Made by a program: the position numbers and the translations under genes. From a virus: 64,000 bases of DNA. The notes beneath the pieces are model-generated. The model was given only the letters and a program-made list of their open reading frames with translations, was not told the DNA's origin and searched no databases. Of this stretch, positions 1-64,000 are shown piece after piece (within the stretch, counting starts at the first letter, position 1; each line of letters opens with the position of its first letter). The stretch covers positions 1 to 64,000 of the IMG/VR virus record IMGVR_UViG_3300035703_000077, one strand, 5' to 3'.

Positions 1-1569
1 GCGCGGCGTAAAGTTTGCCGGGTCATACACCAATGGTGTCATGATAAGCGGTACATACGGAGCATAAACCGCACCAGTCTCAAGGAAGTTATTTCCTCTA
101 AAGCCCATTAAGATCTCGTTAGAGGTCATATATGGGTTCTTGTAAACGGTGTATCTATTAGCCATAGAGCCAATTGAAGTTACACCAGCTGCAAATTGCA
201 TTGCATCTTTGTCAGCGTTAGTAATGAATCCTGGGATCGACTCCAGAATCGTACATACGTCAGGCGAAGCCACGACAAAGTTTGCACCACCGCGAAGTGT
301 TAATTGGTGAATCTTGTTAGATACTTTGTTCAATTTAACACCAAGGGTTTGGTACCAAGTGTTCTTTTGGTATGCGAGCGACGAATCACCACCTACCCAA
401 GCACCCGTATTTGGGTTGTACTCTTCACCTACCACGGTTGACCAGTATTCGGTCGTCAGTGCGTTGGTCTTTAACATATCAAGGATTTCCAAGTCGATTT
501 CCAAAGAAATGTACTCGGATAACATAGATGTTAATTCAGCTTCAGCGTCAATCGAGTGGTAAGCATTCAAGTCTTGGGCAAGTTCAGGAGTCCAGACAGC
601 CTTTAACTTTCTTGTCTTAGCAACGATTGCTTCGCTTCTTAATTCAAGGTCGATTTCAGGAATGTTGATATCCGTACCATCATTCAATCCGTTGGTTGCA
701 CCAGTACCTCTAATTGGGTCTTGATCTTCGAAGTCACCTCTGTCATAATCTAATGGTTGCTCGGAGAATTTAACCAAAACCGTACCAGAACCAGATGCAA
801 TGTTCGTTACTTTAGCAAAGAAATAAACATTAGTTGCATCAGCATAAGTAAATTGTGGGTAGAACGAATCTGCCGCAGCAAATACAGAAGACGAGAAGTA
901 GAACGAACGTGCTGCTTCATAGTCTGCAGAACCAGAGAAATTAGCCTTTGGAATTGCAATTCTAGCTAAGCGGTCGGTAGGAGCCGTACCAGCAGTAGAT
1001 GCAGAAAGTGCTGCATCAAAACCTACTTGCACCCAAGATGCAGTAGTTACAGTACCAACAGTAGTGGTTTCAGTCGTATTTACGGTATAACCATAACGTC
1101 CTTCACCGTACAAACCGTTAACTGCTTCTTTAGTTCTACCAAAGTCACCGTTAAACGTGGAAGTACCATTACCACCGAATAAAGATTTACCGTCAAACGC
1201 AGGATTACCTGGCTTAGCAGTACCATACTTGAAGTCCAAGTAGAAAATAAGACCAGAAGGCAAGTTCATAGGTTGAACCGAAACAAATTCTTTTGCAGCG
1301 ATTTCACCAAAAATACGTCTTACCAACGGAAGTGCAACACCACTCCACTCTTCGGAACCAGTTGCAGTACCAGTCGAGGTAGCCTCGTCAAGTAATTGCT
1401 TTGCTTGGTTCTCCAACAGAACAGACATAGAATGTTGTTCTCTCTCTTTCAGACCTTCCAAAAGACCAGTTTTAGACCACTTAGTACGCAGTCCTCTAGT
1501 TTGTTCAAGCATTACTGCTTGTGGGTTTTTACCCTCCATCAGTCTATTAATGTCAAAATTACGTTTCAT
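1..1569 (-). CDS. 23: Major capsid protein gp23, C-terminus cut by window edge
   Basis: This is the T4-type major capsid protein that builds the hexamers of the head. 523 codons are visible and the frame is still open at the left edge, in a region (YDPANFTPR) that in T4 gp23 lies near the C-terminus, so roughly the last 50 residues are probably missing. The N-terminus MKRNFDINRLMEGKN is a removable propeptide. The stretch QLLDEATSTGT at residues 58-68 matches the place where T4 gp23 is cut after Glu65, so I predict cleavage between E62 and A63. The following VRRIFGEIAAKEFVSVQPMN matches the conserved start of the mature T4 protein. The gene follows the scaffold gene after 14 bases and has a strong AAGGAG ribosome binding site. 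Confidence 0.95.
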   Translation of the reverse strand, partial: MKRNFDINRLMEGKNPQAVMLEQTRGLRTKWSKTGLLEGLKEREQHSMSVLLENQAKQLLDEATSTGTATGSEEWSGVALPLVRRIFGEIAAKEFVSVQPMNLPSGLIFYLDFKYGTAKPGNPAFDGKSLFGGNGTSTFNGDFGRTKEAVNGLYGEGRYGYTVNTTETTTVGTVTTASWVQVGFDAALSASTAGTAPTDRLARIAIPKANFSGSADYEAARSFYFSSSVFAAADSFYPQFTYADATNVYFFAKVTNIASGSGTVLVKFSEQPLDYDRGDFEDQDPIRGTGATNGLNDGTDINIPEIDLELRSEAIVAKTRKLKAVWTPELAQDLNAYHSIDAEAELTSMLSEYISLEIDLEILDMLKTNALTTEYWSTVVGEEYNPNTGAWVGGDSSLAYQKNTWYQTLGVKLNKVSNKIHQLTLRGGANFVVASPDVCTILESIPGFITNADKDAMQFAAGVTSIGSMANRYTVYKNPYMTSNEILMGFRGNNFLETGAVYAPYVPLIMTPLVYDPANFTPR

Positions 1570-1579
1570 TTATCGAATA

Positions 1580-1585
1580 CTCCTT
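1580..1585 (-). promoter_or_regulatory. Strong Shine-Dalgarno site of the capsid gene
   Basis: The minus strand reads AAGGAG, ten bases before the ATG at 1569. It overlaps the stop codon of the scaffold gene, so scaffold and capsid translation are closely linked. It is among the best Shine-Dalgarno sequences in the window, in front of what should be the most heavily made protein. Confidence 0.8.
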
Positions 1586-2639
1586 ATTTTTTTTTAATGA
1601 TTCCAGCTAATTCCTGGTTTCTTCTTTGAAACTCGGACACGCTAAAATCTACATTTTCTTTTAAAATACCTTTAGGTGCTGTAGACTTGCTTGCCTTTGA
1701 TGCAAAACCTTCAGTTAAGTTTTTCATTTTTTTAGAGCCTGCCAATTTCATAGATTCTGAAATGGTAGCGAATACAAGTTTAACCTCTCTAACAGAACTT
1801 GTTCTGTCGAAAGATTCAACAATTTTAATTTTCTGCTCATTTGTCAAATTATATTGTCTAAATACCTTATTTGCAAAAAGTAATTTAGCATTTAACAAAT
1901 TCACTTCATTAATTGTTTTCTTTAAAACACCGATAGTTTTATATGCTTCTTCTAATTCAGCTTCTAATTCTTCAGTATTGCCCATTTCTTCTTCTTCTGC
2001 CATTTCTTCCGAATCCTCATCGCCATAGCCCATTTCACGTAGGATTTCATCTAAATCGAACTCATCTTCTTCAGATACTTCTTCTTCATCGTCTTCCATA
2101 TCATCCATTTCAAGTTCAATTTCCTCATCATCATCGTCCATATCCAAATTAGTGTCGCCCATATCCATATCGGCATCGGCATCTTCTAATTCACCTTCTA
2201 ACTCTCTGATGATTTCTTCCAAGTCCATTTCATCCTCATCATATTCTTCTTCCTCATCAATGTCAAGGGTCGCACCTGTAACATCGTCCATATCATCTTC
2301 TTCTGTCAAATCATCAATGACTTCAACATTATCGTCCTCTTCACCAACGTCTGCGGTTTCCTCATCGGTTTCAGGGTCTAATTCAGTATTAGCGTATAGA
2401 TCAGGTTCTACGTTATCGCCCATACCAATATCACTTGAATCCAATTCCTCCTCCATATCCATATTTTCTTCGTCATTTTCCATTTCGGATTGAATTTTAC
2501 GAGAAATTATAGATTGTAGCCTTGGTGTCAAAGCCTCCTGAATAGCTAATTCTGCATTTTTAAGGGCAGTTTCCCTTACAGCTTTAGCATCAGCAATAGC
2601 TTCTTTCAATAAATTTGAATTTGCTTTTTTACTTGCCAT
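1584..2639 (-). CDS. 22: Prohead core scaffold protein, gp22-like
   Basis: This is probably the main internal scaffold around which the prohead shell assembles, to be degraded later by the prohead protease. The protein has 351 residues: a basic helical N-terminus (residues 1-55), a very long run rich in Asp and Glu (about 55-235), and a helical C-terminus. Sequence similarity alone does not prove gp22. The call rests on the place directly before gp23 and after gp21, the size, and the acidic helical composition. I start at the ATG giving MASKKANSNLL. The frame can be extended five codons to a TTG, which is less likely. A hairpin with a T-run lies about 95 bases upstream, so this gene and gp23 may form a separate transcript. 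Confidence 0.8.
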   Translation of the reverse strand: MASKKANSNLLKEAIADAKAVRETALKNAELAIQEALTPRLQSIISRKIQSEMENDEENMDMEEELDSSDIGMGDNVEPDLYANTELDPETDEETADVGEEDDNVEVIDDLTEEDDMDDVTGATLDIDEEEEYDEDEMDLEEIIRELEGELEDADADMDMGDTNLDMDDDDEEIELEMDDMEDDEEEVSEEDEFDLDEILREMGYGDEDSEEMAEEEEMGNTEELEAELEEAYKTIGVLKKTINEVNLLNAKLLFANKVFRQYNLTNEQKIKIVESFDRTSSVREVKLVFATISESMKLAGSKKMKNLTEGFASKASKSTAPKGILKENVDFSVSEFQRRNQELAGIIKKK

Positions 2640-2733
2640 TTTTATTTTATCCAATTTATGAAATCATTATTGATTCCAACGAAGTTTTATGGTTGTTCGG
2701 TCACTACACATTAAAGGTGAGTATTCATTAACC

Positions 2734-2759
2734 AAAAAAAGATCTAAATAAGTTAGACC
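2734..2759 (-). terminator. Intrinsic terminator between the bS21 gene and the scaffold gene
   Basis: On the minus strand GGTCTAA pairs with TTAGATC (7 bp including one G-U pair) around a 5-base loop, followed directly by seven T. It lies about 50 bases past the bS21 stop and separates the small-gene block from gp22-gp23. Confidence 0.6.
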
Positions 2760-2766
2760 ATTGTAA

Positions 2767-2774
2767 TATTTATA
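2767..2774 (-). promoter_or_regulatory. Possible T4-type late promoter box (TATAAATA)
   Basis: The minus strand reads TATAAATA, the exact consensus of T4 late promoters, in the gap before the scaffold and capsid genes. A gp55-like late sigma factor is encoded at 60799-61599. The region is A/T-rich, the box is part of a palindrome, and a terminator-like hairpin lies just downstream, so chance is possible. Confidence 0.3.
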
Positions 2775-2808
2775 AATATAATTATTTTAAAAAATAACTA
2801 ATTTTAAA

Positions 2809-3021
2809 TTAAGTGCGCCAATTATCATTGGCTTTTGATACTAAGTGTTGTTGTCGTAACTTTTTTTTATATTCTTTTTTAGCTCTGGATGGTTTTATAT
2901 AATATTGTCTATCAAATAATTCTTGTAAATGTCCACTTTCCATTACCATTTTTTTAAATAACCGAATTGCTTTATCTACATTACCGCCCTTAACCCTAAC
3001 TGCAACTTTTCCTTTTTTCAT
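2809..3021 (-). CDS. rpsU: Ribosomal protein bS21 homologue
   Basis: This 70-residue protein matches the bacterial small-subunit protein bS21 over its whole length. It has the conserved start VRVKGGNVDKAIRLFKKMV, the turn before ELFDRQYYIKPS, and a lysine-rich C-terminal helix. bS21 sits near the 3' end of 16S rRNA, beside the anti-Shine-Dalgarno sequence, and acts in initiation. Tyr40, Tyr41 and Tyr51 lie in the part that faces that region. Phage copies of bS21 are known from metagenomes and are thought to replace the host protein in ribosomes. The gene has no Shine-Dalgarno sequence of its own, only an A/T-rich leader, and lies between the synthetase-like gene block and the scaffold gene. 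Confidence 0.9.
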   Translation of the reverse strand: MKKGKVAVRVKGGNVDKAIRLFKKMVMESGHLQELFDRQYYIKPSRAKKEYKKKLRQQHLVSKANDNWRT

Positions 3022-3039
3022 ATTTTATAATTTAAGTTT

Positions 3040-3519
3040 TTAAAACATACCAGATTTTCTAACTGAAATGTCTTTCCATTTATCTTTAGGTATTTTATAC
3101 ATATCAATAAATTGCTCCAACGCGTTCTTTAGTGAAAATGCTTTAAGTTGATGAACAAATCTGTTTTGTCCTTGACCATAATGCATTACATAGGTTGCTT
3201 CATTCATTGATTGTTGGTTTCTTATCTCTTGTCGTATAAGTTCTTTCAATCTTTCCATCTTTGCGCCACCGCCGGCTTCAATAGATTTTAATTTAGTGTA
3301 ATATTCTGGATCTTCTGTTAAATGATCTCTTGCAATTTCAGCTGCTAATGTAGCATCATTTGTATGTTCCATTTCTACTTTAACGCCCATTTTAATTTGA
3401 TCTTTTATTTTAGAAACAGGGACGTTGTGCTTTTTGGCAATATCAGCTACAGATAATTTGTCACTTAACCCACCAGCAACCGCATCAGGATTTTCTTTTA
3501 TTAATTTATAGTTTTTCAT
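3040..3519 (-). CDS. Two-module head-associated protein, DUF5661-like plus a tagged C-terminal module
   Basis: The 159-residue protein has two parts. Residues 15-80 (DKLSVADIAKKHNVPV, then VEMEHTNDATLAAEIARDHL) match a small phage and bacterial family I recall as DUF5661, of unknown function. Residues about 88-106 read MERLKELIRQEIRNQQSMNE, which resembles the N-terminal tags of neighbouring genes and ends in a possible prohead-protease site, MNE before ATYV. A short C-terminal module follows (YVMHYGQGQNRFVHQLKAFS). I infer a cargo protein that may be cut in two. The start overlaps the end of the previous gene by 14 bases. No enzymatic residues are evident. Confidence 0.65.
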   Translation of the reverse strand: MKNYKLIKENPDAVAGGLSDKLSVADIAKKHNVPVSKIKDQIKMGVKVEMEHTNDATLAAEIARDHLTEDPEYYTKLKSIEAGGGAKMERLKELIRQEIRNQQSMNEATYVMHYGQGQNRFVHQLKAFSLKNALEQFIDMYKIPKDKWKDISVRKSGMF

Positions 3520-4321
3520 TTAATAAATTCCAAGCTCTATTTAATCGTGTCAATCCTATTCCACCACCAAATCGTTCAAAAAAGTCATAAGATAAAAATT
3601 CGTTTAATTCAGCCTCAACTCGTTCTCTACCAAATAATTCAAACAATTTATCAGCATAACCACCTTCTGTAATATTATAAAACATATTTTTCATATGCTC
3701 AACATCACAACTTCTTTCAGCTGAACCTATTGTCTCTTGACCATACAATATAACATCTATTTTATTGAATAAATCATTAGTCTTATTTTTCATATTCCAA
3801 AAAGGAGATGTTCGTAATGGAAAATTCTGTAAAGATATGTTATCACCAAAATCATCTCGCATTATAGTTTCGTGTTCTGCTTCTAGAATTGACGTATTAT
3901 ATTTTTCACACAATTCATTATAATCTAATACGACAGGTGCACCAAACCCTAAATAATCTAACAATTCACACTCTAAATTATGTAAGTCAGTTATATTACC
4001 CTTTGACTCAAATTCAAACATTGGGAATATCTTTTCGTGTCTTCCATCAATTGGTTCCTTTTCGTCACGATATGAAGTTGATATGCAAAATACACCATCC
4101 CATTTTGGATTTTTTAATAATTCATACTCTAACCACATTTGACCTGTTTGGGGTAATGGCCAAGTCACACCACTATATGTAAAAGTTGAAACTGAATGTG
4201 GGTTTTCGCATGCTGCTAATATTGATAATCTTGATTGAGTTGGAACCTCAATATAATTTTTTGATAAAAAAAATTGTCGTAACTTTTGAACTAAATTATG
4301 ATAGTCTAATGTTTGTTTCAT
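3506..4321 (-). CDS. Class II aminoacyl-tRNA-synthetase-like catalytic core protein
   Basis: The 271-residue protein looks like the catalytic core of the Asp/Asn/Lys class II synthetases without an anticodon-binding domain. Motif 2 is visible as SYRDE (83-87) with H95 and FEFE (102-105), and motif 3 as GGGIGLTRL (252-260). GSAERSCDVEH at 199-209 resembles the segment before motif 3 in AspRS and AsnRS. Such stand-alone cores either activate an amino acid for another acceptor, as in PoxA/EpmA or asparagine synthetase A-type proteins, or have lost activity. Similar proteins named amino acid-tRNA ligase-related occur in Bacteroidota and phages. The substrate cannot be told from sequence. It sits two genes upstream of bS21. 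Confidence 0.75.
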   Translation of the reverse strand: MKQTLDYHNLVQKLRQFFLSKNYIEVPTQSRLSILAACENPHSVSTFTYSGVTWPLPQTGQMWLEYELLKNPKWDGVFCISTSYRDEKEPIDGRHEKIFPMFEFESKGNITDLHNLECELLDYLGFGAPVVLDYNELCEKYNTSILEAEHETIMRDDFGDNISLQNFPLRTSPFWNMKNKTNDLFNKIDVILYGQETIGSAERSCDVEHMKNMFYNITEGGYADKLFELFGRERVEAELNEFLSYDFFERFGGGIGLTRLNRAWNLLNEKL

Positions 4322-4322
4322 A

Positions 4323-4592
4323 TTATTTATTTATTTTTTTGTTTTCTACTTTTTTGCCCCATCCACCTTCTTGTGTCACCTTTTGACCGCTTGTTACAGG
4401 AGTTCCCCAACCACCAAGTTTACTTTCTTGTTTATTGTTTTTAACTTTATAGGTTTTGCCATTTAATTGAAATTCCGTCTTACCTTCCTCTTTGGCTTTT
4501 TTAACTGCCATACCAAATGCATTACCTTCTTTAATTATTTTCTGTATTTCTTCTTTAATAATTTGTCTAAGTTTAAATTCTTTTAATTTCAT
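4323..4592 (-). CDS. Small tagged protein, probable capsid cargo
   Basis: This 89-residue protein of unknown function opens with MKLKEFKLRQIIKEEIQKI, the amphipathic tag shared by several neighbours, followed by IIKE before G, a good match to the L/I-x-E prohead-protease consensus. The remaining roughly 65 residues have a Lys-rich middle (FQLNGKTYKVKN) and two short repeats containing GGWG. No known domain is recognised. It ends one base before the start of the synthetase-like gene, so the two are probably translated from one message. Confidence 0.6.
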   Translation of the reverse strand: MKLKEFKLRQIIKEEIQKIIKEGNAFGMAVKKAKEEGKTEFQLNGKTYKVKNNKQESKLGGWGTPVTSGQKVTQEGGWGKKVENKKINK

Positions 4593-4642
4593 ATTTAGTT
4601 ATCCATTTAGTTACGTATCTATATATATTATAAAAAAATATT

Positions 4643-5245
4643 TTATAAATTATCTAAATAATTGGTTAAATAACCAGCCACTCGGTATGATTTATTTTTA
4701 AGTAATTCAATATCATCTGGCTTTGCATTTGATTTTCGCTTAACCCAATCTGCACATAAAAATCCAATTGGTTTTTGGTCAAACGAATAAAGTGGAAAAT
4801 ACATAGATGATCGTGTTCCACCTGTATCACCGACAGATCCTAGCCCGTGATAATCACTTTCTTTATAATCTTTAATATACAAGCCATCTTCATTTAAAAT
4901 ATGAGCTAAAGATCTTGAATATAATGAACATGGGATTCCTTGAAAAAACGAAGATATTTTAGAAACAGAATCAGCAGTTTGCTCATAAAAAATAGTAAAT
5001 TTTTTAATAGATTTACCAGATGGATAGTAATATGCGCCATTATGAAATTGTGCAATCCACGCTCTATCTGCATCAACCTCTTCCAAAATGGAATTTAATT
5101 CAGCATTTATTAAATCTGAATTTGCTAATAGATCATCTAATGGATCTTTTTTATTTTTCTTTTTATTATCTAAATAAAATTTTGTTACTATTATAAGTAG
5201 AGGACCTAATACCCCAGTTAAAAACGCAATTACTATATCATTCAT
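4643..5245 (-). CDS. Membrane-anchored GAF-like protein
   Basis: The 200-residue protein begins with a hydrophobic helix (residues about 4-23, IVIAFLTGVLGPLLIIVTKF) and a short Lys-rich segment, which predicts an N-terminal anchor with the rest in the cytoplasm. The remainder looks like a GAF-type sensor domain: RAWIAQFHNGAYYYPSG, a central helical part, then SMYFPLYSFDQKPIGFLCADW. GAF domains bind small ligands or act in signalling, but no ligand residues can be named here. The gene lies in the head module, although its topology suggests action at the host membrane. It has no strong ribosome binding site. Confidence 0.55.
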   Translation of the reverse strand: MNDIVIAFLTGVLGPLLIIVTKFYLDNKKKNKKDPLDDLLANSDLINAELNSILEEVDADRAWIAQFHNGAYYYPSGKSIKKFTIFYEQTADSVSKISSFFQGIPCSLYSRSLAHILNEDGLYIKDYKESDYHGLGSVGDTGGTRSSMYFPLYSFDQKPIGFLCADWVKRKSNAKPDDIELLKNKSYRVAGYLTNYLDNL

Positions 5246-5256
5246 TAATTTTTTCC

Positions 5257-5309
5257 AATTAAATTAAAATTATATAACCTAACACTATACATAAATATTT
5301 AATTTAATT
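5257..5309. repeat. AT-only inverted repeat in the intergenic gap
   Basis: Two perfect 12-base arms (AATTAAATTAAA at 5257-5268 and its complement at 5298-5309) are separated by 29 bases between the genes ending at 5339 and starting at 5245. It could form a weak hairpin at the end of the upstream transcript, but the low complexity makes chance likely. Confidence 0.3.
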
Positions 5310-5338
5310 ATTTATTTGAACAATATGTATATTATGTA

Positions 5339-5872
5339 TTACTTTTTATTGTTTTTTAATTTTGTGTATTTAAAATATCTGGTTTGCTCTGCTACATTTT
5401 GTTTTTTGTATGTGTTCTCCACATTAGCAGGTGTCATTCCCAATCGTTGTCTCATCACAGACGGGTCAATGTCGTGAATTTCATAATAGCGAGATAAGAT
5501 GTGTCCCATATCCTCATATAACGTACGAAGTCTAGTATCCAAATCTCTAGCTTCTACGGAAAATCTATCAAACTTTCTACCCAAATCTTCTAGCTCTTTC
5601 ATATTACGTTTGATAGTTACTTTATCAAACCAGTCACCAGCTTCATTTAATGCTAATTCTTTTGCTGCTTCAACTATGCCACCAAGCGTTTCAGCCACCT
5701 CGGTTATATCAGATGGTCTTTCCATTTGATCTTCATATGCTCGGTATGCTGATATAATCTCTAAAAAGTGTTTTTTTAATTCATTAGATAGTTGATTAGT
5801 TTGATTTTCGTTTAAAACAAATCTAAATTTATTTTTATGTAAAAAATCAGTTATATCAAATTGTTTTTTCAT
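5339..5872 (-). CDS. Helical head-module protein of unknown function
   Basis: The 177-residue protein is almost entirely helical by composition, with long charged heptad-like stretches (residues about 25-130), and is likely coiled-coil. Its start, MKKQFDITDFLHKNKFRFVL, is followed by LNE, which could be a prohead-protease site, so it may belong to the tagged cargo group. No enzymatic motif is visible. It lies between a DUF3008-type pair of genes and the GAF-like gene. It might be a core or internal head protein, but this is inference from position only. Confidence 0.55.
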   Translation of the reverse strand: MKKQFDITDFLHKNKFRFVLNENQTNQLSNELKKHFLEIISAYRAYEDQMERPSDITEVAETLGGIVEAAKELALNEAGDWFDKVTIKRNMKELEDLGRKFDRFSVEARDLDTRLRTLYEDMGHILSRYYEIHDIDPSVMRQRLGMTPANVENTYKKQNVAEQTRYFKYTKLKNNKK

Positions 5873-5901
5873 TTTTATGTCTCTTTATTTTATTGTTTGA
5901 A

Positions 5902-6180
5902 TTAAAACTCGTGATAGCCAGAATTGGCTTGTTCTATATAGTTTTCTGAATTTACAATATGGTCTTGAATCCACCCTGGAATATCTTTTTCCATCATTCC
6001 TATCTTTTCTTTTAATTCTGTCGCATTTTTTATAATGGAATCCAATGAAGTTTGCGCCATTGATACTTCGTGGTCTTGTTCCTGTATTGTAGGTTTGAAT
6101 GCAGTATGAAACGGGTTTGAATGGACTTTACCCAATTCAAATCCTTCTTTTTGTAATATTTTTTTTAATCTCATATTCAT
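5902..6180 (-). CDS. Small conserved phage head-module protein
   Basis: The 92-residue protein has a short Lys-rich start (MNMRLKKILQKEGFELGK) and a helical body with HEVSMAQTSLDSIIKNATEL and DIPGWIQDHIVNSENYIEQA. I recognise this pattern from many T4-like phages of aquatic samples, where it has no assigned function. The ATG at 6180 overlaps the TGA of the previous gene (ATGA), so translation is probably coupled, and this decides the start over the second ATG two codons later. The tag-like N-terminus and the location suggest an internal head protein. Confidence 0.65.
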   Translation of the reverse strand: MNMRLKKILQKEGFELGKVHSNPFHTAFKPTIQEQDHEVSMAQTSLDSIIKNATELKEKIGMMEKDIPGWIQDHIVNSENYIEQANSGYHEF

Positions 6181-6434
6181 TTTTTATTTGAAGATTTATT
6201 TACGGATTCTTTCATTTCTTTATAAATTTCTTTAATCATTTCACGAATGATATTTTCAACTTTTTTTGGTAGTCCGGTATGTGAAGTTCCTGCATACTTA
6301 CGTAATTCTTTTTCGGACATACTATCTACAATATTAAGGACTTCATCAGAAACTTCCGATCTTGGGGTGTCACCTCGTTTAACCGAAAGGGCAAGACCCA
6401 TTATTTTTTGTTGTTGTTGCGATACTGCTGGCAT
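6177..6434 (-). CDS. DUF3008-like small protein with a C-terminal tag helix
   Basis: The 85-residue protein has the typical DUF3008 layout: MPAVSQQQQKIMGLAL at the start, a KRGDTPRSEVS turn, then DSMSEKELRKYAGTSHTGLP. The family is small, of unknown function, and common in phages and some bacteria. Unusually, the end (VENIIREMIKEIYKEM) resembles the amphipathic tag found at the start of other proteins in this region. A strong AAGGAG site lies at 6445-6450. The stop overlaps the next start as ATGA. Confidence 0.65.
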   Translation of the reverse strand: MPAVSQQQQKIMGLALSVKRGDTPRSEVSDEVLNIVDSMSEKELRKYAGTSHTGLPKKVENIIREMIKEIYKEMKESVNKSSNKK

Positions 6435-6439
6435 TGTTT

Positions 6440-6883
6440 TTAATCTCCTTTTACTATTGTGTAAGATCTTGCTTTCACTTTCTTTTTAATATCATCTACA
6501 GATAACTTTTTAGATAGCGGTGTATTTAATATAGAAAAATCACCACCAACTACCAAGCCATTTGGTAGTTTTTCCAACTTACTGCTATGAGCAAAAAAAT
6601 TACCATCAACTTTTCTTAAATTTGGTAATTCTTTAATTTTAGTACCAACTATACTTAAATTACCCTTAACGTGAGTTAAAAGTGATAGTCCTTCTGGAAC
6701 TTGTTTCAAATCCGAAAAATCCAAATCACCTTCTTGACCGTTTCTTACGTATGCATACACACGTTCTTTTGCAGGTTTAAAATAATACCTATTATCTGCG
6801 GATAAGGGTTTATCTGCATTAGAAAAAGATTCATTAATTACTTCTCTAATTATTTCTCGCAGTTGTGATTTTGTAATTTTCAT
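6440..6883 (-). CDS. Tagged leucine-rich-repeat-like protein
   Basis: The 147-residue protein opens with the tag MKITKSQLREIIREVINE, ending in a possible prohead-protease site (INE before S). After a linker come three to four short repeats of the form LP.GL..GG.., for example VPEGLSLLTHVKGNLSI, KELPNLRKVDGNFFA and KLPNGLVVGGDFSIL, which look like a small leucine-rich-repeat solenoid that usually binds another protein. The target is unknown. An AAAGGAT ribosome binding site precedes the ATG. If the tag is a capsid-targeting signal, this binding protein would be delivered into the host with the DNA. Confidence 0.6.
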   Translation of the reverse strand: MKITKSQLREIIREVINESFSNADKPLSADNRYYFKPAKERVYAYVRNGQEGDLDFSDLKQVPEGLSLLTHVKGNLSIVGTKIKELPNLRKVDGNFFAHSSKLEKLPNGLVVGGDFSILNTPLSKKLSVDDIKKKVKARSYTIVKGD

Positions 6884-6884
6884 T
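6863..6884 (-). repeat. 22-bp direct repeat, copy 1, coding the shared tag start
   Basis: These 22 bases are identical to 7891-7912. Both copies cover the ATG and the codons for MKITKSQ of two otherwise unrelated proteins, which suggests that the tag module has been copied between genes. Confidence 0.75.
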
Positions 6885-6926
6885 GATTTATCCTTTTTAT
6901 GTATATAAATATCATTTTTTGTTTTT

Positions 6927-7508
6927 TTAACGTAACATTATCATTTCTTTCATTAGGTGCTGTGCTCTACACCAATCACCACATTTGTCCGCAGTTATTT
7001 TATTTACAACTGATTCGTAAATAGGTGTCATAAATGCACCGTGGGTGGATGGGTTAGATACAAAATCCCAACATAACAATTCAAAATCCTCACCAACTTC
7101 TGTCTTTCCACCGTTTTGTTGAGTTGAACCCATACCACGAGATGAAATACCTAATAGAATTTCAGCTCTCAATAATTCTTTTAGAATATTACCAGATGGT
7201 GTTGGTAAAATTTCAACTACACCAACAATATCGTTTCCATTCCAATATAATTCTTTTATGTTATGGGATACATTTTTTAAATTAATAACGGTAGAATCTG
7301 GGTGGTCTAATTCACCAAGTGCTCTACGTTCTTTGATTAATTTTTGGTATTTATCAACTTCACGACGTAAAACACGTTCAGGATATATTCTACCATTTTG
7401 GTTTTCTGCACCTGCACGCTGTAGGACACCCTTTACAAGTGTCCTACCATTTGCATCCTCATTTATTTTACCTTCAAAAAGTTGTGTTTCAATTAAAAGT
7501 GATTTCAT
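6927..7508 (-). CDS. 21: Prohead core protease gp21
   Basis: The 193-residue protein is the serine protease that matures the T4-type prohead by cutting scaffold, capsid and internal proteins at L/I-x-E sites. The catalytic His lies in LGELDHP (H69) and the Ser in LLGISSRGMGS (S122 or S123), with DFELLCWDFVSNPS after them, as in herpesvirus-like prohead proteases. RAGAENQNGRIYP (31-43) is a further family signature. Its own N-terminus has possible self-cleavage sites (LFE before G, INE before D). It is close to T4 gp21 in length (about 210 residues). It is surrounded by genes carrying candidate substrate sites. Confidence 0.93.
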   Translation of the reverse strand: MKSLLIETQLFEGKINEDANGRTLVKGVLQRAGAENQNGRIYPERVLRREVDKYQKLIKERRALGELDHPDSTVINLKNVSHNIKELYWNGNDIVGVVEILPTPSGNILKELLRAEILLGISSRGMGSTQQNGGKTEVGEDFELLCWDFVSNPSTHGAFMTPIYESVVNKITADKCGDWCRAQHLMKEMIMLR

Positions 7509-7539
7509 TTTTATACTCTCTTGTTAAATAGTATTGTAA

Positions 7540-7911
7540 CTATTTTCTTTTCTTTGCGTGATGGCGTAGTCTGCCAAATTCCGATACTCTACGTCTAAAA
7601 GATTCAGTCTTACCAGTCCAACCCTTATCAACTTGAGTAAAAAACTTTTTCTTCTCATCATCAGTCATGTCAGCAGGTGAAGATTTACCAGTTTTTTCTA
7701 ATTCTTTTCTAAAATAAGTCTGGTATTCCGTATCAGCTTCTTTTAAATTTTTGATTACATTTGCTTCAGAGACCGGAACGCAATTTGGAACTTCTTTACC
7801 ATCTTTCATTTTCATTCCAACTTGCGTATAACCTTCCCAACAAGGATTTTCATTTAATTCTTTGATGGTTTCTCTTATCATTTCTCTTAATTGTGATTTT
7901 GTAATTTTCAT
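7540..7911 (-). CDS. Tagged two-module protein, probable capsid cargo
   Basis: The 123-residue protein begins with MKITKSQLREMIRETIKE, nearly identical to the tag of the leucine-rich-repeat-like gene. A first module follows (NPCWEGYTQVGMKMKDGKEV, PNCVPVSEA) with two Cys, of a type found in many phage proteins. A second module (EADTEYQTYFRKELEKTG, KKKFFTQVDKGWTGK) ends in a basic tail, HHAKKRK. Between them NLKE before A is a fitting prohead-protease site. I expect three cleavage products. No enzyme is recognised, and the basic end suggests nucleic-acid contact. It directly precedes the protease gene. Confidence 0.6.
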   Translation of the reverse strand: MKITKSQLREMIRETIKELNENPCWEGYTQVGMKMKDGKEVPNCVPVSEANVIKNLKEADTEYQTYFRKELEKTGKSSPADMTDDEKKKFFTQVDKGWTGKTESFRRRVSEFGRLRHHAKKRK

Positions 7912-7912
7912 T
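7891..7912 (-). repeat. 22-bp direct repeat, copy 2, coding the shared tag start
   Basis: Identical to 6863-6884 over 22 bases. It covers the start codon and the first tag codons of the 123-residue protein. Confidence 0.75.
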
Positions 7913-7943
7913 TTTGTAATTCCTTTTATTATATAAGTAAAAC

Positions 7944-8396
7944 TTATTTAGATAATTGTTTAATTTTTTCGGATAATGTTTTTATTCTCTCACTTATTGC
8001 ACCAAGATGTTTCTGTGTTCTTTTCCAATAATTATTTGGCTCAAGCTCGTTTTCATTTTTAATTCTACCATACCATTCAACAAACTTTTCCATTTCGGTG
8101 AGTTGATTTCTTAACTCTCGTATTCCAACTCCAATTTTTTGATTTGGAGTTTTTCTTTCTTTTTTAAGTTTCAACCAACGATTTTCTACTAATTTATCCT
8201 TTGATTCTTTAAATTCTTTAAATGTAGTATATCCAGTTAAATTAGCTAAACGTTCTACTCTATCATCGTCTTTTTTACCAAACGCAAATGGAGTGTTGTA
8301 TCCTGATATATTACCAGTTACACTAATTTCTTCTAACTCATCTTCCATTTCTTTTATGGTTTGTCTAATAAACTCTCTTAACTTATTTGCTTTCAT
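7944..8396 (-). CDS. Tagged helical protein, probable capsid cargo
   Basis: The 150-residue protein opens with MKANKLREFIRQTIKEME, a variant of the shared tag, then ELEEISVTGNISGYNTPFAF, a segment I have met in other phage head-region proteins. The rest is strongly helical and charged (residues about 60-150) and may form a coiled coil. No catalytic residues are visible. Its ATG overlaps the stop of the preceding gene as ATGA, so the pair is translationally coupled. Confidence 0.6.
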   Translation of the reverse strand: MKANKLREFIRQTIKEMEDELEEISVTGNISGYNTPFAFGKKDDDRVERLANLTGYTTFKEFKESKDKLVENRWLKLKKERKTPNQKIGVGIRELRNQLTEMEKFVEWYGRIKNENELEPNNYWKRTQKHLGAISERIKTLSEKIKQLSK

Positions 8397-9265
8397 TTTA
8401 ATTTATCTCCAATTTCCTTTGCTAATTCATATGATAACATTAACATAGATACATTGTCATCCGACACAACTTTATTTACTTTAATATCTTCCATTATTTT
8501 AATGGTTTCATTTAGCTTAATATTAGTTGTTTTGTCACAAATTTGCTCATTAAGTTTTTTTAACTTTAAAATTGAATTTTTCAATTCAGTTTTGTAATAT
8601 TCAACAAAACCAGTAGTATTACTTATATTATTTATATACTGCTCTAATAATTTTTTTTGATTCTTGCTTAATTTCGTAGTGTATTTTTTATTAAAATTTT
8701 CAACCAAAATTTTATAAGTAAGTAATCTTAAATCTTTATCTTGGTTTGAGAAAGTTTTTAATATTGCTGACTCTTCAATTTTATCTTTATTTTTTGTTTG
8801 AGTATTTGAAATGTGCTCAATGAGAGTAACTTTAGCATCAAACTTATCTTTAATATTGAATGAATTTGTATTATTTGATTCAAACAATTTATAAATAGAT
8901 GCCAATTGACGATAATTAGTTAATGGATACGATAAAAACTTATCTAAATCAAATGATTCTTTAATAGTCTTAATAAGTTCATACTTTTCTCTAATTAATT
9001 TTTTATCATTTATTTTCTTTCGCTCTTCACATACTACATCTATAAACTTTTCAGCACTATTTTCTGTTTTGTATTTTTCTTTGAGTAACAATTCGTATAA
9101 TCGCAATTCCTTAGATAATTCAGTTTTTTTATTAAAGAATTCGTGTAAAATACGCTTGGATTTACCAACGGTATCCCCATTTATAACCTCCAAAGTTATT
9201 TGTCTAACTAATAATTCAAATAAAATACCTGTATTTTTGAATTTTGAATGTTTTAATTTTTTCAT
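8393..9265 (-). CDS. Conserved T4-like phage protein next to the portal, unknown function
   Basis: The protein has 290 residues if started at the ATG giving MKKLKHSKFKNTGILFELLV. A TTG four codons further upstream is possible but less likely. The opening is highly characteristic of a family found beside the portal gene in aquatic T4-like phages. The rest is Lys- and Asn-rich and helical, with no known domain. Its place between gp20 and gp21 is where T4 keeps the small core proteins 67 and 68, so it may be part of the prohead core or its initiation complex. This is inferred from position. Confidence 0.6.
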   Translation of the reverse strand: MKKLKHSKFKNTGILFELLVRQITLEVINGDTVGKSKRILHEFFNKKTELSKELRLYELLLKEKYKTENSAEKFIDVVCEERKKINDKKLIREKYELIKTIKESFDLDKFLSYPLTNYRQLASIYKLFESNNTNSFNIKDKFDAKVTLIEHISNTQTKNKDKIEESAILKTFSNQDKDLRLLTYKILVENFNKKYTTKLSKNQKKLLEQYINNISNTTGFVEYYKTELKNSILKLKKLNEQICDKTTNIKLNETIKIMEDIKVNKVVSDDNVSMLMLSYELAKEIGDKLK

Positions 9266-9303
9266 TTCTTTTTCCAATTATCTATTATATAAATATAACA
9301 TTA

Positions 9304-11058
9304 TTATAAATCCATATAATCGATCAAATTATCCTCATTTAATATTGTTTTTTTATTATTTCTACTCTTCAAAAAGTTTAAAATTTTGTTTTTTGGAATA
9401 GATTCGGATACTCTATTTCGATTTTTGTGATTTTCCTTGTCACCCAATGGATCTCTACCATATGGATGTCTATCTTTTCTATAAGAACTTGTGTCCTTTG
9501 GTCGACCACCCCCATTGCCATCATTTGGTTTGTTTCTGCCATCTTCTATTTCTTTTTTTATCCTATGTATTTCTTCTTCAACATCGGTTGCGCTTCTATT
9601 TTCTTCGGCAGCTGGATCGGTTCCTTCATTTTCAATTGTATTATATCTATATTTTTCCATTAAATCTCTAATGATCTTACCGCGCTCCTCTTTGGCTTCA
9701 TTATCACCAATATTCATAATATTTTTATAAATCCAATCATCAGACACCATCTTAATTTCTTTCATATCACGAACCAATGAAACTTTGGTTGCCCATAAAT
9801 TAATCTTTTCTTGTTCGTATATTGTGGATGAGTTAGTTAGTGTTAAATTAAAATCAGTTAATCTATCATCAGTAACTCCTTGTGTATATAAGTGTATAAT
9901 AGCTATTTTAGTTAATTCACTCTCAAGTATACGCTGTATGCGCTCTATCGTTCTAGCAAATCTAACATCGTGCGCTGCAAGAGTTGCTTTACCAGATAAA
10001 TCTTCTTCGTAAGATAAGTATGCCTTTGGAACTTTAAGTGCTGCAAATAATCTTTTTTGCAAATACTCAATATCTTCAATGGCAGCATATTCAAGACCTG
10101 CCAAATTCTCAATGGATGTTCCACTATCACCACCCCTAACCGGTAAAAAGAAATCCTCGGTTAAGTTTTGCATATTAAATTTTAAATTATAGTCACCCGT
10201 TCTCTTATCAACCAATTCGGCTTTTTTCATTTTATTCATTATTTTTTGCATAAAATTATCAATTTCGGTTGGATTTATACCACCAATATCAATTTTAAAT
10301 ATGCGTTTTTCGGGTGCTCTCATTATTCTATGAATAAGCATAGCATCTTCCATCAGGGTTAATTGTTTCCAAATACGTCTAGCATTTTCTAACATAGATT
10401 TACCATATGGTAAAAAGTTTGTATCAGCTAATAATCTAAAATGTGCCATTTCAAAGTTATCATACTCACCCCTACCTAGCGGATCTTGTTCTACTTTAAA
10501 TTTAACTTTGTTTGGATCTTCACTATCCCAACCTTCCAATCTTTCGGTATAATAAACTGATTGTGGATGTACATTTATTATTCCTAAATTTTCAGATATT
10601 TCCAATGCCATATAAAAATCACCATATTTGGCTAAATTTCTAGTCCACGGCCACAAATTAAACTCAATGTTCATTATATCATAGAATAAATTGTGTAATC
10701 TATCTTTAATGTCATCATCATTGGATTGAATCATCAATACGTCGCCAAATTCATTTTTGGTAGTAGCTTCATCAGCCATAACGTCCAATGCAGATGCAAT
10801 AATTGAGTCAGAATCCATTGCATCATAATCTCTAAACAATCTATGTCTATTATATTGATATGCCATTGCCATATCGGCAGTATTGTATTCATAATTTTTA
10901 TGAAGACGCATAAATCTATCTTGCAAAACATTAATATTAGTTTGCTGTCTTTCATTAAAATCTATTACTTTAATTTTACCATCTTTGTCTTTAATGACAA
11001 CGTCATTTGAAAACATTGATCGTAGCCTGTCTAACCAAGTTTTATCATTATTAGCCAT
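9304..11058 (-). CDS. 20: Portal vertex protein gp20
   Basis: This is the 584-residue portal subunit, a dodecamer at the head vertex through which DNA is packaged and ejected. Family features include the start DKTWLDRLRSMFSND, the segment MAYQYNRHRLFRDYDAMDSD, DEATTKNEFGDVLMI, and the central RIMRAPEKRIFKIDIG. T4 gp20 is 524 residues. The extra length is mostly a polar, low-complexity C-terminal tail (about 490-584) rich in Glu, Asn, Arg and Gly. It ends with ILNEDNLIDYMDL, where LNE resembles a prohead-protease site. It directly follows a cupin-like gene with a 3-base gap. Confidence 0.93.
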   Translation of the reverse strand: MANNDKTWLDRLRSMFSNDVVIKDKDGKIKVIDFNERQQTNINVLQDRFMRLHKNYEYNTADMAMAYQYNRHRLFRDYDAMDSDSIIASALDVMADEATTKNEFGDVLMIQSNDDDIKDRLHNLFYDIMNIEFNLWPWTRNLAKYGDFYMALEISENLGIINVHPQSVYYTERLEGWDSEDPNKVKFKVEQDPLGRGEYDNFEMAHFRLLADTNFLPYGKSMLENARRIWKQLTLMEDAMLIHRIMRAPEKRIFKIDIGGINPTEIDNFMQKIMNKMKKAELVDKRTGDYNLKFNMQNLTEDFFLPVRGGDSGTSIENLAGLEYAAIEDIEYLQKRLFAALKVPKAYLSYEEDLSGKATLAAHDVRFARTIERIQRILESELTKIAIIHLYTQGVTDDRLTDFNLTLTNSSTIYEQEKINLWATKVSLVRDMKEIKMVSDDWIYKNIMNIGDNEAKEERGKIIRDLMEKYRYNTIENEGTDPAAEENRSATDVEEEIHRIKKEIEDGRNKPNDGNGGGRPKDTSSYRKDRHPYGRDPLGDKENHKNRNRVSESIPKNKILNFLKSRNNKKTILNEDNLIDYMDL

Positions 11059-11061
11059 ATA

Positions 11062-11325
11062 TTATATTTCTTTTATTCTTATAGTTAAAGGTGTTTTACC
11101 TTTTATAACTCTGTGGAACATTTCCTTTGGTATTTCTATTGTCATACCTTCTTTTAGTTGGACAGGAACTTTATTATCCATTTGCAATTCCCAACCTTCA
11201 CCTTTTAAAATTTCTACAATTCTATCTTTCTTATCTCTATGCCATACCAATTCGTGTCCGTCAACATTTTCATCAAATGTTCGTATAATGTGATTTTTAT
11301 TTTTTATCTGTCTGTATGGCTTCAT
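11062..11325 (-). CDS. Small cupin-like protein
   Basis: The 87-residue protein has the beta-strand pattern of a single cupin barrel: ELVWHRDKKDRIVEILKGEG, a Gly turn, then IPKEMFHRVIKGKTPLTIRI. Homologous small cupins sit beside the portal gene in other T4-like phages, and no role is established. The His residues (H29, H71 region) could hold a metal, although the classical full cupin motif is not complete. It is packed tightly between gp20 and the tagged gene upstream. Confidence 0.6.
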   Translation of the reverse strand: MKPYRQIKNKNHIIRTFDENVDGHELVWHRDKKDRIVEILKGEGWELQMDNKVPVQLKEGMTIEIPKEMFHRVIKGKTPLTIRIKEI

Positions 11326-11328
11326 AAA

Positions 11329-11892
11329 TTACCAATAAGTATTCATATTTTTACTACCACCAAGTAACTTCCAATATCTTGGGATATTGCAACTCCAATA
11401 ACCAGCTGAAGTTCTATCTTTTTTATTTTTACAATCGTGTCTATCCGCAAATGCGCGTCTTGCTTCTGGGTTATTAATCTTGGCCGTTAGCCCACCTTTT
11501 GCATCTCCAAAATTTACTTTTACCACATTGCCTTTTTCATTTTTAACATATACTTGATACTTTTTAGGTCCAGATGATCTAGATGGCTTGTTTAATTCAA
11601 CATCTCTACCTTGATATTCGGCTTCTTTAATAATTGTTGGAAAATCTAATAAAACTTTCTTACCCTCATAGATTCCAACCTTACCCAAATCAGTTTTTAA
11701 AAACCATTGATCCATTTGGTTTATTTCTTGTAATAACCCATTATTATACAATTTTCTGGCTTCATTAAATAATTTAAAGAATTCAAGTGATCCACTGCGA
11801 AATATATTTTCAGATATAGGTATTTTATTATCTAAATGATATTTCATACCTTCGCTTAATAATTTAGTAATATTTTCATTTAACAATTTCAT
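11329..11892 (-). CDS. Tagged protein with a phage Cys/His module, probable capsid cargo
   Basis: I start at the ATG giving MKLLNENITKLLSEGMKYHL, 187 residues. The frame extends 22 codons further upstream without a better start. LLSE before G is a near-perfect prohead-protease site. A second one, IIKE before A, comes before the C-terminal module, which reads KYQVYVKNEKGNVVKVNFGD and then RRAFADRHDCKNKK and GYWSCNIPRYW. The paired His/Cys residues suggest a small metal-binding fold. I know this module from other phage head proteins but no function for it. The gene lies between terminase and portal, where T4 places the tail sheath and tube genes. Confidence 0.6.
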   Translation of the reverse strand: MKLLNENITKLLSEGMKYHLDNKIPISENIFRSGSLEFFKLFNEARKLYNNGLLQEINQMDQWFLKTDLGKVGIYEGKKVLLDFPTIIKEAEYQGRDVELNKPSRSSGPKKYQVYVKNEKGNVVKVNFGDAKGGLTAKINNPEARRAFADRHDCKNKKDRTSAGYWSCNIPRYWKLLGGSKNMNTYW

Positions 11893-11917
11893 AAACATAA
11901 ATATATAATTTATTAAA

Positions 11918-13492
11918 TTATTTAAATAACCATCTAATATCTTCTTTGCTATCACCAACTTCTATTGAATATGGGTCTTCATTATTCCCATTTTGCACAT
12001 ACATACCAACTGAATAAGATGATATATTTTCTAATGCTTTAGTCGTAATGTTAATTCCCTCTTGTTTTAATCTAATAGCCGTGTCTCTAATCCATAATGA
12101 TATTGAAAATGCCATAACAAGGTCATCATTGTAGCCTTGCATTGCCTGTGCCTTTGAGTTTTTCCAAATAAATACAAATAATTCATCTATAAGTCGTGTT
12201 GATTTTATTGTAATCGCCTTTGACGTTAAATACTCATCTAGTTTGGATATAATAAGTGGTCTAGTGCGTGATGTAGTTGAAAAACCTGCAACCAAATTAC
12301 GTTCAGACGCATTTATTTTGTTTGTCAATTGACGTTGTGTATCTACATAACGTAAATCCTTACTCATATAAAACAAATTGCCATAATTTCTATCAATACA
12401 TTGCTGAATAGTTGCCCAACCAACGTTTGAATTTTCTATCACTAAAAGTGCATCGTTATATTCAGTTGCAAGTGAAACCAAAAAGTTACCAAAGTCTTTT
12501 GTATCCATCTTACCTTTGTATTCTGCAACTTGGGTTAGATTTACTATGTCTATAACTTGAGCACCTGAATAGTCAGATGCATCACCCCTAGCAACGTCCG
12601 CACATACAATATAGGTTCCACTTGTGTTTGGATATTCCCATATCCATAAATTACCATCAATACCACGCTTTTCTTGTGGTTCTTCAATGTGTGTATTTTT
12701 ATAAAACATTAAAATATCAGGATCTATTACATTATCACCCGAGCTTATAAACGAACAATCACATTCTTGTGCTGCGGCTTTAACTCCTAATAATCGGTCT
12801 TGCTCATCTCTCCATCGTTTGTCTCGCTCTGGATGGACTGACCAATGCAATTTTGTTGTCATAAACCCATTTAGTCCATTTTCAGCATCCATCCAAGTTT
12901 TGTGAAACCAGTTTCCAACACCATTTGGCGTAGAAAGTGCAATACAACTACCACCTGTAGATAACGTAGATTGTGCAGAAATCCAAATTTCTTCGGCAAC
13001 ATCAATAAACGCAGCCTCATCAAAAACTAAAAGTGAAAGTGCTTCAGATCTACCTGCGTCTGGTGAAGATGCGATTGCTTTAATTTGAGATCCATTTGCT
13101 AAACGCAACGATAATTTATTATCTTCCGCAGCCGCACCTCGTAACCACGTTGGTAATAAGTCGTGCATCACCCTAACTTTTGTAACCAAATTTTTAGCAA
13201 CTTCTTGCTTTGTTGCAATAATCAAAACATTAAAATCATTATTAAATAACATTTTCCACAATGAAAACCCAGCAACCAATGTAGAAATACCAGTTTGGCG
13301 TGATTTTAAAACAATATTAAATCTATTGTCTTTAAAATTTACTAAAGTTTTTTCTTGAAATGGGTATAGATGAAATGGGATTTTACCTCTAATTGGATGC
13401 TGTATTTTACAATATTTTTTCATAAAATACACAGGATCTACTGCACATTTTTTATAATCATCCGCAATTAAGTCTTTTAATGATTTTGACAT
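11918..13492 (-). CDS. 17: Large terminase subunit gp17
   Basis: This is the 524-residue DNA-packaging motor with N-terminal ATPase and C-terminal nuclease domains. The Walker A is LKSRQTGIST (63-71), the Walker B is LLVFDEA (154-160), and the coupling motif is ALSTPNGVGNW (185-195). Nuclease acidic residues are probably D299 (CADVARGD), E353 (VIENSNVG) and D456/D457 (GYNDDLVMAFS). T4 gp17 has 610 residues, so this is a shorter version. The leader contains AAAGG and AGGG stretches. The gene immediately downstream is a tagged cargo-type gene and not a sheath gene. Confidence 0.95.
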   Translation of the reverse strand: MSKSLKDLIADDYKKCAVDPVYFMKKYCKIQHPIRGKIPFHLYPFQEKTLVNFKDNRFNIVLKSRQTGISTLVAGFSLWKMLFNNDFNVLIIATKQEVAKNLVTKVRVMHDLLPTWLRGAAAEDNKLSLRLANGSQIKAIASSPDAGRSEALSLLVFDEAAFIDVAEEIWISAQSTLSTGGSCIALSTPNGVGNWFHKTWMDAENGLNGFMTTKLHWSVHPERDKRWRDEQDRLLGVKAAAQECDCSFISSGDNVIDPDILMFYKNTHIEEPQEKRGIDGNLWIWEYPNTSGTYIVCADVARGDASDYSGAQVIDIVNLTQVAEYKGKMDTKDFGNFLVSLATEYNDALLVIENSNVGWATIQQCIDRNYGNLFYMSKDLRYVDTQRQLTNKINASERNLVAGFSTTSRTRPLIISKLDEYLTSKAITIKSTRLIDELFVFIWKNSKAQAMQGYNDDLVMAFSISLWIRDTAIRLKQEGINITTKALENISSYSVGMYVQNGNNEDPYSIEVGDSKEDIRWLFK

Positions 13493-13503
13493 ATACCCTA
13501 CCT

Positions 13504-14097
13504 TTATTTTAGTGGAACGTAATACTTAATTCCCATATATGGTTTTATTGTGCTATTCAATGGATTTGATGTCAAACCAAAGTCTAAACCATAAATTGTT
13601 TTAGATTTTGTTTTTAATATTATAGAGCCAGTTGCGTTATTGAACAAATTACTACCACCAAATCCAACACCACCGCCGATATAAAATTCAGTTCTTGGTG
13701 GTTGTATTATTGTAATTTCTTTCGTTATATATACAGAATTTAGTGAAGCATTTACATTTCTGTTTAAAATACTATTTTCAGTTACGGTATCTGTAACAAT
13801 AACAAACCCGTGTTCTTTAAAATTAAGAGTATCTACATACTCAAACTTTGAATAATAATCTTTTATAACTTGGGAGGTATCAATGTAAATTGGAACCTTT
13901 AATGTTTCAACTCTAGTTCTAAATATTGTGCTTCCTTTTTTAAATATCGTAGTATCTTTTGTTACAACTAATGTATCTATTTTAACTTCTTCTATTGGTT
14001 TTTGGCTTTCAATTACACTTATTCTGTATAAGAAAAATGAACTTAACCCTATTAAAAATAGTATTAAAAAAAATCTAAAATCAAACGATGATTTCAT
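13504..14097 (-). CDS. N-terminally anchored membrane protein, DUF6808-like, possible lysis role
   Basis: The 197-residue protein has one hydrophobic N-terminal helix (residues about 8-25), then a periplasmic-type part with many DT/VDT repeats (KIDTLVVTKDTTIF, VPIYIDTSQVIKDYYSKFEY). It ends with a Gly-rich beta part, FYIGGGVGFGGSNLF to YMGIKYYVPLK. This resembles a protein type I recall from Bacteroidota phages (DUF6808), sometimes placed in lysis cassettes. A spanin-like or envelope role is possible but unproven. A strong AAAGGAG site lies seven bases before the ATG. The start overlaps the preceding gene by 17 bases. Confidence 0.5.
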   Translation of the reverse strand: MKSSFDFRFFLILFLIGLSSFFLYRISVIESQKPIEEVKIDTLVVTKDTTIFKKGSTIFRTRVETLKVPIYIDTSQVIKDYYSKFEYVDTLNFKEHGFVIVTDTVTENSILNRNVNASLNSVYITKEITIIQPPRTEFYIGGGVGFGGSNLFNNATGSIILKTKSKTIYGLDFGLTSNPLNSTIKPYMGIKYYVPLK

Positions 14098-14749
14098 AAT
14101 TAAACTCCTTTAATTTATTATATGCTTCTTTGTTTATTTTTATAACCATATCAAGTTGATCCTTTACCAAGTTAATTTCAGTTAACATATCTGCTTTTAT
14201 TTCATCAATCGGTTTGTCCAATTTCCAAGTTTGAGTTGTGCCGTCTGAATTAACATAGGTATATTCTTGTTTAACTTCACTATATGCTTGATTTAAATTA
14301 TCTAATATTTCTTGGGCTTCTTTAATCATATCTTGTGATACTCGCCAGGTTTTGTAAGTTTCCCAGTTTCCGTCAACTCGTATGGGGTGCTCCAACTCAC
14401 TCAAACAAGATGAGCAGTAACTATATTTTTCAATTACCTTTTTATCTGTTTTTGAGTATTTACCAGTTTTAGAACAAGTTGACCGGGAACATCTTGTTTT
14501 TTCGTACAATTGGTTTCTAACTTCAGACATAATGTCTGTCAATTTTGATTTCTTTACTTTAAATCCTTCTTTTTGTTCCCAAATTTTACCATCTTCATCC
14601 TCCCATACGTCGCCAACTTTTCTAGTAGGTGTATCTTTTATTTTAGTGTACCCAACTTTAATATCACTATCATATTCACCCGTATGTATCATTTCAACGA
14701 GTTTTCTACGTGTTGGGTGCATAAATTTATTATTAAACTCTTTAGCCAT
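14081..14749 (-). CDS. Zinc-finger and coiled-coil protein upstream of the terminase
   Basis: The 222-residue protein has a likely four-Cys zinc site (C87, C92, C112, C115: CSRSTCSKTG, YCSSCLSELE) and a helical C-terminal half (about 130-222) that could be a coiled coil. An early segment, GDVWEDEDGKIWEQKEGF, precedes the Cys cluster. The gene begins a transcript just after a terminator and is followed by the anchored protein and gp17. The position would suit a small terminase partner (gp16), but I see no recognisable gp16 sequence and the zinc site is not typical for it. Confidence 0.5.
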   Translation of the reverse strand: MAKEFNNKFMHPTRRKLVEMIHTGEYDSDIKVGYTKIKDTPTRKVGDVWEDEDGKIWEQKEGFKVKKSKLTDIMSEVRNQLYEKTRCSRSTCSKTGKYSKTDKKVIEKYSYCSSCLSELEHPIRVDGNWETYKTWRVSQDMIKEAQEILDNLNQAYSEVKQEYTYVNSDGTTQTWKLDKPIDEIKADMLTEINLVKDQLDMVIKINKEAYNKLKEFNYEIIV

Positions 14750-14791
14750 ATTAATTAAACTATTACTATTATATATAAGTATATATAAAAC

Positions 14792-14820
14792 AAAAAAACC
14801 TCTATTTTTAGTAGAGGTTT
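14792..14820 (-). terminator. Intrinsic terminator closing the polyprotein transcript
   Basis: A perfect 9-bp stem (AAACCTCTA with TAGAGGTTT) and a 7-base loop are followed on the minus strand by a run of T. It lies about 25 bases past the stop of the 102-residue gene. Confidence 0.85.
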
Positions 14821-14844
14821 AGTGTTGAGATGTGTTCATTTGTT

Positions 14845-15153
14845 TTATAATGACTTTACTACTCTCACAAATGTATTAAAATCTTCAATATCTTTACCAA
14901 TTTGTCTTTCATAACCGAACTCATTATCACCTAAATAGAATGAACCTTGATTGTTTATCATAGCATTGCCTATAGGTATATACCATTGAGCCGTCACTGC
15001 AACTTTCATTATACCTATTTTAGTATTTTTAACTAGTATAGCTTCTATGTAATTTCTAGTTTTTTCCATTTTAAAACCCAATGACTTTAACGTCTTAACT
15101 TGATTTTCCATTTCAGTATCTTCTATTTCATTAATTATTCTTTTTAATTTCAT
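14845..15153 (-). CDS. Small tagged protein downstream of the polyprotein
   Basis: The 102-residue protein of unknown function begins MKLKRIINEIEDTEMENQV, a shorter variant of the amphipathic tag with INE as a possible prohead-protease site. The rest is a small alpha/beta domain (KIGIMKVAVTAQWYIPIG, GSFYLGDNEFGYERQIG). It has an AAGGAA ribosome binding site and sits 11 bases after the polyprotein gene. The two share a transcript ended by the hairpin at 14792-14820. I infer a further cargo or accessory protein of the polyprotein. Confidence 0.55.
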   Translation of the reverse strand: MKLKRIINEIEDTEMENQVKTLKSLGFKMEKTRNYIEAILVKNTKIGIMKVAVTAQWYIPIGNAMINNQGSFYLGDNEFGYERQIGKDIEDFNTFVRVVKSL

Positions 15154-15164
15154 ATTATTCCTTA

Positions 15165-18100
15165 TTAATACATAGTATTTAATATTTGATTTATTGGTGC
15201 AAATTTACCTGTTAGTTTCATTGGAACCCCTTTATATACAAATACGATACCTTCAACAGGTATAATTGTATCGGTTCCACCTATTGATTCTAACCTTTTT
15301 AATTCTATTTCTAACTTATTAAGTTTATTTGGGTCTCCTGATTTCTTGATATCATTTATTGCAGTATCTAATTTAGCTTTTACATTTTTAATTGCTGCAT
15401 CTGGGTTTACAACTAATGCAGATGACAGGAATGATAATATATCAGCACCAATACCTAAAAATATATCTTCAAATTTCATAAAGTTTTCTTTTTTAAACTT
15501 TGTAAAATCTTTTTTATCAATACCAACTGCCCAAGCTAAAAGTTTTTCATCACTTATATTCTTTTTATCTAATCTAAATGACTTATCCTCAAGTGCCCAT
15601 CGGTTTGTCAATCCATTTAATACATCAGCCGACACCGTAGTCGGTGCATTCTTTTTAATGTATGAACTCCACCACGCCTTGTGATAATCTACAACAGAAT
15701 TAGAGTCATTTAACCCAAATTCAGTTTGTAGTTTAGATAGCATACTTAAATACTTTGGCTTAAGATTATTTAAAGTTTGATTTTGTGGTAATTTTAATGC
15801 TGGTTGAGATTGAATGCTAAATTTATCTTGTACAGTTTGATTTACAGACTTTAACATCTTTTCTAATACCCTACCACTTTCTGGATCTTCGCCAATTGGG
15901 TTTCCATCTTCATCATATTCCAGTGTTCCGTGAAATACCAATAACGGCTGACCATAAACAATAACATTAGATGCCTCTGGGTATATAATTTCCAAACTCA
16001 TAAATTTAGAGCCCTCACCGAAAATTTGTTCTTTTTGGGTTTCGGACAATGCTGAAATTGCTTTTGTTAAGTCTTGCATCGCAAAGTTAAATGCATCTGC
16101 AATTCCACCTCTACCTTCAAATTTTGTAGCAACTTGTGTTATATCCATCGCAGTCTCACCTTTATTTTTTAATTGAGACTTTGACCTAGCTGCTACCAAT
16201 TTACCATTTTTCCAAGAAACGGTAATATTCATACCATCAGTTTTTTCTCTTGTAAATTCTAGGTTTCCTTCTAATGCTTTATTTACTATATTTTTTAAGT
16301 CTTTAAACGATAAATTCAAATCAGTCTCAAATGGGTGTGATAAATGACCATACGCACCACCTTCTAACAAAATGTTTTCTTTTATAGGTTTATAATGGCT
16401 ATCACCATCTATTTGACTATTAAATTTTTTACGCAATCTTTTTATTTCTTTATCGTGCTTATCCATCCATTTTTGATCTGGATATCCCATTAATAATTCA
16501 CTAATTTCATTTTTAGTCGCTTTTCTAACCATAGTTTCACGACTTCTAAAATCTTTGTTTTTTCCTTTATTTGGAACAAATCCAAATCCACGATAAAACT
16601 TTTCTAATCTAGATTTACTACTTGCACCAAAATCAGTTGATGGTGTCAAGAATATATCTTTACCAACCGAGTCTGCGTAATTAATTAGCACATTCATAGC
16701 TTTAGTACCAATACCAGTACCACGCTTTTCTTTAGGTATTTCCATTCTAGACAAAACTATGTAATCATTTCTTTCATAAATATCCGCAATGATGTCAAAT
16801 TGTTTTTCTATTTTATCTTCAATGTTTTCATTTAAATTGGATATAATATTATTTAAATTTGAGTCCTTATCAACTAAATTTTTAAATTCTTGTGATTTTA
16901 AAAACATATCATAATATTTTTTTTGATTACCATATGCCTCTTTTTCCCAAGGTAAATTCTTATATTGATTAAAATCCTTTTTCATCATATTTATCAAATC
17001 TTTAGCAGAAATGAAAACTTTACCATCCCATATTACTGATTTTACATCATCAGTTGATTTTAATTCATTTTTAACTACTTGTTTAACGTGTGTAAGTTCG
17101 TGTATAATTTGTTGTAAAATATTAGAATACGATTTATTTGGATTATATTGAATTATAAATGTTTTAGGAGGTTTAGGTCCAATAAGTATCCAAGCAGATG
17201 CTCCACTTTTAGAACTAGGACGACTGCGTTTTATAATTATTTTAGCAGAAAATCCAAGTGATTTTTGCATAAATTTTATTAATGAATCAAACAATATTTT
17301 TTCAGCAGGTTCAACTTTATTTGGTTTATCACCAAACAAGTTAGTTAAATCTGTATCTTCAAACTGATACTTTGGATTTGAGGTTTTAAAATCATTTTTA
17401 CGCATTACCGTTTTTGCAATGGCACTATTTGCACTTAACATAAACGGAATGTTTATATTTGTTCTATTATCTTTTGCAACGATTTGATTGTATTGTTTTA
17501 GAAATTCAATAAATTTCTTTTTATTTTTACTTAATCGTTTGAAAAATCCAATCAATTCAGCAGATGTAATTGGTTTATCATTACGTGGATCATTTAATCT
17601 ATCAAAAAAGTGTTTGTCTGTAATAACAACATTTATAGGTGATAATTGCTTATCCGCATACTGATCTATCTTTGCCAAATCATCTTTTGGTATTTCACTT
17701 AAAATAGATTCTGTTTTTCTCCATTTACCACCTAATTCTTTGTATTTTTTGGCAGCCCAAGCATTTGCGTATGCACTAGGGTATACATCAAACTTTTGTT
17801 TAGCTTGTGATTTTGCGTAGCTCCATTTTGCAGCATCGGTTGGTTCATTTTTTTCTAAAAATAAACTCATCACCTCATTTAAACGTTCTTCTAACCCAGT
17901 TTTAACAAATACAGGTTTTTGACCTTTTGTTTGCTCCCCACCTTTTTTAGCGTCACCTGCTTTTTTCTGTGCAGCTCTTTTTCGTCTTACGAAAGACGCA
18001 ATACCATCTTTACCTAACTTTCGTGCCTTTTCATTGGATAAACATACAGAATATGGTTCACCTTCTTTTGCATCACCACATTTACCTAATTTCTCACCCG

Positions 18101-19601
18101 TAGTGGAATATCTATCCCACCCACCGGTTGGACCAGATCCAAGCCATTTTCTTAAATCTTCTGTCATTTTTTTTGTTTTCGGTTTTTTCATTTTTTTTGT
18201 TTCTTTAGTTTCCACCGGTTCAACTGGAACCCATTCGTCAACCCCAACCGGTTTTAGTGCTGGTTTTAGGGTACTAGATTTATAATTGGTGACGGTAAAA
18301 GTAGCCTTACGGGTTAATAACTCTGGTGTTCTATCTTTTTTTAACCTACCTCGCATAAAACTAGCTCTTGGTTTATCCATTTGTGTATATCCAAGTTGTT
18401 TAAACCAAGGTTCAGGCTTACCTCTATCTAATAATCTTAAATTACCATCCGTTGTATATGAGGTTTCAGGTGATCCTGCTGCAATATCACCACCATAAAA
18501 ACTTTCATTTTTTGGATTTAGGTATTGTGCACTTTTAACATCAGTGGCATCCAATACATCTTTTTTTATTAATTTTTTTTGTAATTTATCATTTTCAATT
18601 GCGTATTTATCTTTTAAAATAGAATACCCAACTAATGTTGACTTATTAAGAACACTATTCACCCAATCATCATATGATGTGCCGTCTTTCATTTTTTCTC
18701 TGTCTTCAGCATCTCGTCTCCAAGGCACACCTATTTCAAAATTAGTTATATAACCAGGATCTCTTAGTTCATTATAGTCTTCCATTGTGTCGTTAACCAA
18801 ATGACTTATTACGTGCCAACCGAGTTTAGCAGCACGCTCTGCATTAACTCCCTTATATACATCTATATCCTTTAAAAATAAACCAGGTCCATCATCAATT
18901 GGTTTTCCAAATGCTGGCCAAGTTGCAATAGATATTTCTATTAATTTTTTATTTGATTTATTTTTAAGCCAGTTTTCTATTATTTCCTTTGATACAAATA
19001 AGTTTTCACTTTCGTTTAATTTACCAACAATTAAATCATATATTTTTTTATCAAACTTTGGATATAACTTTTTGAAAACCTTTAGCTTTTCATCATCAGT
19101 TCCGGTTTTTAAAATATTTCTAACTTCAGTTCCACTAAGTCCACCACCACCTGGATCATCAATGTAAACATAGCCCCCATCTAAAAATCCTACCTCGGCT
19201 TTACCTTCCCAAGGTTTAAAATACTTACCACCAGTGAATCGGTTAGCATCTTTGCTAGATACAAATATAATAAGTGCAGTTGTCTCTGGATCGTATTTTT
19301 GTAAAATTTCTTTTGGGGAATATGGATTTTTTACATTTTGTATAAAGTTTGGATTGACACCAAACATTCTTTGAATTATAAGTTTTTTCTCTTTAAAATT
19401 AAAAGGTGATTTTGGTAATTCAACTTTGTCGGACGTTGCAATATAAACATCCGCACCTTTAAATTTAGATTTAAGTTTAGAATATGAGTCAAAGTGTCCA
19501 CTATGGAATGGTTGAAATCTACCACCATAAATAACAACTATATTTTTTATAGTGTTTTCTTCTAAAATTTCATTTACAATTTCGTTTATAAAGTCTATCA
19601 T
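15165..19601 (-). CDS. Giant multi-enzyme polyprotein, probable processed capsid cargo
   Basis: The protein has 1478 residues from MIDFINEIVNEILEEN. An in-frame extension to 19640 runs into a terminator and is rejected. Modules in order: nucleotidyltransferase with GGRFQPFHSGH (H33, H36) and LSGTEVRN (156-162), like NMN or cytidylyl transferases; an unassigned region (200-400); a GWDRY/KCGDA Cys module (494-549); a DUF5872-like module, FDVYPSAYANAW (about 588-628); a phage module beginning DKHFFDRLNDPRN (662-748); a zincin-like domain with HELTH (834-838); a GNAT fold with RGTGIGT (960-966); and a ligase-like domain with KTDG (1120-1123), SLEII (1202-1206), VEG (1449-1451) and KLTGK (1462-1466). 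L-x-E sites at 195-197, 575-577, 634-636, 923-925 and 1078-1080 fall between modules, and the last (LLE before GG) fits the gp21 consensus best. I infer that the chain is cut inside the prohead. Confidence 0.8.
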   Translation of the reverse strand: MIDFINEIVNEILEENTIKNIVVIYGGRFQPFHSGHFDSYSKLKSKFKGADVYIATSDKVELPKSPFNFKEKKLIIQRMFGVNPNFIQNVKNPYSPKEILQKYDPETTALIIFVSSKDANRFTGGKYFKPWEGKAEVGFLDGGYVYIDDPGGGGLSGTEVRNILKTGTDDEKLKVFKKLYPKFDKKIYDLIVGKLNESENLFVSKEIIENWLKNKSNKKLIEISIATWPAFGKPIDDGPGLFLKDIDVYKGVNAERAAKLGWHVISHLVNDTMEDYNELRDPGYITNFEIGVPWRRDAEDREKMKDGTSYDDWVNSVLNKSTLVGYSILKDKYAIENDKLQKKLIKKDVLDATDVKSAQYLNPKNESFYGGDIAAGSPETSYTTDGNLRLLDRGKPEPWFKQLGYTQMDKPRASFMRGRLKKDRTPELLTRKATFTVTNYKSSTLKPALKPVGVDEWVPVEPVETKETKKMKKPKTKKMTEDLRKWLGSGPTGGWDRYSTTGEKLGKCGDAKEGEPYSVCLSNEKARKLGKDGIASFVRRKRAAQKKAGDAKKGGEQTKGQKPVFVKTGLEERLNEVMSLFLEKNEPTDAAKWSYAKSQAKQKFDVYPSAYANAWAAKKYKELGGKWRKTESILSEIPKDDLAKIDQYADKQLSPINVVITDKHFFDRLNDPRNDKPITSAELIGFFKRLSKNKKKFIEFLKQYNQIVAKDNRTNINIPFMLSANSAIAKTVMRKNDFKTSNPKYQFEDTDLTNLFGDKPNKVEPAEKILFDSLIKFMQKSLGFSAKIIIKRSRPSSKSGASAWILIGPKPPKTFIIQYNPNKSYSNILQQIIHELTHVKQVVKNELKSTDDVKSVIWDGKVFISAKDLINMMKKDFNQYKNLPWEKEAYGNQKKYYDMFLKSQEFKNLVDKDSNLNNIISNLNENIEDKIEKQFDIIADIYERNDYIVLSRMEIPKEKRGTGIGTKAMNVLINYADSVGKDIFLTPSTDFGASSKSRLEKFYRGFGFVPNKGKNKDFRSRETMVRKATKNEISELLMGYPDQKWMDKHDKEIKRLRKKFNSQIDGDSHYKPIKENILLEGGAYGHLSHPFETDLNLSFKDLKNIVNKALEGNLEFTREKTDGMNITVSWKNGKLVAARSKSQLKNKGETAMDITQVATKFEGRGGIADAFNFAMQDLTKAISALSETQKEQIFGEGSKFMSLEIIYPEASNVIVYGQPLLVFHGTLEYDEDGNPIGEDPESGRVLEKMLKSVNQTVQDKFSIQSQPALKLPQNQTLNNLKPKYLSMLSKLQTEFGLNDSNSVVDYHKAWWSSYIKKNAPTTVSADVLNGLTNRWALEDKSFRLDKKNISDEKLLAWAVGIDKKDFTKFKKENFMKFEDIFLGIGADILSFLSSALVVNPDAAIKNVKAKLDTAINDIKKSGDPNKLNKLEIELKRLESIGGTDTIIPVEGIVFVYKGVPMKLTGKFAPINQILNTMY

Positions 19602-19620
19602 ATTGTATAAATATATAAAG

Positions 19621-19651
19621 ATAAAAAAATAACCACACAAGGTGGTTATTT
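19621..19651 (-). terminator. Intrinsic terminator upstream of the polyprotein gene
   Basis: A perfect stem (AATAACCAC with GTGGTTATT, plus one more A-T pair) with a 5-base loop is followed on the minus strand by seven T. It contains the stop codon of the preceding gene and ends about 20 bases before the polyprotein ATG, so that gene needs its own promoter or read-through. Confidence 0.88.
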
Positions 19652-20110
19652 ATTATGTCTTCCCAATGAAATATCCATTTCAGATTTTGTAAATCCAATG
19701 TCTAGTTCACTTTTATACCAAAAATACAAATCTTCAACACTACCATCATTCATCACATCAACGGCACGATCCCATAAATCTGCACCAAATTCTTTATGCA
19801 ATGCTTTGCGTAATAAATTCAAACGTCGTATTTCATCTTTATTACCCTCTTCACTCAATTTGAGTGCTTTAACTTGCTTCATTCTAGTTTTATGCCTTGC
19901 CTCATCCTGTCTATCTAAATAGTTAGATATTCTTGGATTGTTCATTTCCTCATCATATATTTTTTTTGCTAAGTCACGCTGTTCATCAGCTTCTATAAGA
20001 TACGGGGATAATTCAAAATCGCCATTTCTAATACGTAGTAAAAGTGGTGATGATGCTGGTAGATTATTTTTTCTAACATTTGTATACCAGAGGAACCGAT
20101 TGTATGCCAT
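19646..20110 (-). CDS. Helical protein of unknown function at the end of the sugar cluster
   Basis: The 154-residue protein starts MAYNRFLWYTNVRKNNLPAS and has SPLLLRIRNGDFELSPYL, then a long charged helical region (about 45-110) and an end rich in Asp and Glu. No family is recognised. Its stop lies inside the terminator stem at 19621-19651, so it is the last gene of the transcript that includes the glycosyltransferases. Its composition suggests a structural or adaptor role and not a transferase. Confidence 0.5.
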   Translation of the reverse strand: MAYNRFLWYTNVRKNNLPASSPLLLRIRNGDFELSPYLIEADEQRDLAKKIYDEEMNNPRISNYLDRQDEARHKTRMKQVKALKLSEEGNKDEIRRLNLLRKALHKEFGADLWDRAVDVMNDGSVEDLYFWYKSELDIGFTKSEMDISLGRHNK

Positions 20111-20122
20111 ATTTTCATTTTT

Positions 20123-20881
20123 TTAGTTATTATATTGGTTCATTAAAGTGGTAATTTCATCTTCTGTTAAATATGGATATGGATTATGATACCCCAACGA
20201 TCCCAGATTGTATTTAGATTCAACTGAAAACAACCTAGCATATTCAATGGATGCATATTTGCCAATATTATATTTTATCATTCGTAATGAAAAAAATAGG
20301 TCTTCTGCAAAAAAAGATGCGGTTGACGCATTACCCAAATCTATTAGTTCATTTAAGTCCGTGTTCCAATTATGAAATCTACAAATATATTCCATTGTTC
20401 TTGGATTTCGCAATGATAGACCACCATTTAATATGGCATATTCATTTACGTAAGAATTACAAGGTGCCCCAATATAATCCCAATCGTAAAATGACTCTAT
20501 GCCATTACGTAATATACCACTATCCATTTGAAAAGTCAATACTCTATAAAATTTATTAAAAGTTTTCCAAAAATCAGTTGATGTCATTAATAAGCAATAA
20601 TTTAGTATCTCTTTCATTTTACTATTATTCATCAATTCATCAAAACCATTCAATTTGAAAAATAAAGATGGTATTGGTATTGCCTGATTGTAAATACCAA
20701 TTGTTACATTATTAGTATATCCAAACTTTTTTAATTGAGATTTATATGGTCTAACCAAATCATTTTGGGTATATACATACAATTTTGTATCTTTTGGTAG
20801 ATATTTTAAATGATCGTGGCATACCTTACCAAAATTGTCAAATTCTCTATTTTCAACTATAACAGCTGCTAATTGTTGCAT
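20123..20881 (-). CDS. DUF5672-type glycosyltransferase
   Basis: The 252-residue protein carries the pattern of DUF5672 transferases: LAAVIVENREFDNF at the start, RVLTFQMDSGILRNGIESF, YDWDYIGAPC, LNGGLSLRNPRTM and AEDLFFSL. The conserved Asp in QMDS and the NGGLSLR loop probably bind the nucleotide sugar. I choose the ATG giving MQQLAAV, preceded by GGGAAAG, over one twelve codons earlier because the family usually begins close to this beta strand. The start overlaps the previous gene by 13 bases. Confidence 0.75.
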   Translation of the reverse strand: MQQLAAVIVENREFDNFGKVCHDHLKYLPKDTKLYVYTQNDLVRPYKSQLKKFGYTNNVTIGIYNQAIPIPSLFFKLNGFDELMNNSKMKEILNYCLLMTSTDFWKTFNKFYRVLTFQMDSGILRNGIESFYDWDYIGAPCNSYVNEYAILNGGLSLRNPRTMEYICRFHNWNTDLNELIDLGNASTASFFAEDLFFSLRMIKYNIGKYASIEYARLFSVESKYNLGSLGYHNPYPYLTEDEITTLMNQYNN

Positions 20882-21573
20882 ATTAAACTTTCCCAATTTA
20901 CCATAGGTGATAGCCATTTAGTCTCCCCGTGGGTTGATGTTGCAGGTATTGATGAAACTAATGTTCTACCTCTTTGTGAAAGTTCTAAAAACATATTAAA
21001 ATCATTTGGGTGGTTTCCGGTTGTCCATTTACGTAGTATTACCTCATCTCTTTTTAATGTAGATGCCATTGCCGCAAACGTCATTGTAGTTGAATTTGTG
21101 ATTTTATAATGAGATAATTTACCACAATAAACTCTACTCACTTCAGACTTTCCTTCACAAAACGGGTTTCCACCTTGACTTGGATTTAAGTATTTATCAG
21201 GATGATCGTATCCAGTAACATAATCAAATCCCATTGAAATGCCGTCCGCTATAACAGATTCAGCATTTGGTGTATGCACGTAATCATTTTCTAATAAATA
21301 AACAATTTCATCATTTGACTCTCTAATTGCGTAATCAAGCGCTATATTAAATGATTTTGCAGATGAGTTTGCATTTACATTTATGTAAGTAGCACGATTA
21401 TCTGTTACGTTGTATATCATATCTATTGTTTGACTAGAGGCGTCATCCATCAATATAATAAATTGAGAATTTATAAATGTAGTCCAAGCATTTCTTAAAC
21501 AATTTTCATTGTTAATCCAAGATGGCTTATCTTTTTTATAACCAGTGTCTGATATTCTATAAATTACTTTCAT
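20869..21573 (-). CDS. GT-A-like glycosyltransferase
   Basis: The 234-residue protein starts at the ATG giving MKVIYRISDTGYKKDKPSW, with GAAAGG upstream. A longer frame begins 16 codons earlier inside the neighbouring gene. It has the alpha/beta layout of GT-A transferases: FIILMDDASSQTIDMIYNV, a SAKSFNIALDYAIRES helix and VYLLENDYVHTPNAE, where the acidic END/DY segment is the probable metal and nucleotide site. MTFAAMASTLKRDEVILRKW near the end is the probable acceptor side. The sugar specificity is unknown. Confidence 0.65.
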   Translation of the reverse strand: MKVIYRISDTGYKKDKPSWINNENCLRNAWTTFINSQFIILMDDASSQTIDMIYNVTDNRATYINVNANSSAKSFNIALDYAIRESNDEIVYLLENDYVHTPNAESVIADGISMGFDYVTGYDHPDKYLNPSQGGNPFCEGKSEVSRVYCGKLSHYKITNSTTMTFAAMASTLKRDEVILRKWTTGNHPNDFNMFLELSQRGRTLVSSIPATSTHGETKWLSPMVNWESLICNN

Positions 21574-22261
21574 TTCGCCTTTCAAAATATTTAATAAACA
21601 ATGGCAATTTATCAGCGGCATAATCTACATTTGGAACTACACTATATATAATAGGTTTTATATTATATTTAGTAAATAATTGAGACCATAACCGCTCGGT
21701 TCCCCGTTGTTCGTTTTTGTTATTTACACTTACATATTTAATTTCTTCTATTTTAAACAAATCTTCTTTTGTTATTCCAAATATAGGTCCAAAAATGCCA
21801 AATACATAAGGTTCTAGTTTATTTATAGTAATTATACTATTACACCAATTAAATTGCTCATCATTGTCGAAGTATGAAACTCCAATACCATAAAACCCAC
21901 ACCACACAAATGGCTGATTATTTGATACACTCTTAAATACTATATCATATGTCTTATCAGACCTAGCAATTAAATTATCGTGTTGAAAAAAGTATTTATT
22001 AAAATTAAAATCGTTTTCAATTATCGTTTTAATTGAGCTGAAATCAAACATTTTATATTTAGATTCAATATAAGTAAAATTTAATTTTTCACATAATTTT
22101 TTAGTTTGAAATATAAATTCGTAATCAGTTGAACCAGTATCTACAACAATTACATTTTGATTTGGGTTATTATTATTTATCAACTTTAAATTATCGTGTA
22201 AATATTTTATGCCATTGTTAGTAGATATTACAACAGAAGTATCAGAATTTTTCAATCTCAT
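21557..22261 (-). CDS. Probable GT-A glycosyltransferase
   Basis: The 234-residue protein begins DTSVVISTNNGIKYLHDNL and VIVVDTGSTDYEFIF, the two N-terminal beta strands typical of family 2-like transferases, with DTGSTD as the nucleotide-binding turn. KYFFQHDNLIARSD may replace the usual DxD motif. The C-terminal half has FGIFGPIFGITKEDLF and GTERLWSQLFTKY. It overlaps both neighbours by 17 to 20 bases, showing one tightly packed operon. Donor and acceptor are unknown. Confidence 0.6.
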   Translation of the reverse strand: MRLKNSDTSVVISTNNGIKYLHDNLKLINNNNPNQNVIVVDTGSTDYEFIFQTKKLCEKLNFTYIESKYKMFDFSSIKTIIENDFNFNKYFFQHDNLIARSDKTYDIVFKSVSNNQPFVWCGFYGIGVSYFDNDEQFNWCNSIITINKLEPYVFGIFGPIFGITKEDLFKIEEIKYVSVNNKNEQRGTERLWSQLFTKYNIKPIIYSVVPNVDYAADKLPLFIKYFERRNESNL

Positions 22262-23138
22262 CTAAAACCCCTTTTACATCAAACATTTCTTCCATTGATG
22301 TGTATGGACATTCGTGATATAACCCACCTAATTGAAAATCAAAATACATTGAGTCAGGTAATTTTGTTCGCTCTGGTGGTGGATTTGCAACTATATTATT
22401 ATGCAAGTCGTATCCAAAAACATTAGGTTTTGTGCCAATCCAAATAACATTTGATGTCAATTTAAATGCAGCTGCTGCGTGCTGTAAGCACGAATCAATC
22501 AATACACGTTTTGCAGATACTAATAACAATGAAAATAATTCAAAGTTTGATAGCGGTTTAAATATTGGCTCAACCGATGGATGTTGTATAGCTTGTTGTT
22601 CTGCTTTGCAAACTTGCATAATATGGTATTGATTTCCAAATCTATTTACAATCTCGGACGATAATGTAATCGGCATATCACGAGACCAACTATAAATTGG
22701 TTGCCCGTCTGCAATAGGTCCACCATTGGTATGCAATAGTAGAATTGGCTTCTCTCGTCTCCAAAGTGAAGAAAAATTCTGTTGCATCATATTCATATGA
22801 ACTTCGGGTAAAGCATTACCATCATACTCTAATCCATAAATTTCGTGCCAGGTTTTTAGTAGCGAATCTTTTTGATTAATGTGCCCGCTTTCAAAATAAG
22901 GCTCTCTACGTAGAAATATAGTATCGGAGTTTTTAATATACTCTTCCCAAAAATAAGGAGCAAAACCTATTTTATAAACCCGATAAACGTGTGGGTTATT
23001 TAAAAATACCTCTGGCCACGCAGTCATTACAACTAGTTTTCTATCTTTATATTTTTTTTTAATTGCAGGCAGAATAGCAGTTGATGCGACAATTTTACCT
23101 AAACCACCTTCTGCGTGAAATACTACATATTTTTCCAT
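22242..23138 (-). CDS. GT9-like (heptosyltransferase-type) GT-B glycosyltransferase
   Basis: The 298-residue protein resembles the heptosyltransferase-type GT9 family: VVFHAEGGLGKIVASTAILP at the start, KKKYKDRKLVVMTAWPEVFL, NPHVYRVY, then in the second lobe KRVLIDSCLQHAAAAFKL, which matches the SxxxHlAaal nucleotide-sugar site, and VIWIGTKPNVFGY. GT9 enzymes add heptose or related sugars to lipopolysaccharide cores, so the target could be a surface glycan or a virion glycan. No Shine-Dalgarno sequence is visible before the ATG. Confidence 0.7.
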   Translation of the reverse strand: MEKYVVFHAEGGLGKIVASTAILPAIKKKYKDRKLVVMTAWPEVFLNNPHVYRVYKIGFAPYFWEEYIKNSDTIFLRREPYFESGHINQKDSLLKTWHEIYGLEYDGNALPEVHMNMMQQNFSSLWRREKPILLLHTNGGPIADGQPIYSWSRDMPITLSSEIVNRFGNQYHIMQVCKAEQQAIQHPSVEPIFKPLSNFELFSLLLVSAKRVLIDSCLQHAAAAFKLTSNVIWIGTKPNVFGYDLHNNIVANPPPERTKLPDSMYFDFQLGGLYHECPYTSMEEMFDVKGVLDEIEKF

Positions 23139-23173
23139 TTTTTATTTTTTATTTATGTTTTAATATAATAAAA

Positions 23174-24265
23174 TTATTTGAAATTTTCAAATTCTTTTTT
23201 TGATCTGTGTAAAGATGATCCTATTACTTGGTGCATATCATAGTACTTATAATCTGCTAATCTACCACCAAATATGAAATTTGTTTCATTATTCATCAAA
23301 TATTTATACTTATTGTATTTTTGATTATTGGTTTGATTATTTATAGGATAGTAAGGTTCACCATTTAAAGTTGGATATTCTTTTGTTATAATTGTATGCG
23401 ATTGATTACCAAATTCAAAATGTTTGTGTTCAATTATACGTGTATATGGTATTTCATATTCGGTATAGTTTATACCAGCAGTTCCTTGAAAATCCATAAT
23501 ATCTAATGTTTCAGTTTTAAAGTCCAAACTTCTATAATCTAACTTTCCAAATTTGTAATCATAAAATCTATCAATTGGACCTGTATATACTATTTTATTT
23601 GCAATACTATCAAAATAATCTCTATTTGAAAAATAATCTTGATTTAATCTAACCTCAATTCCATCTAAAAGTTTTTCAAATATTTGAGTATATCCGCCTA
23701 TTGGTATTCCTTCATATCTATCAAAATAATAACTATCATCAAAATTGAATCTAATTGGTATTCGTTTTATTATAGATGTTGGTAATTCCTTTGGGTCACA
23801 TCCCCATTGCTTTTTGGTATATCCCCTTATAAAAATGTTATAAAGATCTTCGCCAATATTAGATAAACACCAATCTTCTAAATTTGTAGGTTTTTCAATG
23901 TGAATTTTATTGTCATCAAATAGTTTAATAGCGTCACTTGGAGTTTTGACATCATAAATTTGATACAATGTTAGTAAATTAATTGGAAATGAATAAATAT
24001 TACCTTTGTAATTTACCTTAGGTCTATACTTGAAATTATTAAATTCAACTAAGCAATTGACGTATTCCCAAATTTCTTTATTGGATGTGTGAAATATATG
24101 AGGACCATATTTATGAACGTTAATACCCTCTACGTTTTCTGTATAACAATTTCCACCTATATGTGACCTTTTATCAATCACTAAAACGGATTTTCCGTAG
24201 TTTTTCATTTCCCGTGCAAATACGGAACCAAATAAACCACTACCAACAATTAAATAATCATACAT
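23174..24265 (-). CDS. glf: UDP-galactopyranose mutase
   Basis: The 363-residue FAD enzyme converts UDP-galactopyranose to UDP-galactofuranose. The N-terminal dinucleotide fold is DYLIVGSGLFGSVFAREM, followed by VIDKRSHIGGNCY and the signature VHKYGPHIFHTSNKEIWEY. YTKKQWGCDPKELP and GGYTQIFEKLLDGI are further family motifs, and the C-terminal FIFGGRLADYKYYDMHQ is the flavin-binding end. Length is normal for the family. Its place among six transferases means the cluster can make galactofuranose for one of them. It ends 35 bases before the GT9-like gene. Confidence 0.95.
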   Translation of the reverse strand: MYDYLIVGSGLFGSVFAREMKNYGKSVLVIDKRSHIGGNCYTENVEGINVHKYGPHIFHTSNKEIWEYVNCLVEFNNFKYRPKVNYKGNIYSFPINLLTLYQIYDVKTPSDAIKLFDDNKIHIEKPTNLEDWCLSNIGEDLYNIFIRGYTKKQWGCDPKELPTSIIKRIPIRFNFDDSYYFDRYEGIPIGGYTQIFEKLLDGIEVRLNQDYFSNRDYFDSIANKIVYTGPIDRFYDYKFGKLDYRSLDFKTETLDIMDFQGTAGINYTEYEIPYTRIIEHKHFEFGNQSHTIITKEYPTLNGEPYYPINNQTNNQKYNKYKYLMNNETNFIFGGRLADYKYYDMHQVIGSSLHRSKKEFENFK

Positions 24266-24266
24266 T

Positions 24267-25451
24267 TTAGTTTGTTAATACATTAATAAAATTTAACCAC
24301 ATTTTACCAACTCTGTCTATATTAAAATTGCTTAAAATATAATCAGTTCCTCTATTTCTAATATTTTGTTTTAATGTTGGGTTTGCTTCTAAATAATAAA
24401 TTGCATCTAGTATATTATTTATATTGTTTTTAAATTTACCATCAGGATCTTTAGTTAATTTCTCACGCTGTATATCATCTACATTTACATAACTTGGAAA
24501 GTTTATCCAAAAACAATAGTCACGGAAATATTCAGGTAGGGCACCCAATTGATATGTTATAGGTATTGCACCCAATGCGATTGCTTCAGCAACTACACAC
24601 GAGAATGTATCTTTGTGGACATCTTGATATGGTGTATATAGCGGATATAAAAAGTATTCGCTTTCGGCAATATGAGAAAATAGTGTATGCTTATCAACCC
24701 CATTATGTGAGTTAAAGAAATGATCAGTATGTTGATGTGTGGCTAATAAATAATCAAATGAGTGAAATTCTAAATCAGGATAATTTAAATGACGCAACGC
24801 TTCAACTGCCACATCACCACCACGTGCCCAAGCTGCGTGGAAAACAAATTTATGTGGTTTTTTCTTTATATTTTTTGCTAAAACTTTATTAATCATCTCA
24901 TCCATAACAGGATTTGGTATTAATGTAGAAAATACTTTACTTTGGTATGAATTTTTGGCACTTTCTATTGTAGATTGGTTCATATTCTGCTCCCAATTTG
25001 AAATATTGACAAACCCAAGGGTTAAATTATTTTCTTTAGAATAATTTATTAATTCCCCAATTCCGTATATCCATTGCATATGACACCAATAAATAAGTGA
25101 CTTTTTGACTTTAATTGGTAATTTATCATAATGGTGAAACCATAATGAACTAACTAAAATATCAAACTCTAAATCATTAATATTCTCAAAATCTGTAAAT
25201 GTGTATGTAACTCCATTTACTTTTGTACCTGGTACAAAATCTATACCACTATTTTTATAGTCCTGTTCTAATTGTGGTTCTAATCTATCAAATGCAAAAA
25301 CAACATCGTGTCCTTGTTTTGCCAAATATTCAGCAACCAAAATGGAACTACCATCAGTACCTGATCCTCCACCATTACCATATCTAATAGTGTCACCTGT
25401 TAAATAATTACTTCTTCTACTATTTCCTATTACAATAAAAGCTATTCTCAT
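24267..25451 (-). CDS. GT-B glycosyltransferase (GT4-like)
   Basis: The 394-residue protein has an N-terminal GT-B lobe with GGGSGTDGSSILVAEYLAKQ and HDVVFAFDRLEPQ, and a second lobe with KFVFHAAWARGGDVAVEALR, ESEYFLYPLYTPYQDVHKDT and the family-4 signature FSCVVAEAIALGAIPITYQL, whose Glu contacts the donor. It ends one base before glf. A galactofuranosyl or other hexosyl transfer is plausible, but specificity cannot be read from sequence. Confidence 0.8.
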   Translation of the reverse strand: MRIAFIVIGNSRRSNYLTGDTIRYGNGGGSGTDGSSILVAEYLAKQGHDVVFAFDRLEPQLEQDYKNSGIDFVPGTKVNGVTYTFTDFENINDLEFDILVSSLWFHHYDKLPIKVKKSLIYWCHMQWIYGIGELINYSKENNLTLGFVNISNWEQNMNQSTIESAKNSYQSKVFSTLIPNPVMDEMINKVLAKNIKKKPHKFVFHAAWARGGDVAVEALRHLNYPDLEFHSFDYLLATHQHTDHFFNSHNGVDKHTLFSHIAESEYFLYPLYTPYQDVHKDTFSCVVAEAIALGAIPITYQLGALPEYFRDYCFWINFPSYVNVDDIQREKLTKDPDGKFKNNINNILDAIYYLEANPTLKQNIRNRGTDYILSNFNIDRVGKMWLNFINVLTN

Positions 25452-25453
25452 AT

Positions 25454-26707
25454 TTATAGTATTTTTTCATAGGGTTCGCTCCAACCAAGTTTTTCATCAT
25501 ACAAATACATTAAAATTTTGTATGGTTCTTGTTGACTAGAAAATCTAGCCAAATAATAATTTTCAATCAAATTAACTTGGTTTGGGTCAGTATTTATATT
25601 AAAATCTTTTCTATACAACTCTACATCATTTTTTGATAAAACACCCAAGGTTAAAAATTGTTTATTTTTAAAATCCAATTTAGAAAAAAATCCTAAATCC
25701 CACGTAATTCCAATTTCGTGTTTTTTTGATATAAAACCACTTTCCCAATCTCCTGTATATGGTGGTTCATTTACTTTTAAAGTATAATCGTGTATTCTAC
25801 ATTTTTTGAAATCAAATCCACCATAAACTTCATAATCACGCAATGTTCTAACATCACCAAGACCATAAATCCCCATATCTATACCATTATCTTCAGTGCC
25901 AAATAATTGTCTAGTTTTTTTACGGGCAAATATGTCACGCTCCCCACTTGTTTTTTTGGTTTCACTTTGGCTTCCGTGATCTTCCCAATGTTTTGGTCTG
26001 TAATTTCGTGTATACTCGTGCCACATTACCATTCTATACGGTGAGTACATATCCCACCCGTGTGTAAATGCACGAACTGATAAAGTGGTTTCTTCAGTAT
26101 ATCCACCAAAATATATATCCGGATCATACGGAACTTCTTTTATAAAATAACCCCAAGTAAAGTAAAAGTGACCACTTATAGTTCTAGCTTTTATAACACG
26201 ATTTCTTTGTTTATGATCTTGAATATACCAAGGCATACTCATTAAAAGTTTGTCAGAACTAAATTCGTATTGAGACATTAAAGATGGTATCAAATCCCAC
26301 GTAGGTCTATCTTTTGTTGGGTCAAACGGAGTGCAATACGTTGTTATTATTGGTTTTGGGGATTCTTCTAATGCCTGTTTAAAATCTTCTAATACAATTT
26401 CATCCCATCCCATTACAAATCTATGGTGTGAGTCAATTTGAAGTGTATATTCCTCATCATCGTACAATGAATTGGTCACTGATCGTGCCCACCCAAGTCC
26501 TTCCGACTTTGAATAGTGATATTTAGCTATTCTAAATCGTGGGTCATTATCGTATCTATTTATATCTTCGGTCTCGTCGTATTGCCAACAAATTCCAAAT
26601 GTTAAATTTTCTGGATTCTTGGCACGCTCCAACATATCTTCTATTGTTGGTATTAATTGTGGGTCTCTATAACTTGCGATTTGTACAAATATTTTATCTT
26701 TCTTCAT
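25454..26707 (-). CDS. GlcNAc-transferase family (GT60-like) glycosyltransferase
   Basis: The 417-residue protein opens with KIFVQIASYRDPQLIPTIED, the hallmark of the GlcNAc family (GT60), whose eukaryotic members add GlcNAc to hydroxyproline of Skp1. YTLQIDSHHRFVMGWDE holds a DxH in place of the usual DxD metal site, and YFGGYTEETTLSVRAFTHGW holds conserved acidic residues. After about residue 280 there is an extra C-terminal domain of mostly beta character (DYTLKVNEPPYTGDWESG). It is the first gene of the sugar cluster, directly downstream of the long fibre gene. Confidence 0.8.
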   Translation of the reverse strand: MKKDKIFVQIASYRDPQLIPTIEDMLERAKNPENLTFGICWQYDETEDINRYDNDPRFRIAKYHYSKSEGLGWARSVTNSLYDDEEYTLQIDSHHRFVMGWDEIVLEDFKQALEESPKPIITTYCTPFDPTKDRPTWDLIPSLMSQYEFSSDKLLMSMPWYIQDHKQRNRVIKARTISGHFYFTWGYFIKEVPYDPDIYFGGYTEETTLSVRAFTHGWDMYSPYRMVMWHEYTRNYRPKHWEDHGSQSETKKTSGERDIFARKKTRQLFGTEDNGIDMGIYGLGDVRTLRDYEVYGGFDFKKCRIHDYTLKVNEPPYTGDWESGFISKKHEIGITWDLGFFSKLDFKNKQFLTLGVLSKNDVELYRKDFNINTDPNQVNLIENYYLARFSSQQEPYKILMYLYDEKLGWSEPYEKIL

Positions 26708-26767
26708 TATAACTTTGGTTTAGATTGTATATATAAATATATGAATTTTATTTTATACAAAAATTAT

Positions 26768-29700
26768 TTAACAGCCATAACATATTTTCCCAATTAGTTG
26801 ATTTACTTGATGTGTCAAACTTTCAATTTGACATTGTTGTTGTTGAATTGCATTAGTTAAAACAGAAACAATAACAGGATAGTTTATACCGAGTATACAT
26901 CCGCCCGTAACAACTTCGGGTATAAATGGTTTAACTTGTTGTGCAATAAAACCTATATTTTTATGTTTTTCTTCATCATTTTTCATAGTGTATGTAACGG
27001 GTTTTAATTTCATAACATCACATAATCCATAACATATTCTACTAATATTTTCTTTTAATCTAATATCTGAATAATTTACCCAATTTACCCCACATCCAAC
27101 ATTAGCTATCCATATATTACACCCACCACATATATCACGGCACACACGTAAGCATCCACATACAAATACACTCTCACATGAAATTAAACAATTATACGTT
27201 GTTATCGTATTTTTAGATAATATAGTTCCACATGTACAAAAATCGCCACAAGATGTTATTTTAGCACATTCATATCCAAAAAAGGGTAATGTATGAAATG
27301 AAACACTACCACTAACAATACATACATTATTACTAAGTGTTGTAATACCATCAATATCCACACAACCACATATACAAGTATTACCACCTGAATCAACTTG
27401 AAAATCGTGCCATTGACTTACAGTAATAAATCTTGGAATTTTAAGTGTATTTGAACCTATGTCAGTTGCAAACATCGAACCATTGCAATTCATATATATA
27501 TTATTAGAATATAATTCATCACTTCGTATTTCAAATCCACCTATACACCCACACGTTGCTTGAATAATACCACATATTCTTGTATTACTACCTAATATAA
27601 TGGATCCACCTGTCGTATAACTTATTCCACAATTACCATTTAATTTAAATCCACTTGTAGTCCAAAAATTATCAGCATCTATACAAAATGAATTTGCTGT
27701 AACATTACCACTTACGGTTGCCGACGTTGCAATAAGAGAACCATTCATACAAACTCTAAATGGTGCAGTTGAAAATGTACCAGAACCAAGATAAATGCCA
27801 TTAGAATCGGCTGTGAATGAATTTGGAGCAGTTCCTATTCTAATAGTTGAGCCACAAATAGTACCACCAGATATATTTGGTGAACAAATACAAGCATTTG
27901 CTACTAGAGAGTTTGCAGTTATGTTACCACTAACAGTTAAATTAGTTCCATCCCACAATAAGCAATTAGATGCAGATTTAAGAGATAATTTTGGTGTATT
28001 CGCATCATAACCTATAAAAATGCCATTAGTATTATATGCAGTTGCCAACATCCTAATTTTTGGATTGCAATATGTTGGAAAATTTGCATCTATTGCTATT
28101 ATATTTAAACTACCAGAAGTACCCACATTTATAGTTCTGTTTGCGTAAACATCTTGTGCAAATAATATATCAGTTGCTACTGATTGTAGGGTACAACCAA
28201 ATGACCTCCAATTAGTATTAGTTCCAGATGGTGCACACCAAAAGAATCCGCAACACCCATCTAGTGATGTGTTATTAGTTTGCCAATAACAAGAGCTATA
28301 TGATACAACATCACGTCTTATGCAATTGTGAAAGAATAATTTACTATTATCCCAATCACCTTGATAAAATACACCAGTACCATCACCATCTGTACCAGAT
28401 CTAACTTTATTAAGTGTAATGTTGTCGTTAATTACACGCAACGTACCTTCAGAATCACAAACAGAAGCAGTCACATTTAATACTATACTTGGTACATTGG
28501 TAGCTAAACACGCTGCACCAAAATTTATAGTTCCCAGTGTGGGATTGTAAGTTGGAGCCACACTCAATGATTGTGAGGTTGAAGTTAGTGATACTAATGT
28601 TAAAGGTTTTGCAGATCCTGTATAAAATTCATTTGCAACTACTGTAACTGTACTGAAATTTTCTATCTGCACACAACTAGCATTTGCGGAGACCGATTGT
28701 GCTTTTGGATTTGACAATAATGAAACTTGAGGTGCGTTTATTCTTGATTTTGCATAATAAACAACTCTTTCTGTTGTAGTCAATATCCCATTTGGATCTC
28801 GGTAATCAATATTTATATTTAATGTCGCATTTTCAGTTGAAATTGAACTTATACCATACACATTAGTGGTAGGTACCGCTTGTAATGGTGTTGCTCCAGA
28901 ACCAGTTACAGTATATCTAAATTTACCATTTGATAAATTTGATACATCTGCCACATATTCAAAATCAACCAAATCGTTTCCACTATATACAATAACAGAA
29001 CCTGTTGATGTGGTAATACCACTTTGAACCACACCAATAGAATTTGCAGGTAATACAAAGTTTGAATTTGATACTGTTATAACTAATGGGGGTGCCGCAT
29101 CTGTTAATCTAAATATTGTAGTGGAACTTGTATCACCATCCACCGTAGCAGTATAGCTTATAGACGAAACCTTAACATCACTACGTGATCCTGTAAAATT
29201 TGTAATGGATAATTCAGCGGACGTATCTGTTACATTTATTAATAAACCAGGATATTGACCACCTGCATAACTTGCAGATGTGAGTAATGCACCGTTCTCA
29301 TCAAATGCAGATGATGCAAATGTAGTAGAACCAGAATATCCTTGTCTAATTAATGTTAAATTAATATCGTTTTGAACCAATGGTGATGGTTCATTTTTAT
29401 AATCAAATCTAAATGCTATATTATCGGAAGTCAAACTTAATTGTTTAGCCAACCCAGCAACGTCATTCCCACCAGTAAATTGTTTAGACCGCTCAACTAA
29501 AACGGGTATGTAGTTATTATTTATATCATAAAATTCAAACCTAAAGTCAAAAGTTTCGTTAAATAACTTTCGTGGAATTTGTTGAATAAATGTGATCTCA
29601 TCGGGTGAGAACGAAGTTTCCTGCGATGCCTTTAAACTAACATTTGCCAAAAACCAACTTGTTGGTATAGTTACAGACGAATCTAAATCACCAACAACCT

Positions 29701-31111
29701 CAAACACCAATTTACCATCACCTGTACTAATTGGTATAAAGTTTATATTAACATCGGTTTTCGTTAAATATTCATTTGAATATTTTATAGTTCCTATCTC
29801 TTGCAAATACTCGGATGAACTTATATACGTTTTTATGTAAGACGTATCACTGCGAGAGCCACTATACAAAACTTTATAAGATAATGAATATTCACTATCT
29901 TTTGTAAATGTAAAATCATCTTTAGTTATTACTTTTTGAAAGCTACCACTCTGTGGGTTAAAATCTATTTGAATAGAATTTAATAAATTTGAAGAGTTTA
30001 ATGATATCGGGTGATCGATGCTGCTACTTTCCCAATACGTGTCAAAATTAGTTCCATAGAAGTTACCATAATAAACTTCGGTAGCATTACTTGCCGTATA
30101 GTCTAATAAAAATTCAGTTGCCTCTAATTTAATATCTTGAACTAATTGGAAATCTTCTAATAAACTTCTTGACTTTCTGAATACTTTAACTCTGGCAACG
30201 TCACCAACAAAGGTTCCTAATCTGCGTAATATGAACTTACCAAATGAACTTAAAGTTGATGAATTTGTTACCGTTTCATTTTCAAAATACTCAAATGATG
30301 ATGTATATGATGCTGATACAAAATTGCTGACTACGTTAGAATTACCAACTATAGTCGTGTATGGTTTATCAACTAATAATTCTCTTTCATTTAATACCTC
30401 AATAACACTTGCAGAATAGTCTAGAGATGGTATTGTAATTATATTGTCCTGAATGGATGATGTCCAATTTGGACCAGATGATGTGCGTAGTTTATATAAA
30501 GTTCCACCACTATACCCATCCAAAAATATACCAGCATTTGGTATTTCTGCTATACCATCCACCGAACCGCTTTGAGTTATAGTTGGAACATCTATATTAA
30601 AAATTGGTTTTACAATTTCGTCTATTTGAATAGTGGGTCTATAATAAAATCTAACCTTATCTTCATTTGCTAAATTTCTATTTATTTTAAAACGTCTTTT
30701 CCACTTTACATTATATTTACCACGCCACTCATCTGGAACATTTCTTTTTATACCATTTTCATCTACGTAAGTTTTTAATTCTGCTAATATAGTTATATTG
30801 GCTTCACCTATCGGTGTATCTTCATAAACGTGAACGGAAACTACTTTAGATAAACCTTCGTAGTATTCAGGTATCCCATCACCTAATTCTATGTATACAT
30901 TGTTACCATTTACATCTTTAATTTCAAGTAAAACATCCGTACTTTCTCTTAAATGATCAGTTCCCTCAATAATAAATCCGTTTTTACCACCAGTAAAAAC
31001 ATCTCTAAATTCATTTACTTTTAAGTAAAATGAATTAGGGTCTATATCGTTAATAAAAGTTGAATATTTATCTAAATTTAAATTAGTTCCGTATTTCTTT
31101 ATTCTAGACAT
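26768..31111 (-). CDS. Long tail fibre with Cys-rich distal part and S74 self-cleaving chaperone
   Basis: The 1447-residue protein is likely a trimeric fibre for host recognition. The N-terminal 900 residues are beta-rich and Ser/Thr-rich with only three Cys. The next 540 residues contain about 40 Cys, many in CG, CxC and GxC patterns (ACICSPNISGGTICGSTI, TCICGCVDIDG). The end is a peptidase S74 intramolecular chaperone: SDIRLKENI at 1348-1356, with NIGFIAQQVKPFIPE as the second motif. S74 domains fold the trimer and then cut themselves off before the Ser. The distal part also has repeated short segments such as VSGNITANS. It lies directly upstream of the glycosyltransferases. Confidence 0.85.
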   Translation of the reverse strand: MSRIKKYGTNLNLDKYSTFINDIDPNSFYLKVNEFRDVFTGGKNGFIIEGTDHLRESTDVLLEIKDVNGNNVYIELGDGIPEYYEGLSKVVSVHVYEDTPIGEANITILAELKTYVDENGIKRNVPDEWRGKYNVKWKRRFKINRNLANEDKVRFYYRPTIQIDEIVKPIFNIDVPTITQSGSVDGIAEIPNAGIFLDGYSGGTLYKLRTSSGPNWTSSIQDNIITIPSLDYSASVIEVLNERELLVDKPYTTIVGNSNVVSNFVSASYTSSFEYFENETVTNSSTLSSFGKFILRRLGTFVGDVARVKVFRKSRSLLEDFQLVQDIKLEATEFLLDYTASNATEVYYGNFYGTNFDTYWESSSIDHPISLNSSNLLNSIQIDFNPQSGSFQKVITKDDFTFTKDSEYSLSYKVLYSGSRSDTSYIKTYISSSEYLQEIGTIKYSNEYLTKTDVNINFIPISTGDGKLVFEVVGDLDSSVTIPTSWFLANVSLKASQETSFSPDEITFIQQIPRKLFNETFDFRFEFYDINNNYIPVLVERSKQFTGGNDVAGLAKQLSLTSDNIAFRFDYKNEPSPLVQNDINLTLIRQGYSGSTTFASSAFDENGALLTSASYAGGQYPGLLINVTDTSAELSITNFTGSRSDVKVSSISYTATVDGDTSSTTIFRLTDAAPPLVITVSNSNFVLPANSIGVVQSGITTSTGSVIVYSGNDLVDFEYVADVSNLSNGKFRYTVTGSGATPLQAVPTTNVYGISSISTENATLNINIDYRDPNGILTTTERVVYYAKSRINAPQVSLLSNPKAQSVSANASCVQIENFSTVTVVANEFYTGSAKPLTLVSLTSTSQSLSVAPTYNPTLGTINFGAACLATNVPSIVLNVTASVCDSEGTLRVINDNITLNKVRSGTDGDGTGVFYQGDWDNSKLFFHNCIRRDVVSYSSCYWQTNNTSLDGCCGFFWCAPSGTNTNWRSFGCTLQSVATDILFAQDVYANRTINVGTSGSLNIIAIDANFPTYCNPKIRMLATAYNTNGIFIGYDANTPKLSLKSASNCLLWDGTNLTVSGNITANSLVANACICSPNISGGTICGSTIRIGTAPNSFTADSNGIYLGSGTFSTAPFRVCMNGSLIATSATVSGNVTANSFCIDADNFWTTSGFKLNGNCGISYTTGGSIILGSNTRICGIIQATCGCIGGFEIRSDELYSNNIYMNCNGSMFATDIGSNTLKIPRFITVSQWHDFQVDSGGNTCICGCVDIDGITTLSNNVCIVSGSVSFHTLPFFGYECAKITSCGDFCTCGTILSKNTITTYNCLISCESVFVCGCLRVCRDICGGCNIWIANVGCGVNWVNYSDIRLKENISRICYGLCDVMKLKPVTYTMKNDEEKHKNIGFIAQQVKPFIPEVVTGGCILGINYPVIVSVLTNAIQQQQCQIESLTHQVNQLIGKICYGC

Positions 31112-31138
31112 ACATATAAATATACATAACCCTATAAA

Positions 31139-34100
31139 TTAAAAATTAATATAGCTAAATTCACCCTTTTTTCTTATTTCCATTATTGAGTCCACAAAAT
31201 CTCGTGCGATGTCCAAGTGTGAAATTAAAATGATAAAATCAAATTGAGTTTTTAAATATGAAAACATCAAGAATATAGATTGCAAATTTTCACCATCCAA
31301 AGTCCCTAATCCCTCATCTATAATTAGAAAATTGGGTCTTGGTAGGTTGCACAAATTTATAAGTGCAATTCTAATAGCCAACCCACCAACAAATCGCTCC
31401 ATACCACTACTCATTTCTAATGGCCATTTCTGGTCAGAGTACACGATATAAGCATTAATAGTTTTACCATCCATTTCTAGTTCAATTGTAAAATCTACAA
31501 TCTGTGTCAGTATATTATTTATTTCTTGCTCTATTATAGGAATTGCTTTTGATATTAGATTGTATGGAACCCCATTTCGGCTTATGCTGTCTAAATAATA
31601 TTCATATAATTTTGCAGTTTGGACTAATTCTTCATATTCTAAAATGTTTTTTTCAATTGATTTTAGCTCTGCTTTTAATTCATTATTCTTTGTTTGAGCT
31701 TTTAACATTTCTTGCTGTAGTTTATCAATAGATTTGTCTTGCTCTTTTATTTTTAATGTCACCTCACCAATTTGCGTTTCTATTATAGCATTAGATTTTA
31801 TAGTATTCTCGTTTTTATAAAAATTACCGATATTTCGTTCTATTGTTTCAAGGGTGGATCCTAATGTATGTAGCAATAAATTTAATTCGCTTTTGGATTG
31901 ATTTAAGTGTATTAAATTATTTTTTGCAGTATCCAATTCATTTAACAAATCATTATATTCATTCCACGTTACTTTAACATAAGATAGTTTATCAATACTA
32001 TCCTCTATTGGTCTCAATTCACTCATTTTAACATCAATATGAGCTTTAATTTCTTCTATTGTTGTCTGTATAGTTTCTTTTTTGTCAATAACAGATTTTG
32101 AATTTTTAACACATATACTGCAATCTGGGTTATATTCGTGCTCATTCAAATGAGCCATTGTATCTTCATTTGAGTTTAATTTATAAACTAATTTGTCCAA
32201 TTCAGTATGCAAAGATGCGGACAATGCATTTAATTCATTTAGTTTGTTATATTCAATTTCAATAGTAGAATAGTCGGTATCCTTTTTTAGTCGCAGTTCG
32301 GTTTCTAGTTTCTCAAAATTAATTATTGATAATTCTGTTTCATTTAATTTTGTTTTAACGTCATCTGTTTCAGTTTCTTTATTTTGTTTATCTTTTAGTA
32401 GCTTATCAATATTAAATGATTCAACATTTAGAGGAACTATCTGCTTATTTAGATCTGCAAGTTGGTCAATATTAACTTGTCTATCTAACTTGAATGTGTC
32501 AAGTTTAGTTTGCAAGTCTGTCTGTAATTGTTTATTTTCAACCAGTTCAACATCTATGTCTTTTATCCTATCACTATAATCTATATTTTCATATCGCTCA
32601 AGCAGTGCGTTTGTTTTTTTATTATTTTCCAAAACCAAATCGTATAACTTATCAAAGACATCTATACCAATAAATTGTGATAATATGTCCTTACGCTCGC
32701 TTTGTGACTTATCAATAAATAAAGAATTGTTACCTTGCAAAGATAGTGTGGTTAAAATAAAATCATCATATTTACCAATATAATATTCTATTTTGTCATT
32801 CGTGTCACGTCTGTGCTCACCATTTAATGATTCTACATTACCATCATACTCTCTCCAAAAATTAACATCAACTCGCACACCAGTTTTCGTTTTTTTAGCA
32901 TATCGCTCCACGTAATAATCGGTATTGTTTATTTGAAAATGAAACTTACAATAGAAATTATCTCTTTGATTATTCATTATATGCTGCGCCTTAAATGCAC
33001 GAGAACATTTATCAAATATACAAAATGACAGAGCATCCCACACCGATGATTTACCCTGTGCGTTTGGTGCGAACAAACCTATCAATCCTGTTGCTTTGTT
33101 AAAATGTATTTTGTTACCATCGCCATACGAAAACATATTTGAAAATTCAAATGTTTTTGGAATCCAAACAATACGATCTAAATATGACTCGTTTGAATTT
33201 AGCTTGTTATTAAATTGAACGTTTAAATCGTATATCTTATCTAGTGCATCTTGATTTAAGCCATATGAGTCTTTTAAATAGTCACCAATCAATTTATTTT
33301 GAAAAACTACATCTCTAACATTACCTATTAGGGATGAATCTATTGATGAACTTGATTTTAGTGAATTTAGTGTATCCATTCTAGTAACACTAACTTCAAC
33401 CTCATCAAACATACTCTTCAACTCTTTTATACAAGATTGGAGCTCAATATTATTTGTATTTTGTATTTTTAATCTAAATCGTATTCGTTTAGGTAGCTTT
33501 ACACCGACCTCATCATATACCCATTGTGGTATTTGACCATCTATAATATCTAATGTCAAATAACCATATTCATTATAGATGTTATGCTCTGTAAAATTTC
33601 TATTTTTAATATCCCATAATAAATACCCGTGGTTTTCTAAAAGCTCACCTTGCCCCTGTTGTAATAAACTGCCACAATACACTAATATTGGTTTATTTAA
33701 TATCGCATCATATTCCTGTAAGACTTGTCTTCTGTGTATATCCCCGAACATTCCAATGTGGAACCCATCAAAAATATCAGCAGTAAATGATTTAGAACTA
33801 ACAGTATAACCAACATCCGTTTTTGATGAATAAACAGGTCCGTGAAAAAATACTATTTTATGATCACCCTCAATATCATTTCCGTGGATCCAATTTTCTT
33901 TATTATCAAAAATTGAAAAAACTGATATAGTCAAATTACCAACGTTATATACTCCCGTATCCTTTAAGTAAAATAGATTTGAGTGATTTAGTGATTCTAC
34001 AATTGGAGATAGAACATCTAGTCGTGATGGATTTAATAAGTTACAATCGTGGTTTCCGGCTATTACAAGAGTTGGTAGTCTATCAGCACACTCTTTTAAA

Positions 34101-34318
34101 AACCAACTAACCTCTCTTACCAATTCAGGTGTCATTTCAGTTTTTGCGTGTGCAATGTCTCCGCCAATATACAAAATACTATTTTTTGGTCTATTATCTA
34201 GATCTTGTAAAAATTTGTTAAATACTAATCTATATTCGTTATGTCTCTTTAAATTTCTTATGTGCAAATCAGCAATATGATACACATAATCTATTGTTGT
34301 GTTATTTAATATTTTCAT
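31139..34318 (-). CDS. 47-46: Fused gp47-gp46 (Mre11-Rad50-like) recombination nuclease
   Basis: This single 1059-residue chain joins both subunits of the SbcCD/Mre11-Rad50 type. Residues 1 to about 350 are the nuclease (gp47): HIADLHI (14-20), YIGGDIAHAK, VIAGNHDC. The rest is the ATPase (gp46): Walker A FAPNAQGKSS near 415-425, two long coiled-coil arms around a zinc hook CSIC near 732, signature MSSGMERFVGG near 970, and Walker B FLIIDEGLGTLDG near 1000, with an ISHLD His switch. In T4 these are two genes acting in DNA end resection and host DNA breakdown. The start of the primase-side gene and this frame are intact, with no sign of a sequencing join. The next gene's stop overlaps this ATG. 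Confidence 0.92.
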   Translation of the reverse strand: MKILNNTTIDYVYHIADLHIRNLKRHNEYRLVFNKFLQDLDNRPKNSILYIGGDIAHAKTEMTPELVREVSWFLKECADRLPTLVIAGNHDCNLLNPSRLDVLSPIVESLNHSNLFYLKDTGVYNVGNLTISVFSIFDNKENWIHGNDIEGDHKIVFFHGPVYSSKTDVGYTVSSKSFTADIFDGFHIGMFGDIHRRQVLQEYDAILNKPILVYCGSLLQQGQGELLENHGYLLWDIKNRNFTEHNIYNEYGYLTLDIIDGQIPQWVYDEVGVKLPKRIRFRLKIQNTNNIELQSCIKELKSMFDEVEVSVTRMDTLNSLKSSSSIDSSLIGNVRDVVFQNKLIGDYLKDSYGLNQDALDKIYDLNVQFNNKLNSNESYLDRIVWIPKTFEFSNMFSYGDGNKIHFNKATGLIGLFAPNAQGKSSVWDALSFCIFDKCSRAFKAQHIMNNQRDNFYCKFHFQINNTDYYVERYAKKTKTGVRVDVNFWREYDGNVESLNGEHRRDTNDKIEYYIGKYDDFILTTLSLQGNNSLFIDKSQSERKDILSQFIGIDVFDKLYDLVLENNKKTNALLERYENIDYSDRIKDIDVELVENKQLQTDLQTKLDTFKLDRQVNIDQLADLNKQIVPLNVESFNIDKLLKDKQNKETETDDVKTKLNETELSIINFEKLETELRLKKDTDYSTIEIEYNKLNELNALSASLHTELDKLVYKLNSNEDTMAHLNEHEYNPDCSICVKNSKSVIDKKETIQTTIEEIKAHIDVKMSELRPIEDSIDKLSYVKVTWNEYNDLLNELDTAKNNLIHLNQSKSELNLLLHTLGSTLETIERNIGNFYKNENTIKSNAIIETQIGEVTLKIKEQDKSIDKLQQEMLKAQTKNNELKAELKSIEKNILEYEELVQTAKLYEYYLDSISRNGVPYNLISKAIPIIEQEINNILTQIVDFTIELEMDGKTINAYIVYSDQKWPLEMSSGMERFVGGLAIRIALINLCNLPRPNFLIIDEGLGTLDGENLQSIFLMFSYLKTQFDFIILISHLDIARDFVDSIMEIRKKGEFSYINF

Positions 34319-35253
34319 ATTCCTTTTAATTTTACACGGATCATATCATCCCATTGAGTTGCTTTTGTGCTTCTAATTATTTCTTGCGTCTTAATAAAGC
34401 CAAGGTCACTTGGGTCTTTTTCAGTTGGGATGATATTAGTAACTTGTATGCCGTTTTTAGTAAAATAATTTACATATTTATTAGCTTGGTCTTGGGCATC
34501 ATTATCTAGCATTATTTTAATTTTTTTTACCTTATTCAAAAAAATAGTTTCCATCAATCGCTTTGATATAAACTTACCAAATAGCGGTATGGCGTTTCGT
34601 CTAATAGCGATTGCATCAAATACACCTTCACATAATGTAATTTCATATTTCCAATTTATTTGATTTTCAAATCCTATGACGTTTTTGGATATAGGTGGGT
34701 TTTTATACTTGAAATTAGTTTCATTATATGCACGTGCCATAAAATAATTTAACTGATTATCTTTATCATATGATGGTATTATAATTCTATTTTCATATAT
34801 ACCATTTTCACAATATCCTATGTTATATTTGACTATAATATCATCATTTATACCCCTACTTAACAAATAACGTTTGACATAGTCAAAGTTAGGATCTATT
34901 GAAATTTTCTTTTCGTTTAGTTGTTTAAATTCATTTGGTAGTTTTAATTTAACTACCTCTTCTGTTTCAGTTTCTGTACTATTATAATAACTAGAACCAT
35001 ATATGGTATTGATAGTACTTATCTTTGAATGATCGCAATTTAACTTACGCAAAAGAAACCCAATAGTATTACCTTTTGAGTTGCATACCCAACAATGAAA
35101 TTTTTGACTATTTAAATTTACTTGTAGTTTCTTTTTGTGATGATGACAAAACGGGCAATGATATGCCATTTCATCATTTGGATATGTGGTGCCTACACCC
35201 AATAGAGAATCCAAAATATTAACTACTATTAACTTATCTTTGTGTGAAATCAT
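34315..35253 (-). CDS. 61: DNA primase, gp61/DnaG-like
   Basis: The protein has 312 residues from the ATG giving MISHKDKLIV. A TTG three codons earlier is less likely. The N-terminal zinc domain is HCPFCHHHKKKLQVNL with FHCWVCNSKGNTIGFL. The TOPRIM part shows TLCEGVFDAIAIRRN with its catalytic Glu and IKIMLDNDAQDQA with the metal-binding Asp pair. It makes RNA primers for lagging-strand synthesis together with a DnaB-type helicase (gp41), which is not in this window. The stop overlaps the start of the gp47-46 gene as ATGA. It is an unusual replication gene among tail genes. Confidence 0.88.
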   Translation of the reverse strand: MISHKDKLIVVNILDSLLGVGTTYPNDEMAYHCPFCHHHKKKLQVNLNSQKFHCWVCNSKGNTIGFLLRKLNCDHSKISTINTIYGSSYYNSTETETEEVVKLKLPNEFKQLNEKKISIDPNFDYVKRYLLSRGINDDIIVKYNIGYCENGIYENRIIIPSYDKDNQLNYFMARAYNETNFKYKNPPISKNVIGFENQINWKYEITLCEGVFDAIAIRRNAIPLFGKFISKRLMETIFLNKVKKIKIMLDNDAQDQANKYVNYFTKNGIQVTNIIPTEKDPSDLGFIKTQEIIRSTKATQWDDMIRVKLKGI

Positions 35254-35277
35254 ACAACACAATATAACATAAATTTG

Positions 35278-35700
35278 TTATTTTGTCAAAAAAATTGTTG
35301 TATCTTTATGATAAAACTTACCCAAAATTGTATCATTCCAATATAAATCAGGATGTTCTAAGACCTCATACTTAAACAAATATTTAGTTTCCAAATATGT
35401 GAGTTGTTTTTTACTATATGCAAATTCTAAAATGTATCTAGTAAATTCTGTTTGTTTACCTTCTTTTATCATTTGCTTAATTAGTAAGTTAGAACCATAA
35501 TAATTTAACCAATCAGATTCTTTTACAATTTTTCTTTTTCTTTTATATCCTTTTAGCGGGGGTAGTGTTTTTTTGGAGTTTAATAATTTTTTACCTATGT
35601 ACTTTTTACCACTATTATGTTCTAATAAATATACAAAACCAATAGCACTTTCAGGTATGTCTGAAAGTGCTTTTATTTCAAGATTATTATAATTCCACAT
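35278..35700 (-). CDS. GIY-YIG-type endonuclease
   Basis: The 140-residue protein has a GIY-YIG-like core: FVYLLEHNSGKKYIGKKLL (residues about 22-40), then ESDWLNYYGSN and LETKYLFKYEVLE with the likely catalytic Glu. The family of small proteins with WxxxNxxxI starts is common in T4-like phages and may be a housekeeping nuclease and not a homing enzyme, since no DNA-binding repeats follow. A perfect 11-bp hairpin lies inside its first codons. It is 24 bases upstream of the primase gene. Biological target unknown. Confidence 0.75.
   Translation of the reverse strand: MWNYNNLEIKALSDIPESAIGFVYLLEHNSGKKYIGKKLLNSKKTLPPLKGYKRKRKIVKESDWLNYYGSNLLIKQMIKEGKQTEFTRYILEFAYSKKQLTYLETKYLFKYEVLEHPDLYWNDTILGKFYHKDTTIFLTK
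35644..35671 (+). terminator. Perfect hairpin with T-run on the strand opposite the genes
   Basis: AGCACTTTCAG pairs perfectly with CTGAAAGTGCT around a 6-base loop, and the plus strand then reads TTTTATTT. This has the form of an intrinsic terminator for plus-strand RNA, although no plus-strand gene is present. It lies in the first codons of the GIY-YIG gene, where the minus-strand RNA would fold equally well. Confidence 0.5.
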
Positions 35701-35701
35701 A

Positions 35702-35884
35702 TTATTGCGGTTTGCTGTCTGTATATTTTCTTTCGTTTAATTTACCACCACGTGCTTTTTCTAAAGCTGATTCGTTTTTTGATAAATCAGGTCCACCATC
35801 TGCTTCAATTGGTGTTTTATCTTTTGATTTATCTGGTAGCTTATTGAAATCCGATTTTTTATACATATCTAATATAGATGCCAT
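35702..35884 (-). CDS. Small conserved phage protein, unknown function
   Basis: The 60-residue hydrophilic protein (MASILDMYKKSDFNKLPDKS, then TPIEADGGPDLSKN and ALEKARGGKL) has no membrane segment or catalytic motif. The SxxDGGPDLSKN type of segment recurs in small proteins next to tail genes of T4-like phages. A strong AAAAGGAG site seven bases before the ATG supports that it is really made. It lies one base upstream of the GIY-YIG gene. Confidence 0.65.
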   Translation of the reverse strand: MASILDMYKKSDFNKLPDKSKDKTPIEADGGPDLSKNESALEKARGGKLNERKYTDSKPQ

Positions 35885-35922
35885 ATTGTATCTCCTTTTA
35901 TATAATTATTTATTTTTTTTAT

Positions 35923-36777
35923 TTACATATCAAATCTAACTATAAAATTTAATGGATAATCTGGTAATTTTTTTACTGGCTTTGCTAATTTAGCAACTAA
36001 TATTAAATCGTGGTCATCATCGTAAAATCCTATGGTTGTAATATATGGTCTTAAATATGATCCAGTTTGATCAGTTAAACCATATAAAAAATAATCATCC
36101 CAAGAACCAGATTTTGATGGATCAGTTGAAGATTGAAATGTTTTCTTAACAAATAATGAACCAGACAGATCAACAACTGCAGAGGGATTAGTAGATGTAT
36201 TTGCTTCATATTCAGTTACAGTTAAAAATATCTCACGCTCATAAATAGTTTGTGTTGATTTAAATTTAATATTAAAATCTTGATAAGATTCACTAGTTAT
36301 ACTTTTTGTCATAACTATTAAACCTTGTCCATAAAATACGTTACCATACACAACACTACCGCTTTTTAAATTAGAATATCCATCATCCTTTAAAACTATA
36401 CTAGATGAATTGTCAGTTAGTGTAACTGAATTTGGTTTTATTCCTTCACCATAATAACTAGATGAAATAGACAATACAACAATTTCACCTTCTAATAATC
36501 TTTCATCCGTAGATGTAAAATTTTCTCGATTACCTGGTAAGTATGCACTACCAGTTGTTGGATTATAATAATATTGTTGTTTTATTGCTGAATATAATAA
36601 TCTTGGGTATGTACCATTAACTTTAACCTCAATTTCTTCGTCAAATGTTGAACCACTTAATTGATTTCCAAATTCACTACCATAATATCGATCAATACTT
36701 GATGATGTCAAATCCCAATTTTTATAGGTAGTAAGTTTTCTAACTGTTATATCGTCTTTTTGAATAGGTTTTATCAT
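35923..36777 (-). CDS. Tail or baseplate structural protein, paralogue of the next upstream gene
   Basis: The protein has 284 residues from the ATG giving MIKPIQKDDITVRK. An extension of 12 codons would run into the upstream terminator. It is beta-rich and Ser/Thr-rich. The C-terminus (YITTIGFYDDDHDLILVAKL) matches that of the 404-residue protein at 36861-38075 (YITTVGLYNDSNELLAVGKV), so the two share a terminal domain seen in other phage tail proteins. No enzymatic motif. Likely part of the baseplate periphery or a fibre connector. Confidence 0.65.
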   Translation of the reverse strand: MIKPIQKDDITVRKLTTYKNWDLTSSSIDRYYGSEFGNQLSGSTFDEEIEVKVNGTYPRLLYSAIKQQYYYNPTTGSAYLPGNRENFTSTDERLLEGEIVVLSISSSYYGEGIKPNSVTLTDNSSSIVLKDDGYSNLKSGSVVYGNVFYGQGLIVMTKSITSESYQDFNIKFKSTQTIYEREIFLTVTEYEANTSTNPSAVVDLSGSLFVKKTFQSSTDPSKSGSWDDYFLYGLTDQTGSYLRPYITTIGFYDDDHDLILVAKLAKPVKKLPDYPLNFIVRFDM

Positions 36778-36794
36778 AAATATAAATATAGTAT

Positions 36795-36828
36795 AAAAAA
36801 ATAACCCAACCATAGGATTGGGTTATTT
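36795..36828 (-). terminator. Intrinsic terminator between two tail protein genes
   Basis: A perfect 10-bp stem (AATAACCCAA with TTGGGTTATT) with an 8-base loop is followed on the minus strand by a run of T. It lies about 30 bases past the stop at 36861 and just before the start at 36777. Confidence 0.87.
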
Positions 36829-36860
36829 ATATTGACATATTTAAATCCAAATTTTATTAA

Positions 36861-38075
36861 TTAAAAATCTAATCTAATTTTTATTAATAGTTCTTTACTG
36901 AAATCTTTTACAATTGGTTGCGAAACTTTACCAACTGCAAGTAGTTCATTTGAATCATTATACAACCCAACGGTAGTTATATATACTTTTGGATTATCAA
37001 TAAACGTGTCTTCAATAGGTCTCCCATCATCCCCTCTAAATGTAGGATTATTAGAGTAATTAAAATGTCTATTTTGTACTCTAACAAAATAATGAGATGT
37101 TGATATTGTTTCTGTACTTCTAGCTTCAAAATCACTACCTCCTTTTATAGCATTATATAATAAAGCGTGATTTTGCTTATCAGCATCAATACCATAATCA
37201 ACCGATGCCCCACCAAGTGAAGCAGTGCCGATTGAAGTTCCAATTGTATTATGAATTGCAGTTGGATTTAATACTATAATTCCTTGGTCTGGATAGAATA
37301 AACCATATCCTAAATTATTAGATGATGTTGGATTTGAGATTGTTGGAGCAGCAGACGTACCTAAATTTATAGATCCCGAAACTATATTAAATACACGACC
37401 AGATGTACCAGACGTTTCATTAAACTTATTTCCAGAATCATCAATAAATGTAAATACACCATTTGAACCACTTAAATTAAATTCAATGTTACCAGCATCA
37501 ACTTTTTCTCTATATCTTGCTCTTGCAAAATTTATAACATAAATATCACTAGATGCCGTTAATACACCAGTTACGTTTGTTAAAAATTGGAATCTGGTAT
37601 CATCACTATCTAATAACAAAGTTCTATACTGACCATAAATTGCAGTAGTTGGTAAAGTTCCGTCACCATTAGACAAGTCCAATGATATAGAACCACTACC
37701 AGATACGTGCCCGTAGGTTACTGCGAATTGAACCTCCGCAGATGCAGAAGTTGCATTGGTTTGATATACATTCCAATAGTATTTACCAGAAGATGATACT
37801 TGTGTAGATGATGTGAAAAATGTATTTAATGAACCCTCACCACCGCTCCATAAACCAGTAGTTACAATTTCAATATCATTAACTACATCATCGGTTAAGT
37901 TAAACATTCTATAAGGACCCATCTGTGCTTCGCTTGTTGCCGCCCCAATCAAAGGATTCCCAGTGGAAAATTGAGGAATTAAATTAGCGATATCAGCATC
38001 CGTTACAGGTGTACCTGTCTGAAATAATTGAGTTATTGCTTGTTGTAAACCCGTTTGGTTTGTTATTTGTGCCAT
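36861..38075 (-). CDS. Tail or baseplate structural protein
   Basis: The 404-residue protein starts with a helical segment, MAQITNQTGLQQAITQLFQT, then is beta-rich with many Gly, Ser and Thr. The middle region (GLFYPDQGIIVLNPTAI) and the C-terminal YITTVGLYNDSNELLAVGKV resemble T4-like phage baseplate or neck-fibre proteins that share such an end domain with the gene at 35923-36777. An AAGGAT ribosome binding site precedes it and a terminator follows. The exact role is not known. Confidence 0.7.
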   Translation of the reverse strand: MAQITNQTGLQQAITQLFQTGTPVTDADIANLIPQFSTGNPLIGAATSEAQMGPYRMFNLTDDVVNDIEIVTTGLWSGGEGSLNTFFTSSTQVSSSGKYYWNVYQTNATSASAEVQFAVTYGHVSGSGSISLDLSNGDGTLPTTAIYGQYRTLLLDSDDTRFQFLTNVTGVLTASSDIYVINFARARYREKVDAGNIEFNLSGSNGVFTFIDDSGNKFNETSGTSGRVFNIVSGSINLGTSAAPTISNPTSSNNLGYGLFYPDQGIIVLNPTAIHNTIGTSIGTASLGGASVDYGIDADKQNHALLYNAIKGGSDFEARSTETISTSHYFVRVQNRHFNYSNNPTFRGDDGRPIEDTFIDNPKVYITTVGLYNDSNELLAVGKVSQPIVKDFSKELLIKIRLDF

Positions 38076-38093
38076 TTTATATTAATCCTTATA

Positions 38094-38744
38094 TTATGTA
38101 GTTGGTATATATTCAACTTCAATCGGTACTGTAATCGAAGCTCCGGTTTGATTTCCAATTATAGTAATTGTAGTACTAAAACTTCTCGTAACATCGGTTA
38201 TAGGTACAACTTGAAATGTAGTTCCATCTAAATTATAAATTGCAGTCATATCACTTACACTAGAACCAAGTGGAGTTGCTGCAGTTATTTGTACCGCTTC
38301 CTTGTCTGCAACTATAATTGTAAATGTAGTATTTTGAGTAGCTGCCGATTGTGGGAATGTTGAAATTGTAACAGTTTGAGCTGCTGTGGATTGTCGCGTT
38401 CTATCAGCATAGATTTTAATACTATTTGCACCAGTGAAGCTAACATTACCAATATTTATAGTTGGTATTTGCGTAGTACCTCTTGGCATTGTCATAAGTA
38501 AATTTTTCATAACTTGTGTTTCATCAACACCAGCTTCTAAAATAGGTAATGCCCGAATTGCAGCATCATAATAAGCAGAACCTTTTGGATGTGCAGTATC
38601 ATATAATGAATAATCAATTTCATCGTCCGATAATGCAAATTTAGTTATTTGTAAAGTTCCCCTATTCTGTGCTAATTTTTCTCTACCACGACGCGTTAAA
38701 ACCGCATCAATGGTAATTTCAGTTGTGTTATCTAAATATGCCAT
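38094..38744 (-). CDS. Virion structural protein, conserved in T4-like phages
   Basis: The 216-residue protein has a recognisable N-terminal half: ITIDAVLTRRGREKLAQNRG, TLQITKFALSDDEIDYSLYD, AHPKGSAYYDAAIRALPILE. I know this pattern from tail-region proteins of many aquatic T4-like phages. The C-terminal half is beta-rich (an Ig-like fold is possible). It has a good AAAGGAAA site and sits 18 bases upstream of the 404-residue gene. Probably a baseplate or tail-end component. Confidence 0.7.
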   Translation of the reverse strand: MAYLDNTTEITIDAVLTRRGREKLAQNRGTLQITKFALSDDEIDYSLYDTAHPKGSAYYDAAIRALPILEAGVDETQVMKNLLMTMPRGTTQIPTINIGNVSFTGANSIKIYADRTRQSTAAQTVTISTFPQSAATQNTTFTIIVADKEAVQITAATPLGSSVSDMTAIYNLDGTTFQVVPITDVTRSFSTTITIIGNQTGASITVPIEVEYIPTT

Positions 38745-38784
38745 ATTTATTTCCTTTAAAAAATTTTAAACGTTTTATTTTTTG

Positions 38785-38800
38785 TATAAATATAAGTATA
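38785..38800 (-). promoter_or_regulatory. Recurrent intergenic A/T motif (minus strand TATACTTATATTTATA)
   Basis: The 15-base core of this sequence recurs exactly at 60746-60760, and shorter versions occur at 14771-14785 and near 62597-62607, always in gaps before minus-strand genes. It may be a phage promoter, but the copy at 60746 abuts an ATG, which does not fit a usual promoter spacing. Confidence 0.35.
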
Positions 38801-38820
38801 AAAAAATATATTTTTTACTA

Positions 38821-41800
38821 TTATTCAACGAACAATATTGGTTCCCCACTACCACGTCCAGTCTCATTAACTTTAAGTGTATTAGGATCAGTTAAGAATA
38901 CTTCGACAACAGGTTTTCCATCATATGTATTTGCCGATGTAAGTTTAACACCTTTATATATAGAATTCATCAAACCAGCTGTCAAATCATTTGTAAATTT
39001 ATAGTGAGATGGTAAATATCCATTCAATGGTTTAACTTCAACTATATTTCCACCTACTATAGGATCAGATTCATCTGGATTTAAAAATGTCAGTCTATAT
39101 CTAAATCTTTCTATTTTTACATTTGCATATTCATCGTAACCAGAAACGGAAACTAATGAACCTGAAATTATTTCATTAACTAATTCAAAATATCTTTCTT
39201 TTATTACAAATACTTTTTTTCTTTCTTTGATATAGCCACCCCTACGATCTCTAGTTGTGATTATAGCAACTCCATTTTGAGCGAAAATATTTCTACCACC
39301 TACCGATGGTAATTCCTCATCTACTCCAATATTTTCATATTCATCTTTTATAATGTATGTTTTTTTAGTTTCTGTTTTTATTCTTGGTAATTGTATGTTA
39401 AAGTCATCTATATTAAACACAACATTAACATCATCTTTAACATCAACATTTGAATTATAATTATGATATGCAAAATCTATAATATTAAAATCTTCGTAGT
39501 TTATAGTTGAACTTAAATTATCAAAATTGATGTTTAAATTAGTATTATCTACCAAATTTATATCACTCTCATAATCAGTTTTTACTAATTTTAATGATGA
39601 TGTATAATTAGTTATATTTCCAGAATTATCCTCATAATTGATCAATAAATTCGTATCATCTTGAATATCGATAATTGAATTTAAATCATCAACTTTACCA
39701 TCAAAACTATTGGTATTATTACTTATTGACGTAAATATATTTTTGAAATCGTACCCAACGGATGATGTGTAATTTATATTAAATGAATCCAAATTATAAA
39801 TAGATGATGATACTACCCCATCTTTATAATAATCAATATTCCCATCATAAATTTTATATAATGCATTTGGTGTTATTCTAATAGGTAAATCTTCATTTAT
39901 AGTAGAATATTCACCAGATTCACTAACTATTATACTATAATCTGCATTTAAATTATTATATTCAGTTTTAACTGAATTCCATTCATATTTACTTCTTTCA
40001 AGTAAGTGTGGCTCATATAGTAATCCAGTTGAAAATCTAGATCTAGCTGGAACTAATGTTTTTAATACTTCAAATATAGATTTATCTATATATTTAACAA
40101 GTCTAACAAATTCATATGGGTTTAAATCAGTTCTTTCGAAATAATACTTTCGTAAATCATTTAATTCCTTATATGTTGATTTATACTGATCTACAGGATT
40201 ACCAATAAAGTCATCTAAATACAAATCCCCAAATGACTTAATTATATCCAAATTAACTTCTCTAGTTGGTGATAAAAACACTCCCAGTTTATTAGAATCA
40301 ATAGTTGACCTATCATAAATACCCTTTGCTGTATATTCTATAGGACTAAGTCTATTATCCGACACACTTGAACTTTCAAATCTAATCTTATCTGTGTAAA
40401 TATAAGAACCCTTCGGAACAATACCAGTAACCGTTCGCTCGTATGGTAGATATTGATATGGGTATAAAGATGCAGAGTAAAAATTGGAAGCTGTTGCAAA
40501 TGTCGCATATGATTGGTTATACGCTACATTTTTAATGTATGGATCTAACGTTCTATCCTTTGGATATTCAAAGTCTAATCTAAATAATAAATCTGCAGTA
40601 GAACTACTTATGTCGTTTCCATTTATTGCTTCTGGTAATAATGTATGAATTTCAAGCGACGATGTGTTTAATGGTTCAGTCCATAATCTAAACTCATCAA
40701 TAGTTCCTTTGAATCCTTGACCAACTATAAGTTGATTACTACCACTCCAATTTGAAGAGCCAGTGGGTATTGTGACAGATCCTGAAACTTTACTTCTAAC
40801 TCTATCTCTAGCAGCTTCATACGCATATATCGTATATGTGTCGCTCGTTGAGCCAGTAACACGATTTAAAAGAATTTGAGTATATGTATCATTATATAAA
40901 TTTATTTCGCTAGTAGATGCTGAATACAATGTTGAACTACCACTTATTGTAAATTCAACATATCCTGTATTTTGTGGAGTTCTAACAAAATCAATAGACC
41001 ACGCATTATTATTTTTAATAATATTTTGATCTTCTATTGCATTTGTATTCAATCTCAATTCAACAGATTGAGGATAAATTAAGCTACCACTTAGATATGG
41101 TTTCCAATCCACTGAAATATATGAACCAGTATAAGAACCGGATACAAAATTTATAGCTGAGCTTCTATCTTGATACGTGTATGTCTTTCTAATACCATCA
41201 CTACCGTCATCTTGTGGTCCGCCATACTCAACTACATTTAAAATATATTCAGGAATACCGTATGCAGCTAATATTGCATTAATACTACGTTTGGTTCCTT
41301 TATTTTTTAAAATGTATGGTAAGTTATTAAGTATTCTTCTCCAAATTTGAGTTCTATATTCCTTTTCAGAAAATTCTGTTATTTGATTACCTTGCTCATC
41401 CACTCCAAACGCATATAGCCATAAAAGTTGTGATGATGCCCCGATATTTGGATTCCAACCAAGTGATTTCAAATATGGATATACCAACTCATCAATTATA
41501 CCATTATATTTTTTGTTTTCAATAAATTTAGCGTCTTTTAGCGCATTAATATGAGTCCAAACAATATCAAAATGATGACCTACCATATTTAAAAATGTTA
41601 TAAAATCAATATTTTCTTGGTCTCTAATAATATATTCTGGTATATTACTAATTAAACGATGTACATTTATTTTATCAAATGTTTCAGCCGCATCCAATGC
41701 TGTATCAAACCATTGTTTAACAATATCAGTATTTGAACCACTCAAAATTGAGCCAGCCCCTGGATATCCGTAACCAGTTGTTACATCGGTATATAAAAAT

Positions 41801-42285
41801 TCCTCAAACCCTGTGAATCCACCTATTAATTCGTGTTTTTGGGTTTTTAATCTCTTTAATTCATTTATTGCTGAAATATTATAAATTGAGCTTGATGAAT
41901 TAGTTAATTCATTTATTTTACTATCGTAATTTTCTAATACTTGAACTTTATAATAAAAATTTAAAACGAGTTCATCTGCCGAACCAAACCTAACAAAATT
42001 ATCAAATTGATATCCAGAACCAGATTCAGCATAAATTATTTGCAGTTTGGATGTATCAATGCCACTTTTATAAAAATACTCTGTTAGTAATTTTTCATTT
42101 ACAACAGAACCAGATGCTAAAATTTGATCAAAATATTCAAAACCAACACCACCCTCGTCCAATATATTCCAATTTGGGGGTCGTATTTTAATACAATCCT
42201 CAATAATTTCATCGACAAGCCTAACTTTTACAATTAGATGACCATTTCTATTTGGGCTGCTAAGTATTAAATCTAAATCATTCAT
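38821..42285 (-). CDS. Large baseplate or tail protein with LamG-like domain
   Basis: The 1154-residue protein has an alpha/beta N-terminal third (YFYKSGIDTSKLQIIY; RILNNLPYILKNKGTKRSIN, AILAAYGIPEYILNVVEYGG) that recalls phage tail-end proteins. A LamG/concanavalin-like jelly roll spans about 395-545, ending with GFKGTIDEFRLWTEPLNTSS. Residues 560-780 contain SFGDLYLDDFIGNPVDQYKS and FVRLVKYIDKSIFEVLKTLV. The last third is rich in Asn and Asp with short repeats containing INYED and NINFDN. LamG domains bind glycans, so it may touch the host surface. The next gene ends two bases before its stop region. Confidence 0.75.
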   Translation of the reverse strand: MNDLDLILSSPNRNGHLIVKVRLVDEIIEDCIKIRPPNWNILDEGGVGFEYFDQILASGSVVNEKLLTEYFYKSGIDTSKLQIIYAESGSGYQFDNFVRFGSADELVLNFYYKVQVLENYDSKINELTNSSSSIYNISAINELKRLKTQKHELIGGFTGFEEFLYTDVTTGYGYPGAGSILSGSNTDIVKQWFDTALDAAETFDKINVHRLISNIPEYIIRDQENIDFITFLNMVGHHFDIVWTHINALKDAKFIENKKYNGIIDELVYPYLKSLGWNPNIGASSQLLWLYAFGVDEQGNQITEFSEKEYRTQIWRRILNNLPYILKNKGTKRSINAILAAYGIPEYILNVVEYGGPQDDGSDGIRKTYTYQDRSSAINFVSGSYTGSYISVDWKPYLSGSLIYPQSVELRLNTNAIEDQNIIKNNNAWSIDFVRTPQNTGYVEFTISGSSTLYSASTSEINLYNDTYTQILLNRVTGSTSDTYTIYAYEAARDRVRSKVSGSVTIPTGSSNWSGSNQLIVGQGFKGTIDEFRLWTEPLNTSSLEIHTLLPEAINGNDISSSTADLLFRLDFEYPKDRTLDPYIKNVAYNQSYATFATASNFYSASLYPYQYLPYERTVTGIVPKGSYIYTDKIRFESSSVSDNRLSPIEYTAKGIYDRSTIDSNKLGVFLSPTREVNLDIIKSFGDLYLDDFIGNPVDQYKSTYKELNDLRKYYFERTDLNPYEFVRLVKYIDKSIFEVLKTLVPARSRFSTGLLYEPHLLERSKYEWNSVKTEYNNLNADYSIIVSESGEYSTINEDLPIRITPNALYKIYDGNIDYYKDGVVSSSIYNLDSFNINYTSSVGYDFKNIFTSISNNTNSFDGKVDDLNSIIDIQDDTNLLINYEDNSGNITNYTSSLKLVKTDYESDINLVDNTNLNINFDNLSSTINYEDFNIIDFAYHNYNSNVDVKDDVNVVFNIDDFNIQLPRIKTETKKTYIIKDEYENIGVDEELPSVGGRNIFAQNGVAIITTRDRRGGYIKERKKVFVIKERYFELVNEIISGSLVSVSGYDEYANVKIERFRYRLTFLNPDESDPIVGGNIVEVKPLNGYLPSHYKFTNDLTAGLMNSIYKGVKLTSANTYDGKPVVEVFLTDPNTLKVNETGRGSGEPILFVE

Positions 42286-42287
42286 TA

Positions 42288-45200
42288 TTAACTTCTCTGT
42301 TTACTTATCCATATTGACGTATTAACTGTTATGTCTTCAGGTAATGGCTCATACATTTTTAGCACCAAGGTTGGATTTACGCTTGTTGGTATTTCGTTTC
42401 CCAATTCGTCTACTTCAAATTCACTAAACGTTATATCATCACGTTCCCAATTTGCAATCAGTCTTGGTTCTTCATTATCAAAGTGCAAATAGTGATTTAA
42501 ATATTTTGCAACTTCATCTTTATATATAGTAAAATCAAATTTTGGTTTTATTATATTATTTAAGTTATTTATAATAAATGGTCTTGGTATTTGTATGTTG
42601 GATTTGTTAAACTGTATAACAATATCTTCATACTGACCTTCTTTATATTTATTGTTTTCAAATCGTTCTGGTACTAAAATTAAAGTAAAATCAAAAGTGT
42701 CACCATCACCAGTATCTATCCCAAATCTACTAATTAAATCTTGCATATTAAAATTGGCAATACTATCTGGTTTATACCTTTGATATAGGTAATTTTCACC
42801 ATAATTAGTAACATAAATTGCAACATTTGTAGAAAATTCAGATTCAAATGTAACATCAAAATCTTGATTAAAGCCAATATAGTCTCTAGCATTTATTCCC
42901 TCTGGATATTCAATTCGTGTGATAATTGGTGGTGTAACATCTGGAATAATAGATGAAACTATATCAACTTTACCAGAATTACCATAATAATCTATATATG
43001 ATGTATTTATTTTAACTATTATATTGGATTTAATTTGATTAGCTAATACACGAATTTCTCCATTATTTAAAATTTCAAATCCAACATAATCTACAAATTT
43101 ATTAGTATCTTCTTCGTATGCAAAAATTGAGTTAATAGTATATGTAGAATCGTCAGTTAACGTTTTACCAGATTCCAATTTAACAAACTTTAATGGTGTT
43201 GAAACTTTATCATTTGGTAATATTTGAGTTGCTAAGATTGGTATGTTTTTTATTTCATCATATGTTTGATCAATTATATCAAAATTATCACTAACTATTA
43301 CAACTTGGCGTAATACTGTTGTTTTTACTGATATTTTACTAAATCTTTGTGGTAATTGAATTCTATTCAAATAAAATTGTAAAGTAGTTGTACCTTCTTT
43401 TCCACTAATATCTTTGTACTCTATTTCGGCATACCCATATTCAGATTGTAATATTTTTTTTACAGACGGTCTGAATTTTGAAAATGATGATAATTCATAG
43501 CTATCAATTGAGTTACCATATACTTTTTTTATTTTAAACTGATTTTTATTTAGTAAATTGTTTTGGGTATATTGCATTGGTATTGGTGCTAATCCAGATC
43601 CAACTTCTCTCTCTGATAATTCAACTAAAATTTCAGGAAATGGTATTGGTGTCTGTACCAATGACCGTCTAAAATCCACCTCGACATCTATAAAATTTGG
43701 TTTTATTGTTGCTAAAACTTCTTGTCCACGTGGTGCAATTCTATTAACAGGTATAAATATTTGTACATTGGATTTTGAAGCACCACAACTATCGATATAA
43801 TCAACAAATATTTTTATACTATGGTTTTTTTCCAAAATCCCATTTTCTGGTATAAAAATTTCATTTGTAGCAGGTGCATCCGTTGTTAAAACAAATCCTT
43901 CTATTTTTTTTATTTTATATGTACCCTTTACCAAATCTCCCGTTGTATAACGTAACGGAACTCTTGTATTATTCATTAAATCAGTCTCATCTGCTAGAAT
44001 CTTAATGGATGGTGTCGATATTGAGTTTATATTGAATTGGTTTGTATAATCAACAATTACATTTATATTTGATGGATTGGGTGTAAATGTTACTACATAT
44101 GGTTTAGGTGCAATTCTATTTATTTTAAATGATGTATAAGTTCTATTTAAATTTAAATTGTCATCCCTATATTCAATTGTAACATTTACGACATAGCTTT
44201 TATCTAAAAAATTACGCTGTAATGTAATTGTATTGTCATTACCAAATAAAAAATTAAGATTATCAACATCTGATGTAACATTTACAATTTTAAATTCACC
44301 GGATTTAGGATCATTACTATTTTGAGTAAAATTTAAAATTTTAACATCATTTGTGTTTTTAGTATTAGTTTGCGTTACACTTATAGATACGGGTAATATC
44401 TCACCAAGTATTGAGTTATTACAATCAACCGGTAATAATAAATCCGCATTTGGCTTTGCTACGATTGTATATGTTGGTATCGTTGGAGGTGTTACATCTT
44501 CACCTTCAATATCAGGTATTATTTCAAAATATACAGTTTCAGTAAGTGGTTCTATTTCAATTGGAATATTTTGATTTGTATTTCTGTACCTAATTGTAGC
44601 TTTACCATATATTGGTTTGGATATATTATAAACATAAACTTCAAAATAATTTTGCGTATACCCAAACGTTTGATTTTGTCGATTTGGTGGAATTGCATTT
44701 GAATTTAAAAAACCATTAAATTCAATTCTATCACTAGACTCTTCTTTTGTAAATTCTACATTTGTTATTGTAAAATAGCCAGCAGATGGCTCAAACGGTG
44801 TAAATGAATATTCAAAATTATCATTATTTAATCTAGGCTCGAACCCATTTACTGTTACTCTAAAAGTTTCAAATTGAGTTCCCGATTTAGTTGAAATCGG
44901 TATAAAATTTTTATTAACTTTTACATATTTTTTAGATGGATTTATAGTAAAGCTAGATGGTGTTAATACATCTGTACGATATAAGTTGAATATTAGTTCA
45001 TAATCTCGTATATCTCCAATATTATTTTTATAACGTATTTTTACAATGCCAGTTAATGCTTGATCAGAAAAAACATCGTTTATCGAAAATCCAAAAATAT
45101 TTGGTTTAAGAGAATCTACATTAGATCCTGCCACATAATTTACACGCTGTTGAGTTGGAGTCTTCCAATTTCTATAAAACTCAATGCCAATTATACTAAA

Positions 45201-47381
45201 TATATTCCTACCAATATCTATATTTGATCTTGGTTGTATATTTTCAACTTTGGTTGTTCCCAAAACTTCAATATTACTTGGTCCGTCATAACCAAATGCA
45301 GTTTTATATATAGAGTCTACTTTTACATTTATTACATTTGGTGTTAATGTAAAAATTGGATTTCTAACTACTATACCATTTAATTTATAATAAACTTGTG
45401 TTTCATATAAAGTTCCATTAACTTTATAAATTATGGTATATGTAACATTTTGCTCTCTAGTTAAAAACGAAGTTATTTGATTTGGTATTGCTAAAAAATT
45501 TACATTAGAGTTACTCCAGAATTCAGGAGATTGGAAATTTAATCTTACACTACTAAATTGTACATTATCTACATAATATTGATTGTCCAATAGTAAATTT
45601 TTTGGAACTTTATTGATCCAATTTAATGTAGTAATACTACCGTTTTGATTTATAATTCTACCAAATAATGATATTGGGTTTGTTCTATCCCATAACCCAA
45701 AAGTTTCTATACCAGCCGGTAACGGCGATGTATCTGTTATTCTTATTATATTATTTGTGGTTTCATCAATATAATATGGAACTGTAATAATGCCAGATTG
45801 ATCTTTTGTATTTTGATTTGGTATTAACGGTGAATTGATTGTATCAAAATCAAAGTAAAATTCAACTTTATCTGTTTTTTGAGGTGATAGTGCTTGTGAT
45901 AAACGTAAATTTACAGGAAATGTTATAGAACCATCGGCTGACTTAAATATTAATAATATATTTCTATTTAGTGTATTTGTGTTTTGAGTTACAAATCCAG
46001 ATATAGTTTTTGAACCTTTCCCATTTAATTCATTTATAGTTAGCCAATTAACAGGGATATTATTTTCAAATTGTATAGCCCAATCAAACCCGTCATCTGT
46101 TATTATATTAAATGAAAAATTACCACCACTATATGGTATTAATATTTCTTGGGTACTAATTGTAAAATTTGGTGCATTATTTATATTTAAGTTTAAGTTA
46201 ACTGTATTTCCATTTATTAATTCAAATGTCTGTGAAGTTTCACCCAAATTATTTACATTTGGTAAATTGTAATAAGGTGTAAATTTAACTTTTAAATCAA
46301 TGAATTTTTTTAACTGGTCTGGTTTATTTATTTTTAAAATTTTACTACCATTTAAAATTTCATTGGTTTGTGTTTTAATTTCACTTACTTGTGATATTAT
46401 TTCTTCAGATCCATTTGAATTCACCCCAAATATTTGATATTTTACATTAGTTGAATTTTTACAATTATAATTTATATCTATAATAGATTGATCTAAATTA
46501 TATTTTAATATCGGATTTGGTTTTGCATCTACTATTGTAATTTGAGGTACTTGTTGAGTATCTGTTTTTTGCCATAAATTAAATGACAAAGTAGAAATGC
46601 TACCATCAGTTGCGACAAAACTTTTTTCTTGTTTAATATATACATTATCAAATGGATCCCATTTTTCAATAAAAATAGCATATTCTGTATAATTGATAGG
46701 TTTATTTATTGATATTCTATAAAAGGAATCTGTTATATAGCTGTTATCACGAAACTCAATTTTTATAGACTTATCTTTTATTTCACTAAATGGTATTGAT
46801 ATTTCACGAGGACCTCGTGTGTTATTAATAGCAACCCCATCCCTGTGGATAATACCTACGTCATTACCTCTATTTGATTCAATCTTTAATCTCAAATTAC
46901 CGTTTGGAAAAACGCTGTCTGGTATGCCATCTGATACTATAAAATCACTATTATTTTGAGTAAAGCTGCCATTTGGATTTGTTATAGTTACTAATAATTT
47001 TGTATTATTAGGTATAGTAGAAATAGATGGTAATATTATATCACACTCAATTTCATTTGCCCGTACTAAATCTATAAGTGTTGGATCTTCTACTGCTACA
47101 TTAGAAACTATCTGCTCTCTTATTCCACTATTGTTATATCTAAAATATTTTACATTACTTACAGATACCAAGGAACCAAAACTAACAGATGCACCAAAAT
47201 ATACATTTTCAACATAAATTTTTACAGTTGTAGGTTGGTTTCTATTAGATAAACTATTTGGTAAAAAGTATGGAGATACTATATATGGCGTAAGTTGGTC
47301 AGCAACCCGTTCAATTGCAGCTGTTTCTGCATTTACTCGCGAAAATATATTATTTAATTGACCACTTTGTATTATTGCCAT
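42288..47381 (-). CDS. Very large tail protein with BACON-like and repeated Ig-like modules
   Basis: The 1697-residue protein is almost all beta. Residues about 397-500 form a BACON-type domain (FTISTQEILIPYSGGNFSFN, then NWLTINELNGKGSKTI and LRLSQAL). The region 620-1420 consists of repeated modules of about 110-130 residues with a common rhythm: a start like FTPNPSNINVIVDY, a middle YTTGDLVKGTYKIKKI and an end FIPVNRIAP. The C-terminal part (about 1460-1697) differs and may anchor it to the baseplate. It is probably an elongated fibre or baseplate appendage. No enzyme motif is visible. Confidence 0.7.
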   Translation of the reverse strand: MAIIQSGQLNNIFSRVNAETAAIERVADQLTPYIVSPYFLPNSLSNRNQPTTVKIYVENVYFGASVSFGSLVSVSNVKYFRYNNSGIREQIVSNVAVEDPTLIDLVRANEIECDIILPSISTIPNNTKLLVTITNPNGSFTQNNSDFIVSDGIPDSVFPNGNLRLKIESNRGNDVGIIHRDGVAINNTRGPREISIPFSEIKDKSIKIEFRDNSYITDSFYRISINKPINYTEYAIFIEKWDPFDNVYIKQEKSFVATDGSISTLSFNLWQKTDTQQVPQITIVDAKPNPILKYNLDQSIIDINYNCKNSTNVKYQIFGVNSNGSEEIISQVSEIKTQTNEILNGSKILKINKPDQLKKFIDLKVKFTPYYNLPNVNNLGETSQTFELINGNTVNLNLNINNAPNFTISTQEILIPYSGGNFSFNIITDDGFDWAIQFENNIPVNWLTINELNGKGSKTISGFVTQNTNTLNRNILLIFKSADGSITFPVNLRLSQALSPQKTDKVEFYFDFDTINSPLIPNQNTKDQSGIITVPYYIDETTNNIIRITDTSPLPAGIETFGLWDRTNPISLFGRIINQNGSITTLNWINKVPKNLLLDNQYYVDNVQFSSVRLNFQSPEFWSNSNVNFLAIPNQITSFLTREQNVTYTIIYKVNGTLYETQVYYKLNGIVVRNPIFTLTPNVINVKVDSIYKTAFGYDGPSNIEVLGTTKVENIQPRSNIDIGRNIFSIIGIEFYRNWKTPTQQRVNYVAGSNVDSLKPNIFGFSINDVFSDQALTGIVKIRYKNNIGDIRDYELIFNLYRTDVLTPSSFTINPSKKYVKVNKNFIPISTKSGTQFETFRVTVNGFEPRLNNDNFEYSFTPFEPSAGYFTITNVEFTKEESSDRIEFNGFLNSNAIPPNRQNQTFGYTQNYFEVYVYNISKPIYGKATIRYRNTNQNIPIEIEPLTETVYFEIIPDIEGEDVTPPTIPTYTIVAKPNADLLLPVDCNNSILGEILPVSISVTQTNTKNTNDVKILNFTQNSNDPKSGEFKIVNVTSDVDNLNFLFGNDNTITLQRNFLDKSYVVNVTIEYRDDNLNLNRTYTSFKINRIAPKPYVVTFTPNPSNINVIVDYTNQFNINSISTPSIKILADETDLMNNTRVPLRYTTGDLVKGTYKIKKIEGFVLTTDAPATNEIFIPENGILEKNHSIKIFVDYIDSCGASKSNVQIFIPVNRIAPRGQEVLATIKPNFIDVEVDFRRSLVQTPIPFPEILVELSEREVGSGLAPIPMQYTQNNLLNKNQFKIKKVYGNSIDSYELSSFSKFRPSVKKILQSEYGYAEIEYKDISGKEGTTTLQFYLNRIQLPQRFSKISVKTTVLRQVVIVSDNFDIIDQTYDEIKNIPILATQILPNDKVSTPLKFVKLESGKTLTDDSTYTINSIFAYEEDTNKFVDYVGFEILNNGEIRVLANQIKSNIIVKINTSYIDYYGNSGKVDIVSSIIPDVTPPIITRIEYPEGINARDYIGFNQDFDVTFESEFSTNVAIYVTNYGENYLYQRYKPDSIANFNMQDLISRFGIDTGDGDTFDFTLILVPERFENNKYKEGQYEDIVIQFNKSNIQIPRPFIINNLNNIIKPKFDFTIYKDEVAKYLNHYLHFDNEEPRLIANWERDDITFSEFEVDELGNEIPTSVNPTLVLKMYEPLPEDITVNTSIWISKQRS

Positions 47382-47428
47382 AATTCATACTATTGTTTTA
47401 CTATAATAAATATTAAATAATTTGTTTA

Positions 47429-49627
47429 TTATAATTCAAATTTACTAAAGGTTTTTTTATCTTTTAAAAAATCTGTTATAGCTTGTGTAGGCTGTTGATA
47501 CACACCCCCCTTAGTTGGATCAGTTATTTTAACTAATTCTTGCCAATCTGATTTGTAAAAAAATCCATCACCATCGGTAAAACCTTTAAAGAAAGGATAG
47601 TTACGACCCCAATTTATATACTTTAAATTTCCAGTTCCACCAAATTGTATTGGACTTGGTTTTCCAAATTCATAAACATAAAATTCTCGTGTAACGTCAT
47701 AATATCTATTTTCAAATTTACCAGTAACATAATTCAAAGACGAGTATGGAACTTTAGCTTGCGATTTCCATACTCCCATAGTTGGTATTGTTATTCTTCT
47801 AAATTTTAAAAATATATTTATATCCTTTGTTATTTTTATTTCTAGTTTAAATTTATCCGATAGTAATTCACCAGTATCCCAATTATAAAATCCCTCAAAT
47901 ACCCAATCTTCAGTTTGTGCTTGTGGAAAAAAGCCTTGTAAAGTACTTTCACTTGATATTTTTGAGCCATATAATAATACTGACTTAGAACAATTTATCC
48001 GCTTTCCACCGTCAATATCTGTAAAACTATTAGGTTGATCATTAATTGAAATTGACTTATTTTTTATTGTATAATATAATGGCCAATTTAACAGTTCAAT
48101 CTCTATTCTATTATCTTTAAATATTTCTATATTTTTTTCATCCCCCTTATTTTCATTAAAATAATAATATGGTATTAAATAATTATCGTTTGGTATATAT
48201 TTTATATTTGTGTTAACAATTGTGGGTTGATTTGGTATTATTGGCTGAATCGGTGAAATTGAAGCAAAATCTCGTTCAGAATCTGTCCAAGTGAATTCAC
48301 GTATTAATTGTTGCTTTTCTTGTTTCAAATATTCTACATAGCCATCCCATTCAGTATCATCGGTAGTATTAAATTTACGTTGAATAAAATTTAAGTCTTT
48401 TGATACATATGATTGATTTACATAATCATACTCCTTTACTTGTAATGGCTCAAGTGAAAATCCATCAAATACAATAGGTATTTTACCAGGTACTGCTAAA
48501 GCTGCATCATACTTATACAATAAATTTTTTGGTTGATTTGAATATAATGAAACTTTAACACGACCTTGCTCACGATCAAAATTTACGCGAGGTAATGGTG
48601 TTGGTGATGGTGTGACGCCAGGTGGTAATGTTGGTGTTGGTGTAGGTGTTGGTGTTGGTGGGTTTGGATCTCTTTGAGTAGGAACTGATATTGTTGGTCT
48701 AATTGTTGGTGAAGTAAACTCTTCAATATCTTCGACAAATTCAGTTTCTTCAAAATCTACTAATTTGGGTATATATACCTCCAAACTTTCTAATAGTTTA
48801 TTAAAACAAAATGTTGGAAAATCTATACTAACTTGTGATGTAGGTTTATCTTTCCCAAAGTTTGGATTAAATGTATTGTACGTGCGACCAATTAAAGAAT
48901 CTTTATCTTGAAGTTCAAATCTAACTGCATTTTTAAATGCATTAATTAAATTATTTATAATTTTATTAAACTCAAATATATTGTTTTTAAAATATTGTTT
49001 TATTATCTCATTAAAAACAGGTTCAGTGACTTGATTAATTAATAATTCTCTAATATTATCTAGTGTAATAGAATCTAAAAATGGATCAATTGCTTCAAAA
49101 ATATCTTCTTTAAATTGTTCATCATTTAAAAACGCTTGATATCTCTCATCTATAATCTGTTGGAGTGGTAAACCATCAACTCGTATTTCATCAACATCAA
49201 ATGGTAAAACTCTTATTTCAGTTCTGGACGGTGATATTTCCTGTATCCATACTCTATTAGGTTTATCTTGTGTACCAAGTCTGTTATTAACAAACATCAT
49301 TTCTACAGTAAATATTCCAATATTATAGCCAGCATCTTTTATTAATTTCTTAACGTCAATAGTATAATTTCTTCTTGATTTTTTATCAACATTTTCAATT
49401 TTTTTATAATATTGAGGTTGATTTGCTTTATTAATATATCTAACCAATCCATAATTACGTTGTGGTAGTGGATTATTACTAGCGTCATAAATTATAACAC
49501 GTATAGTATCGTGTTTAAATGATCCAAATGAAGTTTTTAAATCATACTGTTGAAATATTTCTAATTCATTTTCAGGTACAAATCTACCTTTATCTTGTAT
49601 TATGGATTTGAATTTATCTAATGACAT
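47429..49627 (-). CDS. Tail protein with Pro/Thr-rich linker
   Basis: The 732-residue protein begins MSLDKFKSIIQDKGRFVPEN, a helical N-terminal region with several hydrophobic helices (about 170-280), then a flexible linker of PT repeats (PPTPTPTPTPTLPPGVTPSP, about 322-346) and a beta-rich C-terminal half ending in KDKKTFSKFEL. The linker suggests two arms joined by a hinge, as in fibre-attachment proteins. It follows the 1572-residue PT-linker protein, and the two may assemble together. Unknown in detail. Confidence 0.65.
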   Translation of the reverse strand: MSLDKFKSIIQDKGRFVPENELEIFQQYDLKTSFGSFKHDTIRVIIYDASNNPLPQRNYGLVRYINKANQPQYYKKIENVDKKSRRNYTIDVKKLIKDAGYNIGIFTVEMMFVNNRLGTQDKPNRVWIQEISPSRTEIRVLPFDVDEIRVDGLPLQQIIDERYQAFLNDEQFKEDIFEAIDPFLDSITLDNIRELLINQVTEPVFNEIIKQYFKNNIFEFNKIINNLINAFKNAVRFELQDKDSLIGRTYNTFNPNFGKDKPTSQVSIDFPTFCFNKLLESLEVYIPKLVDFEETEFVEDIEEFTSPTIRPTISVPTQRDPNPPTPTPTPTPTLPPGVTPSPTPLPRVNFDREQGRVKVSLYSNQPKNLLYKYDAALAVPGKIPIVFDGFSLEPLQVKEYDYVNQSYVSKDLNFIQRKFNTTDDTEWDGYVEYLKQEKQQLIREFTWTDSERDFASISPIQPIIPNQPTIVNTNIKYIPNDNYLIPYYYFNENKGDEKNIEIFKDNRIEIELLNWPLYYTIKNKSISINDQPNSFTDIDGGKRINCSKSVLLYGSKISSESTLQGFFPQAQTEDWVFEGFYNWDTGELLSDKFKLEIKITKDINIFLKFRRITIPTMGVWKSQAKVPYSSLNYVTGKFENRYYDVTREFYVYEFGKPSPIQFGGTGNLKYINWGRNYPFFKGFTDGDGFFYKSDWQELVKITDPTKGGVYQQPTQAITDFLKDKKTFSKFEL

Positions 49628-49661
49628 ATTTATAAATATTTTTTTATTATTTATTAACTAA

Positions 49662-52600
49662 TTAACTCCATTTAGTTTGTATACTTGCATCACCACTTAC
49701 AATATATACAGTACCTCGAACTGCTTGTATCCTATGAGCACCAGTTTCATTTTGACGTTTTGGTTTTACTAGAGTAGTTCGTTTTCTGTCACCATCTATG
49801 TAAGAAATAGTCCAAGTATCAGCATCATCACTAACTATAAAATACGTTTCAATAAATGCATTTTGAATATATAATGTATATGCCTCTCCTGTTGAAGCTG
49901 GAGTTATAGTTCCTTGCTGTGTTCCTACTATTATAACTCCATTTTTCGTTGCATCGAAATCAAATGATTCAAATGAATTTAAAGTTTTTACAATTATTCT
50001 ATTATCTGGTGTTAAATATTCAAATGTAAATGGATAATTGAATATGGTATTAGATAATGCATTGTATCTAACTATATTTGGATCTGTGCCACCTGTTCCA
50101 ATATTACTTAAATCATTTAATTGAGTTATTTGTATAGACTTTGTTTCTGTTCCATACTTTAATACAAGAGTAGCAGACCTGTTAGCAAGTGTTGTATTGG
50201 CTTGTATTTGCACTGGAACTTTTAATGTACCATTGCCAGATATAGGTGTAGGTTTAACCCACGTTTCATTAGATTCTAATGTCCATATTAAATTTGGATT
50301 ATTTGTCAATATATCAACTTCAAATGTAATTCCTTTTGATGATACTGCATTGATTGATGAATCAGTTTTAAATTCAACTGTTGTGGCAATATTTGATAAT
50401 TGGTTAATAGTTAATGTAGATGGAATTGGTGTTCCATCAGTTGCGCTAACAGTCAAAATACCATCACGTGAATTTAAAGTATTATTTGGAAGTATTTTCA
50501 ATTCTATTGCTTGGTTACCTTTACCATTTCTGGTATTTGCCTCGATCCAATTAACATTAATATCTAATTTCCAACTCAAATTATTATCATTATTAGTGTC
50601 AATTGTTATGGTTCTATTTTCACCAGATCCAATTGCGTCTTTTATATTAGATGGCGTAATTTTTAACAATCGATTTGTCGTTACATTTCCTTTATTTTGA
50701 CTAATATTAATAATAGCATAGTTTGTACCAGAGTTAATATTTGCTGAATAGTTTATATTTGAAGTTGCGTCTTGAACAAAAATTCTAGCTTGTCGTATGG
50801 ATGGTGAATTTTGCAATGAACTAATATAAGATGCTATTTTAAATTTTATGTTAGAACTACCGACACCAGCAACAATTCCATTTATAGGTGTAAAACTAGT
50901 TGTAGTGTTTGTTAAATTTTGAGGTATAATCCAATCTGGTAAGCCAGCTATAATCCACCTAGTATCTGTTTTTTGAGTTATTATTTTAAAGTCTATTTCA
51001 GTTGCGTCACTTGAAACAGATTTACCATTTAAAATAGTTTTATCCACACCATTTGTATCAACTACACTAATTAACGGGTTTTGGCTAGTTCCTGTGCCAG
51101 CTCTGCCAAATAAAATCGGGTATATTTCAAATGCAGATGACCCATCCCAATTTGCATATTCTAGTGTCAAAAATAACTTTATTATTTGTCCGGTTGGAAA
51201 TTGATTAAAATGTTTAGACGGATCAATTATATAACTTTTACTTAAATTATTTGGATTCATATATTTAAACCCATCGGCATCTCCAATAATTATAGAGTTA
51301 TAGTATCTCCAATCCGTGTTAGTAAAGTTTGTATTTTGATTTTGCATAAATAGTGATGGTATCATACCATATCCCCATTCAGCAATTTTTTCTTCAATAT
51401 TCACTGGACTTATTACGTCTTGTGTTGTTCGTGGTTCAAATTTTAAACCATATTTGAAATCTAAATCGGCACCACCGCTTAATGTAATTCGAAGTTTTCT
51501 AATACTAGCATCTGATGGTAGATTACTTAAATCTATATTTATTTTGGTTTCAGGTGTGTATAATTTATACCCTCGCACTAATGCAGTGGAGTTTAAAATA
51601 GTTTGTCCCAACCCATCACGTGGGCTAATTACATATTCTTGATCTGAAACTGGTAATCCTTTAAACGTTGGATCTTCATTTATTTGTTGTTGTGATAACT
51701 GTATTGGCAATGAAGTCGTGGTTACATTCCATGGTGACGATACATCTATTACATTTATAGATAACGATGAGTCCCTATCAATATATGGGTATACATTTAA
51801 AGGTATTATATCAGGGTAATTTTCTGGAAATTGTCCCCAATCTCCAGTATTTGGATTAACATCAAAATATCCGGTACCACATAATGATGGCATTACAAAA
51901 AATCCCGTTTCAGCCAACTCTCGAATTTCACTTGCAGTTGCATTACGATAAACACCATTAAAAGCATCTTGTTTATTTGCGTAAATTCTAGTTGATTCTA
52001 AGCCCACATAGCGTGACTCCCACCCATTTGGTCTTTGATCTAATACGTTAGTCCATAATCCCCTAACTGATCTAGTTTCTATATTATTATGTATATAATA
52101 TCCAACATTTTTTATACACTCTCCCTCTCTCTTAAATACAGGTGAAAATCTACGTTTAATATTTATTGGTTCACCATTATATTCAAATTTAATTTTTTTA
52201 TTTCTAACTTGAACTGTTGGGTATGGGTCAAAGTGATTGTATGGTGGGTAACTAGGGAATACTGCATTCGGTCTATTAACCCATTCTACAGTTGAATAAC
52301 GAGGAACTTTGATCCTATATTTAGTTCCACTTGGAACATTTTGATAATTTTCTGGAATAGATTCACCATCATTTAGTATTCTATTACTTTTATTATATGG
52401 ATCAAACCAATATTTAGAAACACCATTAGAATTACGAGTTTCTATAGGTGACACAAATTCACCAATTAGGCCTGGACTTGCCCCACCCGGTAGCCTTTTG
52501 TATGGTCCTAATGGTACAATCAAGCTATCACCAGATACACTGACATCCAAATTGAACGTGGATCCACCTTCTTCTATACTAACAATTTCATATTCAACAT

Positions 52601-54380
52601 TGTTTTCTAGATTTAGTCCAAATGTTAGCCATGAATTATATAAACCCAAAGATAAATCTGTTATAAATGGATTACCACCATCTATAACTAATGTCTCTTC
52701 ACCAATAGGTGTACCTAAGTCAATCCCATTACCATTATATATTGTTTTTTTAATAGTGACTTTATAATCAAATGAAGATGCCCCATTTGTTCGTATGTAT
52801 TCACGATATTTTTTAACAAGTGGGTGACTTTCCCCTAATTCAGTTAAATCTGGTGCTAATCGAATACCAACCATTGAACCCCTACGAGTTTTAAATCTAT
52901 AAGGATCACCGAATGCACCTGGTTTATTAGCGGTAGGATTATTTTGATTTTTATACGCACTACTATCTATACCTATAATACCAAATGGTATATCTCTAAC
53001 ATTCGCAGATGCCGATTCACTTATACTTCTAAATGTGTAAAAACCTAACCAATTCATAATAGCTAAAAATGGGCTATCATTTAAACTAACTACAAAATTT
53101 TTAGGTGAACTTAAATCCCAAGTTTCAACGCCTCTATCCACTCGAATAACCGGCGATGTCCATTCGTTGGGGTAACAATCTGCACTTCGGCATACCAAAT
53201 CTCTATATGAATTATCAATATCATAATCTGTAGTTGGTTTCCACCCACCACCTGCATCTAATATTGTACTTGCTTGTTCTATTGGTAAACTAGTATCCCA
53301 TACCTCATACGAAGTGTCTTTTAGATTAAATTTTCTTAAATCAGGCACCATTGGTGAATAATTTGCCATTTTTTGTTTTAAAAATGATGTCATAACTTCA
53401 TACGAATCTGGTGCATTTGAGAATGGAATGCCTCTTAATGATTCAACTGGAGCTCCACTATTTCTACCATCAATATCACCAACTGCATATGGAGTGCATA
53501 TCCACCCTTTAACATTATTTTTAATTTGAAATATTCTAAATAATTCACTTGCGTGATTCTTGGCTACTTTTGGAAGTGTGTACCAATAGTCACGAGCTCG
53601 TCTAATTTCTGCCTCAATGGGTTCCCTCCAATTTGGCGTTTCTTTATCACGACGTGCTTCTTCTCTTCGTATTCTTTCTTCACGTGGGATATCACCTGGA
53701 GGTGGAGTTCTTGTGGGTATGGAAGTTGTAGGTGTAGTAGTTGGAGTTGGAGTTGGAGTTGGACCTGTTCCCCCACCACCGAATCCACCACCACCCCCTC
53801 CGGTGCCACCACCACCTCCTCCGGTGCCACCACCGAATCCACCACCACCACCAGCAGCTGCACCACCAGAGATTAAACTATTTAGAGAATTTATTTGACT
53901 TTGCAAAGCAGAAATCTGTGCTTTAAACGCATTAACTTGACCACTTAATTCTGCATTTCTAGATTCCGCCTCCGTTGCACGCTGAATAGCAGAATTAAAA
54001 TCACTCATTGCTTTATTTAAACGCGATGTCAAATCTTCAATTTGTTTTTGTAATGATTCACTTAATTTACCAGCTGATTCTAATTGAGCTTGTAAATCTT
54101 CAACCTGTCTCTGTAAATCTGTGACTTGAAGTCTGAATTCTTCTGATAGGATATTGGCGTTTTGAAATTGAAGTATAACATTATCAAAGTCATTTAATAG
54201 TCTATTATATTCATCCAATGTTACTAAATTAAAATCGGTAGCTTTTGGTTGTGGGATTAGTTCACTTACTTCTACATTTACTGCTTTTTTTAATTCAGTA
54301 TCATTATAAGATGGTCTTATAAGTGAAGATCCAGCTAGACCAGGTGTATTATCTCTTGTATTAAAAACTTTTTTAGCCAT
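49662..54380 (-). CDS. Giant tail protein: coiled coil, Gly-rich and PT linkers, BACON domains
   Basis: The 1572-residue protein has five parts. Residues 1-45 are an N-terminal tail. Residues about 50-170 form a long coiled coil (LQRQVEDLQAQLESAGKLSE). A Gly-rich stretch (173-207) and PT repeats (207-230) act as linkers. A large central region (240-1130) contains Trp- and Tyr-rich beta segments. Three BACON-like domains lie near 1140-1225, 1230-1328 and 1330-1423, the second with LSWKLDINVNWIEA and LTINQL. BACON domains are typical of Bacteroidota proteins and their phages and may bind glycans or mucin. It is probably a fibre or receptor-contacting baseplate protein. Confidence 0.75.
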   Translation of the reverse strand: MAKKVFNTRDNTPGLAGSSLIRPSYNDTELKKAVNVEVSELIPQPKATDFNLVTLDEYNRLLNDFDNVILQFQNANILSEEFRLQVTDLQRQVEDLQAQLESAGKLSESLQKQIEDLTSRLNKAMSDFNSAIQRATEAESRNAELSGQVNAFKAQISALQSQINSLNSLISGGAAAGGGGGFGGGTGGGGGGTGGGGGGFGGGGTGPTPTPTPTTTPTTSIPTRTPPPGDIPREERIRREEARRDKETPNWREPIEAEIRRARDYWYTLPKVAKNHASELFRIFQIKNNVKGWICTPYAVGDIDGRNSGAPVESLRGIPFSNAPDSYEVMTSFLKQKMANYSPMVPDLRKFNLKDTSYEVWDTSLPIEQASTILDAGGGWKPTTDYDIDNSYRDLVCRSADCYPNEWTSPVIRVDRGVETWDLSSPKNFVVSLNDSPFLAIMNWLGFYTFRSISESASANVRDIPFGIIGIDSSAYKNQNNPTANKPGAFGDPYRFKTRRGSMVGIRLAPDLTELGESHPLVKKYREYIRTNGASSFDYKVTIKKTIYNGNGIDLGTPIGEETLVIDGGNPFITDLSLGLYNSWLTFGLNLENNVEYEIVSIEEGGSTFNLDVSVSGDSLIVPLGPYKRLPGGASPGLIGEFVSPIETRNSNGVSKYWFDPYNKSNRILNDGESIPENYQNVPSGTKYRIKVPRYSTVEWVNRPNAVFPSYPPYNHFDPYPTVQVRNKKIKFEYNGEPINIKRRFSPVFKREGECIKNVGYYIHNNIETRSVRGLWTNVLDQRPNGWESRYVGLESTRIYANKQDAFNGVYRNATASEIRELAETGFFVMPSLCGTGYFDVNPNTGDWGQFPENYPDIIPLNVYPYIDRDSSLSINVIDVSSPWNVTTTSLPIQLSQQQINEDPTFKGLPVSDQEYVISPRDGLGQTILNSTALVRGYKLYTPETKINIDLSNLPSDASIRKLRITLSGGADLDFKYGLKFEPRTTQDVISPVNIEEKIAEWGYGMIPSLFMQNQNTNFTNTDWRYYNSIIIGDADGFKYMNPNNLSKSYIIDPSKHFNQFPTGQIIKLFLTLEYANWDGSSAFEIYPILFGRAGTGTSQNPLISVVDTNGVDKTILNGKSVSSDATEIDFKIITQKTDTRWIIAGLPDWIIPQNLTNTTTSFTPINGIVAGVGSSNIKFKIASYISSLQNSPSIRQARIFVQDATSNINYSANINSGTNYAIINISQNKGNVTTNRLLKITPSNIKDAIGSGENRTITIDTNNDNNLSWKLDINVNWIEANTRNGKGNQAIELKILPNNTLNSRDGILTVSATDGTPIPSTLTINQLSNIATTVEFKTDSSINAVSSKGITFEVDILTNNPNLIWTLESNETWVKPTPISGNGTLKVPVQIQANTTLANRSATLVLKYGTETKSIQITQLNDLSNIGTGGTDPNIVRYNALSNTIFNYPFTFEYLTPDNRIIVKTLNSFESFDFDATKNGVIIVGTQQGTITPASTGEAYTLYIQNAFIETYFIVSDDADTWTISYIDGDRKRTTLVKPKRQNETGAHRIQAVRGTVYIVSGDASIQTKWS

Positions 54381-54381
54381 T

Positions 54382-55431
54382 TTAATTTATTAATCTAAAT
54401 TTATAATTATCATTGAAGTATTCAATAGCTCCGTTTCTTTCAATTTTAAAATTTATAATATAATCTCTATTAATTTCCCAATCAGTAAAATCCAAATCTA
54501 TATAGTTAATATTAGTGGTATTACAGCTAATACGGGAATAATCCGAAAATGGTATTATTATAGTATCCGTTAAGTAATCTCTAATTTCATAGTATGATAT
54601 TTTTGGTAAAGCTCTTTGTTTATATTGATGCGCTTTATTATAAATATTAGTAGGGTATAATTCTCTACCAACAATTTCTATTCTATTTTTAGTATTTACT
54701 TTATAATTTGTTTTTAATTTTGGTACAACTGCTAATTGATATGCTGAATTTAAATTCATCAAACTTCCAGTTGAATATGTAAAATCATTAATTCCAACTC
54801 TTAATCTAGGTGAATGTATAGTGTGTGTTTCTTTACTAAAAAATTGTAATTTTCCATAATCGGTTTGGTCTAAATCAGCAGCATTTGAATGTTTTATTAT
54901 TAATCCATTATTAGGTATTGATCCACTTAACCACCCCGTTACAGCATCAATTACATTTAATTCTGTGTCTCCACTTTGATAATTAAATGATTGGCTAGCT
55001 TCAGGGGCAACAAACCAAACCCCACCCAAACCATCGTCAAACGTTGAAAACGAGCTACCTGTTATTACACCACTACCCCACACAGTTAGTGAATTTGCAT
55101 CCCTATATTTCCACGTAACTCCATATGTGTTTTTATCGTAATCAATTCTACCAGTTCCCATTTCCCAACTTCCTGATATAGGATATGCATATATTGTATA
55201 ATCCAATGGTATTTCATCTACTTGATCAACTCTTAATATTAAGTGTGCAGTCTCAATTGATTGACTAACTAAACTACTAAAATCAAATTGTATTAATGAT
55301 CTTGCGATATTAAAATTGTCAGATCCTGATAAAAATTTACCAACTTCTAATATCGGATCTAGTCCCGTGTTAGATGTTATTGCACCTTTATAAATAGATG
55401 TGTCTTTTGATGGTTTTAGAAATTTATACAT
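54382..55431 (-). CDS. DNRLRE-like baseplate protein
   Basis: The 349-residue protein starts at the ATG that overlaps the stop of gp6 (TGATG), giving MYKFLKPSKDTSIYKG. Its first two thirds follow the DNRLRE pattern of beta-sandwich surface proteins: DTSIYKGAITSNTG, ARSLIQFDFSSLVSQ, ETAHLILRVDQVD, YAYPISGSWEMGTGR, GVTWKYRD, GLIIKHSNAADL. The last part (YYEIRDYLTDTIIIPFSDYS) is different. Such proteins follow gp6 in several T4-like phages of aquatic origin. Likely part of the baseplate wedge or a fibre socket. Confidence 0.72.
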   Translation of the reverse strand: MYKFLKPSKDTSIYKGAITSNTGLDPILEVGKFLSGSDNFNIARSLIQFDFSSLVSQSIETAHLILRVDQVDEIPLDYTIYAYPISGSWEMGTGRIDYDKNTYGVTWKYRDANSLTVWGSGVITGSSFSTFDDGLGGVWFVAPEASQSFNYQSGDTELNVIDAVTGWLSGSIPNNGLIIKHSNAADLDQTDYGKLQFFSKETHTIHSPRLRVGINDFTYSTGSLMNLNSAYQLAVVPKLKTNYKVNTKNRIEIVGRELYPTNIYNKAHQYKQRALPKISYYEIRDYLTDTIIIPFSDYSRISCNTTNINYIDLDFTDWEINRDYIINFKIERNGAIEYFNDNYKFRLIN

Positions 55432-57467
55432 CAAATAATCCTTCCTCTAATATCAGTTTGTGGGAACTTAACTTCAAAAACACATGGGTCTAATGATGGA
55501 TATACTATTTTACCACTAGTTGCCAAATCGATTGGGTATTTATATGGTGAATATAAACCATTACATAAATTATAAATTTTAACATCCTGTGCAGTAGATA
55601 CACCTTCTACAGTTGATAACAATAATTCAATTTCAGAAATATTAATTGGCATATCAAATGTCCAAAAATCTATATTAAAATATTCACGCAATTCATTTAA
55701 ACAGTTAGTTAATACTTCACGTTTGTTATAATTTTGTAAAACAGATATAGTAAAATCCACTCCAATATTTACGATAAACCCGTCTAATATATTTATTGCA
55801 TCAGTTAACATTCTGTGCTCGGACAAATATGTTTTAACATTTTCTTTTATGGCTGGATTTAATACAGCTAAATTTTTATTTATGTCGTAGCCAAGTACAT
55901 ATAAATTGACTGCAAATGGATTATTTCTTTCACTGATTTCAAGTTGTTTATTTCTTAAAAATTCTTCTAATTTTAATTCAACTTGTTGTCTACTATCTTC
56001 CAAATTATCTGGAGTTGATACAAAATCATATATAAAATTTGATAGTTCATTTAAAACACGAGTAGATGCCAATACAGATGATGGTGAATAACTATCAATC
56101 ACACCGTCACCCATCACCGTTGCCTTTGCAACTGATCCGTATTTAGTTGGCATTGACAATGTCCTAACCACATAATCTTGTTTAGTAACAGCTCGGTTTT
56201 GAGTAGAAAAATTAGCCAATGAGTTTTGTTTTATTTCCTCTAACGTTTCTAAACCAGCACCACCCCTTGCAGGTTCTTCATTTTCAACGGCAACGGATGT
56301 TTCAATGGATGATGCTAACCTAGCTTGAGAATCCGTAAGTAATGAAAAATTATTTTCAAATTCTATACCAACAATTCTAACCAAATCACCAATACCCACA
56401 TTTGACTCTACCCCACCACCCACATAATATTTTACAGTTATGTCAGTATTAGATGGTGATTGTCCATACGATTTTATCTTTAAAAATGCAGTTGGATCAT
56501 AAGAAGTACCCATTTGATCAATTGAACTATTCAATCCTAATCCAACATTTTTAAAATTTGGTATAAGTATTTCATCATTTGAATTTGGGTCACCTACACC
56601 AAAATTTATAGATGTAGTATAATCTTCATTAATGCTAACCGTAAATCTTCTAGGAGTTTTTAAAGTTTTTAAAATATAAGGTACAGTATCTCTATATTTA
56701 GAAAGTTCTGGATCATTTATAAATGTGTTTGGATAATCTAGATATACAGTATCTTGTGCTAAATAAGGAACTTCATAGTATTTGTTGTTATTAGAATCTC
56801 TAACATCATAAACTGATATAACATTAGTATCACTTAGTAAAATATTAGAAAATGGAGTGCTTTCTCCAAAATTTACGGTTATTGTTTTTTCAGTTGCTGC
56901 AATTGCTTGTATTTTCTTTTTAACCAAGTATAAGTCTGGTTCATCTGTATTTGGATCAATTCTATATATACTAGTCTCTCGTTCAAATGGATCTGCGAAG
57001 TCCAACATATCTGTGGTAACAAATCTAACCGATGGGTTTGATGTTGATTCAACCGTCATACCTTGCTTAATTCGTAGATAATAAGTTGGATCTGGTACAT
57101 TGTTTGCACCTATTCCTATTGCAGGAACTAATTGATATACAGTTAGATTAACTATCGCAGGTGCCGCAACTCTCGGCTTATATCCTAAAAATTTTGATAA
57201 TGCGAATACATTTAATCTATCTTGTGCATAAGGCATTAAAGACTCTCTTAATGTATCATCCACATAATAAGATAATACATCACCAACATAAGATGCCATT
57301 TCCAAAAACATCATACCAGGGGACGCTTCATTAAAGTCCGTATATGTGTTAGGGAAATAAGTTTTTGCAAACTCTATTAAGTTTCTTTTAAATTGATCAA
57401 AATCCTTATTTAAATACTTAATATCCTTTGATGTTGTTCTAATATTTCTAGATGTTTTTAATGACAT
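55431..57467 (-). CDS. 6: Baseplate wedge protein gp6
   Basis: The 678-residue baseplate J-type protein forms the ring of wedges in the contractile-tail baseplate. The N-terminal signature is FAKTYFPNTYTDFNEASPGM and MFLEMASYVGDVLSYYVDDT, followed by LFKFLGY-like ALSKFLGYKPRVAAP. The middle TGGAE-type segment of the family appears as EEPARGGAGLETLEEIKQNS and NRAVTKQDYVVRTLSM. T4 gp6 has 660 residues. It has an AAGGAT ribosome binding site, follows gp25 by four bases, and its stop overlaps the next start. Confidence 0.93.
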   Translation of the reverse strand: MSLKTSRNIRTTSKDIKYLNKDFDQFKRNLIEFAKTYFPNTYTDFNEASPGMMFLEMASYVGDVLSYYVDDTLRESLMPYAQDRLNVFALSKFLGYKPRVAAPAIVNLTVYQLVPAIGIGANNVPDPTYYLRIKQGMTVESTSNPSVRFVTTDMLDFADPFERETSIYRIDPNTDEPDLYLVKKKIQAIAATEKTITVNFGESTPFSNILLSDTNVISVYDVRDSNNNKYYEVPYLAQDTVYLDYPNTFINDPELSKYRDTVPYILKTLKTPRRFTVSINEDYTTSINFGVGDPNSNDEILIPNFKNVGLGLNSSIDQMGTSYDPTAFLKIKSYGQSPSNTDITVKYYVGGGVESNVGIGDLVRIVGIEFENNFSLLTDSQARLASSIETSVAVENEEPARGGAGLETLEEIKQNSLANFSTQNRAVTKQDYVVRTLSMPTKYGSVAKATVMGDGVIDSYSPSSVLASTRVLNELSNFIYDFVSTPDNLEDSRQQVELKLEEFLRNKQLEISERNNPFAVNLYVLGYDINKNLAVLNPAIKENVKTYLSEHRMLTDAINILDGFIVNIGVDFTISVLQNYNKREVLTNCLNELREYFNIDFWTFDMPINISEIELLLSTVEGVSTAQDVKIYNLCNGLYSPYKYPIDLATSGKIVYPSLDPCVFEVKFPQTDIRGRII

Positions 57468-57471
57468 TTAA

Positions 57472-57903
57472 TTATCCTTCTATTGTAAAAAATACAGACT
57501 CTGTTTCAATATTATCCGTTAATGTATAATTAACTTGAATTCCAACTTTATTTTGGTCTATCATTTCAGGTGAAATATCCACGTCTATACTATCTAAACT
57601 TACATATGGTAACCACGTTTGAAAAGCATTTTCAATTGTAGAAATTATTTGCGTCTCCAAATCTCCATCAATGTTATTAAATAATAAACTATGTAAGCCA
57701 GTTCCAAAATTTGGATACATAACTCGCTCACCCTCTTTTGTGCGAAGTAAATTTGATATATTAGTTTTAATTTGCTCGGTAGATAAATAATTTACATCAA
57801 AGTAACCTTGTTTTCCATATTTTATAGGTAATGATAATCCTAATGGTATATTTTTAAAATCATCACTATCTGTTAATAAACGGGATCCAAGTATATATGC
57901 CAT
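57472..57903 (-). CDS. 25: Baseplate wedge protein gp25
   Basis: The 143-residue protein belongs to the gp25/GPW lysozyme-like fold family found in the baseplates of contractile tails, where it acts as a structural sheath-initiator part and not as an enzyme. Signatures are NISNLLRTKEGERVMYPNFG and TGLHSLLFNN, with IENAFQTWLPYVSL downstream. T4 gp25 has 132 residues. It directly precedes gp6, the normal order in T4-like phages (25 then 6). Confidence 0.93.
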   Translation of the reverse strand: MAYILGSRLLTDSDDFKNIPLGLSLPIKYGKQGYFDVNYLSTEQIKTNISNLLRTKEGERVMYPNFGTGLHSLLFNNIDGDLETQIISTIENAFQTWLPYVSLDSIDVDISPEMIDQNKVGIQVNYTLTDNIETESVFFTIEG

Positions 57904-57905
57904 TA

Positions 57906-58262
57906 TTATTTACCTTTATTAATAGCTTTCATTAGTTCTGAATAATCTCTATTCATAGCCTTTAAAACCGAGCCTTGTGATGCATTAGATGGGTCTATAT
58001 TAACACCAACAGGTACTATATCACTCATATCCATCATCACGCGTGGAGTTGCCATACTTAATGTATTTTGCATAGTTGGCCACTCATCAAAATCATTATG
58101 ATTAATAGTATTGACAGACTCTTTAACTAAAGATTTATTTTCTTTAATAATCTTACGAACCTGTTTAGATACCTCTTCTTTAACAATTAAATTTAATTGT
58201 TTTTTAACTTCTTCTTTTACTAATATTTGTATAGCTTTTACTATTTTATTTATATCACTCAT
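57906..58262 (-). CDS. Small helical protein between the hub and gp25
   Basis: The 118-residue protein has an N-terminal charged helix of repeated KEEV-type segments (IQILVKEEVKKQLNLIVKEE), likely a coiled coil to about residue 45, and a C-terminal part (SMATPRVMMDMSDIVPVGVN, GSVLKAMNRDYSELMKAINK). Related proteins occur next to gp25 in aquatic T4-like phages. Its place suggests a baseplate or hub assembly role. Its helix resembles the cargo tags, but there is no clear L-x-E site at the same position. Confidence 0.6.
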   Translation of the reverse strand: MSDINKIVKAIQILVKEEVKKQLNLIVKEEVSKQVRKIIKENKSLVKESVNTINHNDFDEWPTMQNTLSMATPRVMMDMSDIVPVGVNIDPSNASQGSVLKAMNRDYSELMKAINKGK

Positions 58263-58306
58263 AATAATGTAAATTTATTTAATATAAATATCTAAATATG
58301 AATTTA

Positions 58307-60361
58307 TTAACACTTCACATCCGTTTTAATTGGGGCGTGATATTCAAAATGCCACATCTCATCTACACCAGCACCATCAGCTAAACGAATTGGATTATAC
58401 CAACCAAATTTAGGACCATTGACCGATAACCAGCGATATAATTGCGAGCTATTCCTACCTTTTCTATTGATACCAGGATCACCAGATCCATCAACGACTC
58501 TATACAACTCACCAAAATCAATTGCTAATGCAAGTCCGTGTGGTGATGATCCAGCTTTTGCTACAGTTGCACCACTACCTAAAGATTGTTGATGTTCAAG
58601 GTCTCTATATGCAGACGTAAGTGTCCAGTTTATACCATCTTTTTTTGCAGCAGCTTTCATTGAAAAATATGCTTGAGCAGCTTGTGGGTGAAGTAAGAAC
58701 CAACCACCAGTTCCATTATAGGTGTATCTTGATTTTCCACCTTTTTCTACACCAACTAAATCTTTTACAGGAATTTTAGCATTTTCATAACCCTTACATT
58801 GAAAGTCTTTTGGCATTGGCGGTTTAGTGCCACCCACCTTTGGATATATCACAGCTTCTTTAATATCATTAAGTGGAACTGTTGGTGTATCAATTAATTT
58901 TAAAGCCTCTGTGTTATTTTGAACCGATGGTGCAGCTTCAACTATAGTTCCAAGTGACGGCACCTTACCAGTTGTTTTTACGAAACCTAAAAATTCTTGT
59001 GACTCTTCTAGTGGCGAATCATCACCTGGGGGCGCTTGATCCTTTCCTACTCTAGATACACTTGGGTCATTTCCCGTAAAATTTAATCTACTCAATAGTC
59101 TAGGTAACCTTGCTTTTAAAGCAAGATACTTTGGAATATTATTAGTTGGTCCTGGCAGTGTCTGTGGTGGTGTTGTACCCGTTGCAATATAGTAAATGTT
59201 TGTTATAATTAAGTCTATCAATTCGCCTAACCATTGGTTTAAATCATTACCACGTGGTATATTTTGCAAGTTGGGACCTGATCCTAATATACATCTTCCT
59301 TTGTGACCTGCAAATACTCTAAAATCAAAATTATTGGTAGTTACGTGCCAGTTTCCACCAATGTCACCCGTAATACCCTTTGCCAAGTCCCAACTCCAGT
59401 GCCCATCTGATATTAGCCCTGTATTACCCTTTGACCACATTATCATTTCTTTTGTTTTAGAGGATAAAATAATACGACCTGAATTTATTAAAACTTGGTC
59501 TTCATCTAAAACTTTTGGATAATCTGGAAATGATTTAGGTTTTGTGACAAAATTTGATTTATTTGATTCATTGACAGTTCCAGGTTGAAATGGTAGTTCT
59601 TTTTTACCAGATGACATTATTAATATAGAACCATCTCTATTTATGTCCTCAACTGTAATTTGACCCTTTTTCTTTTGTTTTTTAGACAAGCTATTTTCTC
59701 TATTTCTAATAGTAATAGATGGATACATTTTTTGAGGTTTATTGTCATATCCACTAAATCTAATAGATTGCCCAAATCTAGATTCAATTAAAAAGTCACC
59801 TTCGTATAATTTTAATCTATGTAGTTTATTATCCGTTTCGTAATACTTACCATAATTTTCATCATTATATGGAGAATCCGCACCTTTTGTTTTTGATATA
59901 CCAGTTGATGCGACATTTCCATATTTAGAGGCAGTGGATTGAGCTTGTCCCCCACCATATGTATCATAATATCCCCTAACTTCTTTTAAATTTGTTTTAT
60001 TTGCGGTTTCACTTGGATTTACCACCGTAGTGCAAACTCTATAATATGCACGCCCAGTAGGTGATTGTATTATTTCTACAATTTCATTTTTTACCGGTAG
60101 ATTTATAATATTTCTGTCAAGTGGATATGCTATTTGGAATTGTTCGTCTCGCGTTTTCCAATTTGATGATCTTTTTACCACAATCGCACCAACTACCGCA
60201 GTATCCTTATCAACAACTCCTTGAAGTTTTCTAACTTCAGGGTGTGACTCATCTAATATAACATCGGCAACAGTCGCTAAACTTACGGTTCTATCGTCTT
60301 TGTTAAAATTTGACTTGTTTTCAAATTGTATATTATTTGATATATTATTTAATACACTCAT
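58307..60361 (-). CDS. 5: gp5-like baseplate hub with C-terminal VanY-type peptidase
   Basis: The 684-residue central hub or needle protein has an N-terminal OB-like region (about 50-130, VVDKDTAVVGAIVVKRSSNW, AYPLDRNIINLPVKNEIVEI) and a beta-rich middle. The C-terminal peptidase is of the LAS/VanY type: SAYRDLEHQQSLGSG near 585, SSPHGLALAIDFG near 602-614 with H and D, and WHFEYH near 671-676. This family cuts peptide cross-links of peptidoglycan (D-Ala-D-Ala or related bonds). T4 gp5 carries a lysozyme for the same job, so here a peptidase replaces it to open the wall during DNA entry. A low-complexity linker joins the parts. Confidence 0.85.
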   Translation of the reverse strand: MSVLNNISNNIQFENKSNFNKDDRTVSLATVADVILDESHPEVRKLQGVVDKDTAVVGAIVVKRSSNWKTRDEQFQIAYPLDRNIINLPVKNEIVEIIQSPTGRAYYRVCTTVVNPSETANKTNLKEVRGYYDTYGGGQAQSTASKYGNVASTGISKTKGADSPYNDENYGKYYETDNKLHRLKLYEGDFLIESRFGQSIRFSGYDNKPQKMYPSITIRNRENSLSKKQKKKGQITVEDINRDGSILIMSSGKKELPFQPGTVNESNKSNFVTKPKSFPDYPKVLDEDQVLINSGRIILSSKTKEMIMWSKGNTGLISDGHWSWDLAKGITGDIGGNWHVTTNNFDFRVFAGHKGRCILGSGPNLQNIPRGNDLNQWLGELIDLIITNIYYIATGTTPPQTLPGPTNNIPKYLALKARLPRLLSRLNFTGNDPSVSRVGKDQAPPGDDSPLEESQEFLGFVKTTGKVPSLGTIVEAAPSVQNNTEALKLIDTPTVPLNDIKEAVIYPKVGGTKPPMPKDFQCKGYENAKIPVKDLVGVEKGGKSRYTYNGTGGWFLLHPQAAQAYFSMKAAAKKDGINWTLTSAYRDLEHQQSLGSGATVAKAGSSPHGLALAIDFGELYRVVDGSGDPGINRKGRNSSQLYRWLSVNGPKFGWYNPIRLADGAGVDEMWHFEYHAPIKTDVKC

Positions 60362-60747
60362 AAATTTTTTATTTTATCATTAGTCTCTTTAATGGAATAT
60401 TCTATTTTTTTATTATCATCAAATATACTGTCAATATCAACTAGTAATTGCCGTTTTTCATCTTCCGTTAATAGCACACCATCCGCTGATCCTTTTTTCT
60501 CTGATGTAATTATTTTCTGTGCAACGGATGCTAACCTAACTAATTGCTCATCGTTTTTTATAGATGATTCAATTAAATCAGTTAAAACATTACCAACGGC
60601 AGATAAGTCACCACCAGTTTTAATCATACTCCTTACAAAGTCTATCTGTTCGGATATTTTATTCTTTTTTGTGACTTGGTTGGAGTAAATATCTTTAAAT
60701 AGGTCGCTTAAACTTTTACCTTTAAATAGTTCAAAATCTGTACTCAT
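60358..60747 (-). CDS. Conserved phage protein coupled to the hub gene
   Basis: The 129-residue protein starts at the ATG giving MSTDFELFKGKSLSDLFKDI. An eight-codon extension would lie in the upstream terminator. It is helical and charged (VTKKNKISEQIDFVRSMIKT, LASVAQKIITSEK). Its stop overlaps the hub start as ATGA, so it is translated together with the hub and may help its assembly. The opening is familiar from other T4-like phages, but no function is known. Confidence 0.65.
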   Translation of the reverse strand: MSTDFELFKGKSLSDLFKDIYSNQVTKKNKISEQIDFVRSMIKTGGDLSAVGNVLTDLIESSIKNDEQLVRLASVAQKIITSEKKGSADGVLLTEDEKRQLLVDIDSIFDDNKKIEYSIKETNDKIKNL

Positions 60748-60765
60748 AAATATAAGTATATATAT

Positions 60766-60801
60766 AAACAAAAAATGGAAAGGGTTTAGCTTTCCATTTT
60801 A
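60766..60801 (-). terminator. Intrinsic terminator after the late sigma factor gene
   Basis: A perfect 11-bp stem (AAAATGGAAAG with CTTTCCATTTT) with a 7-base loop is followed on the minus strand by six T. It includes the stop codon of the sigma gene and precedes the hub operon. Confidence 0.87.
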
Positions 60802-61599
60802 ATCATAATCTATAAATTTATATTCGTCTTTTCCAAATTCATATTCGTCTATATAATCTTCATATTCACTATCTATAAATTTTGCTATATTATTTAATTC
60901 AACTATTTTTACATTATCTATATGACCGTGCTCAAAGAAATTATTGGATAGTTTTTTATAATAAAATTTCATAATATTAACAACTTTTGTTAAGTTGTGG
61001 GTTTTACATCCAGTCATTTCTCTAATATAGATATACAAGGCTTTTTTGTTAAAGTTTTCAATATATTGAGATCGCTTTATTAATTCCAAAATTGCGTATG
61101 CTATATCTATTTCACGTTTTTTTGTAAATATAGTTGGTATATTTGTGTCCCAAAACTCAATAAGAAGATTTTTAAATTCCAAATAATCATTAGCTAACTC
61201 TTCATCATAGAAACCATTTTCAACATCCCAACTTTCTGGCATTTCGGAAATGGTAGAGACTTTCTGGTATCGCTTATAATTTTTAATGTCATTTAGCATT
61301 AAATAATTCCTAGCGATTACCGTAAAGTATGAAAACGCCCGTCCCAGTGTAACATCATATTTATCTATTTTCTCAATCAAATTAGATACAACCTCTCGTT
61401 TTATATCATCGGGTGAATCGTCAAAATGAGAAAATCCATAAGTATTTAACACATTTTCAGCTAATTTTTCAAATGGATATTGTATCTTATCTTTATAGAT
61501 TTTTGATTTTTTTATTGGGTCTAATGTATTGTTATACTCAATAATAGCGTTTTGCGCTGTTATACCAAAATAAATTTTTGATTTCTTTTTTCGTGCCAT
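60799..61599 (-). CDS. 55: Late-transcription sigma factor, gp55-like
   Basis: The 266-residue protein resembles the sigma factors that T4-like phages use for late promoters. The N-terminal part reads KIYFGITAQNAIIEYNNTLD and KIQYPFEKLAENVLNTYGFS. The core DNA-melting-like region is GRAFSYFTVIARNYLMLNDI followed by KNYKRYQKVSTISEMPES, which corresponds to sigma region 2. The C-terminal half shows a helical domain (YIYIREMTGCKTHNLTKVVN) and an acidic end rich in Tyr and Asp. It would direct host RNA polymerase to structural genes. The T4 version has 185 residues, so this form is larger. Confidence 0.82.
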   Translation of the reverse strand: MARKKKSKIYFGITAQNAIIEYNNTLDPIKKSKIYKDKIQYPFEKLAENVLNTYGFSHFDDSPDDIKREVVSNLIEKIDKYDVTLGRAFSYFTVIARNYLMLNDIKNYKRYQKVSTISEMPESWDVENGFYDEELANDYLEFKNLLIEFWDTNIPTIFTKKREIDIAYAILELIKRSQYIENFNKKALYIYIREMTGCKTHNLTKVVNIMKFYYKKLSNNFFEHGHIDNVKIVELNNIAKFIDSEYEDYIDEYEFGKDEYKFIDYD

Positions 61600-61605
61600 T
61601 ATGTG

Positions 61606-61851
61606 TTATATATTTTTATTATATTCGTCTATCAATCGCTTAATACTATCGAATGTAGAACCAACATAATCATCTTTTTCAAATAGACCCATACTATCTA
61701 TTTGCACCAATTCTTTGTAAATATTATTTATTTTTATTTTTGTTGATAAATAGATTTGCTCAAGTTTATCCAATTTCTTAAATAAGTTCAACAAACCTAT
61801 TATCAACAAAAAATTTAAAATAAAACTAATTAAAAATAATGCGTAAATCAT
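61606..61851 (-). CDS. Small single-pass membrane protein
   Basis: The 81-residue protein has one hydrophobic helix at the start (residues about 2-23, IYALFLISFILNFLLIIGLL) and a charged cytoplasmic-type tail (KLDKLEQIYLSTKIKINNIY, VGSTFDSIKRLIDEYN). Similar small proteins lie next to the late sigma gene in other T4-like phages, with no known role. A lysis or membrane-remodelling part is possible given the lysozyme-like gene three bases upstream, but nothing in the sequence proves it. Confidence 0.6.
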   Translation of the reverse strand: MIYALFLISFILNFLLIIGLLNLFKKLDKLEQIYLSTKIKINNIYKELVQIDSMGLFEKDDYVGSTFDSIKRLIDEYNKNI

Positions 61852-61854
61852 ATT

Positions 61855-62439
61855 TTAAAGTTCTAACTTATATCCTGAAAATCTAACCATATAATATGTG
61901 ATACTAGTGCCAAATGCATCTCTTGAAACTTGTCCACGCTCAAAGTAAGTAACTATTGACCCAGGACCCCCTAAATGCGCAGCTGCTAATATTCCACTTT
62001 CAGTTATCGGTGTATTATTTATAATCAATACATTTTGCACGGACGTTCCGTCTAGTGTATGCTTATCAATATATGGTTGTAATCTTTCTTTATTTTTTTT
62101 AAGCAATTTTACCATTGCCTCATCCTGTAATCTCGGGTTTTTTAAAAATTCACTATGTGACGTATAAATACCCAAGCCTCTTAATGTTTTACTAGAAAAT
62201 TGATATTTACCTAAATACCCATATCTACTAACTATATTATACCTTCCATTAGATTCCTTTTTACCAACAGCATCCATAAAATCATACAAATCACCACGAA
62301 TTTCATATTCGATAGTATCTGGTTTATAATTTTTTAGAATTTCAGCAGTCAATTCGGGACTAATGGGTTGATTTTTTAAAGCACTATCTGTAAATAAATA
62401 TATAGATAATACTAGAAAAAGTATTTTCAGAATTTTCAT
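61855..62439 (-). CDS. Lysozyme or transglycosylase-like enzyme with N-terminal signal
   Basis: The 194-residue protein starts with a hydrophobic segment (KILKILFLVLSIYLFTDSAL) that looks like a signal or a signal-arrest-release anchor. The enzyme part shows FMDAVGKKESNGRYNIVSRY, with the probable catalytic Glu in KKESNGRY, then GYLGKYQFSSKTLRGLGI and AAAHLGGPGSIVTYFERG. These are features of lysozyme-like lytic transglycosylases, of a form common in Bacteroidota. It would cut glycan strands for lysis. A good AAAGGAAG site precedes it. A 190-base leader lies upstream, unusual here. Confidence 0.75.
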   Translation of the reverse strand: MKILKILFLVLSIYLFTDSALKNQPISPELTAEILKNYKPDTIEYEIRGDLYDFMDAVGKKESNGRYNIVSRYGYLGKYQFSSKTLRGLGIYTSHSEFLKNPRLQDEAMVKLLKKNKERLQPYIDKHTLDGTSVQNVLIINNTPITESGILAAAHLGGPGSIVTYFERGQVSRDAFGTSITYYMVRFSGYKLEL

Positions 62440-62631
62440 CTTTATCTTCCTTTATACTAGTTAAGATTTATATTGTGGAGATTATAGTATTTGAGTTTAT
62501 AATGTATTAATTTTTATATATACTTATTTCCACTTTGATAACTTTTAGTTATTTTAAGTCGAAACCTGCTATCTCCATATTTAAATGGTATACGAAGTTA
62601 TAAGTATAAGAAAACAAAAAAATAGTCATTT
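62440..62631 (-). other. 192-base gap upstream of the lysozyme-like gene
   Basis: This is the longest gene-free gap in the window. On the minus strand, GGAGAT (62571-62576) and ATCTCC (62477-62482) could close a 100-base fold, and ATAACT/AGTTAT with a 3-base loop (62538-62552) form a small inner hairpin. The sequence does not fit a tRNA. It might be a structured leader, but I cannot fold it here. Confidence 0.35.
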
Positions 62632-62889
62632 TTATGATTCACCTGTATTCGTAAAATTAAATATAGAATCTTTAATATTTAACATATCAAATTTATCATA
62701 TTTAACTTTCTTATTGTCAGTGTTCATAAGTTTTCCATTATTATAAAATTGTATTAATTCTTGCTTGAATGAATCTTCATCTACGATATTGTATTTAAAC
62801 ATATATAGCAATAAAAATTCCATTAAAGTAAATGTTTCTGTTACTATTTTTTGTAAATCTTCATTCGATATACCATCAGTATCAGCCAT
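62632..62889 (-). CDS. Small acidic protein, unknown function
   Basis: The protein has 85 residues from the ATG giving MADTDGISNEDLQKIVTETF, preceded by GGGGAG six bases upstream. An ATG four codons earlier is possible. It is helical and acidic with aromatic residues (TLMEFLLLYMFKYNIVDEDS) and ends in a Lys- and Asn-rich part. No family is recognised. The start overlaps the previous gene by eight bases, so the pair is an operon. Confidence 0.6.
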   Translation of the reverse strand: MADTDGISNEDLQKIVTETFTLMEFLLLYMFKYNIVDEDSFKQELIQFYNNGKLMNTDNKKVKYDKFDMLNIKDSIFNFTNTGES

Positions 62890-63139
62890 CAAGCTCCCCA
62901 TTTAAATTTATTTTGAATATATTATTGCTTTCATCTAATTTATCATAAAGATTGTCACCAAATGCAAGTTTGATGCTACTTTCTTGATATCCAATAGCTT
63001 GTGCTAATCTAACACACATTATTTTATATTCCCATATATTCATATTATCTGGTACTATAAATTCTATTTTAGATGCCTCGCGATTTATAAATTCATCATC
63101 GATGTCCAAAAATTCAAAACTTAATTTTGCTTTATTCAT
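62882..63139 (-). CDS. Small protein of unknown function downstream of deformylase
   Basis: The 85-residue protein starts MNKAKLSFEFLDIDDEFINR and has DNMNIWEYKIMCVRLAQAIG, then a short C-terminal part ending in NLNGELDG. No known domain. An AAAGGAT site lies upstream, and the gene follows the deformylase stop by 11 bases. It may be functionally tied to the next gene, whose start it overlaps. Confidence 0.58.
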   Translation of the reverse strand: MNKAKLSFEFLDIDDEFINREASKIEFIVPDNMNIWEYKIMCVRLAQAIGYQESSIKLAFGDNLYDKLDESNNIFKINLNGELDG

Positions 63140-63150
63140 ATAAATATCCT

Positions 63151-63870
63151 TTATTGTAAAATATAACCTTCTTTTTCAATAAAGTGTAATGCATCTTTAT
63201 ATTTTATAAATTTTGAATCATTACCATCCATTGATTTAATCATAACTCTGTCATTTCTGCCGTATTTCCTATCATTCACAACTTGCGTTGAATATATCCT
63301 ACGCTTATCGGTTATTAAAATTCCATTCAAGTGGTCAATCTCGTGTTGTGCAGTAACACATTCTAGCAAGCCCGTGTCTGACATAACATCATTAAAATTT
63401 TTATATTCTTCTTTATCTGCACTAAAAACCAACTCACCCAAATTATCAGTTTTAACTGTGATTGATTTAGCCCTGATTGTAGATTTTGGTTTTCGTAATG
63501 TATTTGGAATTGATAAACAACCCTCCATATAAACAACAGAGTCTTGGGAATATTCAGTAATAACGGGATTAACCAAAATCAAAGGATCTTTGACATTTAT
63601 AATGCATACTCTTTTATCAATTCCAATTTGATTTGCAGATAATCCAACTCCACCATATAGTTTTAAATAAACAGCAAGTAGAGCCGAAATTCTATTTAAT
63701 TCATCATCAGTTATAGATGAGCTTTCAATTTTATTAGATAAAATACCAACATCTTTTATAATTGGCTTTATATCATCTTTTTGTATATTTGCCAAATGTT
63801 CAAGAGACAGCCATTCTGGCTTCGGTGGCTTTTCTAAATGTATTGTATCCGACCAAGTATTATCTTCCAT
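63151..63870 (-). CDS. def: Peptide deformylase
   Basis: The 239-residue metalloenzyme removes the formyl group from the first Met of new proteins at the ribosome exit. All three motifs are present: GVGLSANQ (74-81), EGCLS with C118, and QHEIDHLNG with H176, E177 and H180, the metal ligands and the catalytic Glu. It is longer than typical (about 170 residues), with an N-terminal helical extension (WLSLEHLANIQKDDIK) and a C-terminal stretch (YGRNDRVMIKSMDGNDSK). Phage deformylases are known, mostly in marine phages. An AAAGGAT site precedes the ATG. Confidence 0.95.
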   Translation of the reverse strand: MEDNTWSDTIHLEKPPKPEWLSLEHLANIQKDDIKPIIKDVGILSNKIESSSITDDELNRISALLAVYLKLYGGVGLSANQIGIDKRVCIINVKDPLILVNPVITEYSQDSVVYMEGCLSIPNTLRKPKSTIRAKSITVKTDNLGELVFSADKEEYKNFNDVMSDTGLLECVTAQHEIDHLNGILITDKRRIYSTQVVNDRKYGRNDRVMIKSMDGNDSKFIKYKDALHFIEKEGYILQ

Positions 63871-63893
63871 TTATATTATCCTTTTTTTTATTA

Positions 63894-64000
63894 TTAAAAT
63901 AGTTTATGCGGTTTTGCTTCATTCATTCCCGCGGATGTAATAACAACGTAATCTGTGTTTCCTTGGTATGTGAGTATATCACTTGCCCCGACATAGGATA
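63894..64000 (-). CDS. Partial gene at the right edge
   Basis: Only the last 34 codons are visible, ending in NEAKPHKLF. The readable part includes SYVGASDILTYQGNTDYVVI. It is hydrophilic and beta-like with no recognised motif. The stop lies 23 bases upstream of the deformylase ATG. The start and most of the protein lie outside the window, so no function can be given. Confidence 0.45.
   Translation of the reverse strand, partial: SYVGASDILTYQGNTDYVVITSAGMNEAKPHKLF

Follow-up and report, generated by a model that had tools for sequence, protein, structure and literature searches.

In our opinion, the giant protein described here is likely to consist of head cargo enzymes joined in one chain, which the prohead protease of its phage can cut apart. 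Its gene lies in the window (the whole stretch of viral DNA that was analysed, 64,000 nucleotides). A preliminary description of this DNA had pointed to a chain of 1478 residues. The open reading frame is indeed real, and it is read on the minus strand, from an ATG at 19601 to a stop codon at 15165-15167. As the record behind the window is a 68.4-kb fragment, we make no genome-wide statement for the source phage.

The polyprotein and its genomic setting

The gene stands in a block among the head genes of a T4-like phage, and relatives keep a similar order: polyprotein, then TerL, portal and gp21. The family to which it belongs is large and unannotated, with at least 591 hits in IMG/VR and lengths of 421-1999 residues. 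Most members keep the same outer domains, and the modules between them are shuffled.

The chain is modular (Table 1). An NMNAT-type nucleotidyltransferase leads it and a covalent-nucleotidyltransferase (RNA-ligase-like) domain closes it at the C-terminus; in between lie small phage modules, followed by a zincin and a GNAT. The key residues named in the preliminary description are all where it had placed them (HSGH 33-36, HELTH 834-838, RGTGIGT, KTDG 1120-1123, KLTG near the end). Modules also occur outside the fusion: the 'ADRH' module closes the protein of a Methylophilales phage and is enclosed in a small Flavobacterium phage gene, while the ligase-like domain is a separate tagged gene in five loci (L028, L036, L052, L059, L064). 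A CCA/poly(A) polymerase module occurs in relatives. Module m3 is probably disordered, judging from its predicted structure.

Table 1. Features of the window relevant to the hypothesis. All are on the minus strand; residue numbers are those of the encoded protein, and a slash within a sequence marks the border after Glu.
Feature	Position	Residues	Remarks
gp23 major capsid protein	1..1569		runs off window; T4 gp23* PDB match 3e-29
Predicted protease site of gp23, LDE/A	1384-1392	60-62
gp21-type prohead protease	6927..7508		Peptidase_S77 8e-26; phrog_207 2e-52
Terminase large subunit	11918..13492		part of conserved neighbourhood
Downstream gene	14845..15153		CTS-like start MKLKRIINE/I
Polyprotein ORF, whole	15165..19601	1478 aa	100% self match in G000
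N-terminal leader (MIDFINEIVNEILEE)	19557..19601	1-15	helix with INE, VNE, LEE
NMNAT-type nucleotidyltransferase (GRFQPFHSGH, SGTEVR)	19011..19547	19-197	Pfam CTP_transf_like 2e-5; fold match
L-x-E site LNE	19011..19019	195-197	end of nucleotidyltransferase domain
'DDGP' module	18567..18935	223-345	conserved in 31 relatives; LIE 220-222 just before
Module m3	18162..18566	346-480	6 relatives; pLDDT 25-40
Cys module (MTE/DLRKWLGSGPTGGWDRYS)	17895..18140	488-569	separate genes in L088-type phages, L179
L-x-E site LNE	17874..17882	574-576
DUF5872-like module	17706..17873	577-632	Pfam PF19197 E 0.0087, under cut-off; relatives
L-x-E site LSE	17694..17702	634-636	equivalents in relatives at same border: INE, LSE, VNE, TNE
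'ADRH' module (YADKQL...DKHFFDRLNDPRN)	17358..17693	637-748
Zincin metalloprotease module	16827..17342	754-925	HELTH 834-838; phrog_16532 3e-16
L-x-E site LNE	16827..16835	923-925
GNAT module (RGTGIGT)	16512..16826	926-1030	phrog_10691 1e-21
L-x-E site ISE	16497..16505	1033-1035
'YPDQ' peptide module	16404..16484	1040-1066
L-x-E site LLE	16362..16370	1078-1080	ligase-like border
C-terminal RNA-ligase-like domain	15168..16361	1081-1478	EKTDG, AR, LE, EGIVF, KLTG

Enzyme-like domains

The N-terminal domain carries HxGH and S(S/G)TxxR motifs on a nucleotidyltransferase fold, modelled with pLDDT mostly 80-95. VIA-align gives Z scores of 10-11.7 to NMNAT/PPAT, with the alignment ending at 196-201, and PPAT fits the domain as well as NMNAT does. 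Judged from fold and motifs, it is plausible that this enzyme could make NAD. Namat was dropped as its identity, Namat being Nampt-like. In Flavobacterium phage immuto, a NadR-like gene that also codes for other domains is found at a distance from the head genes.

In the zincin the H, E, H and a downstream Glu are invariant in alignment A3 (H79, E80, H83, E131/E133), and the Glu in LPWEKEA is the candidate third ligand. Most of the family lacks HExxH: among 45 non-redundant members, only 5 carry it. The GNAT aligns to AcrVA5 (VIA-align Z 10.6, rmsd 2.8 over 93 residues) and has homologues in DarB-like/PLxRFG proteins.

In the C-terminal domain seven residues (K44, D46, G47, E128, E374, G375, K386) are invariant in alignment A9, which holds 22 sequences, and KxDG, LE, EGxV and the motif-V Lys are all conserved. 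Foldseek gives a weak match to T4 Rnl1 (E 0.03, prob 0.44) and weak matches to viral RNA ligases in BFVD (E about 4e-3 to 0.1). Neither PDB sequences, nor Pfam, nor hhalign against T4 Rnl2 returned a significant family. The VIA-align run on the C-terminal half was taken up by the GNAT and is therefore no test of this domain. The invariant motifs together with the weak fold matches hint, weakly, at an RNA ligase. In both outer domains the catalytic motifs are intact across very diverse members. For structure prediction, an 82-row alignment was discarded, as zincin and GNAT fragments were misplaced in it (about 15-28% identity), and natural spans (A6) were used.

Motifs at the module borders

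The preliminary description read five L-x-E sequences as cut sites at module borders. Four of them are as it gave them (195-197, 634-636, 923-925, 1078-1080), while the one given as 575-577 is truly at 574-576. Such a list alone is no evidence, because the total number of [LI]xE in the polyprotein is not enriched (17 observed versus 14.3 +- 3.3 in shuffles). Four [LI]xE lie inside folded domains (833-835, 941-943, 1185-1187, 1236-1238). What holds of the reading is the placement. According to an all-versus-all BLAST of the family, [LI]xE is found at most 12 residues from the border for 54.6% of homology starts and 52.1% of ends, versus 20% at random. Over 317 homology borders 55% have a nearby L-x-E versus 20% at random (z 15.5), and the control motifs [LI]xD and [LI]xK are flat at the family's module borders. 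These figures draw on related sequences; when related borders are collapsed, 9.6 of 16 clusters carry the motif versus 3.1 expected (z 4.0), and 16 clusters are all that this de-duplicated test comprises.

Individual borders, which belong to unrelated modules, carry the motif as well. The ligase-like border has [LIVM]xE/GG in 43 of 44 family sequences (in the 639-residue member of Microcystis phage Mel-JY01 it reads IAE/GG, with GGLGGHMNHPF after the Glu), the VGDT border has hxE (h, hydrophobic) in 22 of 23 and the DDGP border in 13 of 15. Stand-alone copies of the Cys module, the zincin and the GNAT stop at Q569, Q923 and Q1026-1030, respectively, directly ahead of the sites at 570-576, 923-925 and 1033-1035. 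It had been put forward in advance that L-x-E sites inside folded domains would speak against cleavage. In the AlphaFold models most sites lie in low-confidence chain, and the idea was not refuted: 634-636, 923-925 and 1078-1080 are in low-confidence linkers, 574-576 is in a low-confidence helix, and 195-197 ends the last helix of the nucleotidyltransferase, where NMNAT structures also end. On these models, the chain is probably flexible at most of the sites. Against cleavage count the helix-end position of 195-197 and the chance that part of the hxE conservation came along with the individual modules, the motif then being a leftover of fusion at which cutting has ceased.

Capsid-targeting-like tags

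The tag of T4 IPIII has 10 residues, of which 4 and 7 serve targeting and 8 and 10 processing (PMC9026906). In the T4 record IPIII starts with MKTYQEFIAE and gp24 with MAKINELLRE. Stand-alone module genes often start with a 10-residue tag (MIKLKSILSE, MKTYNQFITE) that resembles the former. The exact h4-h7-h8-E10 start is found in 11 of 32 stand-alone module homologues, versus 0.8% of all Met-started 10-mers, and in 17 of 28 family members fronted by the nucleotidyltransferase. As many as 39 distinct proteins, from many unrelated families, start with a MI[KR]Lxx[IL][LM]xE-like sequence. Of 871 genes, 20 have Glu as residue 10, whereas D, K, S and N each give 3-7. In two relatives (L054, L041) the whole tag, start Met included, lies inside their polyprotein.

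The window polyprotein starts with MIDFINEIVNE, which has INE and VNE but misses the exact 10-residue register. This leader occupies the position where most relatives carry a 10-residue CTS-like tag, e.g. MNELSQFLVE. The prohead protease motif is also seen in gp23, whose predicted hxE/A site is present in three phages (NQAKQLLDE/A, NQAKQLISE/A, NQAKQIVSE/A). Proximity of tagged genes to gp21 was considered as a strict rule and rejected (G005, Mel-JY01); some tagged genes are far from the head genes (G005).

The proposed scenario and its alternatives

The analysis demonstrates a modular chain, its fusion and fission, motifs at borders, tags that resemble those of T4, the gene neighbourhood and conserved motif residues; we infer packaging, cleavage and injection of the polyprotein, as well as the roles of its enzymes, in the form of the following scenario. 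Many small enzymes of these T4-like phages each begin with a short capsid-targeting tag whose last residues are hydrophobic-x-Glu. In this gene family several tagged genes have been fused in frame: an NMNAT-type enzyme took the first place and an RNA-ligase-like enzyme the last, other modules (in the window polyprotein zincin, GNAT and small Cys/DUF modules) were shuffled between them, and of each tag the fused copies retained no less than its hydrophobic-x-Glu end. The front tag probably pulls the chain into the prohead, the gp21-type protease probably cuts it at the x-x-E borders during head maturation, and the released enzymes probably leave with the DNA into the host. Once free, the enzymes could replenish NAD and mend cleaved tRNA (a task of the ligase in this phage and of the CCA/poly(A) polymerase in its relatives), while GNAT and zincin could modify host proteins, all ahead of phage gene expression. 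Since each fused gene would still have part of a head-targeting tag, one chain may be packed, cut and delivered as separate enzymes. Our search of the literature returned no virion proteome containing a family member.

A bolder version, which we offer tentatively and trust somewhat less than an even chance would allow, is that T4-like environmental phages follow a polyprotein strategy for head cargo. Tag-bearing genes would have been strung together in such a way that a single tag suffices to pack a full kit for modifying NAD, RNA and proteins, which the prohead protease cuts into separate enzymes inside the capsid. RNA ligases of a new, virion-borne family would be part of this kit, and its middle cassette would be swapped rapidly to meet local host defences.

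One may object that we are dealing with a polyvalent protein that is injected whole, as has been proposed for many such proteins, and that its own zincin then cuts it inside the host cell, or nothing cuts it at all, the hxE sequences being relics of fusion. The design is indeed that of polyvalent proteins (PMC5512222), the zincin has an intact HELTH and a downstream Glu, its GNAT is shared with DarB-like and PLxRFG proteins, and N4 vRNAP and P1 DarB are packaged large. We nevertheless regard this as unlikely. HExxH is rare in the family although hxE borders are near-universal, and hence self-cleavage by the zincin is no general rule; moreover, the border residue is E and not D, K, N or S, which matches the specificity of the prohead protease. 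It is improbable, in our judgement, that the protein is an ordinary cytoplasmic multi-domain enzyme, late or early and absent from the virion, whose domains cooperate in one chain, e.g. in NAD and RNA repair. Its gene sits in the head-gene block, T4-type tags are found on the family and on stand-alone modules, the ligase-like domain has been split off as a tagged gene, and the linkers between modules are weakly structured. In favour of such an enzyme we count that KVP40 and similar phages encode NAD enzymes that are not known to be injected, and that the NadR-like gene of immuto stands away from the head genes.

Slightly less probable still is that the chain is taken up by the prohead and processed there, but mainly for head assembly, as a scaffold-like core protein, rather than for host takeover. 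Intact catalytic motifs in the nucleotidyltransferase and ligase-like domains of very diverse members would be unexpected for a scaffold, and so would rapid swapping of enzymatic modules, even though T4 IPIII mutants assemble heads more slowly (PMC9026906) and gp21 cuts core proteins many times too.

Implications of the hypothesis

The hypothesis of fused, cleavable head cargo provides a general and testable search rule for head-delivered effectors: genes that start with a 10-residue tag (hydrophobic at 4, 7 and 8, Glu at 10), and giant ORFs whose internal borders carry x-x-E. If it is true, hundreds of relatives in environmental phage contigs would represent a large reservoir of enzymes of the first minutes of infection. 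Polyvalent phage proteins could then arise by fusing tagged genes, and the prohead protease would take them apart without a protease domain of their own. It would also suggest that NAD and RNA repair are supplied by the virion itself.

Comparison with known systems

Polyvalent proteins (Iyer et al. 2017, PMC5512222), including P1 DarB and PLxRFG proteins, are likewise large proteins of mobile elements in which several enzymatic domains without mutual relationship are combined. They belong to phages and conjugative elements, and the phage type is coded with the portal-terminase system, as here; their zincin and GNAT are of the same phage family as those of the window polyprotein (GNAT phrog_10691). 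Unlike them, the window family has a fixed NMNAT front and an RNA-ligase-like back (in the text of PMC5512222 'nicotinamide' is absent and RNA ligase is mentioned solely alongside 2H domains), its borders are marked by a prohead-protease motif, and the zincin occurs in only 5 of its 45 members.

The 10-residue tag of T4 IPI-IPIII and Alt (PMC9026906), hydrophobic at 4, 7 and 8 with Glu at 10, is shared by most family members (though the window polyprotein is out of exact register) and by stand-alone modules. T4 internal head proteins are cut by gp21, and the window phage has both a gp21-type protease and a T4-type capsid protein. However, T4 cargo consists of separate proteins, whereas the window phage has many putative cargo proteins joined in a single chain that carries x-x-E sites within it. 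The ejection proteins of the giant phages phiKZ, 201phi2-1 and SPN3US, as presented in the relevant parts of PMC5694885, are large head proteins and are cut after Glu in a short motif (A-x-E, S-x-E) by a gp21-related protease; there the cuts remove propeptides, and several enzymes freed from one chain are not described in those parts. With T4 RNA ligase 1 (Rnl1) the ligase-like domain shares the nucleotidyltransferase motif set and weak fold matches, but it showed no significant sequence similarity to RNA ligases in the searches above and, unlike Rnl1, has about 245 residues between its motif-III and motif-IV candidates. The known kinds to which the window polyprotein relates are polyvalent proteins and T4 internal head proteins.

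Domain composition and genomic setting

The single 1478-residue chain of the preliminary description is indeed one open frame, and the four enzyme modules ascribed to it there (nucleotidyltransferase, HExxH metalloprotease, GNAT and KxDG ligase-like) are borne out by Pfam and phrog matches, folds and invariant motifs, which for the ligase-like end means motifs and weak fold matches.

Head genes of the window and modules of the polyprotein
Feature	Position	Strand	Remarks
Polyprotein ORF	19601 to 15165	minus	1478 aa, start ATG
gp23	1-1569	same as polyprotein	
gp21-type protease	6927-7508	same as polyprotein	Peptidase_S77, 8e-26
Portal	9304-11058	same as polyprotein	identified from position and resemblance
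Terminase large subunit	11918-13492	same as polyprotein	identified from position and resemblance
NMNAT/PPAT-type nucleotidyltransferase (NTase)	residues 19-197		Pfam, 2e-5
Zincin	residues 754-925		phrog_16532, 3e-16
GNAT	residues 926-1030		phrog_10691, 1e-21
RNA-ligase-like domain	residues 1081-1478		motifs EKTDG, AR, LE, EGIVF, KLTG
DDGP, m3, Cys, DUF5872-like, ADRH, YPDQ			further modules of the chain

The NTase domain (pLDDT mostly 80-95 in the model) aligns with NMNAT/PPAT folds at VIA-align Z 10-11.7, the alignments stopping at 196-201. HELTH of the zincin and a Glu about 50 residues downstream are invariant across three diverse copies. The top fold match of the GNAT is the anti-CRISPR acetyltransferase AcrVA5 (Z 10.6, rmsd 2.8, 93 residues), with other GNATs close behind. 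The last domain has the motif set of covalent nucleotidyltransferases, whose key residues do not vary among 22 sequences with identity down to 36%. Since its recurring Foldseek matches to RNA ligases are weak (T4 Rnl1, E 0.03; several viral RNA ligases) and sequence searches gave no match to any known family, we call it RNA-ligase-like rather than RNA ligase.

The window comes from a 68,389-bp IMG/VR record of a T4-like phage, where the polyprotein gene occupies the upstream end of the head-gene block. The order polyprotein, few small genes, terminase, portal, protease is also found in Microcystis phage Mel-JY01 and in long relatives. Between the polyprotein and the tail genes (20123-26707) lie genes that by appearance are putative glycosyltransferases and UDP-galactopyranose-mutase-like; a 1447-aa protein (26768-31111) ends like an S74-type chaperone (SDIRLKENI) and has a cysteine-rich region (CGC, CIC, CGG repeats), unusual for a phage tail fibre.

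A family with fixed ends

With the C-terminal domain as query, at least 591 related stretches were found in IMG/VR. Judging from the 92 ORFs compared, the family is one of fixed ends and a shuffled middle: complete members span about 420 to 2000 aa, and most have the NTase at the front and the ligase-like domain at the back. The middle can carry CCA/poly(A) polymerase (1e-26 to 1e-29), HD, DUF5661 and ParB-like modules, and in some relatives zincins, identified by their HExxH motif. The Mel-JY01 member is almost nothing but the two ends (644-codon open frame), and LR756500 is the ligase-like domain alone.

A similar multi-enzyme style is seen in Flavobacterium phage immuto, where a 908-aa protein annotated NadR (5644-8382, immuto35A_182), lying away from head genes, combines an NTase (KPPHLAHFEN) with two HExxH-like motifs. 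On another phage contig a stand-alone NTase-like gene of 245 codons adjoins a GNAT homologue (2612-3346 and 3971-4288).

The same modules also occur as separate genes. Aligned with the polyprotein, these end at residue 569 (Cys), 923 (zincin) or 1026-1030 (GNAT), just ahead of the sites 570-576, 923-925 and 1033-1035. A tag of 10 residues opens many of them: MIKLKSILSE for the zincin, MIRITSILSE for the Cys module, MIRLHKILNE for the ligase-like domain, and MKTYNQFITE or MKTFSQFLQE for the GNAT. The T4 capsid-targeting sequence is also 10 aa, with residues 4 and 7 for targeting and 8 and 10 for processing (PMC9026906); by the T4 record, the first ten residues of IPIII are MKTYQEFIAE and those of gp24 MAKINELLRE. 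Among NTase-fronted members, 17 of 28 have hydrophobic residues at 4, 7 and 8 with Glu at 10, as do 11 of the 32 modules that stand alone; for 10-mers beginning with Met the figure is 0.8%. Across four phage records, 20 of 871 genes have Glu at position 10, and other residues tested there gave 3-7. The polyprotein's own start, MIDFINEIVNE, deviates from the exact register.

In two relatives (L054, L041) the whole tag, start Met included, is embedded ahead of the ligase-like domain, and in a third (L059) this domain is encoded separately, by a tagged gene that overlaps the end of the polyprotein upstream of it. Fusion and fission exactly at these borders is the simplest account.

In another phage record (G005, 126873-130133) tagged genes stand unfused in a row (MIRLTEILNE, MIKLSDILSE, MIRITSILSE; zincin MIKLRDILSE); they encode modules that are fused in our polyprotein or its relatives. 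Three adjoining paralogous genes of Mel-JY01 (60276-62718) have MIKLKSLLQE-like tags, and after the tag comes ISDRVWHLTT, similar to motifs of the ADP-ribosyltransferase/Tpt1 type; possibly these genes are tagged counterparts of T4 Alt. Two different head-block genes of the window (6440-6883, 7540-7911) share a second recurrent N-terminus, MKITKSQLRE(I/M)IRE..I(N/K)E, with similar starts in relatives (MKITKEQFKKIVRE); it may be another targeting tag.

Hydrophobic-x-Glu at the borders

In alignments by module start, 43 of 44 sequences have [LIVM]xE/GG where the ligase-like domain begins, and hydrophobic-x-Glu directly precedes two other modules, VGDT (22 of 23) and DDGP (13 of 15). When the non-redundant set was compared by all-vs-all BLAST, 317 internal homology starts emerged. 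At 54.6% of them an [LI]xE lies no more than 12 residues away, compared with 20.0 +- 2.2% for positions picked at random; homology ends behave likewise, and [LI]xD, [LI]xK and xxK are not enriched at these starts. Related sequences inflate such statistics; after merging into 16 clusters of related borders the values are 9.6 versus 3.1 (z 4.0). The earlier claim of L-x-E at module borders thus holds. The number of sites is unremarkable, the polyprotein having 17 [LI]xE against 14.3 +- 3.3 in shuffles; they are notable only for where they lie.

At the place of T4 gp23 maturation (FLTE/A) the phage's capsid protein reads NQAKQLLDE/ATSTG (Mel-JY01 NQAKQLISE/AN, immuto NQAKQIVSE/AN); therefore hydrophobic-x-Glu is likely the site of its own protease. 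It occurs in the first 25 residues of 12 of 19 head-block genes of the window versus 5 of 28 others (Fisher p 0.002).

The models agree in part with the idea that the sites lie outside folded domains. Sites 634-636, 923-925, 1033-1035, 1073-1075 and 1078-1080 fall in blocks of pLDDT 27-59, 574-576 in a low-confidence helix (50), and 195-197 at the close of the last NTase helix (79). The pLDDT averages are modest, 61.5 and 64.8, so missing order in the linkers is only suggestive. Sites within well-folded parts (833-835, beside the zincin active site; 941-943; 1185-1187; 1236-1238) would have to be shielded by folding.

Possible role

In our opinion, it is most likely that the front tag would bring the chain into the head, where gp21 would then cut it, and that the products would be ejected. 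A polyvalent protein injected whole and cut by its own zincin (PMC5512222) would explain this member, but it fails for the family, since just 5 of 45 members have HExxH. Tags and gene neighbourhood make an enzyme confined to the cytoplasm less likely.

If the chain is packaged, cut and ejected, its enzymes could serve to restore NAD and tRNA early on, after attack by host defence. Such a theme would fit the family's NTase (possibly for NAD), its ligase-like domain and, in relatives, CCA/poly(A) polymerase; T4 rnlA, by its annotation, repairs tRNA in prr hosts.
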